From an uncultured Bradyrhizobium sp. (GTDB lineage: Bacteria > Pseudomonadota > Alphaproteobacteria > Rhizobiales > Xanthobacteraceae): a stretch of 43,651 nucleotides of DNA. Both the position numbers and the translations under genes were made by a program. The stretch lies in contig NZ_CANSMR010000044.1 of NCBI RefSeq assembly GCF_947648125.1, forward strand, positions 1-43,651, written 5' to 3'. Below, piece by piece: positions 1 through 43,651 of this stretch (its first letter is position 1; each line of letters begins with the position of its first letter). The notes beneath the pieces are model-generated. The model saw only the letters and a list, made by a program, of their open reading frames with translations. It was not told the DNA's origin and made no database searches.

Positions 1-9
1 TAGGAGTCC

Positions 10-43
10 GTCTCGTGGGCTCGGAGATGTGTTTAATAGACGG
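10..43. other. Nextera adapter remnant
   Basis: Positions 10-32 match the first 23 bases of the Illumina Nextera read-2 transposase adapter exactly (begins GTCTCGTGGGCTCGG). Positions 33-43 continue the adapter with three mismatches, giving 31 of 34 identical by eye. This is library sequence and not biology. It implies that the window starts at a contig end and that the first ~43 bases should be trimmed. Confidence 0.9.
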
Positions 44-78
44 TCACAAGACCGGCCCTGGACGTTTCGATGTGAGAA

Positions 79-98
79 GGCGGGGCCGAAGCCCCGCC
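79..98 (-). terminator. UUCG-tetraloop hairpin, likely terminator
   Basis: Perfect 8-bp GC stem (GGCGGGGC/GCCCCGCC) closed on the minus strand by a TTCG tetraloop and followed by TTCTCAC. It lies 8 bp past the stop of the last gene of the minus-strand train. The T-run is weak, so termination efficiency is uncertain. Confidence 0.6.
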
Positions 99-105
99 CT
101 GACGG

Positions 106-693
106 CTAGTCGAAAGCCGTCATCTGGGCCGCGGCGGCCTTCTTGGAGACGGTTTCACCGGCGTGTTCGACCTGCCGCTCGAAGGGCTTCCAGGCCTCGC
201 CGATGACTTGTTCGTAGGCGGCAACAGCGCCCTCGGCCGCCATGCGGAGCGCGTGTGCCTGCAGACCCATGTCGGCCGCGAACTCGCGCTTGCGTTGCGA
301 CTGACTGTCGAATCCGACCGGACCATCGAGGTCTTCGTCGCGCATGTCGTTGGCGAGCTTAGCGGTGGCCTCGCGCGCCTCGGTCACGGCGCGGGAGTAG
401 AACTGGCCGGCGCCGTGGGCCGAACCGACATAGGAGCCGACGATGCGCTGCAGGTGGATTTCCATCGCGCGGTCGCTGAGCCCGTCCTTGAGGGCGTCGG
501 CGGTCTCGACGACGAGTCGCTCGTGCAGGCTACGAATGCCGTCGCTGTCGAGGATCGCAAGGCCGAAGCTCTCGGAGATCCGCAGCGCCTGGGCGGAGTC
601 GGGGCAGGCGAGGTGGACCATTTCGAGGGTCGTGCTGCGGCGGAGCGGGATGACACGGGCAGAGGTGCGAGGGGAACGGGCAGTCTTGGTCAT
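106..693 (-). CDS. hypothetical plasmid protein, 195 aa
   Basis: Last gene of the minus-strand train. The start is supported by an AGAAAGGATC ribosome binding site 6 nt before the ATG. The protein is soluble, with a basic N-terminal tail (residues 1-22) and a largely helical remainder rich in Ala, Glu and Arg, with no signal peptide or membrane segment. No catalytic motif is recognised. A hairpin at 725-749 lies 32 nt upstream of the start and a UUCG hairpin follows the stop. Proteins of this kind occur in the conserved backbone of alphaproteobacterial plasmids, but I cannot assign a function. Confidence 0.75.
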   Translation of the reverse strand: MTKTARSPRTSARVIPLRRSTTLEMVHLACPDSAQALRISESFGLAILDSDGIRSLHERLVVETADALKDGLSDRAMEIHLQRIVGSYVGSAHGAGQFYSRAVTEAREATAKLANDMRDEDLDGPVGFDSQSQRKREFAADMGLQAHALRMAAEGAVAAYEQVIGEAWKPFERQVEHAGETVSKKAAAAQMTAFD

Positions 694-1084
694 GATGAGA
701 TCCTTTCTCGGTTTCGCCTTTGGAAGCGATTGGGCCCTTGGCCGTCGCTCCCTCGGGTGCGGTCGACCAGAACCGGCTTCAGCGGGCCACTTCAGGGGGC
801 GGTGGCTGCCAAGGCGAGCATGGGCGGGTTGCGGACGAGCGGGCCTTTTGGCCTGCGAAGGACGCGGCCCCCCATGACGAGACGGCGGCCACCGATCGCT
901 TGCGACTTGCCCTTGAAGCGGACCGCGGCCGGTTCAGACCGCAGCACAAACCGAGGGAGTGGCGGCCAAGGGTCTGACCGCCGCGGAAACCGTGAGAGGT
1001 CGTGTCAGACTGACGTTTCCTCCATCGCGCACCACGCATTCCTCGCACGCAGCGTGCACTTCGCTCGGTGCCGCTCCCTGCTTC
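694..1084. other. 391-bp gap between minus-strand genes
   Basis: No confident gene. It contains a hairpin at 725-749 (AGCGA/TCGCT outer stem, GGCC inner stem) before the downstream start, and a GCACGC/GCGTGC palindrome near 1050-1065. A minus-strand reading frame at 792-947 (GTG start, 51 aa, basic, GC-rich third positions) could be a small gene, but it lacks a ribosome binding site and is left unannotated. Confidence 0.5.
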
Positions 1085-1411
1085 TCACCGCCACGCGGTG
1101 GAAACGCTGTGCCGCGAGCGAAACTCGGCGATCGCTCTTTCCTGCCGATCGAGCTTGCGCGTGAGAGCGTCGATCTCGGCGCGACGGGCTAGTGTGAGCT
1201 CCGAGACATGCTCCTGAAACAGCCGCTCATCGGTGCTTGTCCAGGTCGATGCGCCCCGGCCATGTTGCCGGCGTTTCGCCCGATCGGTGATCGTCAGCCG
1301 TTCGGCCCGAGCTGCGATCTGCCGCTCGATAATGCCGAGATGGCGCTGTGTCTCGGTTTGAGCGATTTCCATGCGCGAGAGCAGCATGCGTCGCTGCGGA
1401 GGCTCGATCAT
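1085..1411 (-). CDS. hypothetical coiled-coil protein, 108 aa
   Basis: Small charged protein, predicted almost wholly helical. The stretches around residues 12-40 and 68-100 have heptad-like spacing of Leu/Ile with many Arg, Glu and Gln, consistent with a coiled coil. I chose the ATG at 1411 because it overlaps the stop of the preceding gene as ATGA, the usual coupling in this train; an upstream in-frame start at 1432 would overlap more. No known domain is recognised. It could be a structural or DNA-associated accessory protein, but this is only suggested by its composition. Confidence 0.6.
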   Translation of the reverse strand: MIEPPQRRMLLSRMEIAQTETQRHLGIIERQIAARAERLTITDRAKRRQHGRGASTWTSTDERLFQEHVSELTLARRAEIDALTRKLDRQERAIAEFRSRHSVSTAWR

Positions 1412-1659
1412 CGCACCGTCCCCGTGGGCCATAATGGGAAGGGCGACTCGTCCGGCATGTAGTCATCCGGGAGGGAGACGGCCGCGATGGACGATGCGAT
1501 GTCGTCGCCCGCGATCACCCAATCGATCAGCGCCGAATTGGCGCCAGCGTGCTTGCGCATATCCGGCGTCAGGATGCCGTTGAGCGCGTCAGCGATGGCG
1601 CTCTCCGGACGATGATGCGCCTGCACGAGGAGATTCACGGCGACTAGGTAGGCTTTCAT
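1408..1659 (-). CDS. hypothetical small protein, 83 aa
   Basis: Begins MKAYLVAVNLLVQA. The start at 1659 has an AAGGAG site at proper spacing and overlaps the stop of the upstream gene as ATGA; its own stop overlaps the next start the same way, so three genes are translationally coupled. It is acidic overall, with a hydrophobic N-terminal strand and no export signal. I recognise it only as a recurrent small protein type of rhizobial plasmids, without function. Confidence 0.7.
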   Translation of the reverse strand: MKAYLVAVNLLVQAHHRPESAIADALNGILTPDMRKHAGANSALIDWVIAGDDIASSIAAVSLPDDYMPDESPFPLWPTGTVR

Positions 1660-1859
1660 GACCGAATCTCCTTTCTGTTGGCGTCGGTCGGGTAGGGTTT
1701 CGGCGCGTGGATGGAGAGACGCACGGCGCGCCTCCAAGCATCCGAACCTGTGAAATGCCGTCTGAGCCGGGGATGCCAGACGACGAGGATCGGGGTATCG
1801 CCGTCCTCGTCAGAGGCCGTGCGCCAGCCGAAGGCTTTGGCGATGAGGCGCCAGGGCAT
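1656..1859 (-). CDS. hypothetical small protein, 67 aa
   Basis: Short basic protein with aromatic and basic clusters (MPWRLIAKAFGW at the start, WHPRLRRHF in the middle). The ATG at 1859 is preceded by a strong GGAGGTGA ribosome binding site, and the stop overlaps the next start (ATGA). It lies 3 bp downstream of the DUF7007-like gene, so it is clearly in the same transcript. No domain is recognised. The coupling on both sides is the main evidence that it is real. Confidence 0.65.
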   Translation of the reverse strand: MPWRLIAKAFGWRTASDEDGDTPILVVWHPRLRRHFTGSDAWRRAVRLSIHAPKPYPTDANRKEIRS

Positions 1860-1862
1860 GGG

Positions 1863-2735
1863 TCACCTCCATCCGACGAAGTTGGAGGGACCGGCGTAGA
1901 GCTGATGGCGCGCCGCATTGATCACGAAGCCGAAGCGGCCGACGTGGTACTCGTCGGACGGGACGAGATAGCGCCGCTGCTCGGCCGCCCCGCGATCGCC
2001 GCCGAGCGTGGCGACGCATTCCGTCATGCCGGGATGGTGATCGGAGCGGATGGCCGAGATCACGATCCAGTCCGAGGCGTGGTCTCGCTCGAAGGTGCGG
2101 CGATCCTTCTCGTGAGACTCGCCGGGCAGAAGTTGGCGCCCGTGAATCGCCTCCCACGCGTCGGGATACCAGTCGCGGATGGTTTGATCCGCGCAGCGCC
2201 TCTCGTAGTCCGTGAACAATTCCGGGAGCGCCTGCGCGACAGCCGCCCAGGCGCAGTCTTCTTCGTACCAGCCGCCGCGCGCGCGGAGGGTAGGGTGGAC
2301 CTTTGCATTGTGCGCGGCGTCGAGATGAAAGCCGCCGTGTCCGGCGGTCGAATGGGAGACCACGCCATCGGCATAGACGGTCGCGCATTGCGAGGCGCCC
2401 CAGGGCGTATGCGCGCCGGAGCGGATTTCCCGGCGAGCGAGGGCGGCGCGCTGGCGCTGGTGCTCGGCATTCTCGTGAATGCGGGCATGAAAGGCGGCTT
2501 CGTCCGCGAGTTCGCCGCCGTGGCCGTAGAAATCGGCCCGCGTCCATTTTTCCATCGGCCGCGACAAGAGCCAGGCCGAGGCGAGATAGTATCCGCCGTG
2601 TGCCGACGGCATCATGGCGAAGGCATTGTCGCGGACCTTCGCGACGAGAAGGCCATCGCTCGTGCGGGCAAACAAAACCCCCGCCTCGGCGGGGGTGCGA
2701 TCGTTGGCCTGGTCGGAGGATCTAGGCGCGGTCAT
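1863..2735 (-). CDS. DUF7007-like conserved plasmid protein, 290 aa
   Basis: Belongs to a conserved family of alphaproteobacterial plasmids that I believe is catalogued as DUF7007; the function is unknown. Visible conserved stretches are FYGHGGELADEAAF, TPWG, STAGHGGFHL, GWYEEDCAW, LFTDYERR, DWIVISAI and YHVGRFGFVI, many rich in His, Trp and acidic residues. The start at 2735 is chosen because it overlaps the upstream stop as ATGA and has a GAAGGGAGGG site; a longer frame to 2825 adds only an Arg-rich, non-conserved extension. It is soluble with no export signal. Confidence 0.8.
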   Translation of the reverse strand: MTAPRSSDQANDRTPAEAGVLFARTSDGLLVAKVRDNAFAMMPSAHGGYYLASAWLLSRPMEKWTRADFYGHGGELADEAAFHARIHENAEHQRQRAALARREIRSGAHTPWGASQCATVYADGVVSHSTAGHGGFHLDAAHNAKVHPTLRARGGWYEEDCAWAAVAQALPELFTDYERRCADQTIRDWYPDAWEAIHGRQLLPGESHEKDRRTFERDHASDWIVISAIRSDHHPGMTECVATLGGDRGAAEQRRYLVPSDEYHVGRFGFVINAARHQLYAGPSNFVGWR

Positions 2736-3205
2736 GCGGCCCTCCCTTCGGCGGCGCTTGCCGTCGCATCGTCGTCGGTGACCTCGTCGAGAACGGCGTC
2801 TGCGTAGCGATGCGAAGCGAGCCACGCCTGCGCGGCCGCGCGATTTTCGGCAAGATGCAGCAGTTCGGCGCCCTCGCCCGCGCGATCGAGAACACGCACT
2901 GCGCCCGGCCTCGGTCGTTCGACAACGGTGAACGTCAATGGCGAACCCACCGAAAAGGTCTTGAACACCCTGAGCACCACCACGCCAGCGCTGCCGAAAT
3001 CGCCCTGGTGCAGGGTGAAACTCGCCGGTGTCGTGTGATTGCCGATCGTGTGGGCAGCAGCCTTGCGGACGAGACGTCCGACATTGTTGCTGTTTTCCCA
3101 GGCCGCGAGCTTGTTCTTGAATCGCTGCGGCGGCCGCGGCGTGCCGTCCGAATAGCGGATGAGTGCGCCAATCGGCGCTTGGTCGAAGATCGATTGCGCG
3201 GACAT
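2732..3205 (-). CDS. hypothetical conserved protein, 157 aa
   Basis: The start at 3205 is supported by an AGGAGG site 6 nt upstream. The protein has a basic, Pro-containing N-terminal third (residues 13-50), then a beta-rich segment around residues 60-105 (FTLHQGDFGSAGVVVL, FTVVERP), and an acidic Ala-rich tail. No catalytic motif is visible. Its stop overlaps the DUF7007-like start. A strong intrinsic terminator-like hairpin lies 33 nt upstream, between it and the ParB-like gene, so its expression may be partly uncoupled from that gene. Confidence 0.75.
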   Translation of the reverse strand: MSAQSIFDQAPIGALIRYSDGTPRPPQRFKNKLAAWENSNNVGRLVRKAAAHTIGNHTTPASFTLHQGDFGSAGVVVLRVFKTFSVGSPLTFTVVERPRPGAVRVLDRAGEGAELLHLAENRAAAQAWLASHRYADAVLDEVTDDDATASAAEGRAA

Positions 3206-3237
3206 GATGTCCTCCTGTCGGTGATGAAGAAACAGAA

Positions 3238-3265
3238 CCGCCGCCGGCTTGGGAGCCGGCGGCGG
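3238..3265 (-). terminator. 12-bp stem hairpin with T-rich tail
   Basis: Perfect inverted repeat CCGCCGCCGGCT / AGCCGGCGGCGG with a 4-base loop. Read on the minus strand it is followed by TTCTGTTTCTT, a good intrinsic terminator layout. It lies 27 bp after the ParB-like stop and 33 bp before the next start, so it could terminate or attenuate inside the gene train, or protect the upstream mRNA 3' end. Confidence 0.75.
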
Positions 3266-3292
3266 AGATCGTTTGAAGCTGTGGAGCTGCCG

Positions 3293-4975
3293 TTATTCGG
3301 CGGCTTCGGCGAAGCCCGTGGGCGTGTCGTCCTCGGCTTCTCCATCGTCGGCACCCAGATCGGACTCCGCCGACGGAGCGTCGAGTTCATCGTCCGGATC
3401 CGTGTCGCCGGAGAAGCGCTCGACCCACGCCGTGACCTTCTCGAGCGGCGGGGCGAACAGCGCGCTCGGATGAACGAACCGGCCATCGGCAAAATGCTTC
3501 ACGAGCTCGGCCCTGGTGTCCTTCACCCGCGGGCGAGGCAGGATCGACGTGCCGGGGCAGGCGCCCTCGAGCGCGCTACGGGACAAGCAGGACAGAAACT
3601 CCTCCGTGCCCATGTTCGGCAGAAAGGCGTCCGCGCCGATTGCTTCGCCGGCGATCTGGGCGACGACGCCGCTGGCCGAGCGGTTCTCACGGCACGAGAG
3701 GACGTCGCTGAGGACGGAACGGACCACCTGGTGCAGGGTTTCCCGGTCGAAGGCGAGCTTGCCCTCCTGCGAGATGAGCCGAACGGCGTGTCGCTCGACC
3801 CGTGCATGGCCGTAGGGGTTGTCGGACGCGCCCGAGGAGATGCTGACGTTCTGACCGGCGAGGGCGAGAACAAGCAGAGCGAGAAGAGTATCCTCCTCGA
3901 TCGGAGCGCGAGAGAACGCTTCGTGCAAGGCATCGGTGCGAATGTCGCCGATCATCTCATGCCCCTTGCGCGTCACGTCCGGCCTCGGCTTCGCCACGAC
4001 GGTCGCGTCGTCGTTTCCGGCCGTGGCACCCTTGGTCTTCTTGTCCGGCTTCGGAATCCGATAGGCCACTGTCTCGACCTTGCCGGCGCGATCGAGATAC
4101 ATGCCGACGTGGTCGGATTTACCGGGCTTGCCGTAGACGCGTTCGGCCTTCGGCGGCAGTTTCGGCTGCCCCCATTCGTTGACCTCGATGATCGCGCCAC
4201 GCTTCGGCAGATGGTTGGCCATCCACTCGTGCTGGGCGCCAAGAAAGGCCTCGACATCCGTGGTGTAGCGGCTGTCCTCATTTGCCGGCGCAAACAGGTC
4301 TTCCTGCCAAACGATGCCGTAGGCCTTGGCGAGGTCCTCGTCGAAGCTCGCGTCGCGCGCATACATGCGCGTCCGCGTCAAAGCCCGCGCGACATCGTTC
4401 CAGGAAACGGACGGCTGGCCCTTCTTCGGCTTGTGCTTCTTCCAGACCTCCGCCTGTTCTTCGTCGGTCGCGGCGGCGATGATACGCAACTGCTGCTCGC
4501 TCGGCATGTCGCCCCGGGCCATCTGGTCAAGCATCGCCGGCAGGACGTTCGCAAGGAGCCGCAACTTGCGGACCTGACGCACGGACTGGGCGAGCGCGAT
4601 GGCGATCGATTCCTCCGTCCAGCCAAGCCCAACCAGCCGCTCGATCGAACGCCAGAGATCGACCGGGTTCATACCCTCGCGGGCGACGTTCTCGACGATG
4701 GCGCGGAGCGCGTCTTTGTCGGCCTCCGGATCGGCGACGAGCACCTCGATCTCCGCCAGTTCCGCGGCGATCGCCTGCGAAACGCGGCGATGGCCGTATT
4801 GAATGTAGTAGCCGTTGCCGCCGTCCTGCTGCGGCGAGATGATCGGGGGCTGCACGATACCGACCGCCTTGATCGTGGCGAGCAGTAGCGCATCCGCCTG
4901 CGGTGTCGCAGCCGTGCGTCGTGTCGGATCCGGATTGGGCTTCAGCGCGCGTGGGTCGACCGTTATCAGTCTCAT
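3293..4975 (-). CDS. ParB/RepB-like nuclease-fold protein, 560 aa
   Basis: The N-terminal ParB/Srx-type domain (about residues 1-110) contains the GHRRVSQAIA motif that corresponds to the GxRR nucleotide-binding box of ParB proteins. A helix-turn-helix region follows at about residues 115-175 (LVGLGWTEESIA, SVRQVRKLRLLA). The remaining ~380 residues are an extension found in plasmid ParB-like proteins of Rhizobiales, ending in a very acidic tail. The start at 4975 has a GGAG site; the longer frame to 5023 is not supported. Canonical plasmid ParB is ~300-350 aa and pairs with ParA, but no parA is nearby, so a role in gene regulation or DNA metabolism is as likely as partition. Confidence 0.88.
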   Translation of the reverse strand: MRLITVDPRALKPNPDPTRRTAATPQADALLLATIKAVGIVQPPIISPQQDGGNGYYIQYGHRRVSQAIAAELAEIEVLVADPEADKDALRAIVENVAREGMNPVDLWRSIERLVGLGWTEESIAIALAQSVRQVRKLRLLANVLPAMLDQMARGDMPSEQQLRIIAAATDEEQAEVWKKHKPKKGQPSVSWNDVARALTRTRMYARDASFDEDLAKAYGIVWQEDLFAPANEDSRYTTDVEAFLGAQHEWMANHLPKRGAIIEVNEWGQPKLPPKAERVYGKPGKSDHVGMYLDRAGKVETVAYRIPKPDKKTKGATAGNDDATVVAKPRPDVTRKGHEMIGDIRTDALHEAFSRAPIEEDTLLALLVLALAGQNVSISSGASDNPYGHARVERHAVRLISQEGKLAFDRETLHQVVRSVLSDVLSCRENRSASGVVAQIAGEAIGADAFLPNMGTEEFLSCLSRSALEGACPGTSILPRPRVKDTRAELVKHFADGRFVHPSALFAPPLEKVTAWVERFSGDTDPDDELDAPSAESDLGADDGEAEDDTPTGFAEAAE

Positions 4976-5045
4976 GGAAGTTCTCCGTTTGGGGGTTTGG
5001 GACCGGCGCTGCCGGCCCTTCATCGTCTTCTTCCCGAAGACATCC

Positions 5046-5144
5046 CCCGGCCCGCGGAGCGGACGGGACGGCGCAACTGCGGGCGAGCAGCCCTGCCCGG
5101 CAGGACGAGCAGGGCCAAAGCCCTGCGCAGGACGACGGGCCGGG
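5046..5144 (-). repeat. multi-stem inverted repeat before ParB-like gene
   Basis: Outer arms CCCGGCCCG (5046-5054) and CGGGCCGGG (5136-5144) are perfectly complementary. Inside is a 7-bp hairpin GCAGGGC-CAAA-GCCCTGC (5109-5126) and further CCTGCC/GGCAGG pairing. It occupies the gap between the methylase stop and the ParB-like start, about 70 nt upstream of the latter. A pyrimidine tract at 5203-5227 (purine-rich on the coding strand) lies between it and the methylase stop. Confidence 0.6.
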
Positions 5145-5233
5145 ATTGCGCAGGCGGCGGTTGAGCGCTAGCGTCGGCGGCCCGACCGATCTGCGAGCGG
5201 GCCTTTCCTCTTTTCCTTTTTCCTATTCCGTGA

Positions 5234-8200
5234 TCAGGCGGCCGCGGCCATGTCGCCCGCGCTCTCGCCGTCCTCCGCCAATGCCTTCTCCACCTCGGCG
5301 AGCTGCCGGCGCTTCTCGGCGAGTTCGCCGGCGAAGGCGAAGTCGCCGCCGTCGCGCGACTGGTAGGAGGCAAGCCGCCTGCGCGCGTCCGCCAGCCGCT
5401 GGCTGAAGCGCTCGCGCTCGCCCTCGAAATCATCAAGCGCGTGCTCGAGACGGGCGATCGCGCCGAGTGGCGTCACCGTCACCGGCAGTTCGATTTCGTA
5501 GTCGGCGCCCGTTCGCTGCAACATCGTGGTGTAGCGGTAGCCATCGCGCCCGAAGCGTTCGCCGCTGTACTCGACGTCGAACCCGCCGATAGCGGCGATC
5601 ACGCTCTCGCCTTCCTGCTGGAGCTGGACCAGCGTCAGGATCTCCTTCAGGAGTGCGCGGCCTGCGAGCTTGCGCTCGCCGTGCGTGTCGCCCGTCACCG
5701 TCATCGTGAAGGCGTCGCCTGCGGTCGGGCGGCGGCGCGCGATGTCCTGGCCGATTTCGCCGATGCGGCGCGTCGAATATTCGATGTCGCGTTCGGCATC
5801 GCGGACCTGGCGCCGCACCGCGTGCTGATCATCGATATGGGCGGCGCGCAGGCGTTCGAGCCGTGCGATATCGGCTTCGAGGCCCGCCTTCAGCATCAAC
5901 CGCGGGTCGCCGGACGCGATCGCCTTCGCCATGGCGAACTGGTTGGCCTGGCTTTCGCCCATGTCCTCGAGCCGGCGGATCGAGGTGTCGCCGGAAAGGG
6001 CCGCGGCGATGAAGCGAGCTTTGCGCTCGTTGTTCTGCCACATCTGCGCGTCGAGCGAGCCCTCGGTCGCGTAGGCGAAGATATCGACCTCGTCGTGCTG
6101 GTTGCCCTGGCGCACGATGCGGCCCTCGCGCTGCTCGATCTGTGACGGAAGCCAGGGCACGTCGAGGTGGTGCAGGGCCTTGAGGCGGAGCTGGGCGTTG
6201 ACGCCGGTCCCCATGGTCTCGGAGGAGCCGATCAGGAAGCGGACCTTGCCGGCTCGGACGTCGCCGAACAGGCGCTGTTTTGCATCCGACTTCTTGTAAT
6301 CCTGCATGAAGGCGATTTCGGAGGCCGGCACACCCATGCGGACGAGCTCGTCGCGGATCCAGCGATACGCCGAGAAGCCGCGCGACTTCTCGACGCTGAT
6401 GGTGCCGAGATCCGAGAAGATCATCTGTGCGGCGCCGGGCAGGTCGAACGGCTTGCCGTCGGAGCGGACATAGCTGCGCTCGGACGTTTCGCTCCAGATG
6501 CGGAAGGCATTGCCGACGAGCTGGTTCAGCTTGTTGTCGGCCTCATTGTCGTTGTCCGGGTCGACCAGGCGAAGATCGATCGCCGCATGGCGGCCGTCGG
6601 TGATAACCGATAGCAGGATGTCGTCGCCCGGCTCAGGCGCGCGGTCGCGTTCCTCGATCGCCTTGATGCGCTCGCCGAGCAGCGCCTGGTAGCGCTTGAA
6701 CGCCGCCGACGGCTTCGCGGTGAGGATCTGCCGCTTGCCGGTCGAGATCGACGGCACCTTCACGTACTGCCGCAGGTCCTCGGGCATCACCACGTCCGCG
6801 AAGGATCGGAACATGGCGATCAGTTCCGGAACATTGACGAAGGTGGCGAAGCGCGTCACCGGCTTGTACTTGCCTGACGGCTGCAGTTCGAGCTCGGTCG
6901 AGACGTCGCCGAAGGTCGACGCCCAGGCGTCGAATTCATGCAGGCCACGCTCGCTGAGCGCCGCGTAGCCGAGGTAGCGCTGCACCGAGAACATCTCGCC
7001 GAGCGTGTTGGTGATCGGCGTGCCCGAGGCGAGGACGAGCGCGCGGCCTGGATTCTTGGTCTCGACGAAGCGCGACTTCACGTAGAGGTCCCAGGCGCGC
7101 TGCGAACCGTTCGGGTCGACGCCCTTCAACGTCGACATATTGGTGGCGAAGGAGAGCTTCCGAAACTCCTGCGCCTCGTCGACGATGATCTGGTCGACGC
7201 CGATCTCGGAGATGGTCAGGAGATCGTCCTTGCGCGTCGACAGCGACTCCAGCCGCTCCTGCAAGCCCTCCTTCAAGCGCTCGAGGCGCTTGCGGGAGAC
7301 GCGGTCGTCGCTCTCCACTTTCGTGAGCAGCGTCTCGTAGAGCTCCAGCTCGTCGTGGATCATCTGCTGCTCGAACGCCGACGGCACGGCGATGAAGCGG
7401 AACGCGCTGTGCGTGATAATGATCGCGTCCCAGGTCGCGGTTGCCGCGCGCGACAGGAAGCGGTGCCGCTTGGCTAAAGTGAAGTTTGTCTCGTCAGCGA
7501 CGAGGATCCGCGCGTTCGGATAGAGCGCGAGGAACTCCCGGGCCGCCTGCGCGAGGCAATGGCCGGGCACCACGAGCATCGCCTTGGCGATGAGCCCGAG
7601 CCGGCGCTGCTCCATGACGGCGGCGGCCATCGTCATGGTCTTGCCGGCGCCGACGGCATGCGCGAGATAGGTCGAGCCCGCCGAGATGATCCGCCAGATG
7701 CCGCGCTTCTGGTGCCCATAAAGAACAAAGGCGCCAGAGGCGCCGGGAAGCTTCAGGTGGGAGCCGTCGAAGGCCCGTGGCGCGATGTTGTTGAACCGGT
7801 CGTTGTAGACGCGCGCCAGCCGGTCGGTGCGGTCGGGATCGGACCAGATCCAGCGCTGGAACGCGTCCTTGATCTTCGCCAGCTTCGTCTTCGCCGCCTC
7901 GGTGTCGACGACGTTGAGGACGCGCCGCTCGCTGTCGCCGTCCTTGACCGTGTCGAAGATCTGCGGCACGCGGCTGTTGAGCGCGTCGGCGAGAAGCTCA
8001 CCCGCGTGTCGGCGGTCCGTGCCCCATTCCGACGTTCCGGCCGCCGACCATCCGAGTTGGCGTGCCTCCACGGTCCACGAGGCCAATTTGGGCATGTGGT
8101 GGATCTTGATATCGGCGTCCATCGTCTCCTTGACGAATGCGACGACGTCCGCGGCCGGAATCCACGGCGCGCCGAGACGTGCGGTGATGTCGGACGGTTT

Positions 8201-10333
8201 GAGGTCGGCGGGTTGCACGGCGGCCAGCGCGGCAATGTTGCGTTCGAGAGAGGGATCGAGCGCGGCAGCCGCCTCCGCCGTCTTCAGCTTGTCGCGAACG
8301 TGACCCGATAAATACGCGTCGGCAGTCTTCCACGAGCCGTCGGCGGGATCGCGGAAGATCGCGCTACCGAGTTCGGCAACGACGTCCTCCGTGGCGCGGT
8401 GCAGCAGTTCCGCAATGTGATCGACATCGACATGCCCGCGCTCGTTGAGGACGACGGCGAGGGCGTCCACCGCGCTGGCGATGACCGGCGCCGCCGGCGG
8501 GGCAATCACGCGCTCGGTGAAGAGGGGACCGGGCTTCGCCGTGTTCGTCTCCAGGTCATAGTCTTCGATTGAGGCCACGAGCCAGCAATCGGGATCGTCG
8601 AGGAATGGCTGGATGTTCGGCCGGCGATGCGTCTCCCGCACTTCGCCGGTATCCTCGTCTTCCGTCATGGAGACGGTCGTGAAATTGATCGGCCCGAAGT
8701 CGCGGACGAAGCTCGACCAGGCGATGCGCAGGCGGACCTGCGCGTCCTTCCACGGCCGGTCGAGCTCTTGGGCTTTCAGAACCTCCCGCACGGCGTCACG
8801 GATCGGGATCAGCTTACGAATGACGCGGACGTGCTTCTCCGGAATGCCGTCGGCGCTGCGACCCTTGCGAGCTCTCACCTCGACAGGCTCGCCGTCGAGC
8901 ACCTGCATCAGGCCGTGCGCCTTGTCGAAGAAATAGCTGCCCTCGCGAACATGCCGATCGCATGGAAGATTAACGCCAGAGGGACCGATTGCATCGTCCA
9001 GTTCGGGATCGACGACCTCGGGCTCGCCGTCATAGATCGCCGCCGGAAGGAGACCGATCGCGGCTAAAAGTGCTGCGTCGAGCTCCTGGTCCTCGCGCGG
9101 TCGGCATGTGTAAGTCTCGCCAAAGGGGCCGGAGGCGAGCGCATGCGTGCCGAGCACGAACTGCGGATGCTTCGCGAACCAGCGGTTCACGCGGATAGCG
9201 CCTTCGTCATCTGTCGCCGGGCGGACCTCGTCGAGATCGAGCCACGACAGATCGCCTTCCGCGTCGCCGATCTTGCGCTTGCGGAAGAACAGGACATCGA
9301 CGACGACGTCGGTGCCAGCGCTGGCGCTGAAGCTGCCGTCAGGCAGTCGGATCGCGGCGATCAGGTCCGCCGACTTGGCGATATGTGCGCGTGCGGCGGT
9401 GTCCGCCTTGTCCATCGTGCCCGCACTCGTGACGAAGGCGGCCAACGCCCCCGGCTTCAGCAGGTCGATCGCCCGCGCGATGAAGTAGTCATGCAGGCGC
9501 AGACCCATGGATCGATACGCACGATCCGAGCGCACAGTCCGATCGGAGAACGGCGGATTGCCGATCGCGAGGTCGAAGTTCGCTGGCAATTCGGTGCGTG
9601 CAAAATCGCCAGCGATGATGCGCGCCCGTGGCTGCAATAGCCGCACGATGCGCGCCGTCACGGGATCAAGTTCGATTCCCGTGACATGGGAGATCGCACG
9701 CAGCCCCTCAGGCATCAGCGCCGGAAACAGACCCGTCCCAATACCGGGCTCAAGCACACGGCCGCCGCGCCAGCCGAATCTGCGAAGGCCTGTCCAGATC
9801 GCGCGGATAATGAACTCCGGCGTAAAGTGTGCATACTGGGTGCAGCGGGCGAGCGAGGCGTGGTCGAGATCGTCGACAGCGCCCTGCAGATCCTCCCCGA
9901 TCGCCTCCCAACCCTTGCGAAAATCCGTCTCGCGCGGCCGCCGGAACACGAAGTTGGCAAGTTCGGACGCGCCGAATCCCGTGAAACAAATGAGCTTCGC
10001 TTGCTCCTCGGCGGTCGCAGGCCGCGCATCAGCGTTGACGGTCGCGGCAAGGCGAATGGCCGCGATGTTGTCGCGGGCGCGGTCCTTCCAGCCCTTCGCC
10101 AGGGTGCGGTCGCCGGCGAGATGAAAGTTCGTTCCGCGTTCACGGCACGTGGCTGCCGTCGTGCGGCCAACCGCCGCGACGGCAGCAGCCGCGGGCGCGA
10201 TTGCCGACGAGTCGGGATCGTCGGTGTCCGGGCCCGCCGCGCTGTCGGCGAAGGCGGTCACGCCGAGGCCGAGACCGGACGACAGTGCGGTGCTGCCGAA
10301 CAGATCGAGAGTGAAGGGATCATCTTGCGCCAT
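5234..10333 (-). CDS. giant DNA methylase-SNF2 helicase, 1699 aa
   Basis: An N-terminal adenine-N6 methyltransferase domain has the SAM-binding motif LEPGIGTG (about residue 192) and the catalytic motif NPPF (about 259). A C-terminal superfamily 2 helicase has a Walker A-like motif VGAGKTMTM (about 891), a DEAQ box (about 1049), SGTPITNT (motif III type) and motif VI around QREGRIVRQG (about 1404). Coiled-coil-like charged sequence ends the protein. This architecture resembles plasmid and phage methylase-helicases, including P1 DarB, which protects transferred DNA from restriction; a similar role here is inference. The start at 10333 has AAGGAG. It is the largest gene of the window, cytoplasmic, and lies between a 64-aa protein and the ParB-like gene. 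Confidence 0.9.
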   Translation of the reverse strand: MAQDDPFTLDLFGSTALSSGLGLGVTAFADSAAGPDTDDPDSSAIAPAAAAVAAVGRTTAATCRERGTNFHLAGDRTLAKGWKDRARDNIAAIRLAATVNADARPATAEEQAKLICFTGFGASELANFVFRRPRETDFRKGWEAIGEDLQGAVDDLDHASLARCTQYAHFTPEFIIRAIWTGLRRFGWRGGRVLEPGIGTGLFPALMPEGLRAISHVTGIELDPVTARIVRLLQPRARIIAGDFARTELPANFDLAIGNPPFSDRTVRSDRAYRSMGLRLHDYFIARAIDLLKPGALAAFVTSAGTMDKADTAARAHIAKSADLIAAIRLPDGSFSASAGTDVVVDVLFFRKRKIGDAEGDLSWLDLDEVRPATDDEGAIRVNRWFAKHPQFVLGTHALASGPFGETYTCRPREDQELDAALLAAIGLLPAAIYDGEPEVVDPELDDAIGPSGVNLPCDRHVREGSYFFDKAHGLMQVLDGEPVEVRARKGRSADGIPEKHVRVIRKLIPIRDAVREVLKAQELDRPWKDAQVRLRIAWSSFVRDFGPINFTTVSMTEDEDTGEVRETHRRPNIQPFLDDPDCWLVASIEDYDLETNTAKPGPLFTERVIAPPAAPVIASAVDALAVVLNERGHVDVDHIAELLHRATEDVVAELGSAIFRDPADGSWKTADAYLSGHVRDKLKTAEAAAALDPSLERNIAALAAVQPADLKPSDITARLGAPWIPAADVVAFVKETMDADIKIHHMPKLASWTVEARQLGWSAAGTSEWGTDRRHAGELLADALNSRVPQIFDTVKDGDSERRVLNVVDTEAAKTKLAKIKDAFQRWIWSDPDRTDRLARVYNDRFNNIAPRAFDGSHLKLPGASGAFVLYGHQKRGIWRIISAGSTYLAHAVGAGKTMTMAAAVMEQRRLGLIAKAMLVVPGHCLAQAAREFLALYPNARILVADETNFTLAKRHRFLSRAATATWDAIIITHSAFRFIAVPSAFEQQMIHDELELYETLLTKVESDDRVSRKRLERLKEGLQERLESLSTRKDDLLTISEIGVDQIIVDEAQEFRKLSFATNMSTLKGVDPNGSQRAWDLYVKSRFVETKNPGRALVLASGTPITNTLGEMFSVQRYLGYAALSERGLHEFDAWASTFGDVSTELELQPSGKYKPVTRFATFVNVPELIAMFRSFADVVMPEDLRQYVKVPSISTGKRQILTAKPSAAFKRYQALLGERIKAIEERDRAPEPGDDILLSVITDGRHAAIDLRLVDPDNDNEADNKLNQLVGNAFRIWSETSERSYVRSDGKPFDLPGAAQMIFSDLGTISVEKSRGFSAYRWIRDELVRMGVPASEIAFMQDYKKSDAKQRLFGDVRAGKVRFLIGSSETMGTGVNAQLRLKALHHLDVPWLPSQIEQREGRIVRQGNQHDEVDIFAYATEGSLDAQMWQNNERKARFIAAALSGDTSIRRLEDMGESQANQFAMAKAIASGDPRLMLKAGLEADIARLERLRAAHIDDQHAVRRQVRDAERDIEYSTRRIGEIGQDIARRRPTAGDAFTMTVTGDTHGERKLAGRALLKEILTLVQLQQEGESVIAAIGGFDVEYSGERFGRDGYRYTTMLQRTGADYEIELPVTVTPLGAIARLEHALDDFEGERERFSQRLADARRRLASYQSRDGGDFAFAGELAEKRRQLAEVEKALAEDGESAGDMAAAA

Positions 10334-10368
10334 TGGAATCTCCTTGTGATGAAGGCACGCGCCATCGC

Positions 10369-10390
10369 CCCGCCGCTCGTGCGCGGCGGG
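10369..10390 (-). repeat. 8-bp stem hairpin before methylase gene
   Basis: Perfect CCCGCCGC / GCGGCGGG stem with a 6-base loop, 36 nt upstream of the methylase-helicase start. No T-run follows, so it is more likely an mRNA structure than a terminator. Confidence 0.6.
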
Positions 10391-10434
10391 ATGCGAGACG
10401 TGCCGGGATGGACGGGACAGGCCCTGATGGGGTC

Positions 10435-10629
10435 TCAGAGCCGGAAGGTGCGGACGAGCTCCTGGTGCCTTTGATGGCAGCCGAGCATTTCGCGGTAGAA
10501 GCGCTTGCGCGCTTCTCTCATCGCTGAGCCACGGCGATGTTTCCTGGCGATGCGGGTGTTGGCGGCCCGCACGACATCGCGCCACGACGCAAAGACATGG
10601 ACGCGAAGGCGATCATAGGTGCCTTGCAT
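10435..10629 (-). CDS. small basic protein, 64 aa
   Basis: Very basic (about one third Arg/Lys/His), probably all helical. It contains WRDVVRAANTRIARKHRR followed by EARKRFYREML. The start at 10629 has a GAAGGAGC site; its reading frame overlaps nothing else on this strand, and it begins 16 bp after the DUF1419 stop. Composition suggests nucleic-acid binding or a partner of the neighbouring methylase-helicase, but there is no recognised domain. Proteins of this size are common beside DUF1419 genes on rhizobial plasmids, from memory. Confidence 0.65.
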   Translation of the reverse strand: MQGTYDRLRVHVFASWRDVVRAANTRIARKHRRGSAMREARKRFYREMLGCHQRHQELVRTFRL

Positions 10630-10645
10630 GGGACCGCTCCTTCGC

Positions 10646-11248
10646 TCAGGCCGCGAGCGGCGGAAGGTGGCGGAGCTGCACGGGCAGCTTGGCGGCGATC
10701 TCGTCATCCGTGAGATCATCGAGGAGCTTCAGCACCGTCCCGACGCTTCCGCAAAACACCAGCACCGTGCGCTTGCCCTGCAACGCCGCGGGCCAGCGCG
10801 GACCGGCGTAGCCGCGATAGTCATCATGGGTGCTCGACCAGATGTGATCGAGGCGCTCGTCGCGCGTCATGGCGCGGATCGGCCGGGACTCGCGCTCGAC
10901 GATCGCCTGCTTCATGCGCTCGGGCGAGCCACGATCGGAAAGATCGCAATAGCCGTGGAAGAAGCGCTGGCGACCATCGATCCAGAGCGAGAAGAAGATG
11001 CTGGTGACATTGCCCGTCATGAATTCGCGCATCGCGAACATGTCGGCGCGCATCCACAGCGGCGGCAGAATCTCGAGCATATAGTCATGCTCGGGCTCAG
11101 CGATCTCGAACCATTCGCCGGCGAACAGATGACCCGCGTCGCCCTCGGCGTACGCCGGATCGCCGCGATGGCGGTTGAACATGCGATACATTTCCGGACG
11201 CGTCGCGACGCCTTCGAAGATCTTGCGAATGGTGAATGAGGTGTGCAT
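10646..11248 (-). CDS. DUF1419 domain protein, 200 aa
   Basis: Matches, from memory, the DUF1419 family of rhizobial plasmids: conserved stretches include RKIFEGVATRPEMYRMF, LFAGEWFEI, HDYMLEILPPLW, MFAMREFMTG, FFHGYCDL and RDERLDHIWSSTHDDYRGY. The function is unknown and there is no export signal. The C-terminal part (about residues 150-200) adds a region with VLVFCGSV and an acidic helix. The start at 11248 has an AAGGAG site placed right after a 7-bp hairpin (11260-11279), with the first copy of the intergenic repeat family further upstream. Confidence 0.82.
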   Translation of the reverse strand: MHTSFTIRKIFEGVATRPEMYRMFNRHRGDPAYAEGDAGHLFAGEWFEIAEPEHDYMLEILPPLWMRADMFAMREFMTGNVTSIFFSLWIDGRQRFFHGYCDLSDRGSPERMKQAIVERESRPIRAMTRDERLDHIWSSTHDDYRGYAGPRWPAALQGKRTVLVFCGSVGTVLKLLDDLTDDEIAAKLPVQLRHLPPLAA

Positions 11249-11259
11249 CGGCGGCTCCT

Positions 11260-11279
11260 TTCAGCCTGGCCGGGCTGAA
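11260..11279 (-). promoter_or_regulatory. hairpin abutting the DUF1419 gene ribosome binding site
   Basis: TTCAGCC / GGCTGAA 7-bp stem with a 6-base loop. On the coding (minus) strand its 3' arm runs directly into the AAGGAG ribosome binding site, 12 nt before the start, so folding could change ribosome access. Confidence 0.55.
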
Positions 11280-11333
11280 GCGCGAGCGATCCGCCTGATC
11301 TCCTCATCACTTCAGTCCTTCGTCACACCTCCT

Positions 11334-11420
11334 CGGCGGCCGCCTCTCCGGTCCGGCAGGTCAAGGGCCGCGGCACGCGGGCGAAGCTTTACCCTTGACG
11401 CGCCGGCCGGGCATGCGGCA
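11334..11420 (-). repeat. intergenic structured repeat, copy 1
   Basis: First of three homologous ~87-bp copies. It starts with GGCGGCCGCCTCTCCGGT, shared exactly with copy 3. The arms at 11348-11367 and 11392-11410 pair along ~19 positions with one bulge and two mismatches, centred on TCAAGGG / CCCTTGA. The loop contains GCCGCGG and GCGGGCGAAGC, and the 3' flank is GCATGCGGCA. It lies between the DUF5983 gene stop and the DUF1419 gene start (86 nt upstream of the latter). Confidence 0.85.
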
Positions 11421-11538
11421 GCGGGGTTTCCATTTTCTTCTTTGCAACTCCCCTCTGGTTTTCCGCTGTTCTGCGCCGCCCCGCGCCCATCGGCCGCGTC
11501 TGCATGCGCGTCTTGCGCAAACAACGTCATGGGCCGCA

Positions 11539-11829
11539 TCACCAATCGTGGCTCGGCAGGGCCTCAACGAGATCGCCATCACAATCGAAGAGGATGTAGT
11601 CGAAGCCATGCTTGCGTCCCCATGTCATGACGCCGAAGAGGTCGTCAGGGATCGGGTCCGGCCCCTGGTCGTTCTCTTCATGGGCATAGACGAACCACCC
11701 GTAGTCGCCGTAGGGCCCGCCGACGCACGGCCACTCTTTGGCCGGCGTCGCGTCGAGGGTGTGCGCCGTCAGCTCGGTGAGGTGCGCGGTTGAGACGACG
11801 ACGAAATTGCGGATATCGGGATTGCTCAT
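11539..11829 (-). CDS. DUF5983-family protein, 96 aa
   Basis: Matches the small family I know as DUF5983 (function unknown): STAHLTELTAHTLD near the N-terminus, WPCVGGPYGDYGWFVYAHE in the middle, and IPDDLFGVMTWGRKHGF with FDCDGD near the end. It is acidic and soluble with no export signal. The start at 11829 is chosen over the longer frame to 11958 because of a TGAGGAG site and conservation beginning there. It lies 31 bp downstream of the DUF6915-like gene in the same train. Confidence 0.82.
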   Translation of the reverse strand: MSNPDIRNFVVVSTAHLTELTAHTLDATPAKEWPCVGGPYGDYGWFVYAHEENDQGPDPIPDDLFGVMTWGRKHGFDYILFDCDGDLVEALPSHDW

Positions 11830-11860
11830 GGTTCTTCTCCTCAAGGATTGACGATGGGTT

Positions 11861-12523
11861 TCAGTCGAGACCGAGCTTCTGCGGCGAAGTCGCCTGAAGC
11901 ATCCAGCGGGCGCCTTTGATCCGACGCAGCACATCGATGGCTGCCGGAACGCGGCCAAGCACCCTCTGCACGTGGCGCTCTGCCACCACGCGCGTCGGCA
12001 CGCACCGGTCGCCGCCGATATCGAGCGCGGGTCCGAAGCGGCTCTCGGCCTCGAAGATGCCGAAGCTGTGATGGCGAAACAGCAGGTGCTCGGCGCCGGC
12101 GCACCAGCTCTGCGTCGCTAGGAACCAGTCGTGCAGAGCGCGATAATGCCCGGGCTCGCCGCCAAATCGCTGCGCGCTGGACACCGCAAGTTCGGTGGCT
12201 TCGCACGTCTCCTGTGGAAGCCAATCCGGCGCATCGAGGTCGATCAGCCAGTCGCACGCCTGAGAGATGATGCCGCAATCCTCGTCGAGGTGCTGAAGTC
12301 CGACTTGCCGAAGATCGACCTTGGCGCCGTCGCTGTTCTGGATCGTGGGCCCAAAGATGGCGAATGCTTCCTTGACGCCCTCGAGGTGATGCCGCAGCGC
12401 GCGATGCGTGAATCGGCACTGGATCGATTTCGTCGCATCGAACCAGGCATGGCAGGGATAGTAGTCCTGCCATTGTCCGCCAAAGCGACGTGCGGACGAG
12501 CGTGCGTGATCGTAGGGGTGCAT
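11861..12523 (-). CDS. DUF6915-like protein with internal duplication, 220 aa
   Basis: The first ~100 residues fit a small plasmid family I know as DUF6915 (HPYDHARSS, WFDATKS, RHHLEGV, FGPTI). The second half repeats the same pattern: SSARRFGG and SSAQRFGG, HAWFDATKS and HDWFLATQS, RALRHH and LLFRHH, FGPTI and FGPAL. So the protein is two diverged copies of one domain. The start at 12523 has an AAGGAGG site; the longer frame to 12742 overlaps the PcfJ-like gene and is rejected. The conserved His, Trp and Asp residues suggest a possible metal or active site, unproven. Confidence 0.82.
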   Translation of the reverse strand: MHPYDHARSSARRFGGQWQDYYPCHAWFDATKSIQCRFTHRALRHHLEGVKEAFAIFGPTIQNSDGAKVDLRQVGLQHLDEDCGIISQACDWLIDLDAPDWLPQETCEATELAVSSAQRFGGEPGHYRALHDWFLATQSWCAGAEHLLFRHHSFGIFEAESRFGPALDIGGDRCVPTRVVAERHVQRVLGRVPAAIDVLRRIKGARWMLQATSPQKLGLD

Positions 12524-12561
12524 GATTGCCTCCTTGGAGTTGTGGGTGTGAAGGGACGGGG

Positions 12562-14355
12562 TCAGCGCCGGGACGCAGAGGGCTTCCCGAGCAGCGCCGC
12601 GAAGGCCCGGTCGATGGTGTCGACCAGACCGCTCTCGACGCACCAGAGATCGAAGCTTGACGGCGCCGGACGCGGCAGGAGCGGCCGGTAGAGCGGATAG
12701 GCTTCGCGCGCGTGATCCAATGGCAGCGCGTCGCTGCGCCACGCATAATCGCCGCGCTTGTGCATGCGCCGGCGATAGCGGGCCAGCGTCACGTCGTTCA
12801 TGGCATGGGCCTGCGAACGCACATCGCGCAGGAAGTCGCGAAGCACATCATGCAGATCATCGGCCGGTCGGGTATTCCGGATCGCCTTGAATTGACCGAC
12901 CTTCAGCGCCGGTGCCTCGATCGGCCCTTCGAGCGCGACCTCGACCGTCGCGGCGCGGCGGCCGTCACGGCGCACCGACAGGATTTGCGTATCGCCGCGA
13001 CGGCAGACATCATAATAGCCGCCGACGCAATGCTGCATCTCGTTGCCCTCGATCACCAGATCGCTGGCCGAGGTCAGCGCAACAACGTCGTAGCGGCCAT
13101 CGCACGATCGCCAGGGCGCACAGAGCGCCGGCCAGCCGGGTCGCTCCGCCGTATGCTCGTGGCGCAGCGCCGAGAGCGACGCGGCGCGGCGATGCCAGAG
13201 CGCGGCCGCTTCCTGGAACGCCTTCGGCTTGCGCGTCCCGACGATGGCCTGATGCAGACCGAGAAGGAATGCGCGATAGTCCATGCTGCCGCGTCGACTT
13301 GGTGGAAAATCGAGTTCGTTCACGAATTGTGCGATGACAGTGTCGCGCGAAACGGCGGCCGGTCTGCGATTGGTAACGAGCGGACGCAGGATGTCGTCCT
13401 TCAGCGCGAGGATGGCGTCTTGAACGCCCGCTTCCTTTTCCTCGAGATAGTCGGGACGGATCAGATGCGTGCGAGGCGATCCGAGCCACGGCGATTTTTG
13501 CCACACGGCCGGTCGTTCCGGCTGGCCGGCGCCCGGCCATTGATGGCGCGGGACCGAATACGTCTTGAGGCGCCGTGCTGCGACCGCGAAATCGTCCCAT
13601 TGCTCGATCGATGCACGCATGTCGCGCGCGCCGCGAAACGCGCGCAGCTCGGCCTCCGTCAATCCAAGATGTCCAGCAAGCGCCGGCGTCAGTGGTTCGC
13701 CGCGATCGATGATCTGCGTGATGGCCGGCTCTCGCAACACGGAGACGAGGCTCCCGAAGAGGCGCCCAGCTTGCGCGCGTCGGATCAGGATGTCTGGCCG
13801 GGATGGATCGCCGGAGAGCTGCGGCACGAGCAACCACTCGGCCTGCACAGTGAGGCCGCGCGACAAGAAAGCAGCCTGGGGCGCATCGCGCTCCAGCACA
13901 GCGCGGAGGTGCTGCGTGCAGAGCTCCTCGACGCGCTTGTGAACGCGCGTTAGCGCAGTGCCGACACTTTCGGATATCCGCGTGAGTTCGACTTCGCACG
14001 CGCCGCCGTTGAGAAGGTCCGCCATCAGAAGGGCGTAACCCCAATCGTCAAGGCGGGCCGAAATGTCGAGCTGCGTCTCGCCACGCGCCCGGCGCGCGAC
14101 GTCGCTCACGACACAGGCGATATGATTCAGCAACTCCGCCGCGGGACCTTGCGCCGATGGCGTCGGATCAACGTGAAGCTCGGCTTCGAGGCAGTTGTCA
14201 TACACTTCCGCGTCGAGCTGGGCCTGTGATAGCGCCATCAGCGCGACCAACCCCGCGACACGAGTATCCGCCCTACGGCGAGCGAGGGCTTCGCAGCAAC
14301 CGACAAGCGTCTCGAACGCGGAAGTTTCGAGCATGGACCAGGTGGAGGCGTTCAT
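12562..14355 (-). CDS. PcfJ-like protein, 597 aa
   Basis: The C-terminal half contains the PcfJ signature: DLVIEGNEMQHCVGGYYD at about residues 433-450, followed by ILSVRRDGRRAATVEV and VGQFKAIRN. The N-terminal ~250 residues are helical and Ala/Leu-rich, with no recognised domain. PcfJ was named from the enterococcal pCF10 conjugation region, but its biochemical role is not settled. The start overlaps the upstream stop as ATGA, so the two are coupled. The length fits alphaproteobacterial PcfJ-domain proteins. The family call is secure; the function is not. Confidence 0.82.
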   Translation of the reverse strand: MNASTWSMLETSAFETLVGCCEALARRRADTRVAGLVALMALSQAQLDAEVYDNCLEAELHVDPTPSAQGPAAELLNHIACVVSDVARRARGETQLDISARLDDWGYALLMADLLNGGACEVELTRISESVGTALTRVHKRVEELCTQHLRAVLERDAPQAAFLSRGLTVQAEWLLVPQLSGDPSRPDILIRRAQAGRLFGSLVSVLREPAITQIIDRGEPLTPALAGHLGLTEAELRAFRGARDMRASIEQWDDFAVAARRLKTYSVPRHQWPGAGQPERPAVWQKSPWLGSPRTHLIRPDYLEEKEAGVQDAILALKDDILRPLVTNRRPAAVSRDTVIAQFVNELDFPPSRRGSMDYRAFLLGLHQAIVGTRKPKAFQEAAALWHRRAASLSALRHEHTAERPGWPALCAPWRSCDGRYDVVALTSASDLVIEGNEMQHCVGGYYDVCRRGDTQILSVRRDGRRAATVEVALEGPIEAPALKVGQFKAIRNTRPADDLHDVLRDFLRDVRSQAHAMNDVTLARYRRRMHKRGDYAWRSDALPLDHAREAYPLYRPLLPRPAPSSFDLWCVESGLVDTIDRAFAALLGKPSASRR

Positions 14356-14783
14356 GGCCGCACCTCGCCGTTCTCAGCGTCATCATCGTCGGCGTCGAAA
14401 TCCTCGTCCTCGAATTCCTCCTCGTCGTTTTCGTCGCCATAGTCGCCCTCATCGCGAAACGTCATGTCGCATTCGAAGCGAAGATCCTCATCCTCCTCGA
14501 AGGGCCGAATGGTGACGGTGCCGTAGCCACCCTCGTTGTTGACCCAATCGCCCCCGGGAAGATCGGCGACGAGATCGTCAAGGAGCCACGAGAGCATGCG
14601 TGGCCGGCCTGAGCCATCGACGCCGGTCGGTATCTCAGGGAGCTTGTCGAGCAAGCGGCCATCGACATGCTGAATCCGCTCCAGCGTCGAATCACCCGAG
14701 TCGCCGCCACCGTCGAGCGCGTATCCCAATTCCTGGATGCCGATCGCGCGCAGGAGCGCGATCGCGATTTCCTTTCTGTCCAT
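14352..14783 (-). CDS. DUF6878-like acidic protein, 143 aa
   Basis: The N-terminal ~100 residues resemble the small plasmid family DUF6878 (ALDGGGDSGDSTLERI, then DWVNNEGGYGTVTI). The last ~45 residues are almost entirely Asp and Glu, a DNA-mimic-like composition, although it is too short to conclude that. The start at 14783 has an AAGGG/AAGG site and sits 19 nt after a hairpin (14802-14818), with copy 2 of the intergenic repeat just upstream. It is coupled to the PcfJ-like gene by ATGA. Confidence 0.72.
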   Translation of the reverse strand: MDRKEIAIALLRAIGIQELGYALDGGGDSGDSTLERIQHVDGRLLDKLPEIPTGVDGSGRPRMLSWLLDDLVADLPGGDWVNNEGGYGTVTIRPFEEDEDLRFECDMTFRDEGDYGDENDEEEFEDEDFDADDDDAENGEVRP

Positions 14784-14801
14784 TGCCTTGCCCTTTTCTG
14801 A

Positions 14802-14818
14802 AGATGTTGCAGACATCT
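14802..14818 (-). promoter_or_regulatory. hairpin 19 nt before a start, conserved with 16199-16215
   Basis: AGATGT / ACATCT 6-bp perfect stem with a 5-base loop (CTGCA on the coding strand). The equivalent hairpin at 16199-16215 keeps the TGCA loop but has a GGGTGT / ACACCC stem, so two base pairs changed together. Confidence 0.65.
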
Positions 14819-14820
14819 CC

Positions 14821-14908
14821 AGGCGGGCCGCATCACAGGTCCGGCGGGTCAGGGGCTGCGGAACGCAGGCGAAGCGGACCCTTGACGCGCCGGACGGACA
14901 TGCGGCAA
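14821..14908 (-). repeat. intergenic structured repeat, copy 2
   Basis: Second copy of the family. The arms at 14839-14855 and 14879-14895 pair along ~17 positions, with one G-T and one mismatch. It shares the GCGAAGC loop segment, CCCTTGACGCGCCG and the ATGCGGCA flank with copy 1. It lies between the DUF4326 gene stop and the start of the DUF6878-like gene, beginning 38 nt upstream of that start. Confidence 0.85.
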
Positions 14909-14948
14909 CGGTTCATCCGCCCTATTTCTCCTTCCGCGCCTCCTCCGC

Positions 14949-15257
14949 TCACGCGGCTGTATTGACTGCGCGCCACCATGCGATCCGCGCGTCGCGCGTC
15001 GCATTTGCGAGCCGAAGCAGCAAATCGCCGTGGCACGCCCGCGGCGCGCAGAAGCAGACGAGGTCGCGGCCACGCAGCTCGTCGAGCCCGCGCAACAGAT
15101 CGTGTTGATCTGCAAGCCAGCGTTCGTATTTCGCAATCACGGCCGATCGGCTGCCGTCGGGGCCGATCCGAAACGGATTGCCCCATTTCGAGCCGCGACC
15201 GATATAGACGGCGCCTGCCGGAATCCCCGCGTGATGTTTGTTGAGAACCCTGCACAT
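14949..15257 (-). CDS. DUF4326 domain protein, 102 aa
   Basis: Matches DUF4326: VYIGRGSKWGNPF near the N-terminus and LVCFCAPRACHGDLLL near the C-terminus, the two hallmark stretches of that family. The Cys-x-Cys...Cys-His cluster suggests metal binding. The biochemical function is unknown. The start at 15257 has a GGAGC site; longer frames to 15728 run through the structured intergenic region and are rejected. Found widely on phages and plasmids, consistent with an accessory element. Confidence 0.85.
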   Translation of the reverse strand: MCRVLNKHHAGIPAGAVYIGRGSKWGNPFRIGPDGSRSAVIAKYERWLADQHDLLRGLDELRGRDLVCFCAPRACHGDLLLRLANATRDARIAWWRAVNTAA

Positions 15258-15297
15258 TGTCCGTCGCTCCTGACCGCGTTGCGTTGGATGCGCGGCC

Positions 15298-15378
15298 GGA
15301 CGCAGCCAGGCCTTGCCTGTCACGCATCGGGTTCGATGCGGGAACGGCTTGTCCGTTGACTGGCAAGGCGCTGCGTCC
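15298..15378 (-). repeat. four-stem structured intergenic element
   Basis: Nested complementarity: outer stem GGACGCAG (15298-15305) / CTGCGTCC (15371-15378), second stem GCCTTGCC (15310-15317) / GGCAAGGC (15362-15369), and two inner hairpins GCATCG-GGTT-CGATGC (15324-15339) and AACGG-CTTGT-CCGTT (15343-15357). All stems are perfect. It begins 41 nt upstream of the DUF4326 start and is unrelated in sequence to the repeat copies on either side. Confidence 0.75.
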
Positions 15379-15489
15379 AGCGAATGCCCGACGCTTGGCG
15401 GCCAGGACTCGATGGCTCGGCAGGGATTCAAACAATTCACCGGCAAGACGCGACGGACTGCCGTCAGCAGCAACGCGTCGACACGGAGC

Positions 15490-15771
15490 TCACGATTCCG
15501 CCTGGTGCTGAGGCGCGTGGATCCGATCGTCGTCGAATACGACGTCCTCGACGACCGGTTTTCTGCCATCGACCGTGACCCGGTCGATGAAGGCGATGAC
15601 ACCTTCGCGACGTTCGTCGGTATCGATGTGCTCGGGCTGCGCCATCGACGCCATTGCGTTCTTGGCGGCGACCTTGGCTTTGTCGATCGCGTCCGCGTCG
15701 GACGAAGCCTCGATGGTGAGGCTGTCATAAGCCCGGAGCCAAAAGCCGATCTTCACGACATATTCAGTCAT
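15490..15771 (-). CDS. hypothetical small protein, 93 aa
   Basis: Begins MTEYVVKIGFWLRAYDSLTIEA, a beta-rich start typical of small plasmid proteins, followed by a helix rich in Ala and an acidic C-terminal part. The start at 15771 overlaps the upstream stop as ATGA, so it is translationally coupled. There is no export signal or recognised domain. About 230 bp of non-coding sequence with the four-stem element follows its stop. Confidence 0.72.
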   Translation of the reverse strand: MTEYVVKIGFWLRAYDSLTIEASSDADAIDKAKVAAKNAMASMAQPEHIDTDERREGVIAFIDRVTVDGRKPVVEDVVFDDDRIHAPQHQAES

Positions 15772-16181
15772 GACGCATCTCCCGTCGTGTCGGGATCGCG
15801 GGCGCCGGCGAGGATCGCCTCGGCCTTGGCGATGGCAGGCTGGGCGCGCTCCCGCCAGAAGTTCTGGTCCGGCGATCCCTCATTCGGATTCGCCAGGACT
15901 TTGACCAGGCCGAGCAGCACCTCGAAGTGCTGCGCGAGCCGCTGATGCGCTTCGGTATAGTGTGACGGAATGGCATGGGAGTCGCCGCTATAAGCTGCGT
16001 CCGAGCCAGACCAGATTCCCGTCACGTAGGTTTCGCCGCCGGATTCGTAGTCTCGCTTTTCCTGGCTCCAATCATCATCCTCGATGGCGAGACGGCAGGC
16101 TTGCGCGAGTGTGTTCGCCTCGTAGGTCTTGTGACGATAGACCGGCAGGCGATAAGTGGTTTCGATGGTCCACAGAGGCAT
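15768..16181 (-). CDS. hypothetical conserved protein, 137 aa
   Basis: Starts MPLWTIETTYRLPVYRHKTYEA, followed by ACRLAIEDDDW, a pattern I recognise from small plasmid proteins of Rhizobiales but cannot name. The middle (YVTGIWSGSDAAYSG) looks beta-rich, and the C-terminal half is helical with many Ala and Glu. The ATG at 16181 has GGAAGGA at good spacing, just after a hairpin conserved with that of the DUF6878-like gene, and copy 3 of the intergenic repeat lies 38 nt upstream. Confidence 0.75.
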   Translation of the reverse strand: MPLWTIETTYRLPVYRHKTYEANTLAQACRLAIEDDDWSQEKRDYESGGETYVTGIWSGSDAAYSGDSHAIPSHYTEAHQRLAQHFEVLLGLVKVLANPNEGSPDQNFWRERAQPAIAKAEAILAGARDPDTTGDAS

Positions 16182-16198
16182 GGTCGATCCTTCCCTTT

Positions 16199-16215
16199 GG
16201 GTGTTGCAAACACCC
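16199..16215 (-). promoter_or_regulatory. hairpin 18 nt before a start, conserved with 14802-14818
   Basis: GGGTGT / ACACCC perfect 6-bp stem with a 5-base loop (TTGCA on the coding strand). Position relative to the start, loop sequence and neighbouring repeat copy all match the hairpin at 14802-14818, while the stem differs by paired changes. Confidence 0.65.
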
Positions 16216-16218
16216 TTC

Positions 16219-16303
16219 GGGCGGCCGCCTCTCCGGTTGGGCGGGTCAAGGGCCGCGGTACGCGGGCGAAGCTTCCCTTGACGCGCCGACCGGCAGGCGG
16301 CAT
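16219..16303 (-). repeat. intergenic structured repeat, copy 3
   Basis: Third copy, closest to copy 1. The arms at 16233-16252 and 16275-16293 pair along ~19 positions, with TCAAGGG / CCCTTGA conserved. Where copy 1 has a C-G pair near the outer end, this copy has T-A, a compensatory change. The loop again has GCCGCGG and GCGGGCGAAGC. It lies between the Toprim gene stop and the next start. Confidence 0.85.
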
Positions 16304-16307
16304 CGAC

Positions 16308-17234
16308 CTACGCGCTGGCCCGGACCAGTTCGTTGTCCAGGCGGGCAACCAGATTCTTCAGGTCTTCATTCCAGTCGCCCGTACGCGGCTGCGATCGCGC
16401 ATAGAATGCTGACGCCTCTGCCGCGATGCCGCGAATACGATCGGCATAGACGTCGCCTTGCCGATTGTTGTCCGTCGCGGCGACAAGCCGGACGTCAGCG
16501 CGCCTCGCCAAACTGCGGATCGCCAGCTCCGTCGCCGGCGACCAGCCGCCGCCGGTGCTCACATATAGCGTATCGGATCGCAGAACCTCGATCGCAGCGA
16601 GGCTCAGGGCATCGATCGCGGCCTCGGTGACGCAAATCCGCGGGGCGTCAATCGGACCGAGACGGAAGAGCTGTTTGGTCCCGTTGGTGGCGAAGCCACG
16701 CCAGCGCGGACCACGTTCTTCCCAGCCGATGATATGGCCGGCGAGGTCATCGTGCGCAGCCCACATGCTGCCCTGCGGCCCCTCCCGCAGGCAGCCTTGA
16801 GCTACGGCTGCGGCGATCACGCTGTCAGGGATACAGCGCTCGCCGGTGAGATACCGCCAGGTGGCGGAGCCCGGTCTGGGCAGCGAGCGGCGGGACCAAC
16901 GATTGGCGATAGAGGCTATCGGCGTCGGTTTCGGGGCTTGCGTCCAGGCCGGCGCTGTCGGGATGAACCCAACCAAGTCAGCGACATGATCGCAAGCCGC
17001 GGGGAATCCCTTGGCGCCAAGATGCTCAGCGAGATCGACGACATCGCCTTTGGCCGACGACAACGGATCAAACCAGCCGCGACCGTCGTGTATCACGATG
17101 ATGATATCGGCCCCACGCCGATATTTGAGCGCGCGTCGCGTGCTTTCCTTGAGGTCGATCTTCCAACCATCTTTCTCGAGCACGGCTGCGCACGCCACCT
17201 TGGTGCGCAGCTCTTCAATATCTTTCTTCTCCAT
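16308..17234 (-). CDS. DUF3991/Toprim protein, 308 aa
   Basis: The N-terminal ~100 residues match the DUF3991-type region found before Toprim domains on plasmids (LEKDGWKIDLKES, RGADIIIVIHDGRGWFDP, KGDVVDLAEHL). The C-terminal Toprim-like domain has ICVTEAAIDALSLAAI with the conserved Glu and ATDNNRQGDVYADRI, where the usual Asp-x-Asp reads Asp-Asn-Asn. Such proteins are thought to act in DNA primer synthesis or processing, but activity here is unproven because of that substitution. The start at 17234 has a GGAG close to the ATG (2-base gap); the frame to 17456 is not supported. DnaB-like helicase lies upstream in the same train. Confidence 0.83.
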   Translation of the reverse strand: MEKKDIEELRTKVACAAVLEKDGWKIDLKESTRRALKYRRGADIIIVIHDGRGWFDPLSSAKGDVVDLAEHLGAKGFPAACDHVADLVGFIPTAPAWTQAPKPTPIASIANRWSRRSLPRPGSATWRYLTGERCIPDSVIAAAVAQGCLREGPQGSMWAAHDDLAGHIIGWEERGPRWRGFATNGTKQLFRLGPIDAPRICVTEAAIDALSLAAIEVLRSDTLYVSTGGGWSPATELAIRSLARRADVRLVAATDNNRQGDVYADRIRGIAAEASAFYARSQPRTGDWNEDLKNLVARLDNELVRASA

Positions 17235-17328
17235 ATCTCCACACCGGGCGCGCTTGCCGCCACCCGGTCCTTTCTTCGGTTGGTTCTTCTGGTTCCGCAG
17301 GCCCGGAACGGGACCGACCGGCCGCGAA

Positions 17329-17414
17329 GCCTGCCGGAGGCAAGGGCGCGATGACAAGCGGTCCAACATGTTGGATTCCAGCCGCGGCGCAGCTTCCCTT
17401 GCCTGCGGCAAGGC
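17329..17414 (-). repeat. diverged structured repeat, possible copy 4
   Basis: The arms GCCTGCCGGAGGCAAGGG (17329-17346) and 17396-17414 pair with one bulge and one mismatch. Inside is a perfect 12-bp palindrome CCAACATGTTGG (17363-17374). The segment GCCGCGG...GCAGCTTCCCTTG parallels GCCGCGG...GAAGCTTCCCTTG of copy 3, so this may be a diverged member. It lies 95 nt upstream of the Toprim start. Confidence 0.55.
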
Positions 17415-17437
17415 GCCAGCGGCACCGGTCACCCGGC

Positions 17438-17614
17438 TCAATGAGCCGGGGACCATGGGTCGTATTCGTGAATGACGGTCACTTCATCCTGCTCGAGCTC
17501 CGCCGTCGGCATCACGCCGAACGCGCCGTCAACTTCGAACAGCGTCACCGGCACCATGAGCGTGCGGGCGAGATCGAGGGCGTGATTCTGAGCGAGGGTG
17601 AGATTCTGCGACAT
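17438..17614 (-). CDS. small hypothetical protein, 58 aa
   Basis: A short gene read directly from the sequence: it begins MSQNLTLAQNHALDLART, continues VPVTLFEVDGAFGVMPTAEL and ends EYDPWSPAH. The ATG at 17614 has a GGGAG site at good spacing. The amphipathic N-terminal helix followed by an alternating hydrophobic beta stretch looks like a folded small protein and not noise. It is acidic with no export signal. A GCGGGGA/TCCCCGC hairpin lies 21 nt upstream. Function unknown. Confidence 0.65.
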   Translation of the reverse strand: MSQNLTLAQNHALDLARTLMVPVTLFEVDGAFGVMPTAELEQDEVTVIHEYDPWSPAH

Positions 17615-17979
17615 CGTGAGGCTCCCGTCTTGGGGCGGGGACCATCCCCGCTCGACAGGCGCCGATGTGTTCGGGCACGGCCGCGGTCATCTCGCAGGCG
17701 CAGCCGAAGAGGTCGCACGCTTTGCGTAGCGAACCCCTTGCGGGTTGATCGTGGAAGGCCGCGCCCGGACCAAGGAAAGCCCCTTCGAGAGCGGGGTGGT
17801 CCTTCCCCGGAAGCAGGGCCCCGAATGTCACAGTCTCAACGAACGACGCCTCGTCCACGCAACGTCATGCGACATCCGCGCTGGCCTCTTGAGGCGACGA
17901 CGGCTGCTGCTGATTGAAGGCTGCGAGTGAAGAGATCCGCGGCTCGCAACGCGAGGTCCGGTAGGTAAGAGCCGGTCGG
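17615..17979. other. 365-bp gap downstream of dnaB
   Basis: No confident gene. It contains a perfect 7-bp hairpin GCGGGGA-CCA-TCCCCGC (17635-17651) ahead of the 58-aa gene, an AACCC/GGGTT hairpin near 17740, and a longer imperfect inverted repeat (GGACCA / TGGTCC with inner CCCC/GGGG) around 17756-17797. A minus-strand frame at 17529-17858 overlaps the 58-aa gene and has no ribosome binding site. Confidence 0.5.
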
Positions 17980-19470
17980 CTATTCGGATCGCTGCGGCAA
18001 CTGGTTCTGGTTCGCCAGATCGAAGAACCGGGTGAACTCGCCTTGAAACGTCATCGCCACTGTCCCGGTCGGGCCGTGGCGCTGCTTCGCGATGATCACC
18101 TCGGCTTTGCCGCGCACATCCCGCATCTCAGATTTCCAGGCGAAATGCTCGTCGGTGCCGGCCCTCGGCTCTTTGTTCTTGAGATAGTATTCTTCGCGAT
18201 AGACAAACATCACGACGTCGGCGTCCTGCTCAATTGAGCCGGATTCCCGAAGATCGGAGAGTTGGGGGCGTTTTTCGTCGCGGTTTTCGACACCGCGTGA
18301 GAGCTGCGACAGCGCGATGACCGGGACGTTGAGTTCCTTGGCCAGCGCTTTCAGCCCCGTCGTAATCTCGGTGATCTCCTGCACACGGTTCTGTGCCGCG
18401 CGCGGGGATTTGCCCTGCATGAGTTGAATGTAATCCACGATGACGAGGTGGAGACCTCGCTGTCGCTTCAAGCGGCGCGCGCGTGCCGCGAGCTGCGCAA
18501 TCGAGATCGCGCCGGTCTGATCGATGAAGAGCGGCAGCCGGCGCATTTTTTGGCGGTGGTCGAGGAGCCGGCTGAATTCGGTCTCGCCGATTTCGCCGCG
18601 CCTGATGTTGGAGGAGGAAATCTCGGCCTGCTCGGCGAGCACCCGCGTCGCAAGCTGCTCCGACGACATCTCCAGGGAAAAGAAAGCGACAATGCCGCCG
18701 GCGCCGGGCTGCAGCGCGCCGTCGACCTGTCGTGTCGAATCATAGGCGCTTGCGACATTGAATGCGATGTTGGTGGCGAGGGCGGTTTTTCCCATGCCGG
18801 GGCGACCGGCGATCACAATAAGATCGGTCGGTTGAAGACCACCGAGCCTGGCGTCCAGGTCCTTTAGCCCGGTTGCCAGCCCGGAGAGCTTGCCATCGGA
18901 TTCATAAGCTTGCGCCGCTCTGTCGATGGCGCTGTCGAGCGCGGTTTCGAACGTCTCGAAGCCTCCGCCGTACCGGCCGGTTTCCGCGATCTCATAGAGA
19001 AGCTGTTCGGCATGCTGAATCTGCTCCCGCGGAGCGCTATCGACTGCCGCTTCGAATGCGCTGCTGAGCATGTCTTCGGCGACCTTGATCAATTCACGTC
19101 GCACGGCGAGATCGTAGATCGTCCGGCCGTAGTCGGGCGCATTGATGACCGTCGTCGCTTCCGCAGCCAGACGAGCAAGGTACTGGGCAACTGAGAAGCC
19201 TACAACGTCGATCGTCGCGGGAAGAAAAGCCTTCAGCGTAATCGGATTGGCGATCCGGTTGGAGCGGATCAACTCGCCCATGACTTCGAAGATGTGGCCG
19301 TGCAGGGGCTCGAAGAAATGGTTCGCCTTCAGAAAGTCGACAACCCGGTAATAGGCGTCATTGTTGATGAGGATGGCGCCAAGCAAAGCCTGCTCGGCCT
19401 CAATGTTTTGCGGCAGCTCGCGGTATGTCGAGCCGGCCGATGCTGCGAGTTTGAATGCGGCTTCCGCCAT
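17980..19470 (-). CDS. dnaB: replicative DNA helicase, DnaB family, 496 aa
   Basis: Full-length DnaB: N-terminal domain (LPQNIEAEQALLGAIL, then INAPDYGRTIYDLAVRREL), then a RecA-type motor with Walker A GRPGMGKTALA (about residue 219), FSLEMSSEQL, Walker B-type IVDYIQLMQG (about residue 342), and ALSQLSRGVENR with RDEKRPQLSDLRESG. It unwinds DNA at the replication fork as a hexamer. It is probably element-encoded, since it heads the plasmid gene train rather than lying beside rplI as is common for chromosomal copies. The start at 19470 has only a weak ribosome binding site. It faces the SRAP gene across a 300-bp divergent gap. Confidence 0.95.
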   Translation of the reverse strand: MAEAAFKLAASAGSTYRELPQNIEAEQALLGAILINNDAYYRVVDFLKANHFFEPLHGHIFEVMGELIRSNRIANPITLKAFLPATIDVVGFSVAQYLARLAAEATTVINAPDYGRTIYDLAVRRELIKVAEDMLSSAFEAAVDSAPREQIQHAEQLLYEIAETGRYGGGFETFETALDSAIDRAAQAYESDGKLSGLATGLKDLDARLGGLQPTDLIVIAGRPGMGKTALATNIAFNVASAYDSTRQVDGALQPGAGGIVAFFSLEMSSEQLATRVLAEQAEISSSNIRRGEIGETEFSRLLDHRQKMRRLPLFIDQTGAISIAQLAARARRLKRQRGLHLVIVDYIQLMQGKSPRAAQNRVQEITEITTGLKALAKELNVPVIALSQLSRGVENRDEKRPQLSDLRESGSIEQDADVVMFVYREEYYLKNKEPRAGTDEHFAWKSEMRDVRGKAEVIIAKQRHGPTGTVAMTFQGEFTRFFDLANQNQLPQRSE

Positions 19471-19770
19471 GTTTGTCTATGACCCGAGACCAATTGACGT
19501 GCAGGACCTACGCGGCACAGATGATCATGCGGGAAGAACCGATAGAATCGGACTTGTTGGGGGAAGTTTAGCGTTTGGGGCCGCAAATCCAATCGTTAAG
19601 CTGGGTCTGGTCTGGAATTGGCGGCCTTCTGCTCTTTGGCGTCAGGGATGGCTGCCCGCGAGGGGGAAGACCCGCCTGCGGGGCTTCAGCGTAGCCGCCA
19701 GCCCGGCCCCGAAGGGGCGACGCCCGACTGCATTTTCGAAGGATGCTCGAGGACACATATATAGTGAGCC
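19471..19770. other. 300-bp divergent promoter region
   Basis: Gap between dnaB (minus) and the SRAP gene (plus). The plus-strand side has a possible promoter, TTCGAA (19735-19740), a 17-bp spacer and TATATA (19758-19763), which would start transcription almost at the SRAP ATG. The middle holds several GC hairpins, including GCCCC-GAA-GGGGC near 19708-19720 and repeated GGGGC blocks. No gene is seen. Confidence 0.45.
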
Positions 19771-20379
19771 ATGTGCAACGATTATGAACAGCACATCTTG
19801 TGGCACGAGTACTGCAAGATGATGCAGGCGTTGGAACTCGGCGTTCCAACCTTACAATCAGAACGTGATTTGCCGATTGCCGATGACATTCGAATCAATG
19901 ATCTCGGTCCCGTCATGCGGGCGGCAGGCAACGGCATCGAGTTGGTGGCGATGAACTTTGGATTTCCGCCCTCGCGACCGCGTGCCAGCCCGGTGTTTAA
20001 TTTTCGCTCGGAGAAGCGCAGTTTCGAAAACAGCCATCGCTGTCTGATTCCTGCCTCGGCCTTCTTCGAATTCACCGGCAAGAAATATCCAAAAGCAAAG
20101 CACCGTTTTGCGCTAAACGATGCGCCGTTCATGGCGATTGCCGGAATCTGGCGCGAAGGGAAGGGCGATGCACCGCCAGCGTTCACCATGTTGACCACGT
20201 CTCCGGGGCCGGACGTCGAGCCCTATCACGATCGACAGGTCGTGGTGCTGCGACCATCGGACTGGGCGCACTGGATCTATCTGACGCGTCCGGAGAGGGA
20301 GTTGCTGCGACCGCTTCCGGAGGGCTCTCTACAAGTCGAGACCGTTCGATCGGGAAAAGACAAAGCGGGACCTATCTGA
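19771..20379 (+). CDS. SRAP (YedK/HMCES-type) protein, 202 aa
   Basis: SOS response-associated peptidase family. Cys2 directly after the start Met (MCNDYE) is the residue that bonds covalently to abasic sites in single-stranded DNA after Met removal. NFRSEK corresponds to the active-site Asn motif, AFFEF to the catalytic Glu region, and YHDRQVVVL to the active-site His motif. So all key residues are present. Members shield abasic sites in ssDNA, a plausible benefit during conjugative transfer, though this is inference. There is no clear ribosome binding site; the transcript may be leaderless. No LexA box is recognised. Confidence 0.92.
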   Translation: MCNDYEQHILWHEYCKMMQALELGVPTLQSERDLPIADDIRINDLGPVMRAAGNGIELVAMNFGFPPSRPRASPVFNFRSEKRSFENSHRCLIPASAFFEFTGKKYPKAKHRFALNDAPFMAIAGIWREGKGDAPPAFTMLTTSPGPDVEPYHDRQVVVLRPSDWAHWIYLTRPERELLRPLPEGSLQVETVRSGKDKAGPI

Positions 20380-20860
20380 ACGTCGGCGCCTCTGATACCC
20401 AGCGCAGTGCAGCATGGGAGGGGGAGCCAAACGCACCAGGCCGATGGATGGGGTTCGGGACAACGGCAGCGAATCGTGGCGCGACCAATTGCCCTTCGCC
20501 GCCCCGCCGAAACGGCCGACCGGCGACCGGCGACCGTTTGGATGCCACCAGAAACGATCAGCAATCAGTCATTTCCCGAAGAGACCTAGAACGCCGGCCG
20601 ACGAGCGGTTATGAATCGCTCGGGGCGGTACGCGCCGCCCTGGGGCGTGGAAACCCCTACGAACGGTTTGGTGCCGGCCGTTACGGCGCCGCACTCCTTG
20701 ACCTTATGGTCGGGGAGCCTGTGGCGTATGCAACAGGTTCACCCGAACTAAAGGCCACAGGGCCGTTTCGTACGGTTTCCAACTCCCCGATCACCAAGAG
20801 TCAGAGAGGGATCGTTTGCGGGGGCGTACCGCAGACATATCCTTACCGGGGGAGAGATCG
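20380..20860. other. 481-bp non-coding region with inverted repeats
   Basis: No supported gene. It contains GACCGGC direct repeats near 20517-20534, a GGGCGG/CCGCCC hairpin near 20623-20645, a GACC-TTAT-GGTC hairpin near 20699-20712, and a nested inverted repeat CCTGTGGC (20718-20725) / GCCACAGG (20754-20761) enclosing GTTC-ACCC-GAAC. Such clustering could mark a regulatory or origin region, but no known oriT or iteron pattern is recognised. An open frame at 20448-21206 is rejected as non-coding. Confidence 0.45.
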
Positions 20861-21169
20861 GTGGGCAGCGCCGGGAATGAACATAGAAAAGGGCTTGAAA
20901 CCCAGGCGATCGCCGCGCATCGCGCTTACGTCGATGCCCTGGTGGCCTGGGAGCGGACGATTCATCGCGCAACTTGCCCGGTCTGCCGGCCGGAAGGCCT
21001 CTCAGACGAGGAGCAAGGCCGGCAATGCGACGTCGCCGAGGCCGATAAGGAACGCTGCCGCGTGGCCTTTCGCGATCTTTGTGACGAATTGGGCTACGTG
21101 CCCAAAGGCCACGGGATCGGCGTTCCGGCGGACGATCAGAGCCGTTTCTGCCGCAAGTGCGACAACTAG
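20861..21169 (+). CDS. hypothetical Cys-motif protein, 102 aa
   Basis: The GTG start at 20861 follows a strong GGGGGAGAGA site, better than the upstream in-frame codons. The helical, charged protein contains CPVCRPEG near residues 38-45 and CRKCDN at the very end, a pair of Cys-x2-Cys motifs that could bind zinc. The middle (ADKERCRVAFRDLCDELGYVP) is helical. No known family is recognised. It is encoded just upstream of the toxin-antitoxin module, on the same strand but with a separate promoter between them. Confidence 0.6.
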   Translation: MGSAGNEHRKGLETQAIAAHRAYVDALVAWERTIHRATCPVCRPEGLSDEEQGRQCDVAEADKERCRVAFRDLCDELGYVPKGHGIGVPADDQSRFCRKCDN

Positions 21170-21203
21170 CGCCTCCGGCGACCTGACCTGGCGGCCGCCC
21201 CCC

Positions 21204-21240
21204 TGACAAAGTTGACGAACCTGACGAAAGCCACCATATT
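21204..21240 (+). promoter_or_regulatory. toxin-antitoxin promoter with triple 9-bp repeat
   Basis: TTGACG (21212-21217), a 17-bp spacer and CATATT (21235-21240) form a good sigma70-type promoter. Three tandem 9-mers of the form TGAC(A/G)AANN (21204-21212, 21213-21221, 21222-21230) overlap the -35 and spacer, the expected place for antitoxin autorepression. Confidence 0.65.
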
Positions 21241-21257
21241 GGGGGCGGAGGTGGCTC

Positions 21258-21932
21258 ATGCCGGTTACACGGAAAAAGGGCGGCGAGTCCCGCGGACGAG
21301 CTGATCGGCGCGAACCGCTGACGCTCAAATTCGCAACATCGCTGGCTTCGGGTTTCGACAAGAAGATTGTCACCCGGAAGACGACGCGCGGCCTTCTCTC
21401 CGGCTTTGTCGACGCCGTGAAGCGCGCGGAACGGACGGGCAGGTCGGTTCGCATGACGGTCGAGGTCGATCCGGCGGCCGCAAGCCCGCGCATCGCGGTT
21501 GAGGAGGTTACAGCCGCGCCGTCGGACGAACTCGACGTCGCGCTGGCCGCCGCACGCCAGCGAGGATCGGTGCGGGTCGCACAAATCCTGAACAGCCCCG
21601 ACATGCTGTCGGCCGATGCCTTCGCCGATGAGATCGGGGCGACGCGGGAAACCGTGCACAAGAAGCGCCGGCGCCATGAGGTTCTGGGCCTTGAGGGGCC
21701 GAAGCGCGGCGTCCGATTCCCAAAATGGCAAGTCAGCACGTCCGGTGAGCTTATTCCGAGCCTGCCACAGCTTTTCGAGGCCCTCGGCGAGCGTCCGTGG
21801 TCCGTGTATCGTTTCTTGCTGGAAGAGCACAGCGAGCTCGCCGGCCGCACGGGTCTCGAGGCGCTGAGGGCAGGGCAGGTCGCCGATGTGCTGGCGGCTG
21901 CGGAGTCGGCCGGTCGGGGCGCTTTCCCCTGA
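21258..21932 (+). CDS. Xre/MbcA/ParS-type antitoxin, 224 aa
   Basis: The last ~50 residues (PWSVYRFLLEEHSEL, then GRTGLEALRAG and VADVLAAAES) match the toxin-binding domain of Xre/MbcA/ParS antitoxins (DUF2384 type), which partner with RES toxins. A helix-turn-helix-like segment (about residues 110-135, MLSADAFADEIGATRETVHKKR) lies in the middle, giving DNA binding for autorepression. The ATG at 21258 has a GGAGGT site and a promoter with triple repeats just upstream. The N-terminal ~90 residues are basic, then Val-rich, longer than in typical ~150-aa antitoxins. The gene overlaps the toxin by 4 nt. Confidence 0.85.
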   Translation: MPVTRKKGGESRGRADRREPLTLKFATSLASGFDKKIVTRKTTRGLLSGFVDAVKRAERTGRSVRMTVEVDPAAASPRIAVEEVTAAPSDELDVALAAARQRGSVRVAQILNSPDMLSADAFADEIGATRETVHKKRRRHEVLGLEGPKRGVRFPKWQVSTSGELIPSLPQLFEALGERPWSVYRFLLEEHSELAGRTGLEALRAGQVADVLAAAESAGRGAFP

Positions 21933-22555
21933 CGACAGCTCCGACAGACCCGCTGCCGCCGCCCGGCTTCGAATCGCGCCCGCTTGTCCTCACCGAGGCC
22001 GGGCGCGGCGCGCTCTGGCGCCGGCTTTACCAGACGCGATTTCGCGATCCGCTCGGCTATGGGTTCGGGCCCAGCCGGTTCAGCGACCCCGAGACCGGCT
22101 TGGTTCATCCCGAACGCTTTGGGGTGGTTTATCTCGGCAGCAGCGTCAAAGTCTGTTTCGTCGAAGCGATCCTTCGGGATCGGAGCGCAGGGCGTACGCA
22201 AACCTTTCCGATCGAATGGCGCGAGCTCGAAGCCTGGACCTGCGCCGAGATCCGTGTCGCGGCGCCGCTCAACCTCGTTGACTTTCGTGGCGACGGGCTT
22301 ATTCGCATGGGCATTCCAACCGACGTCGCCCGCGCGCGTTCGCAAGACCTGGGACGCGCCTGGTCGCGCGCCGTCTGGTCGCACGAGGCGCAGCCCGATG
22401 GGATCATCTACGACTCGCGGCTCAACGGCGAAACGAACGTCGTCGTATTCGATAGAGCGTTGCCGAAGCTCGTCGGCCACGCAACACCGCGTTTGGTTGA
22501 GTGTCGCAGCGACTTGGCCGCGATTATCACCGCGTTCGATCTCGCGATCATCTGA
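21929..22555 (+). CDS. RES-domain toxin, 208 aa
   Basis: Contains the Arg, Glu and Ser residues that name the RES family: ALWRRLYQTRF near the start, VCFVEAILRD in the middle and YDSRLNGETNVVVF near the end. RES toxins ADP-ribosylate or degrade NAD-related targets; characterised members deplete NAD. No ATG, GTG or TTG lies in frame after position 21797 until well inside the domain. I chose the CTG at 21929, which overlaps the antitoxin stop as CTGA; the alternative GTG at 21797 would overlap the antitoxin by 136 nt. The unusual start is unproven. The family call is strong because both domain partners are adjacent. Confidence 0.85.
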   Translation: MTTAPTDPLPPPGFESRPLVLTEAGRGALWRRLYQTRFRDPLGYGFGPSRFSDPETGLVHPERFGVVYLGSSVKVCFVEAILRDRSAGRTQTFPIEWRELEAWTCAEIRVAAPLNLVDFRGDGLIRMGIPTDVARARSQDLGRAWSRAVWSHEAQPDGIIYDSRLNGETNVVVFDRALPKLVGHATPRLVECRSDLAAIITAFDLAII

Positions 22556-22601
22556 TCGAGATTTGCCGACTAACCGCAGCGAAACCGAGACGGAGGCACA
22601 G

Positions 22602-23054
22602 TTGGACGACATCACTCTGAAAGGCCACCTGTTCAAGGCGCTCGGCGGTTTCGGCGACAAACGCATCAAGGACTTGAAGAAGAGCGACTTCTTCATTTGC
22701 GATGACCGCGACCACGCTGCTCGCGACGCGAGAGGTGAACTCTTTCTCTGGTATTGCACGGTCGGGCTCCGGGTTCTCTCAGGCGAACTCGTTCACGTCG
22801 AACTTGGCAAGGCGATGCCCCGGAATGACGCCGTGGATAAATGGTGGGCGGAGAACACCGTCGATGGAAAATACGGAATGAAGGTCATCGCGATCGCCAA
22901 GGGCGAGGAACACAAGCTCGGCGAGTTGGCGAAGCTCATCGCGGTCATCATCAAGAAGCCGTATTCCGTAAAGGCTTACAAATACGTTTGCCCCGAGGTC
23001 GCGTCGGTTCTCAGCAACACCGCCAAAGTGCTTGGCACGGCGTGGGCGGATTAG
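22602..23054 (+). CDS. hypothetical protein after RES toxin, 150 aa
   Basis: A TTG start at 22602 is preceded by GGAGG at good spacing, and no ATG or GTG lies nearby in frame. The protein has a mixed alpha/beta look: a charged N-terminal part (KRIKDLKKSDFFICDD), LFLWYCTVGLRVL, VHVELGKAM and a helical, Lys-rich C-terminal half. No domain is recognised. It follows the toxin by 46 bp, so it may be a third gene of that module, although it could be independent. An upstream extension to 21984 in the same frame overlaps the toxin and is a shadow. Confidence 0.6.
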   Translation: MDDITLKGHLFKALGGFGDKRIKDLKKSDFFICDDRDHAARDARGELFLWYCTVGLRVLSGELVHVELGKAMPRNDAVDKWWAENTVDGKYGMKVIAIAKGEEHKLGELAKLIAVIIKKPYSVKAYKYVCPEVASVLSNTAKVLGTAWAD

Positions 23055-23178
23055 AATGATGCTGCGGCCTCCACCGGCAGCCTCGCGCTCGTGATCGATC
23101 GACGCAACGAATCAGTCCTGCGGCTTTGATTCAAAATATCAATTGGACTTGGCGTATCGGCTGGTGCGACGATTCGCT

Positions 23179-23449
23179 ATGTCATCCCCTCATTCCGGCG
23201 ATCTCGGCCGGATTCACATCGTACTGGAACGCGTCGATCCGACCATGAACATGGCGCGGTTTTATGTGCTGTCCGTTGAACCGACATTGTTCGGTAACAG
23301 CGCGCTGGTACGAGAGTGGGGACGAATTGGAACTCCCGGGCGCCGCCATAGCGAATTCTTTGATCAGGTGGCTGAAGCGTGTTGCGCTCGACACATGGCT
23401 CGCCCGCAAGAGACGGCGCGGTTACGTCCAGCGCCGCGCGCGTTCTTAG
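23179..23449 (+). pseudogene. WGR-domain gene, frameshifted
   Basis: The first ~68 residues form the WGR domain: LERVDPTMNMARFYVLSVEP, then LVREWGRIGTPGRR and SEFFD. The expected continuation (VALDTWLARKRRRGY and a nearby stop) is found in the +1 frame, ending at 23449. Removing one base near 23380-23386 would join the two. WGR domains occur in DNA-repair-linked proteins and in small stand-alone proteins of alphaproteobacterial plasmids. The frameshift may be a real mutation or a sequencing error. There is no clear ribosome binding site. It lies 119 bp upstream of the LuxI gene, with which it appears fused in the shifted frame. Confidence 0.75.
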
Positions 23450-23568
23450 AATACCTCCGAATTGGTGGAATCACGGCGCGCGGCGCGCCGCAATGGTGGT
23501 TTGTAGCCATACCGCCCTGGCGTCGACCGTGCCTCACTCGGCTTGTTTCAACAGCCGAGGAGTTTCCC

Positions 23569-24192
23569 ATGCTGATGGTTGTTTCCGGCCCGGACGTCAG
23601 TCGACATGCCGCACTGATGGATCGAGCCTACCGCTTCCGCCACGCGATCTTTGTGGACGAAAAGGGTTGGGACGATCTGCGCCAGCCTGATGGCCTGGAG
23701 CGTGATCGCTTCGATGACGCCCATGCGATTCACCAAATCTGCCTGCGTGGTGACGACATCGTGGGCTATCAGCGCCTGCTCCCCACGACCCGGCCGCACC
23801 TCCTAAGCGACGTGCTTGGCGATTTATGCCGCCGGCGTCCGCCGCGAGGCCCACGTGTTTTCGAATGGACGCGGTTTTGCGTCGCGCCCGGCCAACGTGA
23901 GATGCGCCCCCGCGGCGACAGTCCGTTCCTCGAGCTGGCGCAAGGCGTCGTCGAATGGGGAATGGTGAATCGCGTGGACACCGTCACAGTCGCCATCGAC
24001 TGGCGCCTGATGGTGATTGCAATGCAGCTCCGCTTCTTCGTGCGGCCGCTCGGCTTCCCCAAACGCATTGGCCGCGACGAAGTCGTCGCGCTGCGCATGT
24101 CGTTCAATCGTGAAACCTTGGCCGCGCTCCACGATGCTCGCGGTTGCGAGACACCTGTGCTGACGACAACGTCCTGGCCGTCGGCAGCTTGA
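23569..24192 (+). CDS. luxI: LuxI-type acyl-homoserine-lactone synthase, 207 aa
   Basis: All residues conserved in LuxI enzymes are present: YRFRHAIFVDEKGWDDL (Arg, Phe and Trp), DRFDDAHA (the Asp pair), GYQRLLPT (Arg), and VFEWTRFCV (Glu and Arg). The DLRQPDGLERDRFD stretch resembles the BjaI/RpaI group that uses acyl-CoA or aryl-CoA donors, so the product may not be a classic fatty-acyl signal; this is inference. The ATG at 23569 has GAGGAG at good spacing, so it is the true start, not the distant one that would fuse it to the WGR frame. No luxR partner lies in the window. It probably controls conjugation by cell density. Confidence 0.9.
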   Translation: MLMVVSGPDVSRHAALMDRAYRFRHAIFVDEKGWDDLRQPDGLERDRFDDAHAIHQICLRGDDIVGYQRLLPTTRPHLLSDVLGDLCRRRPPRGPRVFEWTRFCVAPGQREMRPRGDSPFLELAQGVVEWGMVNRVDTVTVAIDWRLMVIAMQLRFFVRPLGFPKRIGRDEVVALRMSFNRETLAALHDARGCETPVLTTTSWPSAA

Positions 24193-24233
24193 GAACGAGC
24201 AGCCCAAGAACAAGAACAGCGCAACAGGAGGAA

Positions 24234-24485
24234 ATGCAGGTGATTCGGACTGCCGATACGAAGATCGTCGCTCATGAACTGCACACACGATATGATCATA
24301 TTCGTGCTGTCACACTGATTGGGCGAACCTTGCAGAAGGCCCTGTTTGCGGGCCGGTCGGACGAGGTGGTGTTTTGGGCCTTGGTGCACGCTCACTACCG
24401 GGGCGGCGATCTTTGTGCGGCGACCGAAGAGCAGCTCAACTTCTTCGCGCCTTTCATCATCCGCGACCCATCAGAAAACAACTGA
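24234..24485 (+). CDS. small hypothetical protein after luxI, 83 aa
   Basis: Begins MQVIRTADTKIVAHEL, with ACAGGAGG at good spacing before the ATG at 24234. It follows LuxI by 41 bp on the same strand and ends 5 bp before the convergent stop of the lysozyme-like gene. It is helical, soluble and acidic, containing RYDHIRAVTLIGRTLQKALFAG and WALVHAHYRG. I do not recognise the family. Its position suggests co-transcription with luxI, so it may modulate the signalling circuit, but nothing in the sequence shows this. Confidence 0.7.
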   Translation: MQVIRTADTKIVAHELHTRYDHIRAVTLIGRTLQKALFAGRSDEVVFWALVHAHYRGGDLCAATEEQLNFFAPFIIRDPSENN

Positions 24486-24490
24486 CCGGT

Positions 24491-25183
24491 TCAGACGTCG
24501 TTCGGGCTCACGATGACCGAGGCCGTCGAAGCGCTCGGCGGATTCGCGGCAACACCGGTCGAGGTCGGAAAGTCGCCTGGTCCCGTCGGCGCCTGGACGC
24601 AGACGGTCGAGTTCTGTCCGGTGAAACACGAGACATCGTAGCCTGCGCCGCGCACCAAATAGGTACACACGCTGACGCCGTTTCCATCTTTGACATTGCG
24701 TGCGTTGCAATCCCCGCTCGCCACGTAGTTCGCGAGCTTTCCATTGGACCCACAACCGAACTGGCAAGCCATCAGGATCGACGACTGGTCGATTGTCGCG
24801 CATTTCGAGCCCGAGCAAACCTGCTGGCCGACGATTGAGGTCAGCCCGTTCTTTTGCGCCTGGGCCCAGGAATTCTGTTCGTATTGCGTCCAGGCCGCCG
24901 TCTGCGCGGAGGGATTGTTGAGAAAGCTTTGGGCGCTGCCGCTGTAATAGCGCTCGAAGGTGCCCGGGCAGAACTGGAAGGCGCCGAGGCAACCGAACTG
25001 GTTGACCGTTCCGAAATTCCCCTCGCTGCCGGAGACCTTGGACGCGAAGTCCGCGCAGTTCGACGGGATGCCGGCCGCTGTCAAGTTCGCGGCGGACTCG
25101 CCGGCGAAAGCCGCCGCTGCCGACAGGCAGAGGAGAAGACCCGCGTCGGCGATGGCGCGACGGATTGCCTGTCGCGCACTCAT
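24491..25183 (-). CDS. secreted lysozyme-like protein, 230 aa
   Basis: Signal peptide at residues ~1-27 (AGLLLCLSAAAAFAGE). The mature part has SGSEGNFGTVNQFGCLGAFQFCPGTF, resembling the catalytic Glu and the GA(F/Y)QF motif of the lysozyme-like transglycosylase fold. About eight Cys residues suggest disulfides in the periplasm. The C-terminal ~45 residues are Ser/Thr/Pro-rich. It likely remodels peptidoglycan during mating-pore assembly, in addition to the classic VirB1 at 29052. The start overlaps the upstream stop as ATGA. The family assignment rests on short motifs and is moderately sure. Confidence 0.65.
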   Translation of the reverse strand: MSARQAIRRAIADAGLLLCLSAAAAFAGESAANLTAAGIPSNCADFASKVSGSEGNFGTVNQFGCLGAFQFCPGTFERYYSGSAQSFLNNPSAQTAAWTQYEQNSWAQAQKNGLTSIVGQQVCSGSKCATIDQSSILMACQFGCGSNGKLANYVASGDCNARNVKDGNGVSVCTYLVRGAGYDVSCFTGQNSTVCVQAPTGPGDFPTSTGVAANPPSASTASVIVSPNDV

Positions 25184-25662
25184 GGCCTCGCTCCGGCGAT
25201 CGGAAATTTATAGTCCCCGTTGACGAGCGTCATACTGTCGTCGCTGAGCGCGAACGGATGTTGGGCAAATTGGGTGAGCGTCCTGTTTGCAGCCAAATCG
25301 GCGTAACGCGGATCGTCGGGCGGTACGATTTGATGCATCAGATCGGTGACGAGCACCGTGCGCCGTCCGTCGGCGCCGACGCGGACAAGCCGCGTCGGAC
25401 ACGTGCCGGACGAACAATCCTCGTTCCAGATCTGTGAGACGATCAGCTCGCCCTTCGGCGTGTGCAGGACGTATTCGTGGATCGTCACCGTGCCCTTCGG
25501 GCCAATCGCAAGATCGTTGCCCGTCCAGATTCCGTCGGGATCCTTGGCGACGTTGCGGTACGACGTCTTGTAGGCAAAATTCATCTCCGCCGCGCTCAAC
25601 GGCGACGTAAGGATCAGCCCCGCAATGCCGAGACAGGTCAGCCAGGAGGCGGTGGCGCGCAT
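25180..25662 (-). CDS. secreted protein of unknown function, 160 aa
   Basis: The ATG at 25662 has a CAGGAG site. A signal peptide at about residues 1-25 (LTCLGIAGLILTSPLSAAE) implies export. The mature protein is beta-rich: WTGNDLAIGPKGTVTI, LHTPKGELIVSQIW and VRVGADGRRTVLVTDL look like strands of a sandwich or propeller. Two Cys at ~90 and ~95 flank a short segment (EDCSSGTC) and could form a disulfide. No family is recognised. It is coupled to the lysozyme-like gene (ATGA). Confidence 0.72.
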   Translation of the reverse strand: MRATASWLTCLGIAGLILTSPLSAAEMNFAYKTSYRNVAKDPDGIWTGNDLAIGPKGTVTIHEYVLHTPKGELIVSQIWNEDCSSGTCPTRLVRVGADGRRTVLVTDLMHQIVPPDDPRYADLAANRTLTQFAQHPFALSDDSMTLVNGDYKFPIAGARP

Positions 25663-25705
25663 GGTCGGATTTCTCCTGCGAACGGTTCGGGCCGATCGGC
25701 CGGTG

Positions 25706-26347
25706 CTAGTGCAGGGGCACATTGAAGGAACACCCATCGACGGCCGCATGATTGACGATCATTCCGATCTTCACCGTCCTGGTCGGAACGTCATAGGAGG
25801 CGTAAGCCGCCGTCGCGGTCGTATCGACGGCCGCGTGGGCTTCGGGCTCGAGAAAACAAGCGCGGCCGGCCTCCAGCGTGCGGACCTGCACGCCTTCGTA
25901 GACGGCCATGCGCAAAGGGCAGAGCTTGATCGTCACGTGGGCGACCCGATCGACGCTCTTGACCTCGCAGCCGGTCACGGTGTTGAGGGCGCTGAGAACA
26001 ACCGAGCGTCGCGCGCTCCAGATGACGAAATGGGCTTCGGTGACCGGTGCGTTGCCGGCCGCAAAGCGCTCGTCACCCCGGGCGCGATAGTTACGGTTGT
26101 TCTCCTCGATCGCGTCCTTCCAAATGTCGGTGTAGGTGGCTGTCACTTGTGACGGCCGTTGCAGATCCGCGTAGGACATCGGCCGCCAAGTCCCAGGATC
26201 GGCCGTCAGCGACTGCGCTTTGGCTACCGTGAAGGCCTCGCCCATCATCAGTCCCGTCCCCAAGATCAGCACGAAGCCGAGCCATTTTCGTTTAATACAA
26301 CATCTAATATACTGTCTCTGCCTTGTCGACACATTTGCGCGTTGCAC
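25706..26347 (-). CDS. secreted protein of unknown function, about 213 aa
   Basis: Signal-peptide-like sequence (KRKWLGFVLILGTGLMMGEA, cleavage near AKAQS). The mature part is ~165 residues with several Cys, beta-like stretches (VTGCEVKSVDRVAHVTIKL, ASYDVPTRTVKIGMIV) and a Cys near the end. No family is recognised. The start is uncertain: the listed GTG at 26347 would put a conserved AT-rich motif (26298-26316) inside the coding sequence, so translation more likely begins downstream, perhaps GTG 26272 or the ATG pair at 26248/26245, neither with a good ribosome binding site. It forms an exported-protein group with its neighbours. Confidence 0.65.
   Translation of the reverse strand: MQRANVSTRQRQYIRCCIKRKWLGFVLILGTGLMMGEAFTVAKAQSLTADPGTWRPMSYADLQRPSQVTATYTDIWKDAIEENNRNYRARGDERFAAGNAPVTEAHFVIWSARRSVVLSALNTVTGCEVKSVDRVAHVTIKLCPLRMAVYEGVQVRTLEAGRACFLEPEAHAAVDTTATAAYASYDVPTRTVKIGMIVNHAAVDGCSFNVPLH
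26298..26316 (-). promoter_or_regulatory. AT-rich motif shared with virB promoter region
   Basis: Matches 29007-29025 at 16 of 19 positions (CAACATYYAATATAYTGTC on the plus strand; on the minus strand it includes TATATT). It stands out in a GC-rich region and lies between the lipoprotein gene and the next exported protein gene, so it could be an operator or promoter for the three downstream minus-strand genes. Confidence 0.6.
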
Positions 26348-26359
26348 GGGCGACCGGTC

Positions 26360-26914
26360 CTATTCGTATCGCGGCCGGCCGGGCAGCCACCCCCAGAAAT
26401 CCTTCGGAGATTTTTCGCGATTGCGCCAAGGAACCGCGGCGAGCGGCGGATAGACCGGCTGCATCGTCCAAATGGCGTCGTAATAATAGAAATTCGCGGT
26501 CTCTCGCCGCATCCGCCGACCTGAACCATCGAGAAAATCGGTCGCGCAATGAACCGCGGGTGCGCGGTAGCGGGTCACGCGAGCGGTCTGCTGGTCGAGT
26601 ATCCCCGGCTTGCAGCCGAAGAGCCAGATCGACACCGGATAGCTGCGATTCTCCGGCGCGGTCGCCAGCAAGCGCAGATAGGCGGCATTGGCTTCGACCT
26701 GTGTCGGATAGGGAAAGCGCTCGGTCAGGATCGGCGCGAACGTCGACCGGTCCGGGGCATATTCCAACCGGCCGGGCTTGACCTGTTCAGGCGCAAAGAG
26801 TGGTTCCGGCCCAAGCGGCGGCCCGTTCACGACGGGGCCTGCCGGAGCAGCGCAACCGGCAAGGAGGAGCAGAAGCGGAAGGATGAGGGCGCTTGGCCGC
26901 GATTTTGCTGTCAC
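26360..26914 (-). CDS. secreted lipoprotein, 184 aa
   Basis: The N-terminus ends in the lipobox LAGC with Cys21, so it should be lipidated and anchored in the periplasm-facing leaflet or outer membrane. The mature part begins with a Pro-rich linker, then a compact domain of ~140 residues (YPVSIWLFGCKPGIL, ANFYYYDAIWTMQPVYPP). No family is recognised. A GTG start overlaps the preceding stop as GTGA, so it is coupled to the nuclease-fold gene upstream. It likely belongs to the envelope part of the transfer apparatus, by context only. Confidence 0.75.
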   Translation of the reverse strand: MTAKSRPSALILPLLLLLAGCAAPAGPVVNGPPLGPEPLFAPEQVKPGRLEYAPDRSTFAPILTERFPYPTQVEANAAYLRLLATAPENRSYPVSIWLFGCKPGILDQQTARVTRYRAPAVHCATDFLDGSGRRMRRETANFYYYDAIWTMQPVYPPLAAVPWRNREKSPKDFWGWLPGRPRYE

Positions 26915-27492
26915 CGGCGGACCTCATTGTCCAATGCCGATTGCCGGTCACGTCGCGCCCGCCAGTCCCACGGCATTTCGAAGGTGCTCGACCACAAGCC
27001 GCGATAGGCTTTGCGTGCGTCCGCCTGGGCGGCGGCGTAAGAGGGGATTTTCAGATCGCTCGAGCCCAGGGGTGCGAGGACGGCAACGCCGTCGTGGAGC
27101 ATGTCGGCGGCGAGATCGGCATGGCCGGCGGTCGCGCAGCGCACGAGTTGCTCGTCACCGTCGGCGCGCACGCTGCCGCAGGCAAGCCACTTGTTGAGGG
27201 TTGCGGTAACGAGCCAGGCGACGGCCATGGCTCCGCACGGCCACGGCTGCCGTCCGAGCCGGGCGGTTTGATCAGGCGCGCAGGTCTCGATGCCATAGAG
27301 CCGGTAGACCGTGCGGGTTTCGATGTCCCGGAAGCGGGCGCCGTCGATCACCTCGACACGGAGGGGCTGCGGCTGCGGCTGCGTTTTCGGCGTGTAGATA
27401 TTCGATGGCGCGTTCGCCGACTGGGCTCCCGCATTGCCGGGCAGGAGCGCCAATCCGGCAACTGCGATCAGGATCGCATCAAGCCGCGTCAT
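26911..27492 (-). CDS. secreted SNase-like protein, degenerate, 193 aa
   Basis: Signal peptide about residues 1-23 (LIAVAGLALLPGNAGA, then QSA). The mature part is a staphylococcal-nuclease-like fold: VIDGARF, YRLYGIETCAPDQ, then a helical part and KAYRGLW near the end. Compared with active SNase, the Arg of YRLYG is present, but the general-base Glu and the calcium-ligand Asp of DGDT are replaced (Ala and Ala/Arg). So it is probably inactive as a nuclease. The start at 27492 overlaps the SSB stop by 14 nt. Confidence 0.75.
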   Translation of the reverse strand: MTRLDAILIAVAGLALLPGNAGAQSANAPSNIYTPKTQPQPQPLRVEVIDGARFRDIETRTVYRLYGIETCAPDQTARLGRQPWPCGAMAVAWLVTATLNKWLACGSVRADGDEQLVRCATAGHADLAADMLHDGVAVLAPLGSSDLKIPSYAAAQADARKAYRGLWSSTFEMPWDWRARRDRQSALDNEVRR

Positions 27493-27814
27493 CGCGCGAT
27501 CCGAGATCGAGCTTATGGAAGACGTTGGCGATGATGTCGGTCGTGTAGACGGTCTCGCCGTCTTTCTTGTAACTGCCATCGGCAATCCGACACTCGGCAT
27601 AGACCGGATCGCCTTTTGCGATGTTGGCAATCGCCCATTGGGCGGCCTTTTCGTTGAGGATCGTGACGGTCACCCAATCCGTTTCTTCGCGTCGCTCGCC
27701 TTTGGCATCCGTCCAGGCGCGATCGGTGGCCACATTGATTTTCGCGGCCTTGTTAAAGGCCTTTGGCGCCTGGCCGACGCGGCCGCGCAGAATGAAGAGG
27801 TTGGTACTTCGCAA
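27479..27814 (-). CDS. ssb: single-stranded DNA-binding protein, 111 aa
   Basis: OB-fold SSB: begins RSTNLFILRGRVGQAPKAF, then KINVATDRAW, WVTVTILNEKAAQWA, KGDPVYAECRI and GETVYTTDIIANVFHKL. It lacks the acidic C-terminal tail with DDDIPF of full-length bacterial SSB, so it may not recruit the usual partners; this is common in plasmid SSBs. A TTG start at 27814 follows AGGAG. It is the only cytoplasmic protein in a run of exported ones and may coat transferred single strands. Confidence 0.86.
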   Translation of the reverse strand: MRSTNLFILRGRVGQAPKAFNKAAKINVATDRAWTDAKGERREETDWVTVTILNEKAAQWAIANIAKGDPVYAECRIADGSYKKDGETVYTTDIIANVFHKLDLGSRDDAA

Positions 27815-27823
27815 GGCTGTCTC

Positions 27824-28450
27824 CTATGGTTGCTGTGGGGTATCGGGCGTTGGCGCCGCGGCGTGCGCTGGCGATGTCGGCTCGGTGCCGGCCGGGCGCT
27901 GCAGCGTACGAAGAATGATGGCGTTCGGATCGGGGAGATCCGCAAACGCCCAGAGACCCGCTTTGCTCTGTGCCGCGACTTCTTCGGCGACCCAATACGG
28001 CGGATGGACCGGCTGGCCGTCGGGTTTGAGCGAGGCGAATGCGAATCCGGTTGCGATCAATGCCGTCCCAAGATCGATGCGGGATCCGGCGCCGGCGCCT
28101 GTCGTCGGGATGGCGACACAGAAGACGAAGACGGTGCGTGTCTGCGGCGCTTCGACGGCATTGTAGCATTGCGGTCGCAGATCGCGGGTCAGTGCGACGA
28201 GCATCGCGAGCGAGGCTTCCCCGCAATCGCGCTTCACCCCGTGGCCATTGGTGAAACTCGTGCCGCGAAGACAAGCTTGGACGCCGTAGAGCCGATAGGT
28301 CACGTTTTCGACCGACCAACTGTCGCCCGTCAGGTAGATCGCGTTCGGCGGCACGGGAAACCAGGCCGAGGGCGAAGTCTGAGCGTTCGCTACGCCGAGC
28401 GGGATACCGCAGACAGACAGCACGGTGAGGAGCCGCCGCAGATGTCGCAT
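27824..28450 (-). CDS. second secreted SNase-like protein, degenerate, 208 aa
   Basis: Signal peptide about residues 1-24 (LLTVLSVCGIPLGVANA). The mature part has VTYRLYGVQACLRG, paralogous to YRLYGIETCAPDQ of the gene two positions downstream, and AAQSKAGLWAFADL near its end, typical of the SNase C-terminus. The Glu and Asp of the active site are not conserved (Gln, Ala, Leu). So it is likely a binding fold only. Many Cys are present. It is transcribed with TrbM-like upstream and SSB downstream. The ATG at 28450 lies 1 nt after the upstream stop. Confidence 0.72.
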   Translation of the reverse strand: MRHLRRLLTVLSVCGIPLGVANAQTSPSAWFPVPPNAIYLTGDSWSVENVTYRLYGVQACLRGTSFTNGHGVKRDCGEASLAMLVALTRDLRPQCYNAVEAPQTRTVFVFCVAIPTTGAGAGSRIDLGTALIATGFAFASLKPDGQPVHPPYWVAEEVAAQSKAGLWAFADLPDPNAIILRTLQRPAGTEPTSPAHAAAPTPDTPQQP

Positions 28451-28451
28451 G

Positions 28452-28949
28452 TCAGTAGCCCTGCAGCGAGAAGTAGACGCGTTGCACGCCGTTGGCTGTC
28501 GTGATGTCAACGAAATATGGATCGTTGCGCGCTTGCCGGGGCGTGGTCGGATAGTCCGTGGTGCAGCCGTTGTCTCCCGAGCATGTCTGCGAGGGCCTCG
28601 ACAAATCGGCGCATAGATTGCCGTTCGGCGCCGCCGAATAGCCTGCGTTGCCGTCGGAACCCAACTGCACCGCCGTCAACCCGGCTGGACAGGCCTGATA
28701 AGGCTCATATCCAAGACCGCTCGCATTGCCTTCCGAGCAGCTCGGCCAACTCCCTCCATGCGCCAGGCTGTGAAACAGGCTCTGCATCACGGGCACGCAA
28801 TAGGGAATCCCTGCCCAGCTCGGATTGCTGGCGGCCGCGCACAGCAGCACCTTGCATCCAAAGGAGGCGTCCTGCGCCTCGCCGCGGCCCACGCCGGCCA
28901 GCATCGCCGCGCCAGCCACGCCGATCAACAAAGCTGCACAGCGCGTCAT
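28452..28949 (-). CDS. TrbM-like secreted conjugation protein, 165 aa
   Basis: Signal peptide about residues 1-25 (LIGVAGAAMLAGVGRGEA). The mature part starts with a Cys-containing helical segment (FGCKVLLCAAASNPSW, YCVPVMQSLFHSL) like the CxxxLCL region of TrbM, a periplasmic factor of conjugation systems. About eight Cys suggest disulfides. It is the first gene of the minus-strand set, divergent from virB1 over a ~100-bp shared promoter region. The family match is by pattern and moderately sure. Confidence 0.68.
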   Translation of the reverse strand: MTRCAALLIGVAGAAMLAGVGRGEAQDASFGCKVLLCAAASNPSWAGIPYCVPVMQSLFHSLAHGGSWPSCSEGNASGLGYEPYQACPAGLTAVQLGSDGNAGYSAAPNGNLCADLSRPSQTCSGDNGCTTDYPTTPRQARNDPYFVDITTANGVQRVYFSLQGY

Positions 28950-28994
28950 CGTCCCTCCGCAAGCGAGCCTGGTGTGGACCGATCATCTCTCCTG

Positions 28995-29025
28995 TTGCCA
29001 GAGTATCAACATTCAATATATTGTC
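28995..29025 (+). promoter_or_regulatory. virB promoter with shared AT-rich motif
   Basis: TTGCCA (28995-29000), a 16-bp spacer and TATATT (29017-29022) form a good sigma70-type promoter for the virB operon. The -10 overlaps CAATATATTG and the 19-bp motif (29007-29025) also found at 26298-26316, so one regulator could act at both sites. It lies in the 102-bp gap between divergent operons. Confidence 0.65.
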
Positions 29026-29051
29026 TATCCGAAAATGCGGGGCGGGGTGGC

Positions 29052-29780
29052 ATGTCGAGACGCGCCATAGCAATGGGTTTCGGCCTTCTGGCCGTGGTGT
29101 CCAGCGCCCAAGCGCAGGACACCCGGCTCGCAGCCGTCGACGGATCCGGTCGGATTTTGCCGGTCGCGTCGCCGGCCGCCGTCGTTCAAACCATCGGCAC
29201 CGTCAGGGGCGCCACGCCGTGTCCGAAGGCGAAGACGATGACGCCCGAGGACGCGCGCGCTTTGATCGGCCGGATCGCGGCCGAGGAGCGTTTCTCGCCC
29301 GACTTCACGCTCTCGGTCGCCAAGAACGAGAGCCATTTCGACGCGATCGCGCTGTCGGATAAGGGCGCTTTCGGGTTGATGCAATTGATGCCTGACACGG
29401 CACGGCGCTTCAAAGTCGATCTGTGCGATCCGGCCGACAATGTCCGTGGCGGCGTCCGCTATCTCCAGGCGCTCACCACCCGATACCGCAATCCCCTCTA
29501 TATCGTTGCGGCCTATAACGCCGGCGAGGACGCGGTGGACAAGAACCGCGGCGTGCCGCCTTACCCCGAAACCGTGCGCTTCGTCGCGCAAGTCATCAAC
29601 GACTTCTACGCCTGGCCGAGCCCAAGTGCGGCTGTGTCGCGTCCGACTCGCGACAAGTCCGCTGCGGTCGCCGACCTGATCGAGCCTCCGCAAGCCGGCT
29701 CCGTCACTGAGACAAAACCCGCCGCCCAGTCGCGCGATCCGGCGCAGTGGAGCGACGGGTTCGTCATGCATGTCGACTAA
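29052..29780 (+). CDS. virB1: VirB1 lytic transglycosylase, 242 aa
   Basis: Secreted transglycosylase that opens peptidoglycan for pore assembly. Signal peptide about residues 1-22 (GLLAVVSSAQAQ). SLT domain: catalytic Glu in VAKNESHFDAIALS (about residue 92), GAFGLMQLMPDTA, GGVRYLQALTTRY and AAYNAGEDAV, all hallmark stretches. A C-terminal ~60-residue tail ends in FVMHVD. The ATG at 29052 follows a GGGG-rich site. It heads the virB operon. Confidence 0.92.
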   Translation: MSRRAIAMGFGLLAVVSSAQAQDTRLAAVDGSGRILPVASPAAVVQTIGTVRGATPCPKAKTMTPEDARALIGRIAAEERFSPDFTLSVAKNESHFDAIALSDKGAFGLMQLMPDTARRFKVDLCDPADNVRGGVRYLQALTTRYRNPLYIVAAYNAGEDAVDKNRGVPPYPETVRFVAQVINDFYAWPSPSAAVSRPTRDKSAAVADLIEPPQAGSVTETKPAAQSRDPAQWSDGFVMHVD

Positions 29781-29793
29781 CGGGAGTGAGCCG

Positions 29794-30099
29794 ATGAGAC
29801 GATCGCTATCGAGACCAATTCTGGGCGGAAGCCTATTTCTCTTGAGCATGGTGAGTGCGCAAGCGCAGTCGAGCGGGGGCACGCTGCAGCCTGTTCAATC
29901 GACGTTGACGCAATTGGTGTCTGCGCTCACAGGGCCGATCGCCACCGCATTGGCGACCCTCGCCGTCATCGCCTGCGGGTTTTTCGCCTGGTCTGGCCGT
30001 CTCACTTGGGGCATCGCCGGCAGCGTCATCTTTGGCATCGTGCTGGTGTTCGGCTCGGCGCAGATCGTCCAGTTCTTCCAGTCGGCGGTCGGACAATGA
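29794..30099 (+). CDS. virB2: VirB2 / TrbC pilin, 101 aa
   Basis: Major pilus subunit. Begins with a long signal sequence (about residues 1-25, LFLLSMVSAQAQ) and then two hydrophobic helices (PIATALATLAVIACGFFAW and WGIAGSVIFGIVLVFG) joined by a short loop, the standard pilin layout. The ATG at 29794 follows GGGAG. It overlaps virB3 as ATGA. Confidence 0.88.
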   Translation: MRRSLSRPILGGSLFLLSMVSAQAQSSGGTLQPVQSTLTQLVSALTGPIATALATLAVIACGFFAWSGRLTWGIAGSVIFGIVLVFGSAQIVQFFQSAVGQ

Positions 30100-30392
30100 C
30101 AGAAGACGAGCTCGAGGACCCGCTGATCACGCCGCTCGTCAAGGCGCTGACCCGCGCGCCGACGCTGATGGGCGTGCCGTATATGTATTTCATGTTCAAC
30201 GGCGTGGTCTCGAGCGTCTGCTTTCTTGTCTCGCACAACCTCTTCATGTTGCTGGTCGCGATCCCGCTGCATCTCTTCGGCTTCGTGATGACGCTGCGCG
30301 ACGACCGCATCTTCGAAATTCTTTTCGTGAAGTCGACCAAATGCCCCCCGCGTTCGCGCGGATTCTGGGGCGCCGACAGCTACGCGGCATGA
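30096..30392 (+). CDS. virB3: VirB3, 98 aa
   Basis: Small inner-membrane protein of the mating pore with two closely spaced hydrophobic segments (NGVVSSVCFLVSHNLF, LLVAIPLHLFGFVMTL). LVKALTRAPTLMGVPY at the start and DRIFEILFVKST near the end match VirB3/TrbD proteins. The ATG at 30096 overlaps the virB2 stop. VirB3 usually acts with VirB4, which follows. Confidence 0.9.
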   Translation: MTEDELEDPLITPLVKALTRAPTLMGVPYMYFMFNGVVSSVCFLVSHNLFMLLVAIPLHLFGFVMTLRDDRIFEILFVKSTKCPPRSRGFWGADSYAA

Positions 30393-30402
30393 GGTGACGG
30401 CA

Positions 30403-32814
30403 ATGGTGGCGCGCGCACTCCTCGATGAACTGACCTTCGGCACGATCTCCCGGCGTGAGCGCCCGGTCGCCTCGCATGTGCCGTACACGCGCCATGTCGA
30501 CGACAACATCATCAAGACGCGCGACGGCCTCGTTATGACCGTGCTCAAGCTCGACGGCTACTCGTTCGAGACCTCGGATATGAGCGAGGTGAATGCTCGG
30601 CTTCTCGGCCGCAATGACGTCGTGCGGACGCTGGCAAACTCGCGTTTCGCGCTGACGGCGCATATCATTCGCCGCGAGGTCCAGCCGCGCATCGAATCGA
30701 CCTTCGACAACGTGCTATGTCGCGAGCTCGACGAACGCTACGACGCCGCGCTCTCGAAGCGTCGGATGTTCGTCAACGATCTTTATCTGACCATCATCAG
30801 GCGCCCGCTGCAGGGACAGGCGGGAACCTTCGATGCCATGCTGACGAAGGTGCTGGGCCGCAAGGACGCGGGTGGCGAATCAGTTGCGCGACAAACGGCG
30901 CTCAACGAACTACGCGACGCCGCGACGGCTGTGCGTGAAAATCTCGCCGGCTATGGCGCACGTCAGCTTGGCGTCGTGCGCCGCGAGGGCGTCTGGTTCT
31001 CCGAGCCGCTGGAATTTCTGGTGCAGATTCTGAACGGCGGCATGCCGCGGCCGATGGCGCTGCCGCGCATGGACATCGCCGACGCCTTGTCGTTGAAGCG
31101 CCTCTTCTTTGGCCGTAACGCCATCGAGGTCCGCGGCGCCGGGCCGGAAGACAGCCGCTTTGCCGCCATGGTGGCGATTCGGGAATACCCGGCTCAAACC
31201 GGACCGGGCTCGTTCGACAATCTGCTGCGCGTGCCGCACGAGTTCATCGCGTCGCAGAGCTTTGCGATCGTGGACCGGCCGGAGGCCGCCAAGCAGATCG
31301 ACCGCGTCTCGCGCCAGGTCGACATGTCGGATGAGGCCGGGTCGATCGTCGCCGAACATCTCGATGACGCACGCGACGAATTGCTCGCCTCGGAGGCGAT
31401 CTACGGCGAACACCACATGACGGTGATGTGCCTCGGCCGGGATCTCGCCGAGGTTGGCGCTGCGGTGACGGCGGTCGGCGCTGCGCTAACCGATCGCTCA
31501 GTAATCTGGGTGCGCGAGGATCTCAACTGCGAGCCCTCGTTCTGGGCGCAGCTTCCGGGTAATTTCGGCTACATCGCACGCAAGGCGATCATCTCGTCGA
31601 AGAATTTCGCGGGCTTCACGTCGCTGCACAATTACCCGAGCGGCCGGCCGGACGGCAACCATTGGGGGCCGGCGATCTCGGTGTTCGAAACCACGTCGCA
31701 GACGGCCTATTATTACAATCATCACGTCCGCGATATCGGCAACTTCACCGTGGTCGGTCCCACCGGCTCCGGCAAAACGGTGTTCCTGTCCTTCATTGCG
31801 GCGCAAACCCAGCGCATCGAACCGCGGCCGAAGCTCGTCTTCGTCGACAAGGACCGCGGGGCGGAAATCTTCCTGCGCGCGCTGGGCGGCCAATATGAGA
31901 CGCTGGTGCCGGGTGAGCCGACCGGATTCAACCCGCTGTCGCTTCCTGATACCGCGCCCAATCGTGAGTTTCTTTACCAGCTCTTCGCCTTCATGCTGCG
32001 GCCGGCGAATGGGGCAGAGCTGACGGCCTCGGAAGAGCAGGTGATTCGCAACGCCATCGCAGCGGCGCTCAGCGCCGGCCCCGAGGGGCGGACGCTGAAA
32101 GCCTTCTCGACCTTGCTGCGCGGCCGCATCCGCGCGGGCGAGGGCGATCTCCTAGCCCGGCTCGAAAGCTGGTTGCGTGCCGATCAGAGAGGCTGGCTGT
32201 TTAACAACGAAGAGGACCAATTCTCGCTTTCGACCGTGTTCGGCTTCGACATGACCCGCGTGCTCGACGATCCCGTCGTGCGCACCGCGGCGCTGATGTA
32301 CATCTTCCATCGCATCGACGAGCTCCTCACCGGCGATCCCGTCATGATCTTCCTCGACGAGGGCTGGCGGCTCCTCGACGACGAGGTTTTCGCCTTCTTT
32401 ATCCGTGACAAGCTCAAGACCATTCGCAAACAGAACGGCATTGTCGGCTTCGGCACCCAGTCGGCGGCCGACATCGTGCGCTCCAAGGCCTCCAATACGC
32501 TGATCGAGCAGACCAGCACCAACATCTTCTTTCCCAATCCGAAAGCCGACGACGAGAGCTATCGGCAAGCCTTCCGTTTGTCGGGACGCGAAGTCACCTG
32601 GATCCGTTCGACCGCGCCCGAGAGCCGTTCCTTTTTGATCAAGCATGGCCGCGACAGCGTCGTCGCGCGTCTCAACCTCGCCGGCATGCCGGACCTGATC
32701 AAGGTCCTGTCGGGGCGTACCGAGACGGTCACCGAACTCGACGCGCTGCGCGCCAAGCTGGGAGACGATCCGGCAGCATGGTTACCGGTCTTCATGGGGA
32801 GGGCGGCGTCATGA
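30403..32814 (+). CDS. virB4: VirB4 ATPase, 803 aa
   Basis: The energising ATPase of type IV secretion. Walker A VGPTGSGKTVF (about residue 453), Walker B VMIFLDEGWRLLDDE (about residue 648), and RKQNGIVGFGTQSAADI typical of the C-terminal motor. The N-terminal ~300 residues fit the CagE/TrbE-VirB4 domain (YTRHVDDNIIKTRDGLVM). The ATG at 30403 with GAGG upstream is preferred over GTG 30394. It overlaps the next gene as ATGA. Length is typical (about 800). Confidence 0.95.
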   Translation: MVARALLDELTFGTISRRERPVASHVPYTRHVDDNIIKTRDGLVMTVLKLDGYSFETSDMSEVNARLLGRNDVVRTLANSRFALTAHIIRREVQPRIESTFDNVLCRELDERYDAALSKRRMFVNDLYLTIIRRPLQGQAGTFDAMLTKVLGRKDAGGESVARQTALNELRDAATAVRENLAGYGARQLGVVRREGVWFSEPLEFLVQILNGGMPRPMALPRMDIADALSLKRLFFGRNAIEVRGAGPEDSRFAAMVAIREYPAQTGPGSFDNLLRVPHEFIASQSFAIVDRPEAAKQIDRVSRQVDMSDEAGSIVAEHLDDARDELLASEAIYGEHHMTVMCLGRDLAEVGAAVTAVGAALTDRSVIWVREDLNCEPSFWAQLPGNFGYIARKAIISSKNFAGFTSLHNYPSGRPDGNHWGPAISVFETTSQTAYYYNHHVRDIGNFTVVGPTGSGKTVFLSFIAAQTQRIEPRPKLVFVDKDRGAEIFLRALGGQYETLVPGEPTGFNPLSLPDTAPNREFLYQLFAFMLRPANGAELTASEEQVIRNAIAAALSAGPEGRTLKAFSTLLRGRIRAGEGDLLARLESWLRADQRGWLFNNEEDQFSLSTVFGFDMTRVLDDPVVRTAALMYIFHRIDELLTGDPVMIFLDEGWRLLDDEVFAFFIRDKLKTIRKQNGIVGFGTQSAADIVRSKASNTLIEQTSTNIFFPNPKADDESYRQAFRLSGREVTWIRSTAPESRSFLIKHGRDSVVARLNLAGMPDLIKVLSGRTETVTELDALRAKLGDDPAAWLPVFMGRAAS

Positions 32815-33659
32815 TCGGACGCATGGTTCTGGTTGCGGGTCTCATCGTTGCGGGCGCGGTCCCGGCGCTGGCCGACATTCCGGTCAATGACGCCGCTCAA
32901 TTGACGCAGAAATCGCTGACCGCGGGCACGACCGTCAAATTGGTGCCGGTGACAACGCAGCGGCAGGATGCGAACAACGGCGTTCATTGCGCGGTCACGA
33001 CCGGCAAGAAAGCCAGCGTGACCAACCCGACGGTGCAGCCGCAGAGCGGAGCCGGCGCGCAGGCCATCCAATCTTATGCCCCGGATCAGCCGACGACACC
33101 GGATACGACCGCCCAGGGCGCGGCGCTCAACGACCAGACTCTCTTTCAGTCGAGCGGCAATGTCGTGGCCGGACTCAATGCCAGCGGTTCGACCATGACC
33201 GCAGCGAAATCCGCCTTCCAGTCCGCGAGCCAGCAGGTGGGCACCGCCCAGACCGTCATGGCGTCGATCGACATGAACAGCGCGGCGCGGCTGCAGAACA
33301 ATCTCGCCTGGAACGGCGCGATCGGGTCGGCAAATCTCTGGGTGACCGCGATCAACGCACTCAACCTCGCCATGACAAGCGACATGAGCCGCGCGGCGCT
33401 CGGCATGCGTGCGACGTCAAACACCAATAGCCAGCCGATTTCGGGCCCGGCGTGCCCGGCCGGACTGATCGGCTCGGGCACCGCATCCGATCCGTGCCGC
33501 ACGCCGTCGACTTGCTCGACCACGCCGCCCGGCTCACCGCCCGATCCCGCCTGCGTCAGCGCGCGCTACGTCGATACCGACGGGAATGTCCTGTTCTATC
33601 TGGCGCAGATCCAGAACGCGGCCAATGCAGCGGCCGTGATCTCCAGCAATAGTCGTTAG
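32811..33659 (+). CDS. VirB5-like secreted protein 1, 282 aa
   Basis: Signal peptide about residues 1-22 (VAGLIVAGAVPALAD). The mature protein is helical and Asn/Gln/Ser-rich. QQVGTAQTVMASIDMNSAARLQ resembles QQIGTAQDLKGSVDQNTQVQIQ of the next gene, so the two look like related minor-pilus subunits. The C-terminal part has a Cys-rich Pro segment (CPAGLIGSG to PPDPACVS). It overlaps virB4 by ATGA. It could be a VirB5 variant or a TrbJ-like protein; the name is uncertain. Confidence 0.68.
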   Translation: MIGRMVLVAGLIVAGAVPALADIPVNDAAQLTQKSLTAGTTVKLVPVTTQRQDANNGVHCAVTTGKKASVTNPTVQPQSGAGAQAIQSYAPDQPTTPDTTAQGAALNDQTLFQSSGNVVAGLNASGSTMTAAKSAFQSASQQVGTAQTVMASIDMNSAARLQNNLAWNGAIGSANLWVTAINALNLAMTSDMSRAALGMRATSNTNSQPISGPACPAGLIGSGTASDPCRTPSTCSTTPPGSPPDPACVSARYVDTDGNVLFYLAQIQNAANAAAVISSNSR

Positions 33660-33669
33660 GGAGGCTTTG

Positions 33670-34383
33670 ATGCGCATTCATCTCGCGATTGCGGTCTTCA
33701 TCACCGGGCTTGCCGTCGCCCCGCAAGCGAACGCGCAGGTCCCGGTGATCGACAGCGCCAATCTCACCAAGGCGCAACAGATCGCCACCAGCACGCAGCA
33801 GATCCTCACCGCGGATCAGCAAATTCTGCAATTCACGCAAAAAACGCTGCAGGCCGTCACCGGCGACCGGTCGTCGCAGGCGCAAGGCTCGCTCGCTCAG
33901 ATGGCGCTGGGCAGCGGCTTCTCGATGGCGCAGGCGCCATCGCTCGGCTCGGTGATTTCGGGTGGCGCGCTCTCCTTCGCGGGAATGGGCGCGGGGTCGC
34001 AGAACATCGTCTCGACGCTGATCAACGGCTTGCAGCTCGTGCAGACGATCACGGGGCTGGCGAACGGACAGACCAATCCTGTCGACACGGCTTACAAGAA
34101 TTCGGTCAATGTCGCGGCGACGCTCTCCGGTTTGATCAACTCGACGCAAAGCGCGATGCAGACGCGGTCCCAGGCCTTCACGCAGGGCGGGCAGCAGATC
34201 GGCACCGCCCAGGACCTCAAGGGCAGCGTCGATCAGAACACCCAGGTCCAGATCCAGACCGGGCAGACGATCAACGAGCTGAACGGCGTGGTCAACAATG
34301 CCGCCGCAGCCGCGAACCAGGCCAATCTCGATCGCATCGCGGCGCAGTCGGCGGCCGCGCGCGCCATGAAATTCACCCAGTGA
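33670..34383 (+). CDS. virB5: VirB5-like secreted protein 2, 237 aa
   Basis: Signal peptide about residues 1-22 (FITGLAVAPQANAQ). The rest is helical and Gln/Thr/Ala-rich, with the region QQIGTAQDLKGSVDQNTQ and INELNGVVNNAAAAANQANLDR, matching the VirB5/TrbJ pattern. The ATG at 33670 has a GGGAGG site; TTG 33667 would add one residue. It ends in RAMKFTQ, a motif repeated at the C-terminus of the next small protein. VirB5 proteins sit at the pilus tip and help host recognition; here the role is by family. Confidence 0.78.
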   Translation: MRIHLAIAVFITGLAVAPQANAQVPVIDSANLTKAQQIATSTQQILTADQQILQFTQKTLQAVTGDRSSQAQGSLAQMALGSGFSMAQAPSLGSVISGGALSFAGMGAGSQNIVSTLINGLQLVQTITGLANGQTNPVDTAYKNSVNVAATLSGLINSTQSAMQTRSQAFTQGGQQIGTAQDLKGSVDQNTQVQIQTGQTINELNGVVNNAAAAANQANLDRIAAQSAAARAMKFTQ

Positions 34384-34402
34384 GAGACGTCGGGGAGCAA
34401 CC

Positions 34403-34597
34403 GTGTCGAAACGAGCAGCGATCGTCATAGCCATCATCGCCCTGGCGATCGGCCTTTTCGCCGGGCGATTCCTGCTCTCCCGGCCTCCTTCTCCGGTCGC
34501 GAGCAACCCCGGCGGTCAGAGCGCGTCCGATGATGATGCGGCCGCGTCGGCCTCGCGCGCCATGACCTTCACGCAGCCAAAGGCGACGACGAAATGA
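34403..34597 (+). CDS. small membrane protein (TrbK/Eex-like), 64 aa
   Basis: A GTG start at 34403 follows GGGGAG. One hydrophobic segment (IVIAIIALAIGLFAGRFLL) anchors it in the membrane, with a hydrophilic Ser/Ala/Asp-rich tail ending RAMTFTQPKATTK, which resembles the RAMKFTQ end of the preceding protein. The size and position between VirB5 and VirB7 fit the TrbK-like entry-exclusion or accessory proteins, but this is by context. It overlaps the lipoprotein gene. Confidence 0.65.
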   Translation: MSKRAAIVIAIIALAIGLFAGRFLLSRPPSPVASNPGGQSASDDDAAASASRAMTFTQPKATTK

Positions 34598-34788
34598 GAC
34601 TGAGCTGGCGTGTGGTGTTCATTGTCCTGGTCGCGGCTGCGCTCGCCGGTTGCGCTTACCGGCCGCTCAAGGCGCCCTGTTCTCCCGACGAAGACGGAAC
34701 GCCGCTGGCCTATAGCGAGATGCTCCAACCTGCCGTGCCGCCCGCCCTCGAGGCGCTCGATCGCTGCGGCCCGATGCGGCCGATCTGA
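34594..34788 (+). CDS. virB7: VirB7-like lipoprotein, 64 aa
   Basis: Short lipoprotein: lipobox LAGC with Cys20 after a hydrophobic stretch (VVFIVLVAAALAGC). Two further Cys could form a disulfide with a partner such as VirB9, which is how VirB7 is known to stabilise the outer complex. The size and location before virB6 fit VirB7. The ATG at 34594 overlaps the previous stop as ATGA. The sequence is too short for a secure family match. Confidence 0.7.
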   Translation: MRLSWRVVFIVLVAAALAGCAYRPLKAPCSPDEDGTPLAYSEMLQPAVPPALEALDRCGPMRPI

Positions 34789-34797
34789 GAGGGGGCG

Positions 34798-35928
34798 ATG
34801 GGGAACACATTCAACATTACGACATTGCTGCAAACCGTCGATCAGCTTGGTCAGAACTATGTTTCGAGCGCCTATCAGGCCCTGGCCAGCGCGGCGACCT
34901 CAGGCGGCGGCACCGGCGTCGCCGGCCTGCTCTTGACGCTCTATGTCATCTTTTGGGGCGTCGGCATCTGGCAGGGGACCGCGACGGGCGGTCCGGCCGA
35001 CCATGCCTTCCGTCTGTTCCGGGCGTTCCTCATCTACGCCATGGCGACGAGCTGGGGCGATTTCCAGACCTTCGCCTACAACGCCATGAACAGCGGTCCC
35101 TCGGCGATCGGCAATGCCTTGCTCAATGTCGTGACCACGGCCAACAACACCGGCACGGCCGCCAATCTGAATTCAGTGAACGGCGTGCAGTCGGCCCTGC
35201 AGAACATGTGGAACACCACGAACAGCGCCACGGAAGCGTTCCTGCAGAATGCCGGAATCACCAATTGGGGGCCCTACATCTTCGCCGCGGTCTTCTATGT
35301 GGTGATGGCGTTGTTGATCGGCTTCGCGATCTTTCTGATCATCTTGTCGAAGATGTTCATGTGGCTCTTGCTCGCGCTGGCGCCGGTCTTCATCATCCTA
35401 TTGCTGTTTGGCGCGACGACGCGTTTTTTTGGCGGCTGGATGAGCGCGCTGGTTCAGTATTTCGTCGTCCAAGTGCTGGTTTATGCTTTTCTCGCCTTCT
35501 ATGTCTCGCTGATCCAGCAATCAATCGACACATTGAACGGCGTCGCCAATTCGAAATCGGCGACCTGGGCGACCATCGGCCCCGTCGTTCTGATGGCGAT
35601 CATCGGCGTCTTGCTTCTCAGCCAGATCAATAATGTCGCGGCCGCGATCGCCGGCGGCGTCCCGATTTTCGCACCGCGGATCGGTTCCGTCATCGCGACC
35701 GCCACGGGCTTCCGCCTCGGGGCCGCGGCCAATCGCGCGCGGCTCGCCTTCCGCAACCCGTTGAACCCCGCATCGATGTCGCGCCGCGAGGAGCTCGCCT
35801 CCCGGCAGCGAGCCCGCGTCGGACTGCGCGCCGCCTCCTGGGCGCAATCCGCGGAATTTCGCCGCCTGGCTGACCAGCTCCGGAATCCGGGCGTGCCGCC
35901 GGCGCCAAGCAGTGGAGGCCGCCCGTGA
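34798..35928 (+). CDS. virB6: VirB6 / TrbL inner-membrane protein, 376 aa
   Basis: Multi-span inner-membrane protein with about six hydrophobic segments (GLLLTLYVIFWGVGIW, YIFAAVFYVVMALLIGF, MWLLLALAPVFIILLL, VLVYAFLAFYVSL, IGPVVLMAIIGVLLL). The long periplasmic-type loop (residues ~90-165) and the cytoplasmic basic C-terminal ~100 residues fit VirB6. ATG at 34798 follows GAGGGG. GTGA overlap with virB8. Confidence 0.9.
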   Translation: MGNTFNITTLLQTVDQLGQNYVSSAYQALASAATSGGGTGVAGLLLTLYVIFWGVGIWQGTATGGPADHAFRLFRAFLIYAMATSWGDFQTFAYNAMNSGPSAIGNALLNVVTTANNTGTAANLNSVNGVQSALQNMWNTTNSATEAFLQNAGITNWGPYIFAAVFYVVMALLIGFAIFLIILSKMFMWLLLALAPVFIILLLFGATTRFFGGWMSALVQYFVVQVLVYAFLAFYVSLIQQSIDTLNGVANSKSATWATIGPVVLMAIIGVLLLSQINNVAAAIAGGVPIFAPRIGSVIATATGFRLGAAANRARLAFRNPLNPASMSRREELASRQRARVGLRAASWAQSAEFRRLADQLRNPGVPPAPSSGGRP

Positions 35929-36641
35929 CGGAAACGGCAACCTCCGAGCCGGCACGGATCGATCCGCGCTACTACGCAGACGGCGCGACATGGGAACACG
36001 ACATCGCGCGCCGGAACCGCAATTCGCGAGCGCTCGCCTGGATCGTCGCGAGTGTCATGAGCGTCGTCGCAATCGTCACGCTGGGCATTCTTGCCCTGCT
36101 GGTGCCGCTCAAGACCTACGAGCCCTACATGGTCGTCGTGGACAAGACGACGGGCTTTGTCGAGGTCAAGCGGCCAATGGCCGAAGGCGCGCTGACCCAG
36201 GACGAAGCCGTCACGATGTTCAACGTCGTGCGCTACGTCAAGGCGCGCGAGACCTACGATCCCAAAGCGCTTAAGGACAATTTCGATCTGGCGCAACTGC
36301 TCGCATCAGGTGATGCCGCGCGCGAGCTGACCGAGATCTATTCTCCTGCCAATCCCAACAACCCGGTCAAGATTTACGGCACCAACACCGAGGTCGCCGT
36401 GAACATCAAGTCGGTCACGTTCCCGAACAATCGCACCGCGCTCGTCCGGTTCTCGACGGACGAGAAGTCGGCCACCAACACGATCACCCGCCACTGGGTT
36501 TCGCTCGTGCGCTTCCGCTACACCGGTGCGCCGATGCGCAACGAATGGCGGTTCCAAAATCCGCTCGGCTTCCAGGCGCTGGAATATCGCCGCGATCAGG
36601 AGACGGCGCCTTCGCCTGGAACGGCGGAGGCGAAACCATGA
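35925..36641 (+). CDS. virB8: VirB8, 238 aa
   Basis: Bitopic inner-membrane scaffold: short cytoplasmic N-terminus, one membrane span at about residues 40-62 (SVMSVVAIVTLGILALLV), then a NTF2-like periplasmic domain (YEPYMVVVDKTTGFVEV, YVKARETYDP, WVSLVRFRYTGAPM). A GTG start overlaps the virB6 stop as GTGA; the next gene overlaps by ATGA. Length is typical for VirB8. Confidence 0.92.
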   Translation: MTETATSEPARIDPRYYADGATWEHDIARRNRNSRALAWIVASVMSVVAIVTLGILALLVPLKTYEPYMVVVDKTTGFVEVKRPMAEGALTQDEAVTMFNVVRYVKARETYDPKALKDNFDLAQLLASGDAARELTEIYSPANPNNPVKIYGTNTEVAVNIKSVTFPNNRTALVRFSTDEKSATNTITRHWVSLVRFRYTGAPMRNEWRFQNPLGFQALEYRRDQETAPSPGTAEAKP

Positions 36642-37441
36642 TCGGGCGCTGCGTTGCGTTGAGCCTGCTCCTGATCTTTCCCGCCGGATCGGCTTTCGCC
36701 GAAGCGACGCCGCGGCCCGGTCGTCTCGATTCTCGTGTACGCGATGTCATCTACAACAAGGACAATGTCACGGCGGTCGACGCCACCTACGGCACCTCGA
36801 CGATGATCGAGCTGCAGACGGACGAAAAGATCGAGACGCTCGCGCTGGGCGATTCGATCGCCTGGAAGGTCGAACCCAACCGCAAAGGCAATATCATCTT
36901 TGTCAAACCGGTCGAAAAGAATGCGCAGTCGAACCTCAACGTCGTCACCGACAAGCGCATCTACAGCTTCATTCTCCGTTCGAACACGCGCCCGCCGTCG
37001 TCGCAGATCTACGAAGTTCGCTTTCGCTTTCCGGATGACGAAGCGAGCGCGGGGCTCCTTGCGGCAGCAAAGGAGCGCGCCGCCAACCCGAATCTGAAAA
37101 GCCTCAATATCGCGAATGCCAATAGCGACTATGGCTACAAGGGTTCATCCGCCAACAAGCCCGTCGCCGTCTTCGACGATGGCACCAAGACCTGGTTTCG
37201 CTTCGAGGGCGAAGTACCGGCGATCTATATCGTCGACGCTGATCGCAACGAGAGCCTCGTCAACTATCGAACCGAAGGGCCCTATGTCGTCGTCGACAAG
37301 GTCGCACCGCAGTGGACGCTGCGCAACGGCCAGGAATCGACGTGCATCTTCAACCGCCGCCTGACCAATATGCATGAGCCCAACGGACTTGAGCCCTATG
37401 CGCCACAACGTGTCGGCGCGACGTCACTCGCTGGGGGCTGA
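36638..37441 (+). CDS. virB9: VirB9, 267 aa
   Basis: Periplasmic/outer-membrane core subunit with a signal peptide (about residues 1-20, SLLLIFPAGSAFA). The N-terminal part has DVIYNKDNVTAVDATYGTST; the C-terminal domain contains AVFDDGTKTWFRF and YIVDADRNESLVNYR, both characteristic of VirB9/CagX. The ATG at 36638 overlaps virB8 by 4 nt. It partners with VirB7 and VirB10. Confidence 0.94.
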   Translation: MIGRCVALSLLLIFPAGSAFAEATPRPGRLDSRVRDVIYNKDNVTAVDATYGTSTMIELQTDEKIETLALGDSIAWKVEPNRKGNIIFVKPVEKNAQSNLNVVTDKRIYSFILRSNTRPPSSQIYEVRFRFPDDEASAGLLAAAKERAANPNLKSLNIANANSDYGYKGSSANKPVAVFDDGTKTWFRFEGEVPAIYIVDADRNESLVNYRTEGPYVVVDKVAPQWTLRNGQESTCIFNRRLTNMHEPNGLEPYAPQRVGATSLAGG

Positions 37442-37446
37442 AGCGC

Positions 37447-38790
37447 ATGCCGACACCGGAGGACTATCGCTCGTTCGAAATGGAGGCCGCTGCGGCGACT
37501 TCCGTCGCACGCGGACGCACGGCGCTCGGCCGTTTTCTGAAATTCGGCGTACCGCTCGGCGCGGTGATCGTGGCCGCCTGGATGATCTACAGTACGACCC
37601 AGCGGCGCGCGCCGACCATGACGACGCCGGACAAGGAGGAGTTTACGACCACCCAATTTCCCGCGCCGTCGCTGTCAATGCCACGTCCGCAGACCAATCA
37701 GGGCACGATCGTCATCCCGCAGGCCCCACCTGAGCCAGCGCCGCCGCCGCCGGCGCCCCCGGTGACCTTGCAGCCGCCGCCAGCGCCGGCACCACCGCTC
37801 ACGATGGTTGCACCGAACGACGACGAGGCGCGCCGGCTTGCAGAGCTCGAGCGTCAACGTCAGGAGGAGGAGCGCCGGAAATGGGAGCGTCTACGTGCTC
37901 CGCAGGTGATCGCCGACAACGCGAGCGCGACGGCGGCCGCTGCGAATCCGAACGACACCAACCAAGCGGCCGGCGCGCCTGACGATGATCCGAACCGGCG
38001 GTTCCTGGCCTCCGTCTCGGCCGCCGGCGTCGACGTCTCGCGCGCCACGAAGAACAACCGGATTGACGCGCTGGTCGCACAGGGAACATTCATCCGGGGC
38101 GTGCTCGAGACTGCCGTCCAGAGCGACCTGCCTGGCATGGTGCGCGCGACCGTCACCGAGAACGTCTGGTCGTTCGACGGACGACGCGTGCTGATTCCAG
38201 CCGGCAGCCGGCTCATCGGCGAATACAAATCGGGAATTGCGCAAGGCCAGACGCGAGTCTTCGTCGTCTGGACAAGGCTGTTGCGGTCGGACGGCGTCTC
38301 CGTGCAACTCGGCTCGAACGGCGCCGACGATCTCGGACGGGCCGGGAATGCCGGCTTCGTCGACAATCATTATGTGGAACGGTTCGGCGCTGCGATCATG
38401 CTGTCGATCGTCGGCGGCGCCGCGCAATTCCTGAGCGCCTACGGCCAGAACACCAACGGCTATGGCAACGGCACCGTCATCACCACGACCGATCCGGTCA
38501 CGGGCGTCGTCACGCAAACGCAGACTGGCGTCAACCAGAACCAGTTGAGCCTGCAGGCCCGGCAGATCGCCGCCCAGAACGTCTCGCAGACCTTGACCAA
38601 TATCGCACAGGAGGCTCTGCGCAACTCGATCAACATCCCGCCGACGATCTATCTCGACCAGGGCACCCGGATCATCGTCTTCGTTCGGCGCGACTTGGAC
38701 TTCTCTTCCTTTTATCCGGATCCGGTCAAGGAAGCTCTGACGGAGTTGAAGCGTGAGCGCGCTGCCACGAAACCTGACCGTCTTCATTGA
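37447..38790 (+). CDS. virB10: VirB10, 447 aa
   Basis: Energy-sensing core protein spanning both membranes: one N-terminal span at about residues 31-50 (FLKFGVPLGAVIVAAWMIY), a Pro-rich linker (about residues 85-120), then a C-terminal beta domain with FIRGVLETAVQSDLPG, VLIPAGSRLIGEY and GTRIIVFVRRDLDFS, all typical. The start at 37447 has only a weak ribosome binding site. The end overlaps virB11 by 38 nt. Confidence 0.95.
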   Translation: MPTPEDYRSFEMEAAAATSVARGRTALGRFLKFGVPLGAVIVAAWMIYSTTQRRAPTMTTPDKEEFTTTQFPAPSLSMPRPQTNQGTIVIPQAPPEPAPPPPAPPVTLQPPPAPAPPLTMVAPNDDEARRLAELERQRQEEERRKWERLRAPQVIADNASATAAAANPNDTNQAAGAPDDDPNRRFLASVSAAGVDVSRATKNNRIDALVAQGTFIRGVLETAVQSDLPGMVRATVTENVWSFDGRRVLIPAGSRLIGEYKSGIAQGQTRVFVVWTRLLRSDGVSVQLGSNGADDLGRAGNAGFVDNHYVERFGAAIMLSIVGGAAQFLSAYGQNTNGYGNGTVITTTDPVTGVVTQTQTGVNQNQLSLQARQIAAQNVSQTLTNIAQEALRNSINIPPTIYLDQGTRIIVFVRRDLDFSSFYPDPVKEALTELKRERAATKPDRLH

Positions 38791-39826
38791 TCGGGCGCTC
38801 GATCCGATTCGCGAGTGGCTCGCGGACGATCAGATCGTCGAGATCTGCGCGAACGGACCGGGGGAGGTCTGGGTTGAACGCTTCGGTCAGTCCGCGATGG
38901 AGCGGCACGAGGTGCCGAGCCTCACCGAGCATGCAATCCGCCACCTTGCCGAGCGCGTCGCCGGCCACTCCGGCCAGAGCGTGAACGAGGAGCATCCGCT
39001 GCTTTCGGCTGCACTGCCCTCTGGCGAGCGATTTCAGGGCGTGATGCCGCCGGCGACGACGGCCGGCGGAGCCTTTGCGATCCGCAAGCAGGTCATCAAG
39101 GAGATGCGCCTGGACGACTATCGCCGGCTCGGCTCGTTCAAGAAGGTCGAGACGGCCGGGGAGGGGGCGTTGACAGCGACCGACCGTCAGCTTTGCGAGC
39201 ATCTCGAGGCTGGTCGCATCGAGGACTTTATCCGCCTGGCCGTGGTCAGTCGTTATTCGATCCTGCTGTCAGGCGGAACAAGCTCGGGCAAGACGACATT
39301 CCTGAACGCAATTCTCAAGGAGGTGCCGGAAGAGGAACGCATCATCACCATCGAGGACACGCGCGAGGTCAATCCGGTCCAGAAGAACTATTTGCCGCTC
39401 GTGGCGTCGAAGGGCGACCAGGGCGAGGCGCGCGTCACGGTCGAAATGCTCTTGCAGGCCTCGCTGCGGCTGCGACCAGACCGCATCTTCCTCGGTGAGA
39501 TTCGCGGGGCGGAAGCCTACTCTTTCCTCCGCGCGATCAATACCGGCCATCCCGGCAGCATCACCACTGTCCACGCTGACAGCCCCTCGGGTGCGTTCGA
39601 GCAACTCGCGCTCATGGTGATGCAGGCGGGCCTGGGGCTGAAGCGCGAGGAGATCGTCGCCTACATTCGCTCAGTGCTGCCGATCGTGATCCAGCAGACC
39701 AAGATCGGCGGCTGGCGCGGAACCTCGGCGGTCCATTTCTCGCGCATGGCGGAGTGGCGGCAGGAACGAGAAGTGGAGGAGCGTGGGGCAGAAAGGGGAC
39801 GGCATGGCCCGCGTCGTCGTCTATAG
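38753..39826 (+). CDS. virB11: VirB11 ATPase, 357 aa
   Basis: Hexameric traffic ATPase. Walker A SGGTSSGKTTFL (about residue 173), IEDTREVNPVQK (Asp box), RPDRIFLGEIRGAEA (Walker B) and GHPGSITTVHAD (His box), all canonical. A GTG start at 38753 follows GGAG, inside the end of virB10. Its end overlaps virD4 by ~23 nt. The C-terminal ~30 residues are Arg/Glu-rich and may not be conserved. Confidence 0.95.
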   Translation: MSALPRNLTVFIDRALDPIREWLADDQIVEICANGPGEVWVERFGQSAMERHEVPSLTEHAIRHLAERVAGHSGQSVNEEHPLLSAALPSGERFQGVMPPATTAGGAFAIRKQVIKEMRLDDYRRLGSFKKVETAGEGALTATDRQLCEHLEAGRIEDFIRLAVVSRYSILLSGGTSSGKTTFLNAILKEVPEEERIITIEDTREVNPVQKNYLPLVASKGDQGEARVTVEMLLQASLRLRPDRIFLGEIRGAEAYSFLRAINTGHPGSITTVHADSPSGAFEQLALMVMQAGLGLKREEIVAYIRSVLPIVIQQTKIGGWRGTSAVHFSRMAEWRQEREVEERGAERGRHGPRRRL

Positions 39827-41963
39827 AGTCGGAATTGCCATCCTGCTGCTGCTGGCGTTCTGTCTGCTTTGGAGCCTGGCCTACGAAATCGTCGTGGCGA
39901 TGCGCTGGGCGCCGGGCCGCTTTCCGGGTGAGGGCGCCAGCCGTTGGGCTCTGTTTCGGCAGCAGAACGCCGACCGCTCGGCGGAGTTTTTCTTGATCGC
40001 CTGGCGTCATTTCTACGAACGGCTGATCTATCCGCCAACGCGCGTCGAAGCCCTGATCCGGGCCGGTTATGGCGCGGCCGCCGTCCTCGCGCTGGGGATC
40101 GGCGGATTGATCTTCGGCTTCGTCAATCGCCGCCAGATGCCTTACGGGGCGGCCCGGTTCGGCACCCTGATGGAAGCGGCCAAGCAAGGAATGATCGCCA
40201 AGCAGGGGATCATTCTGGGCACGCTGAACGGCTCCACCATTCGCTCAGATGAACCGGCCCACATCCTCGTTGTCGGCCCGTCGCGATCCGGCAAGGGCAC
40301 CGGCTTCGTCCTGCCGAACGGTTATCTCTGGCAAGGTTCGGCGGTGTTCTTCGATCCGAAGCGGGAGAATTTCGATGCGTTGGCAAACCATCGCACGACG
40401 ATGGGCAATAAGGTGTTCATGTTTTCACCGGGGTCGAGCGATACCCATCGCTACAATCCGCTTGATTTCGTGCGCCGCGACGAGCGGATGGCGACCGACT
40501 GCCTGGTCGTCGCATCCTTCGTCATTCCCGAGAAAGCCGACGACACCTGGGCCGGCGCCGGGCGCCTGCTGCTGTCTGCCTTGATCGGCTATGTGCTGGC
40601 GTCGCCGCTGACCACCACGGCGCAACACATGCGCACGGTGGCGCGCATGACCACGACGGGCAAGGACATCTCCACTGTGCTGCGCGCCATCGTCAAAACG
40701 GAACGCGACCATCTGCCGACCTGGGTGATCGACAGCTTCAACCAGTACATTGCGCTCGAGCCGGAGACCCGAAACAGCGCCGTCTTCAACGTCAACATGG
40801 CAATGAGCTTGTGGAACAACGGACTGATCTCGGCCGCGACTGAGACGTCCGATTTCGACATTCGCGAGCTGCGCCGGCAGCCGATGACAATCTTCATCGG
40901 CTGCACCATTGCCGAGCTCTCGATCTTCCGACCGCTCATTCGCATCCTGTTTCAGCAGATCCATGACCTGTTGATGGAGAAGATTCCCGGAGCGGACGAA
41001 CCGCACCAAGTCCTGTTGATGCTGGACGAATTCTTCCATGTCGGGCGGATGGACTCGCTGATTTCGAAAATCACGATCAGCGCAGGCTACGGGTTCCGCA
41101 TGGCGATCGTCATGCAGGACATCGCCCAGCTCGACGAGCTCTATGGACGGCATACGCGCATCACGACGGTCTCGGGCTCACAGATCAAGCTGTTCATCCA
41201 GATCAACGATCTGGAGACCTCGGAATTCGTGTCCGAGATGCTGGGCGAGACCACACAGGTCTACAAGACCCCCATTCAGCGTCCGGGGCAGGGCATCTTC
41301 GCGCCACGGGTCTGGGCCCCACACTACACGCCGCGGCCACTGCGAAGCCCGCTCGAGCTAAGGGAGATGTCGCCGCGGCTGTCGATCCTGATGGTGAAAA
41401 ACTCTCCGTCGTTCGAACTAACGAAGATTCGTCACTACCTGGACAAACCCTACCGCGCTCTCTACGAGCGCGCGAAAGCCTCCCCTCCGGCGCTCCCCAA
41501 GTTGCGGGCGTGGCAGGATGAGGCGCTACAGGGCGCCATCAACCCAGCGCCGGAGCCACCGCAAGCGCCAGTCCAGGCGCCGCCGCCTGTCACAACAGCG
41601 CCGCCAGCGGCAACAAGCGCTACTCCCCGCAAAGCACCGTCACTGCGCCGAACGAAAACCACAGCTAGCAAAACCAAACCGTCGCCGGCCTCGCCAGCGC
41701 CGGCGCCTCTCACGCTTGTGTCACGGCCTGCGCCTGCACCGCCGCCACCACCGCGGAAGACTTTATCGCTCGGAACCGCGCCCCCCACTCCCCCGGGGGA
41801 GAACTGCGACGTGCGCGATATTCTTTCGTCCGCCGCCGCAGGACAGGATGAAAACTTCGCCGCAATGATGAGTGTCTTGCGCACCGTTCCGGACACCAAG
41901 ATTGATCAAGCGATGGAGACGCTCAACTCCCTCCACGCGTCGTTTGGGGAGGACGAGAAATAA
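39804..41963 (+). CDS. virD4: VirD4 coupling protein, 719 aa
   Basis: Coupling ATPase that brings the relaxosome to the pore. Two N-terminal membrane segments, Walker A VVGPSRSGKGTGF (about residue 157), Walker B LLMLDEFFHVG (about residue 405), and FIQINDLETSEFVSEMLG. A ~110-residue Pro/Ala/Thr-rich tail (about residues 570-680), then a helical end (residues ~690-719), are extensions seen in some VirD4 proteins. ATG at 39804 with AAGGGG is preferred over GTG 39783. It overlaps virB11. No relaxase follows in this window. Confidence 0.94.
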   Translation: MARVVVYRVGIAILLLLAFCLLWSLAYEIVVAMRWAPGRFPGEGASRWALFRQQNADRSAEFFLIAWRHFYERLIYPPTRVEALIRAGYGAAAVLALGIGGLIFGFVNRRQMPYGAARFGTLMEAAKQGMIAKQGIILGTLNGSTIRSDEPAHILVVGPSRSGKGTGFVLPNGYLWQGSAVFFDPKRENFDALANHRTTMGNKVFMFSPGSSDTHRYNPLDFVRRDERMATDCLVVASFVIPEKADDTWAGAGRLLLSALIGYVLASPLTTTAQHMRTVARMTTTGKDISTVLRAIVKTERDHLPTWVIDSFNQYIALEPETRNSAVFNVNMAMSLWNNGLISAATETSDFDIRELRRQPMTIFIGCTIAELSIFRPLIRILFQQIHDLLMEKIPGADEPHQVLLMLDEFFHVGRMDSLISKITISAGYGFRMAIVMQDIAQLDELYGRHTRITTVSGSQIKLFIQINDLETSEFVSEMLGETTQVYKTPIQRPGQGIFAPRVWAPHYTPRPLRSPLELREMSPRLSILMVKNSPSFELTKIRHYLDKPYRALYERAKASPPALPKLRAWQDEALQGAINPAPEPPQAPVQAPPPVTTAPPAATSATPRKAPSLRRTKTTASKTKPSPASPAPAPLTLVSRPAPAPPPPPRKTLSLGTAPPTPPGENCDVRDILSSAAAGQDENFAAMMSVLRTVPDTKIDQAMETLNSLHASFGEDEK

Positions 41964-42558
41964 CGACGATCGACAGACGTCCGGTATAAACACATGATGT
42001 TTTGGCGTCTGATCGCATACGTCGTGTCTCTATTCATTGTCGCTTACGCAGATGGGTCATGCCCGAAAGCATAATATTCGGCCACGGGCGCTCTTGTGTT
42101 CCGCTACCGCCCTGATACTATTTCGCGCACAGGGGATGGAGTCCCCCATAACTGCCGATCGGCTGATGACTCCTGCCACGTTACTTACGGAGGCAGGATT
42201 CTGTGCGAGATCCACGCAATTTAACTGGCAGCCTCGGCGTTAGTGCTGTCGTTCAGCCACAACTCAGCTTCTGTCAACAACCGCGGTGCCTTTCTCTGCG
42301 CCGGCGACGCTTGGCTGTGATCGAACCGATTGCGTGCGGACTGTCGGTTTCTGGCCAAAGCATCGAAATCGCTGCGCGTTGACATGAATAGGCCCGCGCA
42401 AAAGTCCGCTGCGTTCGGCGGCGACATTCCATCGAGCTACTTTTCTGCTCATCGACCAGTGTTTGCGACCGCCCCAGAGGTGCTTTCGCGCTGGCGATCG
42501 GCTGACCGTACCGAAAATCAAGAACACATATTTTCCCGTAGCGAGGAAAGATAACGAC
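41964..42558. other. 595-bp gap between virD4 and ctaD
   Basis: No supported gene. It appears less GC-rich than the T4SS. It contains an imperfect long inverted repeat around 41966-42015 (CAGACG / CGTCTG flanks), a GGGGA-TGGAG-TCCCC hairpin near 42130-42150 and a TCCTGCC / GGCAGGA pair near 42170-42200. Short frames on both strands lack ribosome binding sites. This may be a boundary between transfer genes and cargo, or degraded DNA; no insertion sequence or att site is identified. Confidence 0.45.
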
Positions 42559-43651
42559 ATGGCAGCCAGTGCGACGTCTCTTCGCAGCGCAACTCTCGAT
42601 GATCATGGGCATGAAGGCTCGCACCCGACCGGATGGCGTCGATATCTCTACTCGACGAACCATAAGGACATCGGGACGATGTACCTTATCTTCGCAGTCG
42701 TGGCCGGTATCATTGGCGGCGCGCTTTCGATAGCGATCCGGGCAGAGCTCATGTTCCCGGGCGTCCAGATCTTTCATGAGAGCCATACCTACAACGTTTT
42801 CGTGACCGAGCACGGCTTGATCATGATCTTCTTTATGGTCATGCCCGCTATGATTGGTGGCTTTGGCAACTGGATGGTGCCTTTGCTCATCGGCGCGCCG
42901 GATATGGCTTTTCCGCGCATGAACAACATCTCGTTCTGGCTGCTTCCGGCTTCGTTCGCTCTGTTGATCATCTCGACCTTTGTTGAGGGCGAGCCCGGAG
43001 CCAATGGCGTAGGAGCGGGATGGACGCTTTACGCACCCCTTTCAACATCCGGCCATCCAGGTCCAGCGATGGACTTTGTCATTCTATCGTTGCATCTGGC
43101 CGGCGCCTCGTCGGTTCTTGGAGCCATCAACTTCATCACGACCATCTTCAACATGCGCGCGCCTGGCATGACCTTGCATAAAATGCCTCTGTTTTGCTGG
43201 TCGGTCCTGGTGACGGCCTTTCTTTTGTTGCTGTCGTTGCCGGTGTTGGCGGGCGGCATCACGATGCTGCTGACCGATCGCAATTTCGGGACAACATTCT
43301 TTTCAGCCGATGGCGGTGGCGATCCATTGCTTTACCAACATCTGTTTTGGTTCTTCGGTCATCCCGAAGTTTACATCTTGATTCTTCCGGGCTTTGGGAT
43401 GACGAGCCATATCGTGTCAACGTTCAGCCGGAAACCTATCTTCGGCTATCTCGGCATGGCCTACGCGACGGCCGCGATCGGCGGCATCGGCTTCGTGGTT
43501 TGGGCGCACCACATGTACACGGTGGGAATGTCAAGCGCGACCCAGGCCTATTTCGTGGCGGCAACAATGGTGATCGCCGTACCGACAGGCGTGAAAATCT
43601 TCTCCTGGATCGCCACGATGTGGGGCGGCTCGATCGAGTTCAAGACGCCGA
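42559..43651 (+). CDS. ctaD: cytochrome c oxidase subunit I (partial)
   Basis: Catalytic subunit of a haem-copper oxidase. The 364 residues present include [15 protein letters not shown] at the start, [20 protein letters not shown] with a haem-ligand His (about residue 86), [12 protein letters not shown] of the D-channel, [16 protein letters not shown] with the CuB His and cross-linked Tyr (about 268), and [10 protein letters not shown] with the His pair of CuB. All are canonical for the aa3 A-type. The ATG at 42559 has AGGAAAG. The window ends before the C-terminal ~170 residues, so the end is a cut, not a real truncation. Upstream there is no coxB (subunit II), which usually precedes it. 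Confidence 0.97.

Follow-up and report, generated by a model that had tools for sequence, protein, structure and literature searches.

The elements described here are imperfect hairpins placed in front of leading-region genes and, judged from the sequence comparisons below, their pairing is maintained on the strand opposite to the mRNA sense. With moderate confidence, based on computed folds and conserved gene order, we regard them as single-stranded DNA (ssDNA) initiation sites for early expression of the leading region, Frpo-like in action. When the plasmid enters the recipient as ssDNA, the hairpin would form on the transferred strand (T-strand) and provide a CTTGAC box on a short stretch of duplex, at which host RNA polymerase, possibly a primase, would start RNA. 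Leaving the stem at its 5′ base, the RNA would be extended through the downstream genes on the T-strand template, and leading genes, such as that of a DarB-like antirestriction protein, would be expressed ahead of second-strand synthesis; the hairpin site would be lost once the DNA had become double-stranded. Transcription from the elements is what we infer in this reading.

Hairpin elements in the window

The window, i.e. the whole stretch of 43,651 nt analysed, from an uncultured Bradyrhizobium sp., had been assigned three copies in the initial annotation (11334-11420, 14821-14908 and 16219-16303) with a common inverted repeat, loop and flanks, and our alignment agreed with this. The distance of 38 nt to the next start was also obtained for two of them (14821 to 14783 and 16219 to 16181), and copy 1 was found to lie 86 nt before 11248. 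Copy 4, the G.G mismatch, the identity of the folding strand and the ParB-side hairpin at 5066-5165 are additions to that annotation. The elements were as follows, scores being those of the model R1:

11338..11421, + strand (hairpin on the inferred T-strand): copy 1, type A; 101 bits, copy 1 being among the copies used to build R1; before the DUF1419 gene
11381..11387, + strand: GCGAAGC mini-hairpin of copy 1 with a GNA loop, read from the sequence
11421..11475, - strand: purine-rich tract (sense), pyrimidine-rich on the T-strand, upstream of copy 1
14826..14908, + strand: copy 2, type B; 90.3 bits; before the small gene at 14352-14783
16223..16303, + strand: copy 3, type B; 89.2 bits; before the small gene at 15768-16181
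17320..17425, + strand: copy 4, type C, diverged, with a longer first mini-hairpin; 35.4 bits, E 6.1e-6; before the DUF3991/Toprim gene
5066..5165, + strand: hairpin of a second type, before the ParB_N gene; 47 distinct relatives

The genes behind and around them were these:

3293..4975, - strand: ParB_N gene behind the second hairpin type (PF02195; NF010406, 958.6 bits)
5234..10585, - strand: DarB-like antirestriction methylase/helicase, 1783 aa (phrog_10089 DarB-like antirestriction, 1646.7 bits)
10646..11248, - strand: DUF1419 gene, first behind copy 1 (PF07215, E 4.6e-58)
14352-14783, minus strand: predicted small gene behind copy 2
15768-16181, minus strand: predicted small gene behind copy 3
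16308..17234, - strand: DUF3991/Toprim gene behind copy 4 (PF13154, PF13155)
17980..19470, - strand: DnaB-like helicase at the far end of the block (PF03796, PF00772)

The start at 17234 was chosen from the annotated starts of relatives, and a 382-aa ORF spanning copy 4 was trimmed to it. The Eco57I and SNF2/helicase domains of the DarB-like protein scored slightly under the Pfam cut-offs. A coding explanation of the elements was rejected, as they sit in gaps and the ORFs overlapping them are mechanical; a phage origin was also set aside, a single weak phage record having been obtained.

Copies 1-3 measured about 84 nt each within model-bounded limits, and blastn with copy 2 against the 8.57-Mb assembly returned exactly these three. 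Folded with DNA parameters within the same limits, each beat 200 of 200 dinucleotide shuffles, with z values for copies 1, 2 and 3 of -3.97, -6.12 and -5.92 on the + strand and -3.78, -5.00 and -5.37 on the - strand. Copy 4 gave -3.65 on + and -2.21 on - with these parameters, and the ParB-side hairpin of the window merely -2.03 and -1.77. Copies 2 and 3 remained clear with RNA parameters and wider limits; under these settings copy 1 fell to -1.80 on + and -1.99 on -, and 11 and 10 of 200 shuffles, respectively, did as well. The ssDNA fold of copy 1 showed both mini-hairpins, and this copy taken alone folded nearly equally on the two strands (-30.6 vs -30.4). Purine fractions before copies 1, 2 and 3 were 0.73, 0.71 and 0.55; a fraction of at least 0.7 was reached in 69 of 77 distinct type-A-like copies vs 0.5% of 2000 random 55-mers.

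Architecture and covariation

Comparison of the copies revealed a main stem whose centre, GTCAAGGG/CCCTTGAC, is near-invariant and palindromic, with a conserved G.G mismatch in the stem. Two mini-hairpins top this stem, the second almost always with a GNA loop, and an outer GCCGC/GCGGC clamp is followed by an unpaired A, both being conserved; the conservation of this block was re-counted without the constraint of one collecting pattern, which had fixed TGCCGC. On the T-strand, a GNA second loop was present in 87 of the 93 distinct cores, all gathered by a pattern with GCnnnGC fixed; for type C the figure was 52 of 57 copies. Of 55 distinct loop regions, just 27 had GNA as the first loop, and in 3 the GNA was on the other strand; the parser had missed 14 of the 55, of which 13 were read by eye as GNA (included in the 27) and one was without the first mini-hairpin. 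GNA and GNNA mini-hairpins are extra-stable in DNA, according to passages of PMC4686876.

The initial annotation had suggested that the two arms change together and that the fold is under selection. Since covariation from three copies alone is thin, larger sets were used: among 17 copies, 34 cells were changed on both sides vs 13.3 after shuffling, a figure that none of 500 shuffles reached, and among 89 distinct copies 395 of 445 cells were paired vs a shuffled mean of 305, although these shuffle counts are not probabilities, the sequences being related and not independent. Both sets bore out the suggestion, and many homologues with compensatory changes were found. The outcomes that would have counted against the annotation, namely a lack of additional copies or a divergence of the arms with no compensation, did not arise.

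Folding strand and direction of transfer

In order to see which strand folds, G.T and A.C oppositions were counted at five variable stem pairs of the 89 distinct copies. Read on the T-strand, there were 36 G.T vs 5 A.C, with arm-shuffled means of 27.4 and 14.9; none of 2000 shuffles matched the difference of 31 (maximum 24). In 88 of the 89, the T-strand had the lower computed ssDNA energy. Mean z values for the T-strand vs the sense strand were -3.57 vs -2.68 for types A and B (50 sampled of 89; T lower in 40) and -2.67 vs -1.69 for type C (50 sampled of 57; T lower in 44), while random segments gave -0.44 vs -0.17, with T lower in 31 of 50.

Hairpins before ParB and ArdC genes showed the same T-strand bias or loop. 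The raw list of ParB-side sequences (58) mixed true and false matches and a filtered set of 47 was used; the T-strand fold was better in 46 of the 47, with mean z -2.17 vs -0.85 and a lower T value in 41. ArdC, found further along in relatives, was preceded by a hairpin with a GNA loop in six of seven loci, the exception being L011. Across 23 leading-region gaps scanned crudely, the best local folds were on the T-strand in 15 cases and on the sense strand in the other 8; these 8, like locus L011, the first-loop counts and the near-equal folds of copy 1, tell against the initiation-site reading. Taken together, computed folds and wobble polarity predict a stable hairpin on the transferred strand, and wobble polarity with DNA-specific loops may serve as a signature for recognising elements that act as ssDNA and not as RNA.

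To assign the T-strand, nic-like motifs preceded by an inverted repeat were used in pTiC58 and p42a (both MOBQ) and in CP069301 (MOBP); in all three the hairpin strand was the T-strand and the genes behind the elements pointed towards oriT. For the window, the T-strand was deduced from gene order because the assembly yielded neither an oriT nor a relaxase for it; a search with the CP069301 proteins gave no match for ArdC or the MOBP relaxase.

Distribution on plasmids

Among 72,556 plasmid records, blastn detected family matches in 427, of which 315 were typed conjugative and some were Ti and symbiotic plasmids, which agrees with the earlier suggestion of a multi-copy structured element of a plasmid family. 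On plasmids, the position of the element was fixed relative to DUF1419, DUF3991 and the small genes across many genera. It was present at 79 of the 80 DUF1419 loci kept from 388 relatives, 76 by the strict pattern and three (L130, L131 and L134) by R1; at the lone locus without it, L136, the match covers only residues 34-196. Type C comprised 57 distinct relatives.

Promoter-like signals and the priming alternative

The elements carry a -35-like CTTGAC, identical to the -35 part of the sigma70 consensus of S. meliloti (PMC2873474). No -10 box was observed: among 83 scored distinct copies, none had four or more matches to TATAAT at 15-19 nt from the -35-like hexamer, the best being 3/6 in one copy (A2 and T6 of TATAAT were required, and 6 of the 89 copies without TTGAC were dropped). 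A sigma70 promoter acting in duplex DNA was also tried and rejected, as the scan of 10600-17700 was at chance level (1 site found vs 0.9 expected), a result in favour of initiation on ssDNA. On the antisense strand, the only sigma70-like site in this stretch was at 12720, inside a gene.

The absence of a -10 box counts against the promoter reading and would suit a T-strand ssi at which the second strand is primed by recruited host DnaG/PriA, or by the plasmid Toprim protein together with its DnaB, gene order then being an indirect matter. We hold this to be rather unlikely, though a DnaB-like helicase and a DUF3991/Toprim gene adjoin the elements in the window and type A copies are flanked by a pyrimidine-rich T-strand tract. 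F Frpo itself is said, in the title of a 1997 work by Masai and Arai, to serve both transcription and primer synthesis. Priming does not, however, need the tight coupling to gene starts and direction seen at 79 of 80 DUF1419 loci; DnaB was not annotated in the stretches of pTiC58 and p42a that were read, and a primase activity of the Toprim protein is a guess, PHROG and NCBIfam having yielded no match to this protein and PDB none of significance.

Chromosomal copies

The same core, including the G.G mismatch, occurred at 1-16 per genome in seven of eight sampled genomes of one genus (g63), at least nine of the 42 core sequences listed being second readings of a repeat already counted; looser TCAAGGG/CCCTTGA palindromes reached 63 in one other genome. 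In a crude ORF call, ten of the 23 listed chromosomal copies were at most 60 nt from an ORF 3′ end, something a pure promoter reading leaves unexplained. The dispersed copies would suit a REP- or MITE-like dispersed palindrome that was repeatedly captured by plasmids and has no plasmid-specific job. This is improbable in our view, given the fixed plasmid position beside DUF1419, DUF3991 and the small genes across many genera, the conservation of the outer clamp, unpaired A and purine tract as well, and the fact that blastn returned just three copies from the 8.57-Mb host genome.

The transposase domain Y1_Tnp was found in none of four searched genomes of g63, and none was found in G395, G077, G366 and G326 either. 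Genome G048, which has the most related palindromes, gave one match with two stops inside, and the genome of the window gave two on other contigs, one with stops. The initial proposal of a REP-like element keeps some support in so far as the core is found dispersed between genes of some chromosomes; the RAYT type found little support and is not favoured, given the lack of Y1_Tnp in the four g63 genomes and the fixed plasmid positions.

RNA and operator explanations

A structured RNA, either as leader of the downstream mRNA or as antisense RNA off the other strand, would account for the strong covariation, and the conserved DUF1419 leader behind the hairpin could fold too; we nevertheless consider it very improbable. 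The initial annotation had raised a cis-acting RNA, but with pairing kept on the opposite strand such an RNA in the transcript of the downstream gene is not supported: wobble polarity, weaker sense folds and T-strand GNA loops speak against it, and the sense form is largely refuted. The antisense form requires a transcript running against the upstream gene, and the only sigma70-like site on that strand is the intragenic one at 12720. No Rfam family matched the elements at the gathering threshold or even up to E 10.

Least probable of all is a double-stranded palindromic operator through which a regulator would co-control the leading operons: the palindromic, near-invariant centre and the rise of a DUF3991 gene of R. 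favelukesii pLPU83a by 2.76 log2 along with tra/trb in an rcgR mutant, traR being up (passages of PMC13055273), point that way, but an operator has no need of a single-strand fold, GNA loops or strand polarity, and DUF1419 is absent from the table of changed genes in the same passages.

Comparison with known systems

The ssi of G4 (oriC), PAS and RSF1010 are stable one-strand hairpins that work in ssDNA, for priming. The present elements resemble them in this but are coupled to gene starts. REP/RAYT sequences are likewise short GC-rich imperfect palindromes, and the related core is dispersed in some chromosomes, whereas the plasmid elements occupy fixed syntenic sites.

Promoters in ssDNA are documented for enterobacterial plasmids in passages of PMC9849209. 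The 2024 survey in Nature started its searches from known Frpo/ssi sequences or the -35/-10 consensus, and the stems Rhizob- and Agrobacter- are absent from its main text. No earlier description of the elements was found in the open-access literature, preprints excluded, and passages of PMC2267715 and PMC2680597 contained nothing on them.

More tentatively, it is possible that conjugative plasmids of the Hyphomicrobiales, including Ti and symbiotic plasmids, use separate, non-homologous ssDNA initiation hairpins. These would comprise at least three sequence families (before DUF3991/DUF1419, ParB and ArdC genes) built on GNA mini-hairpins and a -35-like box, with the stem ending about where the upstream edge of a transcription bubble would be expected and an invariant unpaired A replacing the -10 box; recognition would be by a host factor, because the same core has spread in chromosomes too. 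If the initiation-site reading is true, Ti and symbiotic plasmids too have early expression on incoming ssDNA as a built-in feature, via a different structure; the elements would then mark leading regions and allow one to test how antirestriction genes come to act ahead of restriction.

An Frpo homologue was rejected for want of a sequence match: blastn of the three copies against both F Frpo regions gave a best E of 0.21, and R1 on the F stretch found none inside these regions, its best score of 15.8 bits lying outside. Frpo is described as rebuilding both -35 and -10 boxes (passages of PMC9849209), whereas the elements here have the -35-like box only; the three-way junction with two mini-hairpins was absent from the F folds shown, Frpo itself not being delimited in those regions. 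ColIb-P9, also enterobacterial, has Frpo-like repeats before leading genes as its leading-region ssi (passages of PMC9849209). The likeness to F Frpo1 and Frpo2 is one of arrangement, with several copies before leading genes pointing towards oriT, a hairpin on the transferred strand and anti-defence cargo (passages of PMC9849209 and PMC11541004). In the F repeat regions taken for Frpo1 and Frpo2 (90% identical repeat), the strongest folds also preferred the T-strand, and one GAA triloop hairpin was seen on it, as with the GNA loops here.

Hairpin copies and their architecture

The initial annotation had placed a family of three hairpins in the window, and all three were present there. A covariance model of the element (R1), trained on 17 copies from ten plasmid stretches and the window and oriented along the window + strand, gave the limits of these copies and added a diverged fourth one.

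Hairpins of the window (copies 1-4 with R1 limits)
11338-11421, + strand orientation: copy 1 (type A)
14826-14908, + strand orientation: copy 2 (type B)
16223-16303, + strand orientation: copy 3 (type B)
17320-17425, + strand orientation: copy 4, diverged (type C), added by R1
5066-5165, upstream of the ParB gene: ParB-side hairpin, different from the core family, conserved in relatives

Copies 1-3 were the sole matches to copy 2 in the 8.57-Mb assembly (blastn), and each was folded in silico as ssDNA into a long interrupted stem with two small hairpins on top. The centre of the element, GTCAAGGG/CCCTTGAC, was close to invariant, with a G.G mismatch two positions outward in 85 of 89 distinct copies (from 109 copies of 91 sources). 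Of 93 distinct cores (the core being the central inverted repeat), 88 had an outer GCCGC/GCGGC clamp 19-20 nt away, and in each of these 88 the base right after the clamp on the hairpin 3' side was A; the cores had been gathered without fixing the clamp block in the pattern.

The second mini-hairpin read GC-GNA-GC on the hairpin strand in 87 of the 93 cores (GAA 69, GCA 14, GGA 3, GTA 1); among the six others the clamp was nearby in two and not in four. Type C copies mostly shared the GNA loop (52/57). The first mini-hairpin was less clear, with GNA in 27 of 55 distinct loop regions, GNNA in three and GNA on the opposite strand in three. Combined with two or more G-C pairs, GNA and GNNA loops are described to form extra-stable DNA mini-hairpins (PMC4686876). 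Ahead of type A copies a tract of at least 0.7 purine (gene sense) was observed in 69 of 77 cases, as compared with 0.5% of 2000 random 55-mers; it was rarer ahead of type B copies (3/12).

Distribution and gene neighbourhood

Copy 3 matched 427 of 72,556 plasmid records (blastn), of which 315 were typed conjugative and 344 belonged to Agrobacterium, Rhizobium, Sinorhizobium and Bradyrhizobium together. In a draw of 397 genomes from the order R1 matched 20, and ten of these scored more than 70 bits, like the plasmid type; in a draw of 385 from the class it matched 3 at E 1e-4, strongly only in the window's own genome.

When the best 80 of 388 DUF1419 relatives were kept as loci, a core ended within 220 nt upstream of the DUF1419 gene in 76 of them (strict pattern), and R1 recovered the element at three more (L130, L131, L134). 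The sole miss was L136, whose protein match covers only residues 34-196. Gene order in several relatives was DUF3991/Toprim, element, DUF1419, often DUF3085, a methylase/helicase of about 1700 aa, ParB_N, and ArdC-type and DUF736 genes, followed in pTiC58 and p42a by traG-traD-traC; the 1783-aa protein of the window was DarB-like antirestriction (PHROGs, 1646.7 bits). Half an element, perhaps of a decayed leading region, was left at ~20000 in pSymA of S. meliloti Rm41 (L009), ahead of an apparently truncated DUF1419. An extra hairpin with the same core was seen ~3.7-4 kb behind the DUF1419 start in Rhizobium subbaraonis (L130, 10660), Ciceribacter (L133, 10963) and Rhizobium rhizogenes (L134, 10955).

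The DUF1419 leader behind the hairpin (window 11249-11333, minus sense) was conserved, with a near-constant 89-95 nt in ten loci. By eye, CTTCAGCC in several copies has two potential pairing partners, GGGCTGAAG upstream and GGCTGAAAGGAG at the ribosome site, which might constitute an RNA switch. A second small hairpin, also seen by eye, lay between type B elements and their genes (window ~16199-16215 and 14801-14819), with compensatory differences (sense GGGTGT/ACACCC versus AGATGT/ACATCT). A fluoride riboswitch (RF01734, 55.8 bits) was located at 42123-42182 (+), close to the contig end.

Covariation and strand polarity

That the fold is selected and its arms covary, as the annotation had proposed, was borne out. 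Among the 17 copies both sides changed at 8 of 26 pairs, giving 34 both-side cells against 13.3 in shuffles (none of 500 as high), and these fell to 0-5 when the partner was slid by 1-3 columns. Across the 89 distinct copies, 395 of 445 cells at five variable pairs were paired, as compared with 305 on average after shuffling.

On the hairpin strand these cells included 36 G.T and 5 A.C, corresponding to 36 A.C and 5 G.U on the mRNA-sense strand. Shuffling the arms gave 27.4 G.T and 14.9 A.C, and the observed difference was reached in none of 2000 shuffles. By ssDNA energy, 88 of the 89 copies folded better on the hairpin strand. With dinucleotide shuffles, mean z on hairpin versus sense strand was -3.57 versus -2.68 for types A/B (50 sampled of the 89), -2.67 versus -1.69 for type C (50 of 57) and -0.44 versus -0.17 for random segments (n=50). 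This polarity is a tendency across many relatives; copy 1 by itself folded nearly symmetrically between strands.

Both pTiC58 and p42a have a nic-like motif, preceded by an inverted repeat, in the traC-traA interval on the minus strand of their loci; its cleavage position was assumed from RSF1010-type sites. In the MOBP plasmid CP069301 the motif TATCCTG, accompanied by an inverted repeat, was found before mobC, likewise on the strand opposite the leading genes. Judged from these motifs, the folding strand in all three plasmids is the one that would be transferred (T-strand), with the genes towards oriT. As no oriT of the window was located in its assembly, its T-strand was taken from gene order, by which it would be the hairpin strand.

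The ParB-side hairpin folded better on the T-strand in 46 of 47 distinct relatives (z -2.17 versus -0.85 on sense, lower on T in 41). A small hairpin upstream of the ArdC-type gene had a T-strand GNA loop in 6 of 7 loci (L004, L005, L007, L008, L010, L015), the loop of L011 being AAC instead. When 23 leading-region gaps were scanned crudely, the best local fold favoured the T-strand in 15 and sense in 8, so not all hairpins there are polarised.

Candidate function

A T-strand-polarised, sequence-constrained hairpin stands at fixed sites before leading-region genes, and its most probable role would be to initiate RNA on ssDNA. Its CTTGAC is identical to the -35 part of the promoter consensus of S. 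meliloti, CTTGAC-N17-CTATAT (PMC2873474). The clamp of copies 1 and 2 ends 19 nt past TTGACG, with the invariant A next. This is near the place where an open complex should have its upstream edge; such spacing is geometry, not proof of a promoter. None of 83 scored distinct copies had at least four TATAAT matches 15-19 nt from the -35-like hexamer with A2 and T6 required, and TATAAT-like matches in elements were fewer than the chance level from shuffled flanks.

The chromosomal form of the core points to a host factor or to a REP-like past. With its G.G mismatch it was a dispersed repeat in one genus (g63), with 1-16 copies in seven of eight sampled genomes (pattern search), and 10 of 23 listed repeat copies, from g63 and other genomes, lay within 60 nt of an ORF 3' end by crude ORF calls. 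The mismatch was G.G in 22 of 42 repeat sequences counted; the eight C.C cases reflect opposite-strand readings of the same repeats, and the copies of genomes G048 and G395 had stems fully paired at that position. These chromosomal copies lower our confidence in RNA initiation on ssDNA. Dispersed chromosomal palindromes with the TCAAGGG/CCCTTGA core were seen in G064, G100, G159, G183, G206, G226 and G245 (g63), most retaining the mismatch, and in G048 and G395, where the copies read had paired stems.

In R. favelukesii with de-repressed conjugation, a DUF3991 gene of pLPU83a was up 2.76 log2, and DUF1419 was absent from the table of changed genes in section 8 of that source (PMC13055273). The induction of this DUF3991 gene, only a candidate element gene, was neutral to mildly supportive for the element as an RNA initiation site.

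Comparison with known systems

The element matched no Rfam family, and no published description of it was found in the searched library of open-access papers. Two tested features of the enterobacterial ssDNA promoters (Frpo) were lacking: F Frpo is described as rebuilding both -35 and -10 boxes (PMC9849209), whereas the element has no recognisable -10, and neither blastn nor R1 linked it in sequence to F Frpo regions. Like the element, the F repeat regions fold better on the T-strand and carry a GAA triloop there. The mode of action of the element may resemble that of an ssDNA promoter or of a single-strand initiation (ssi) site.
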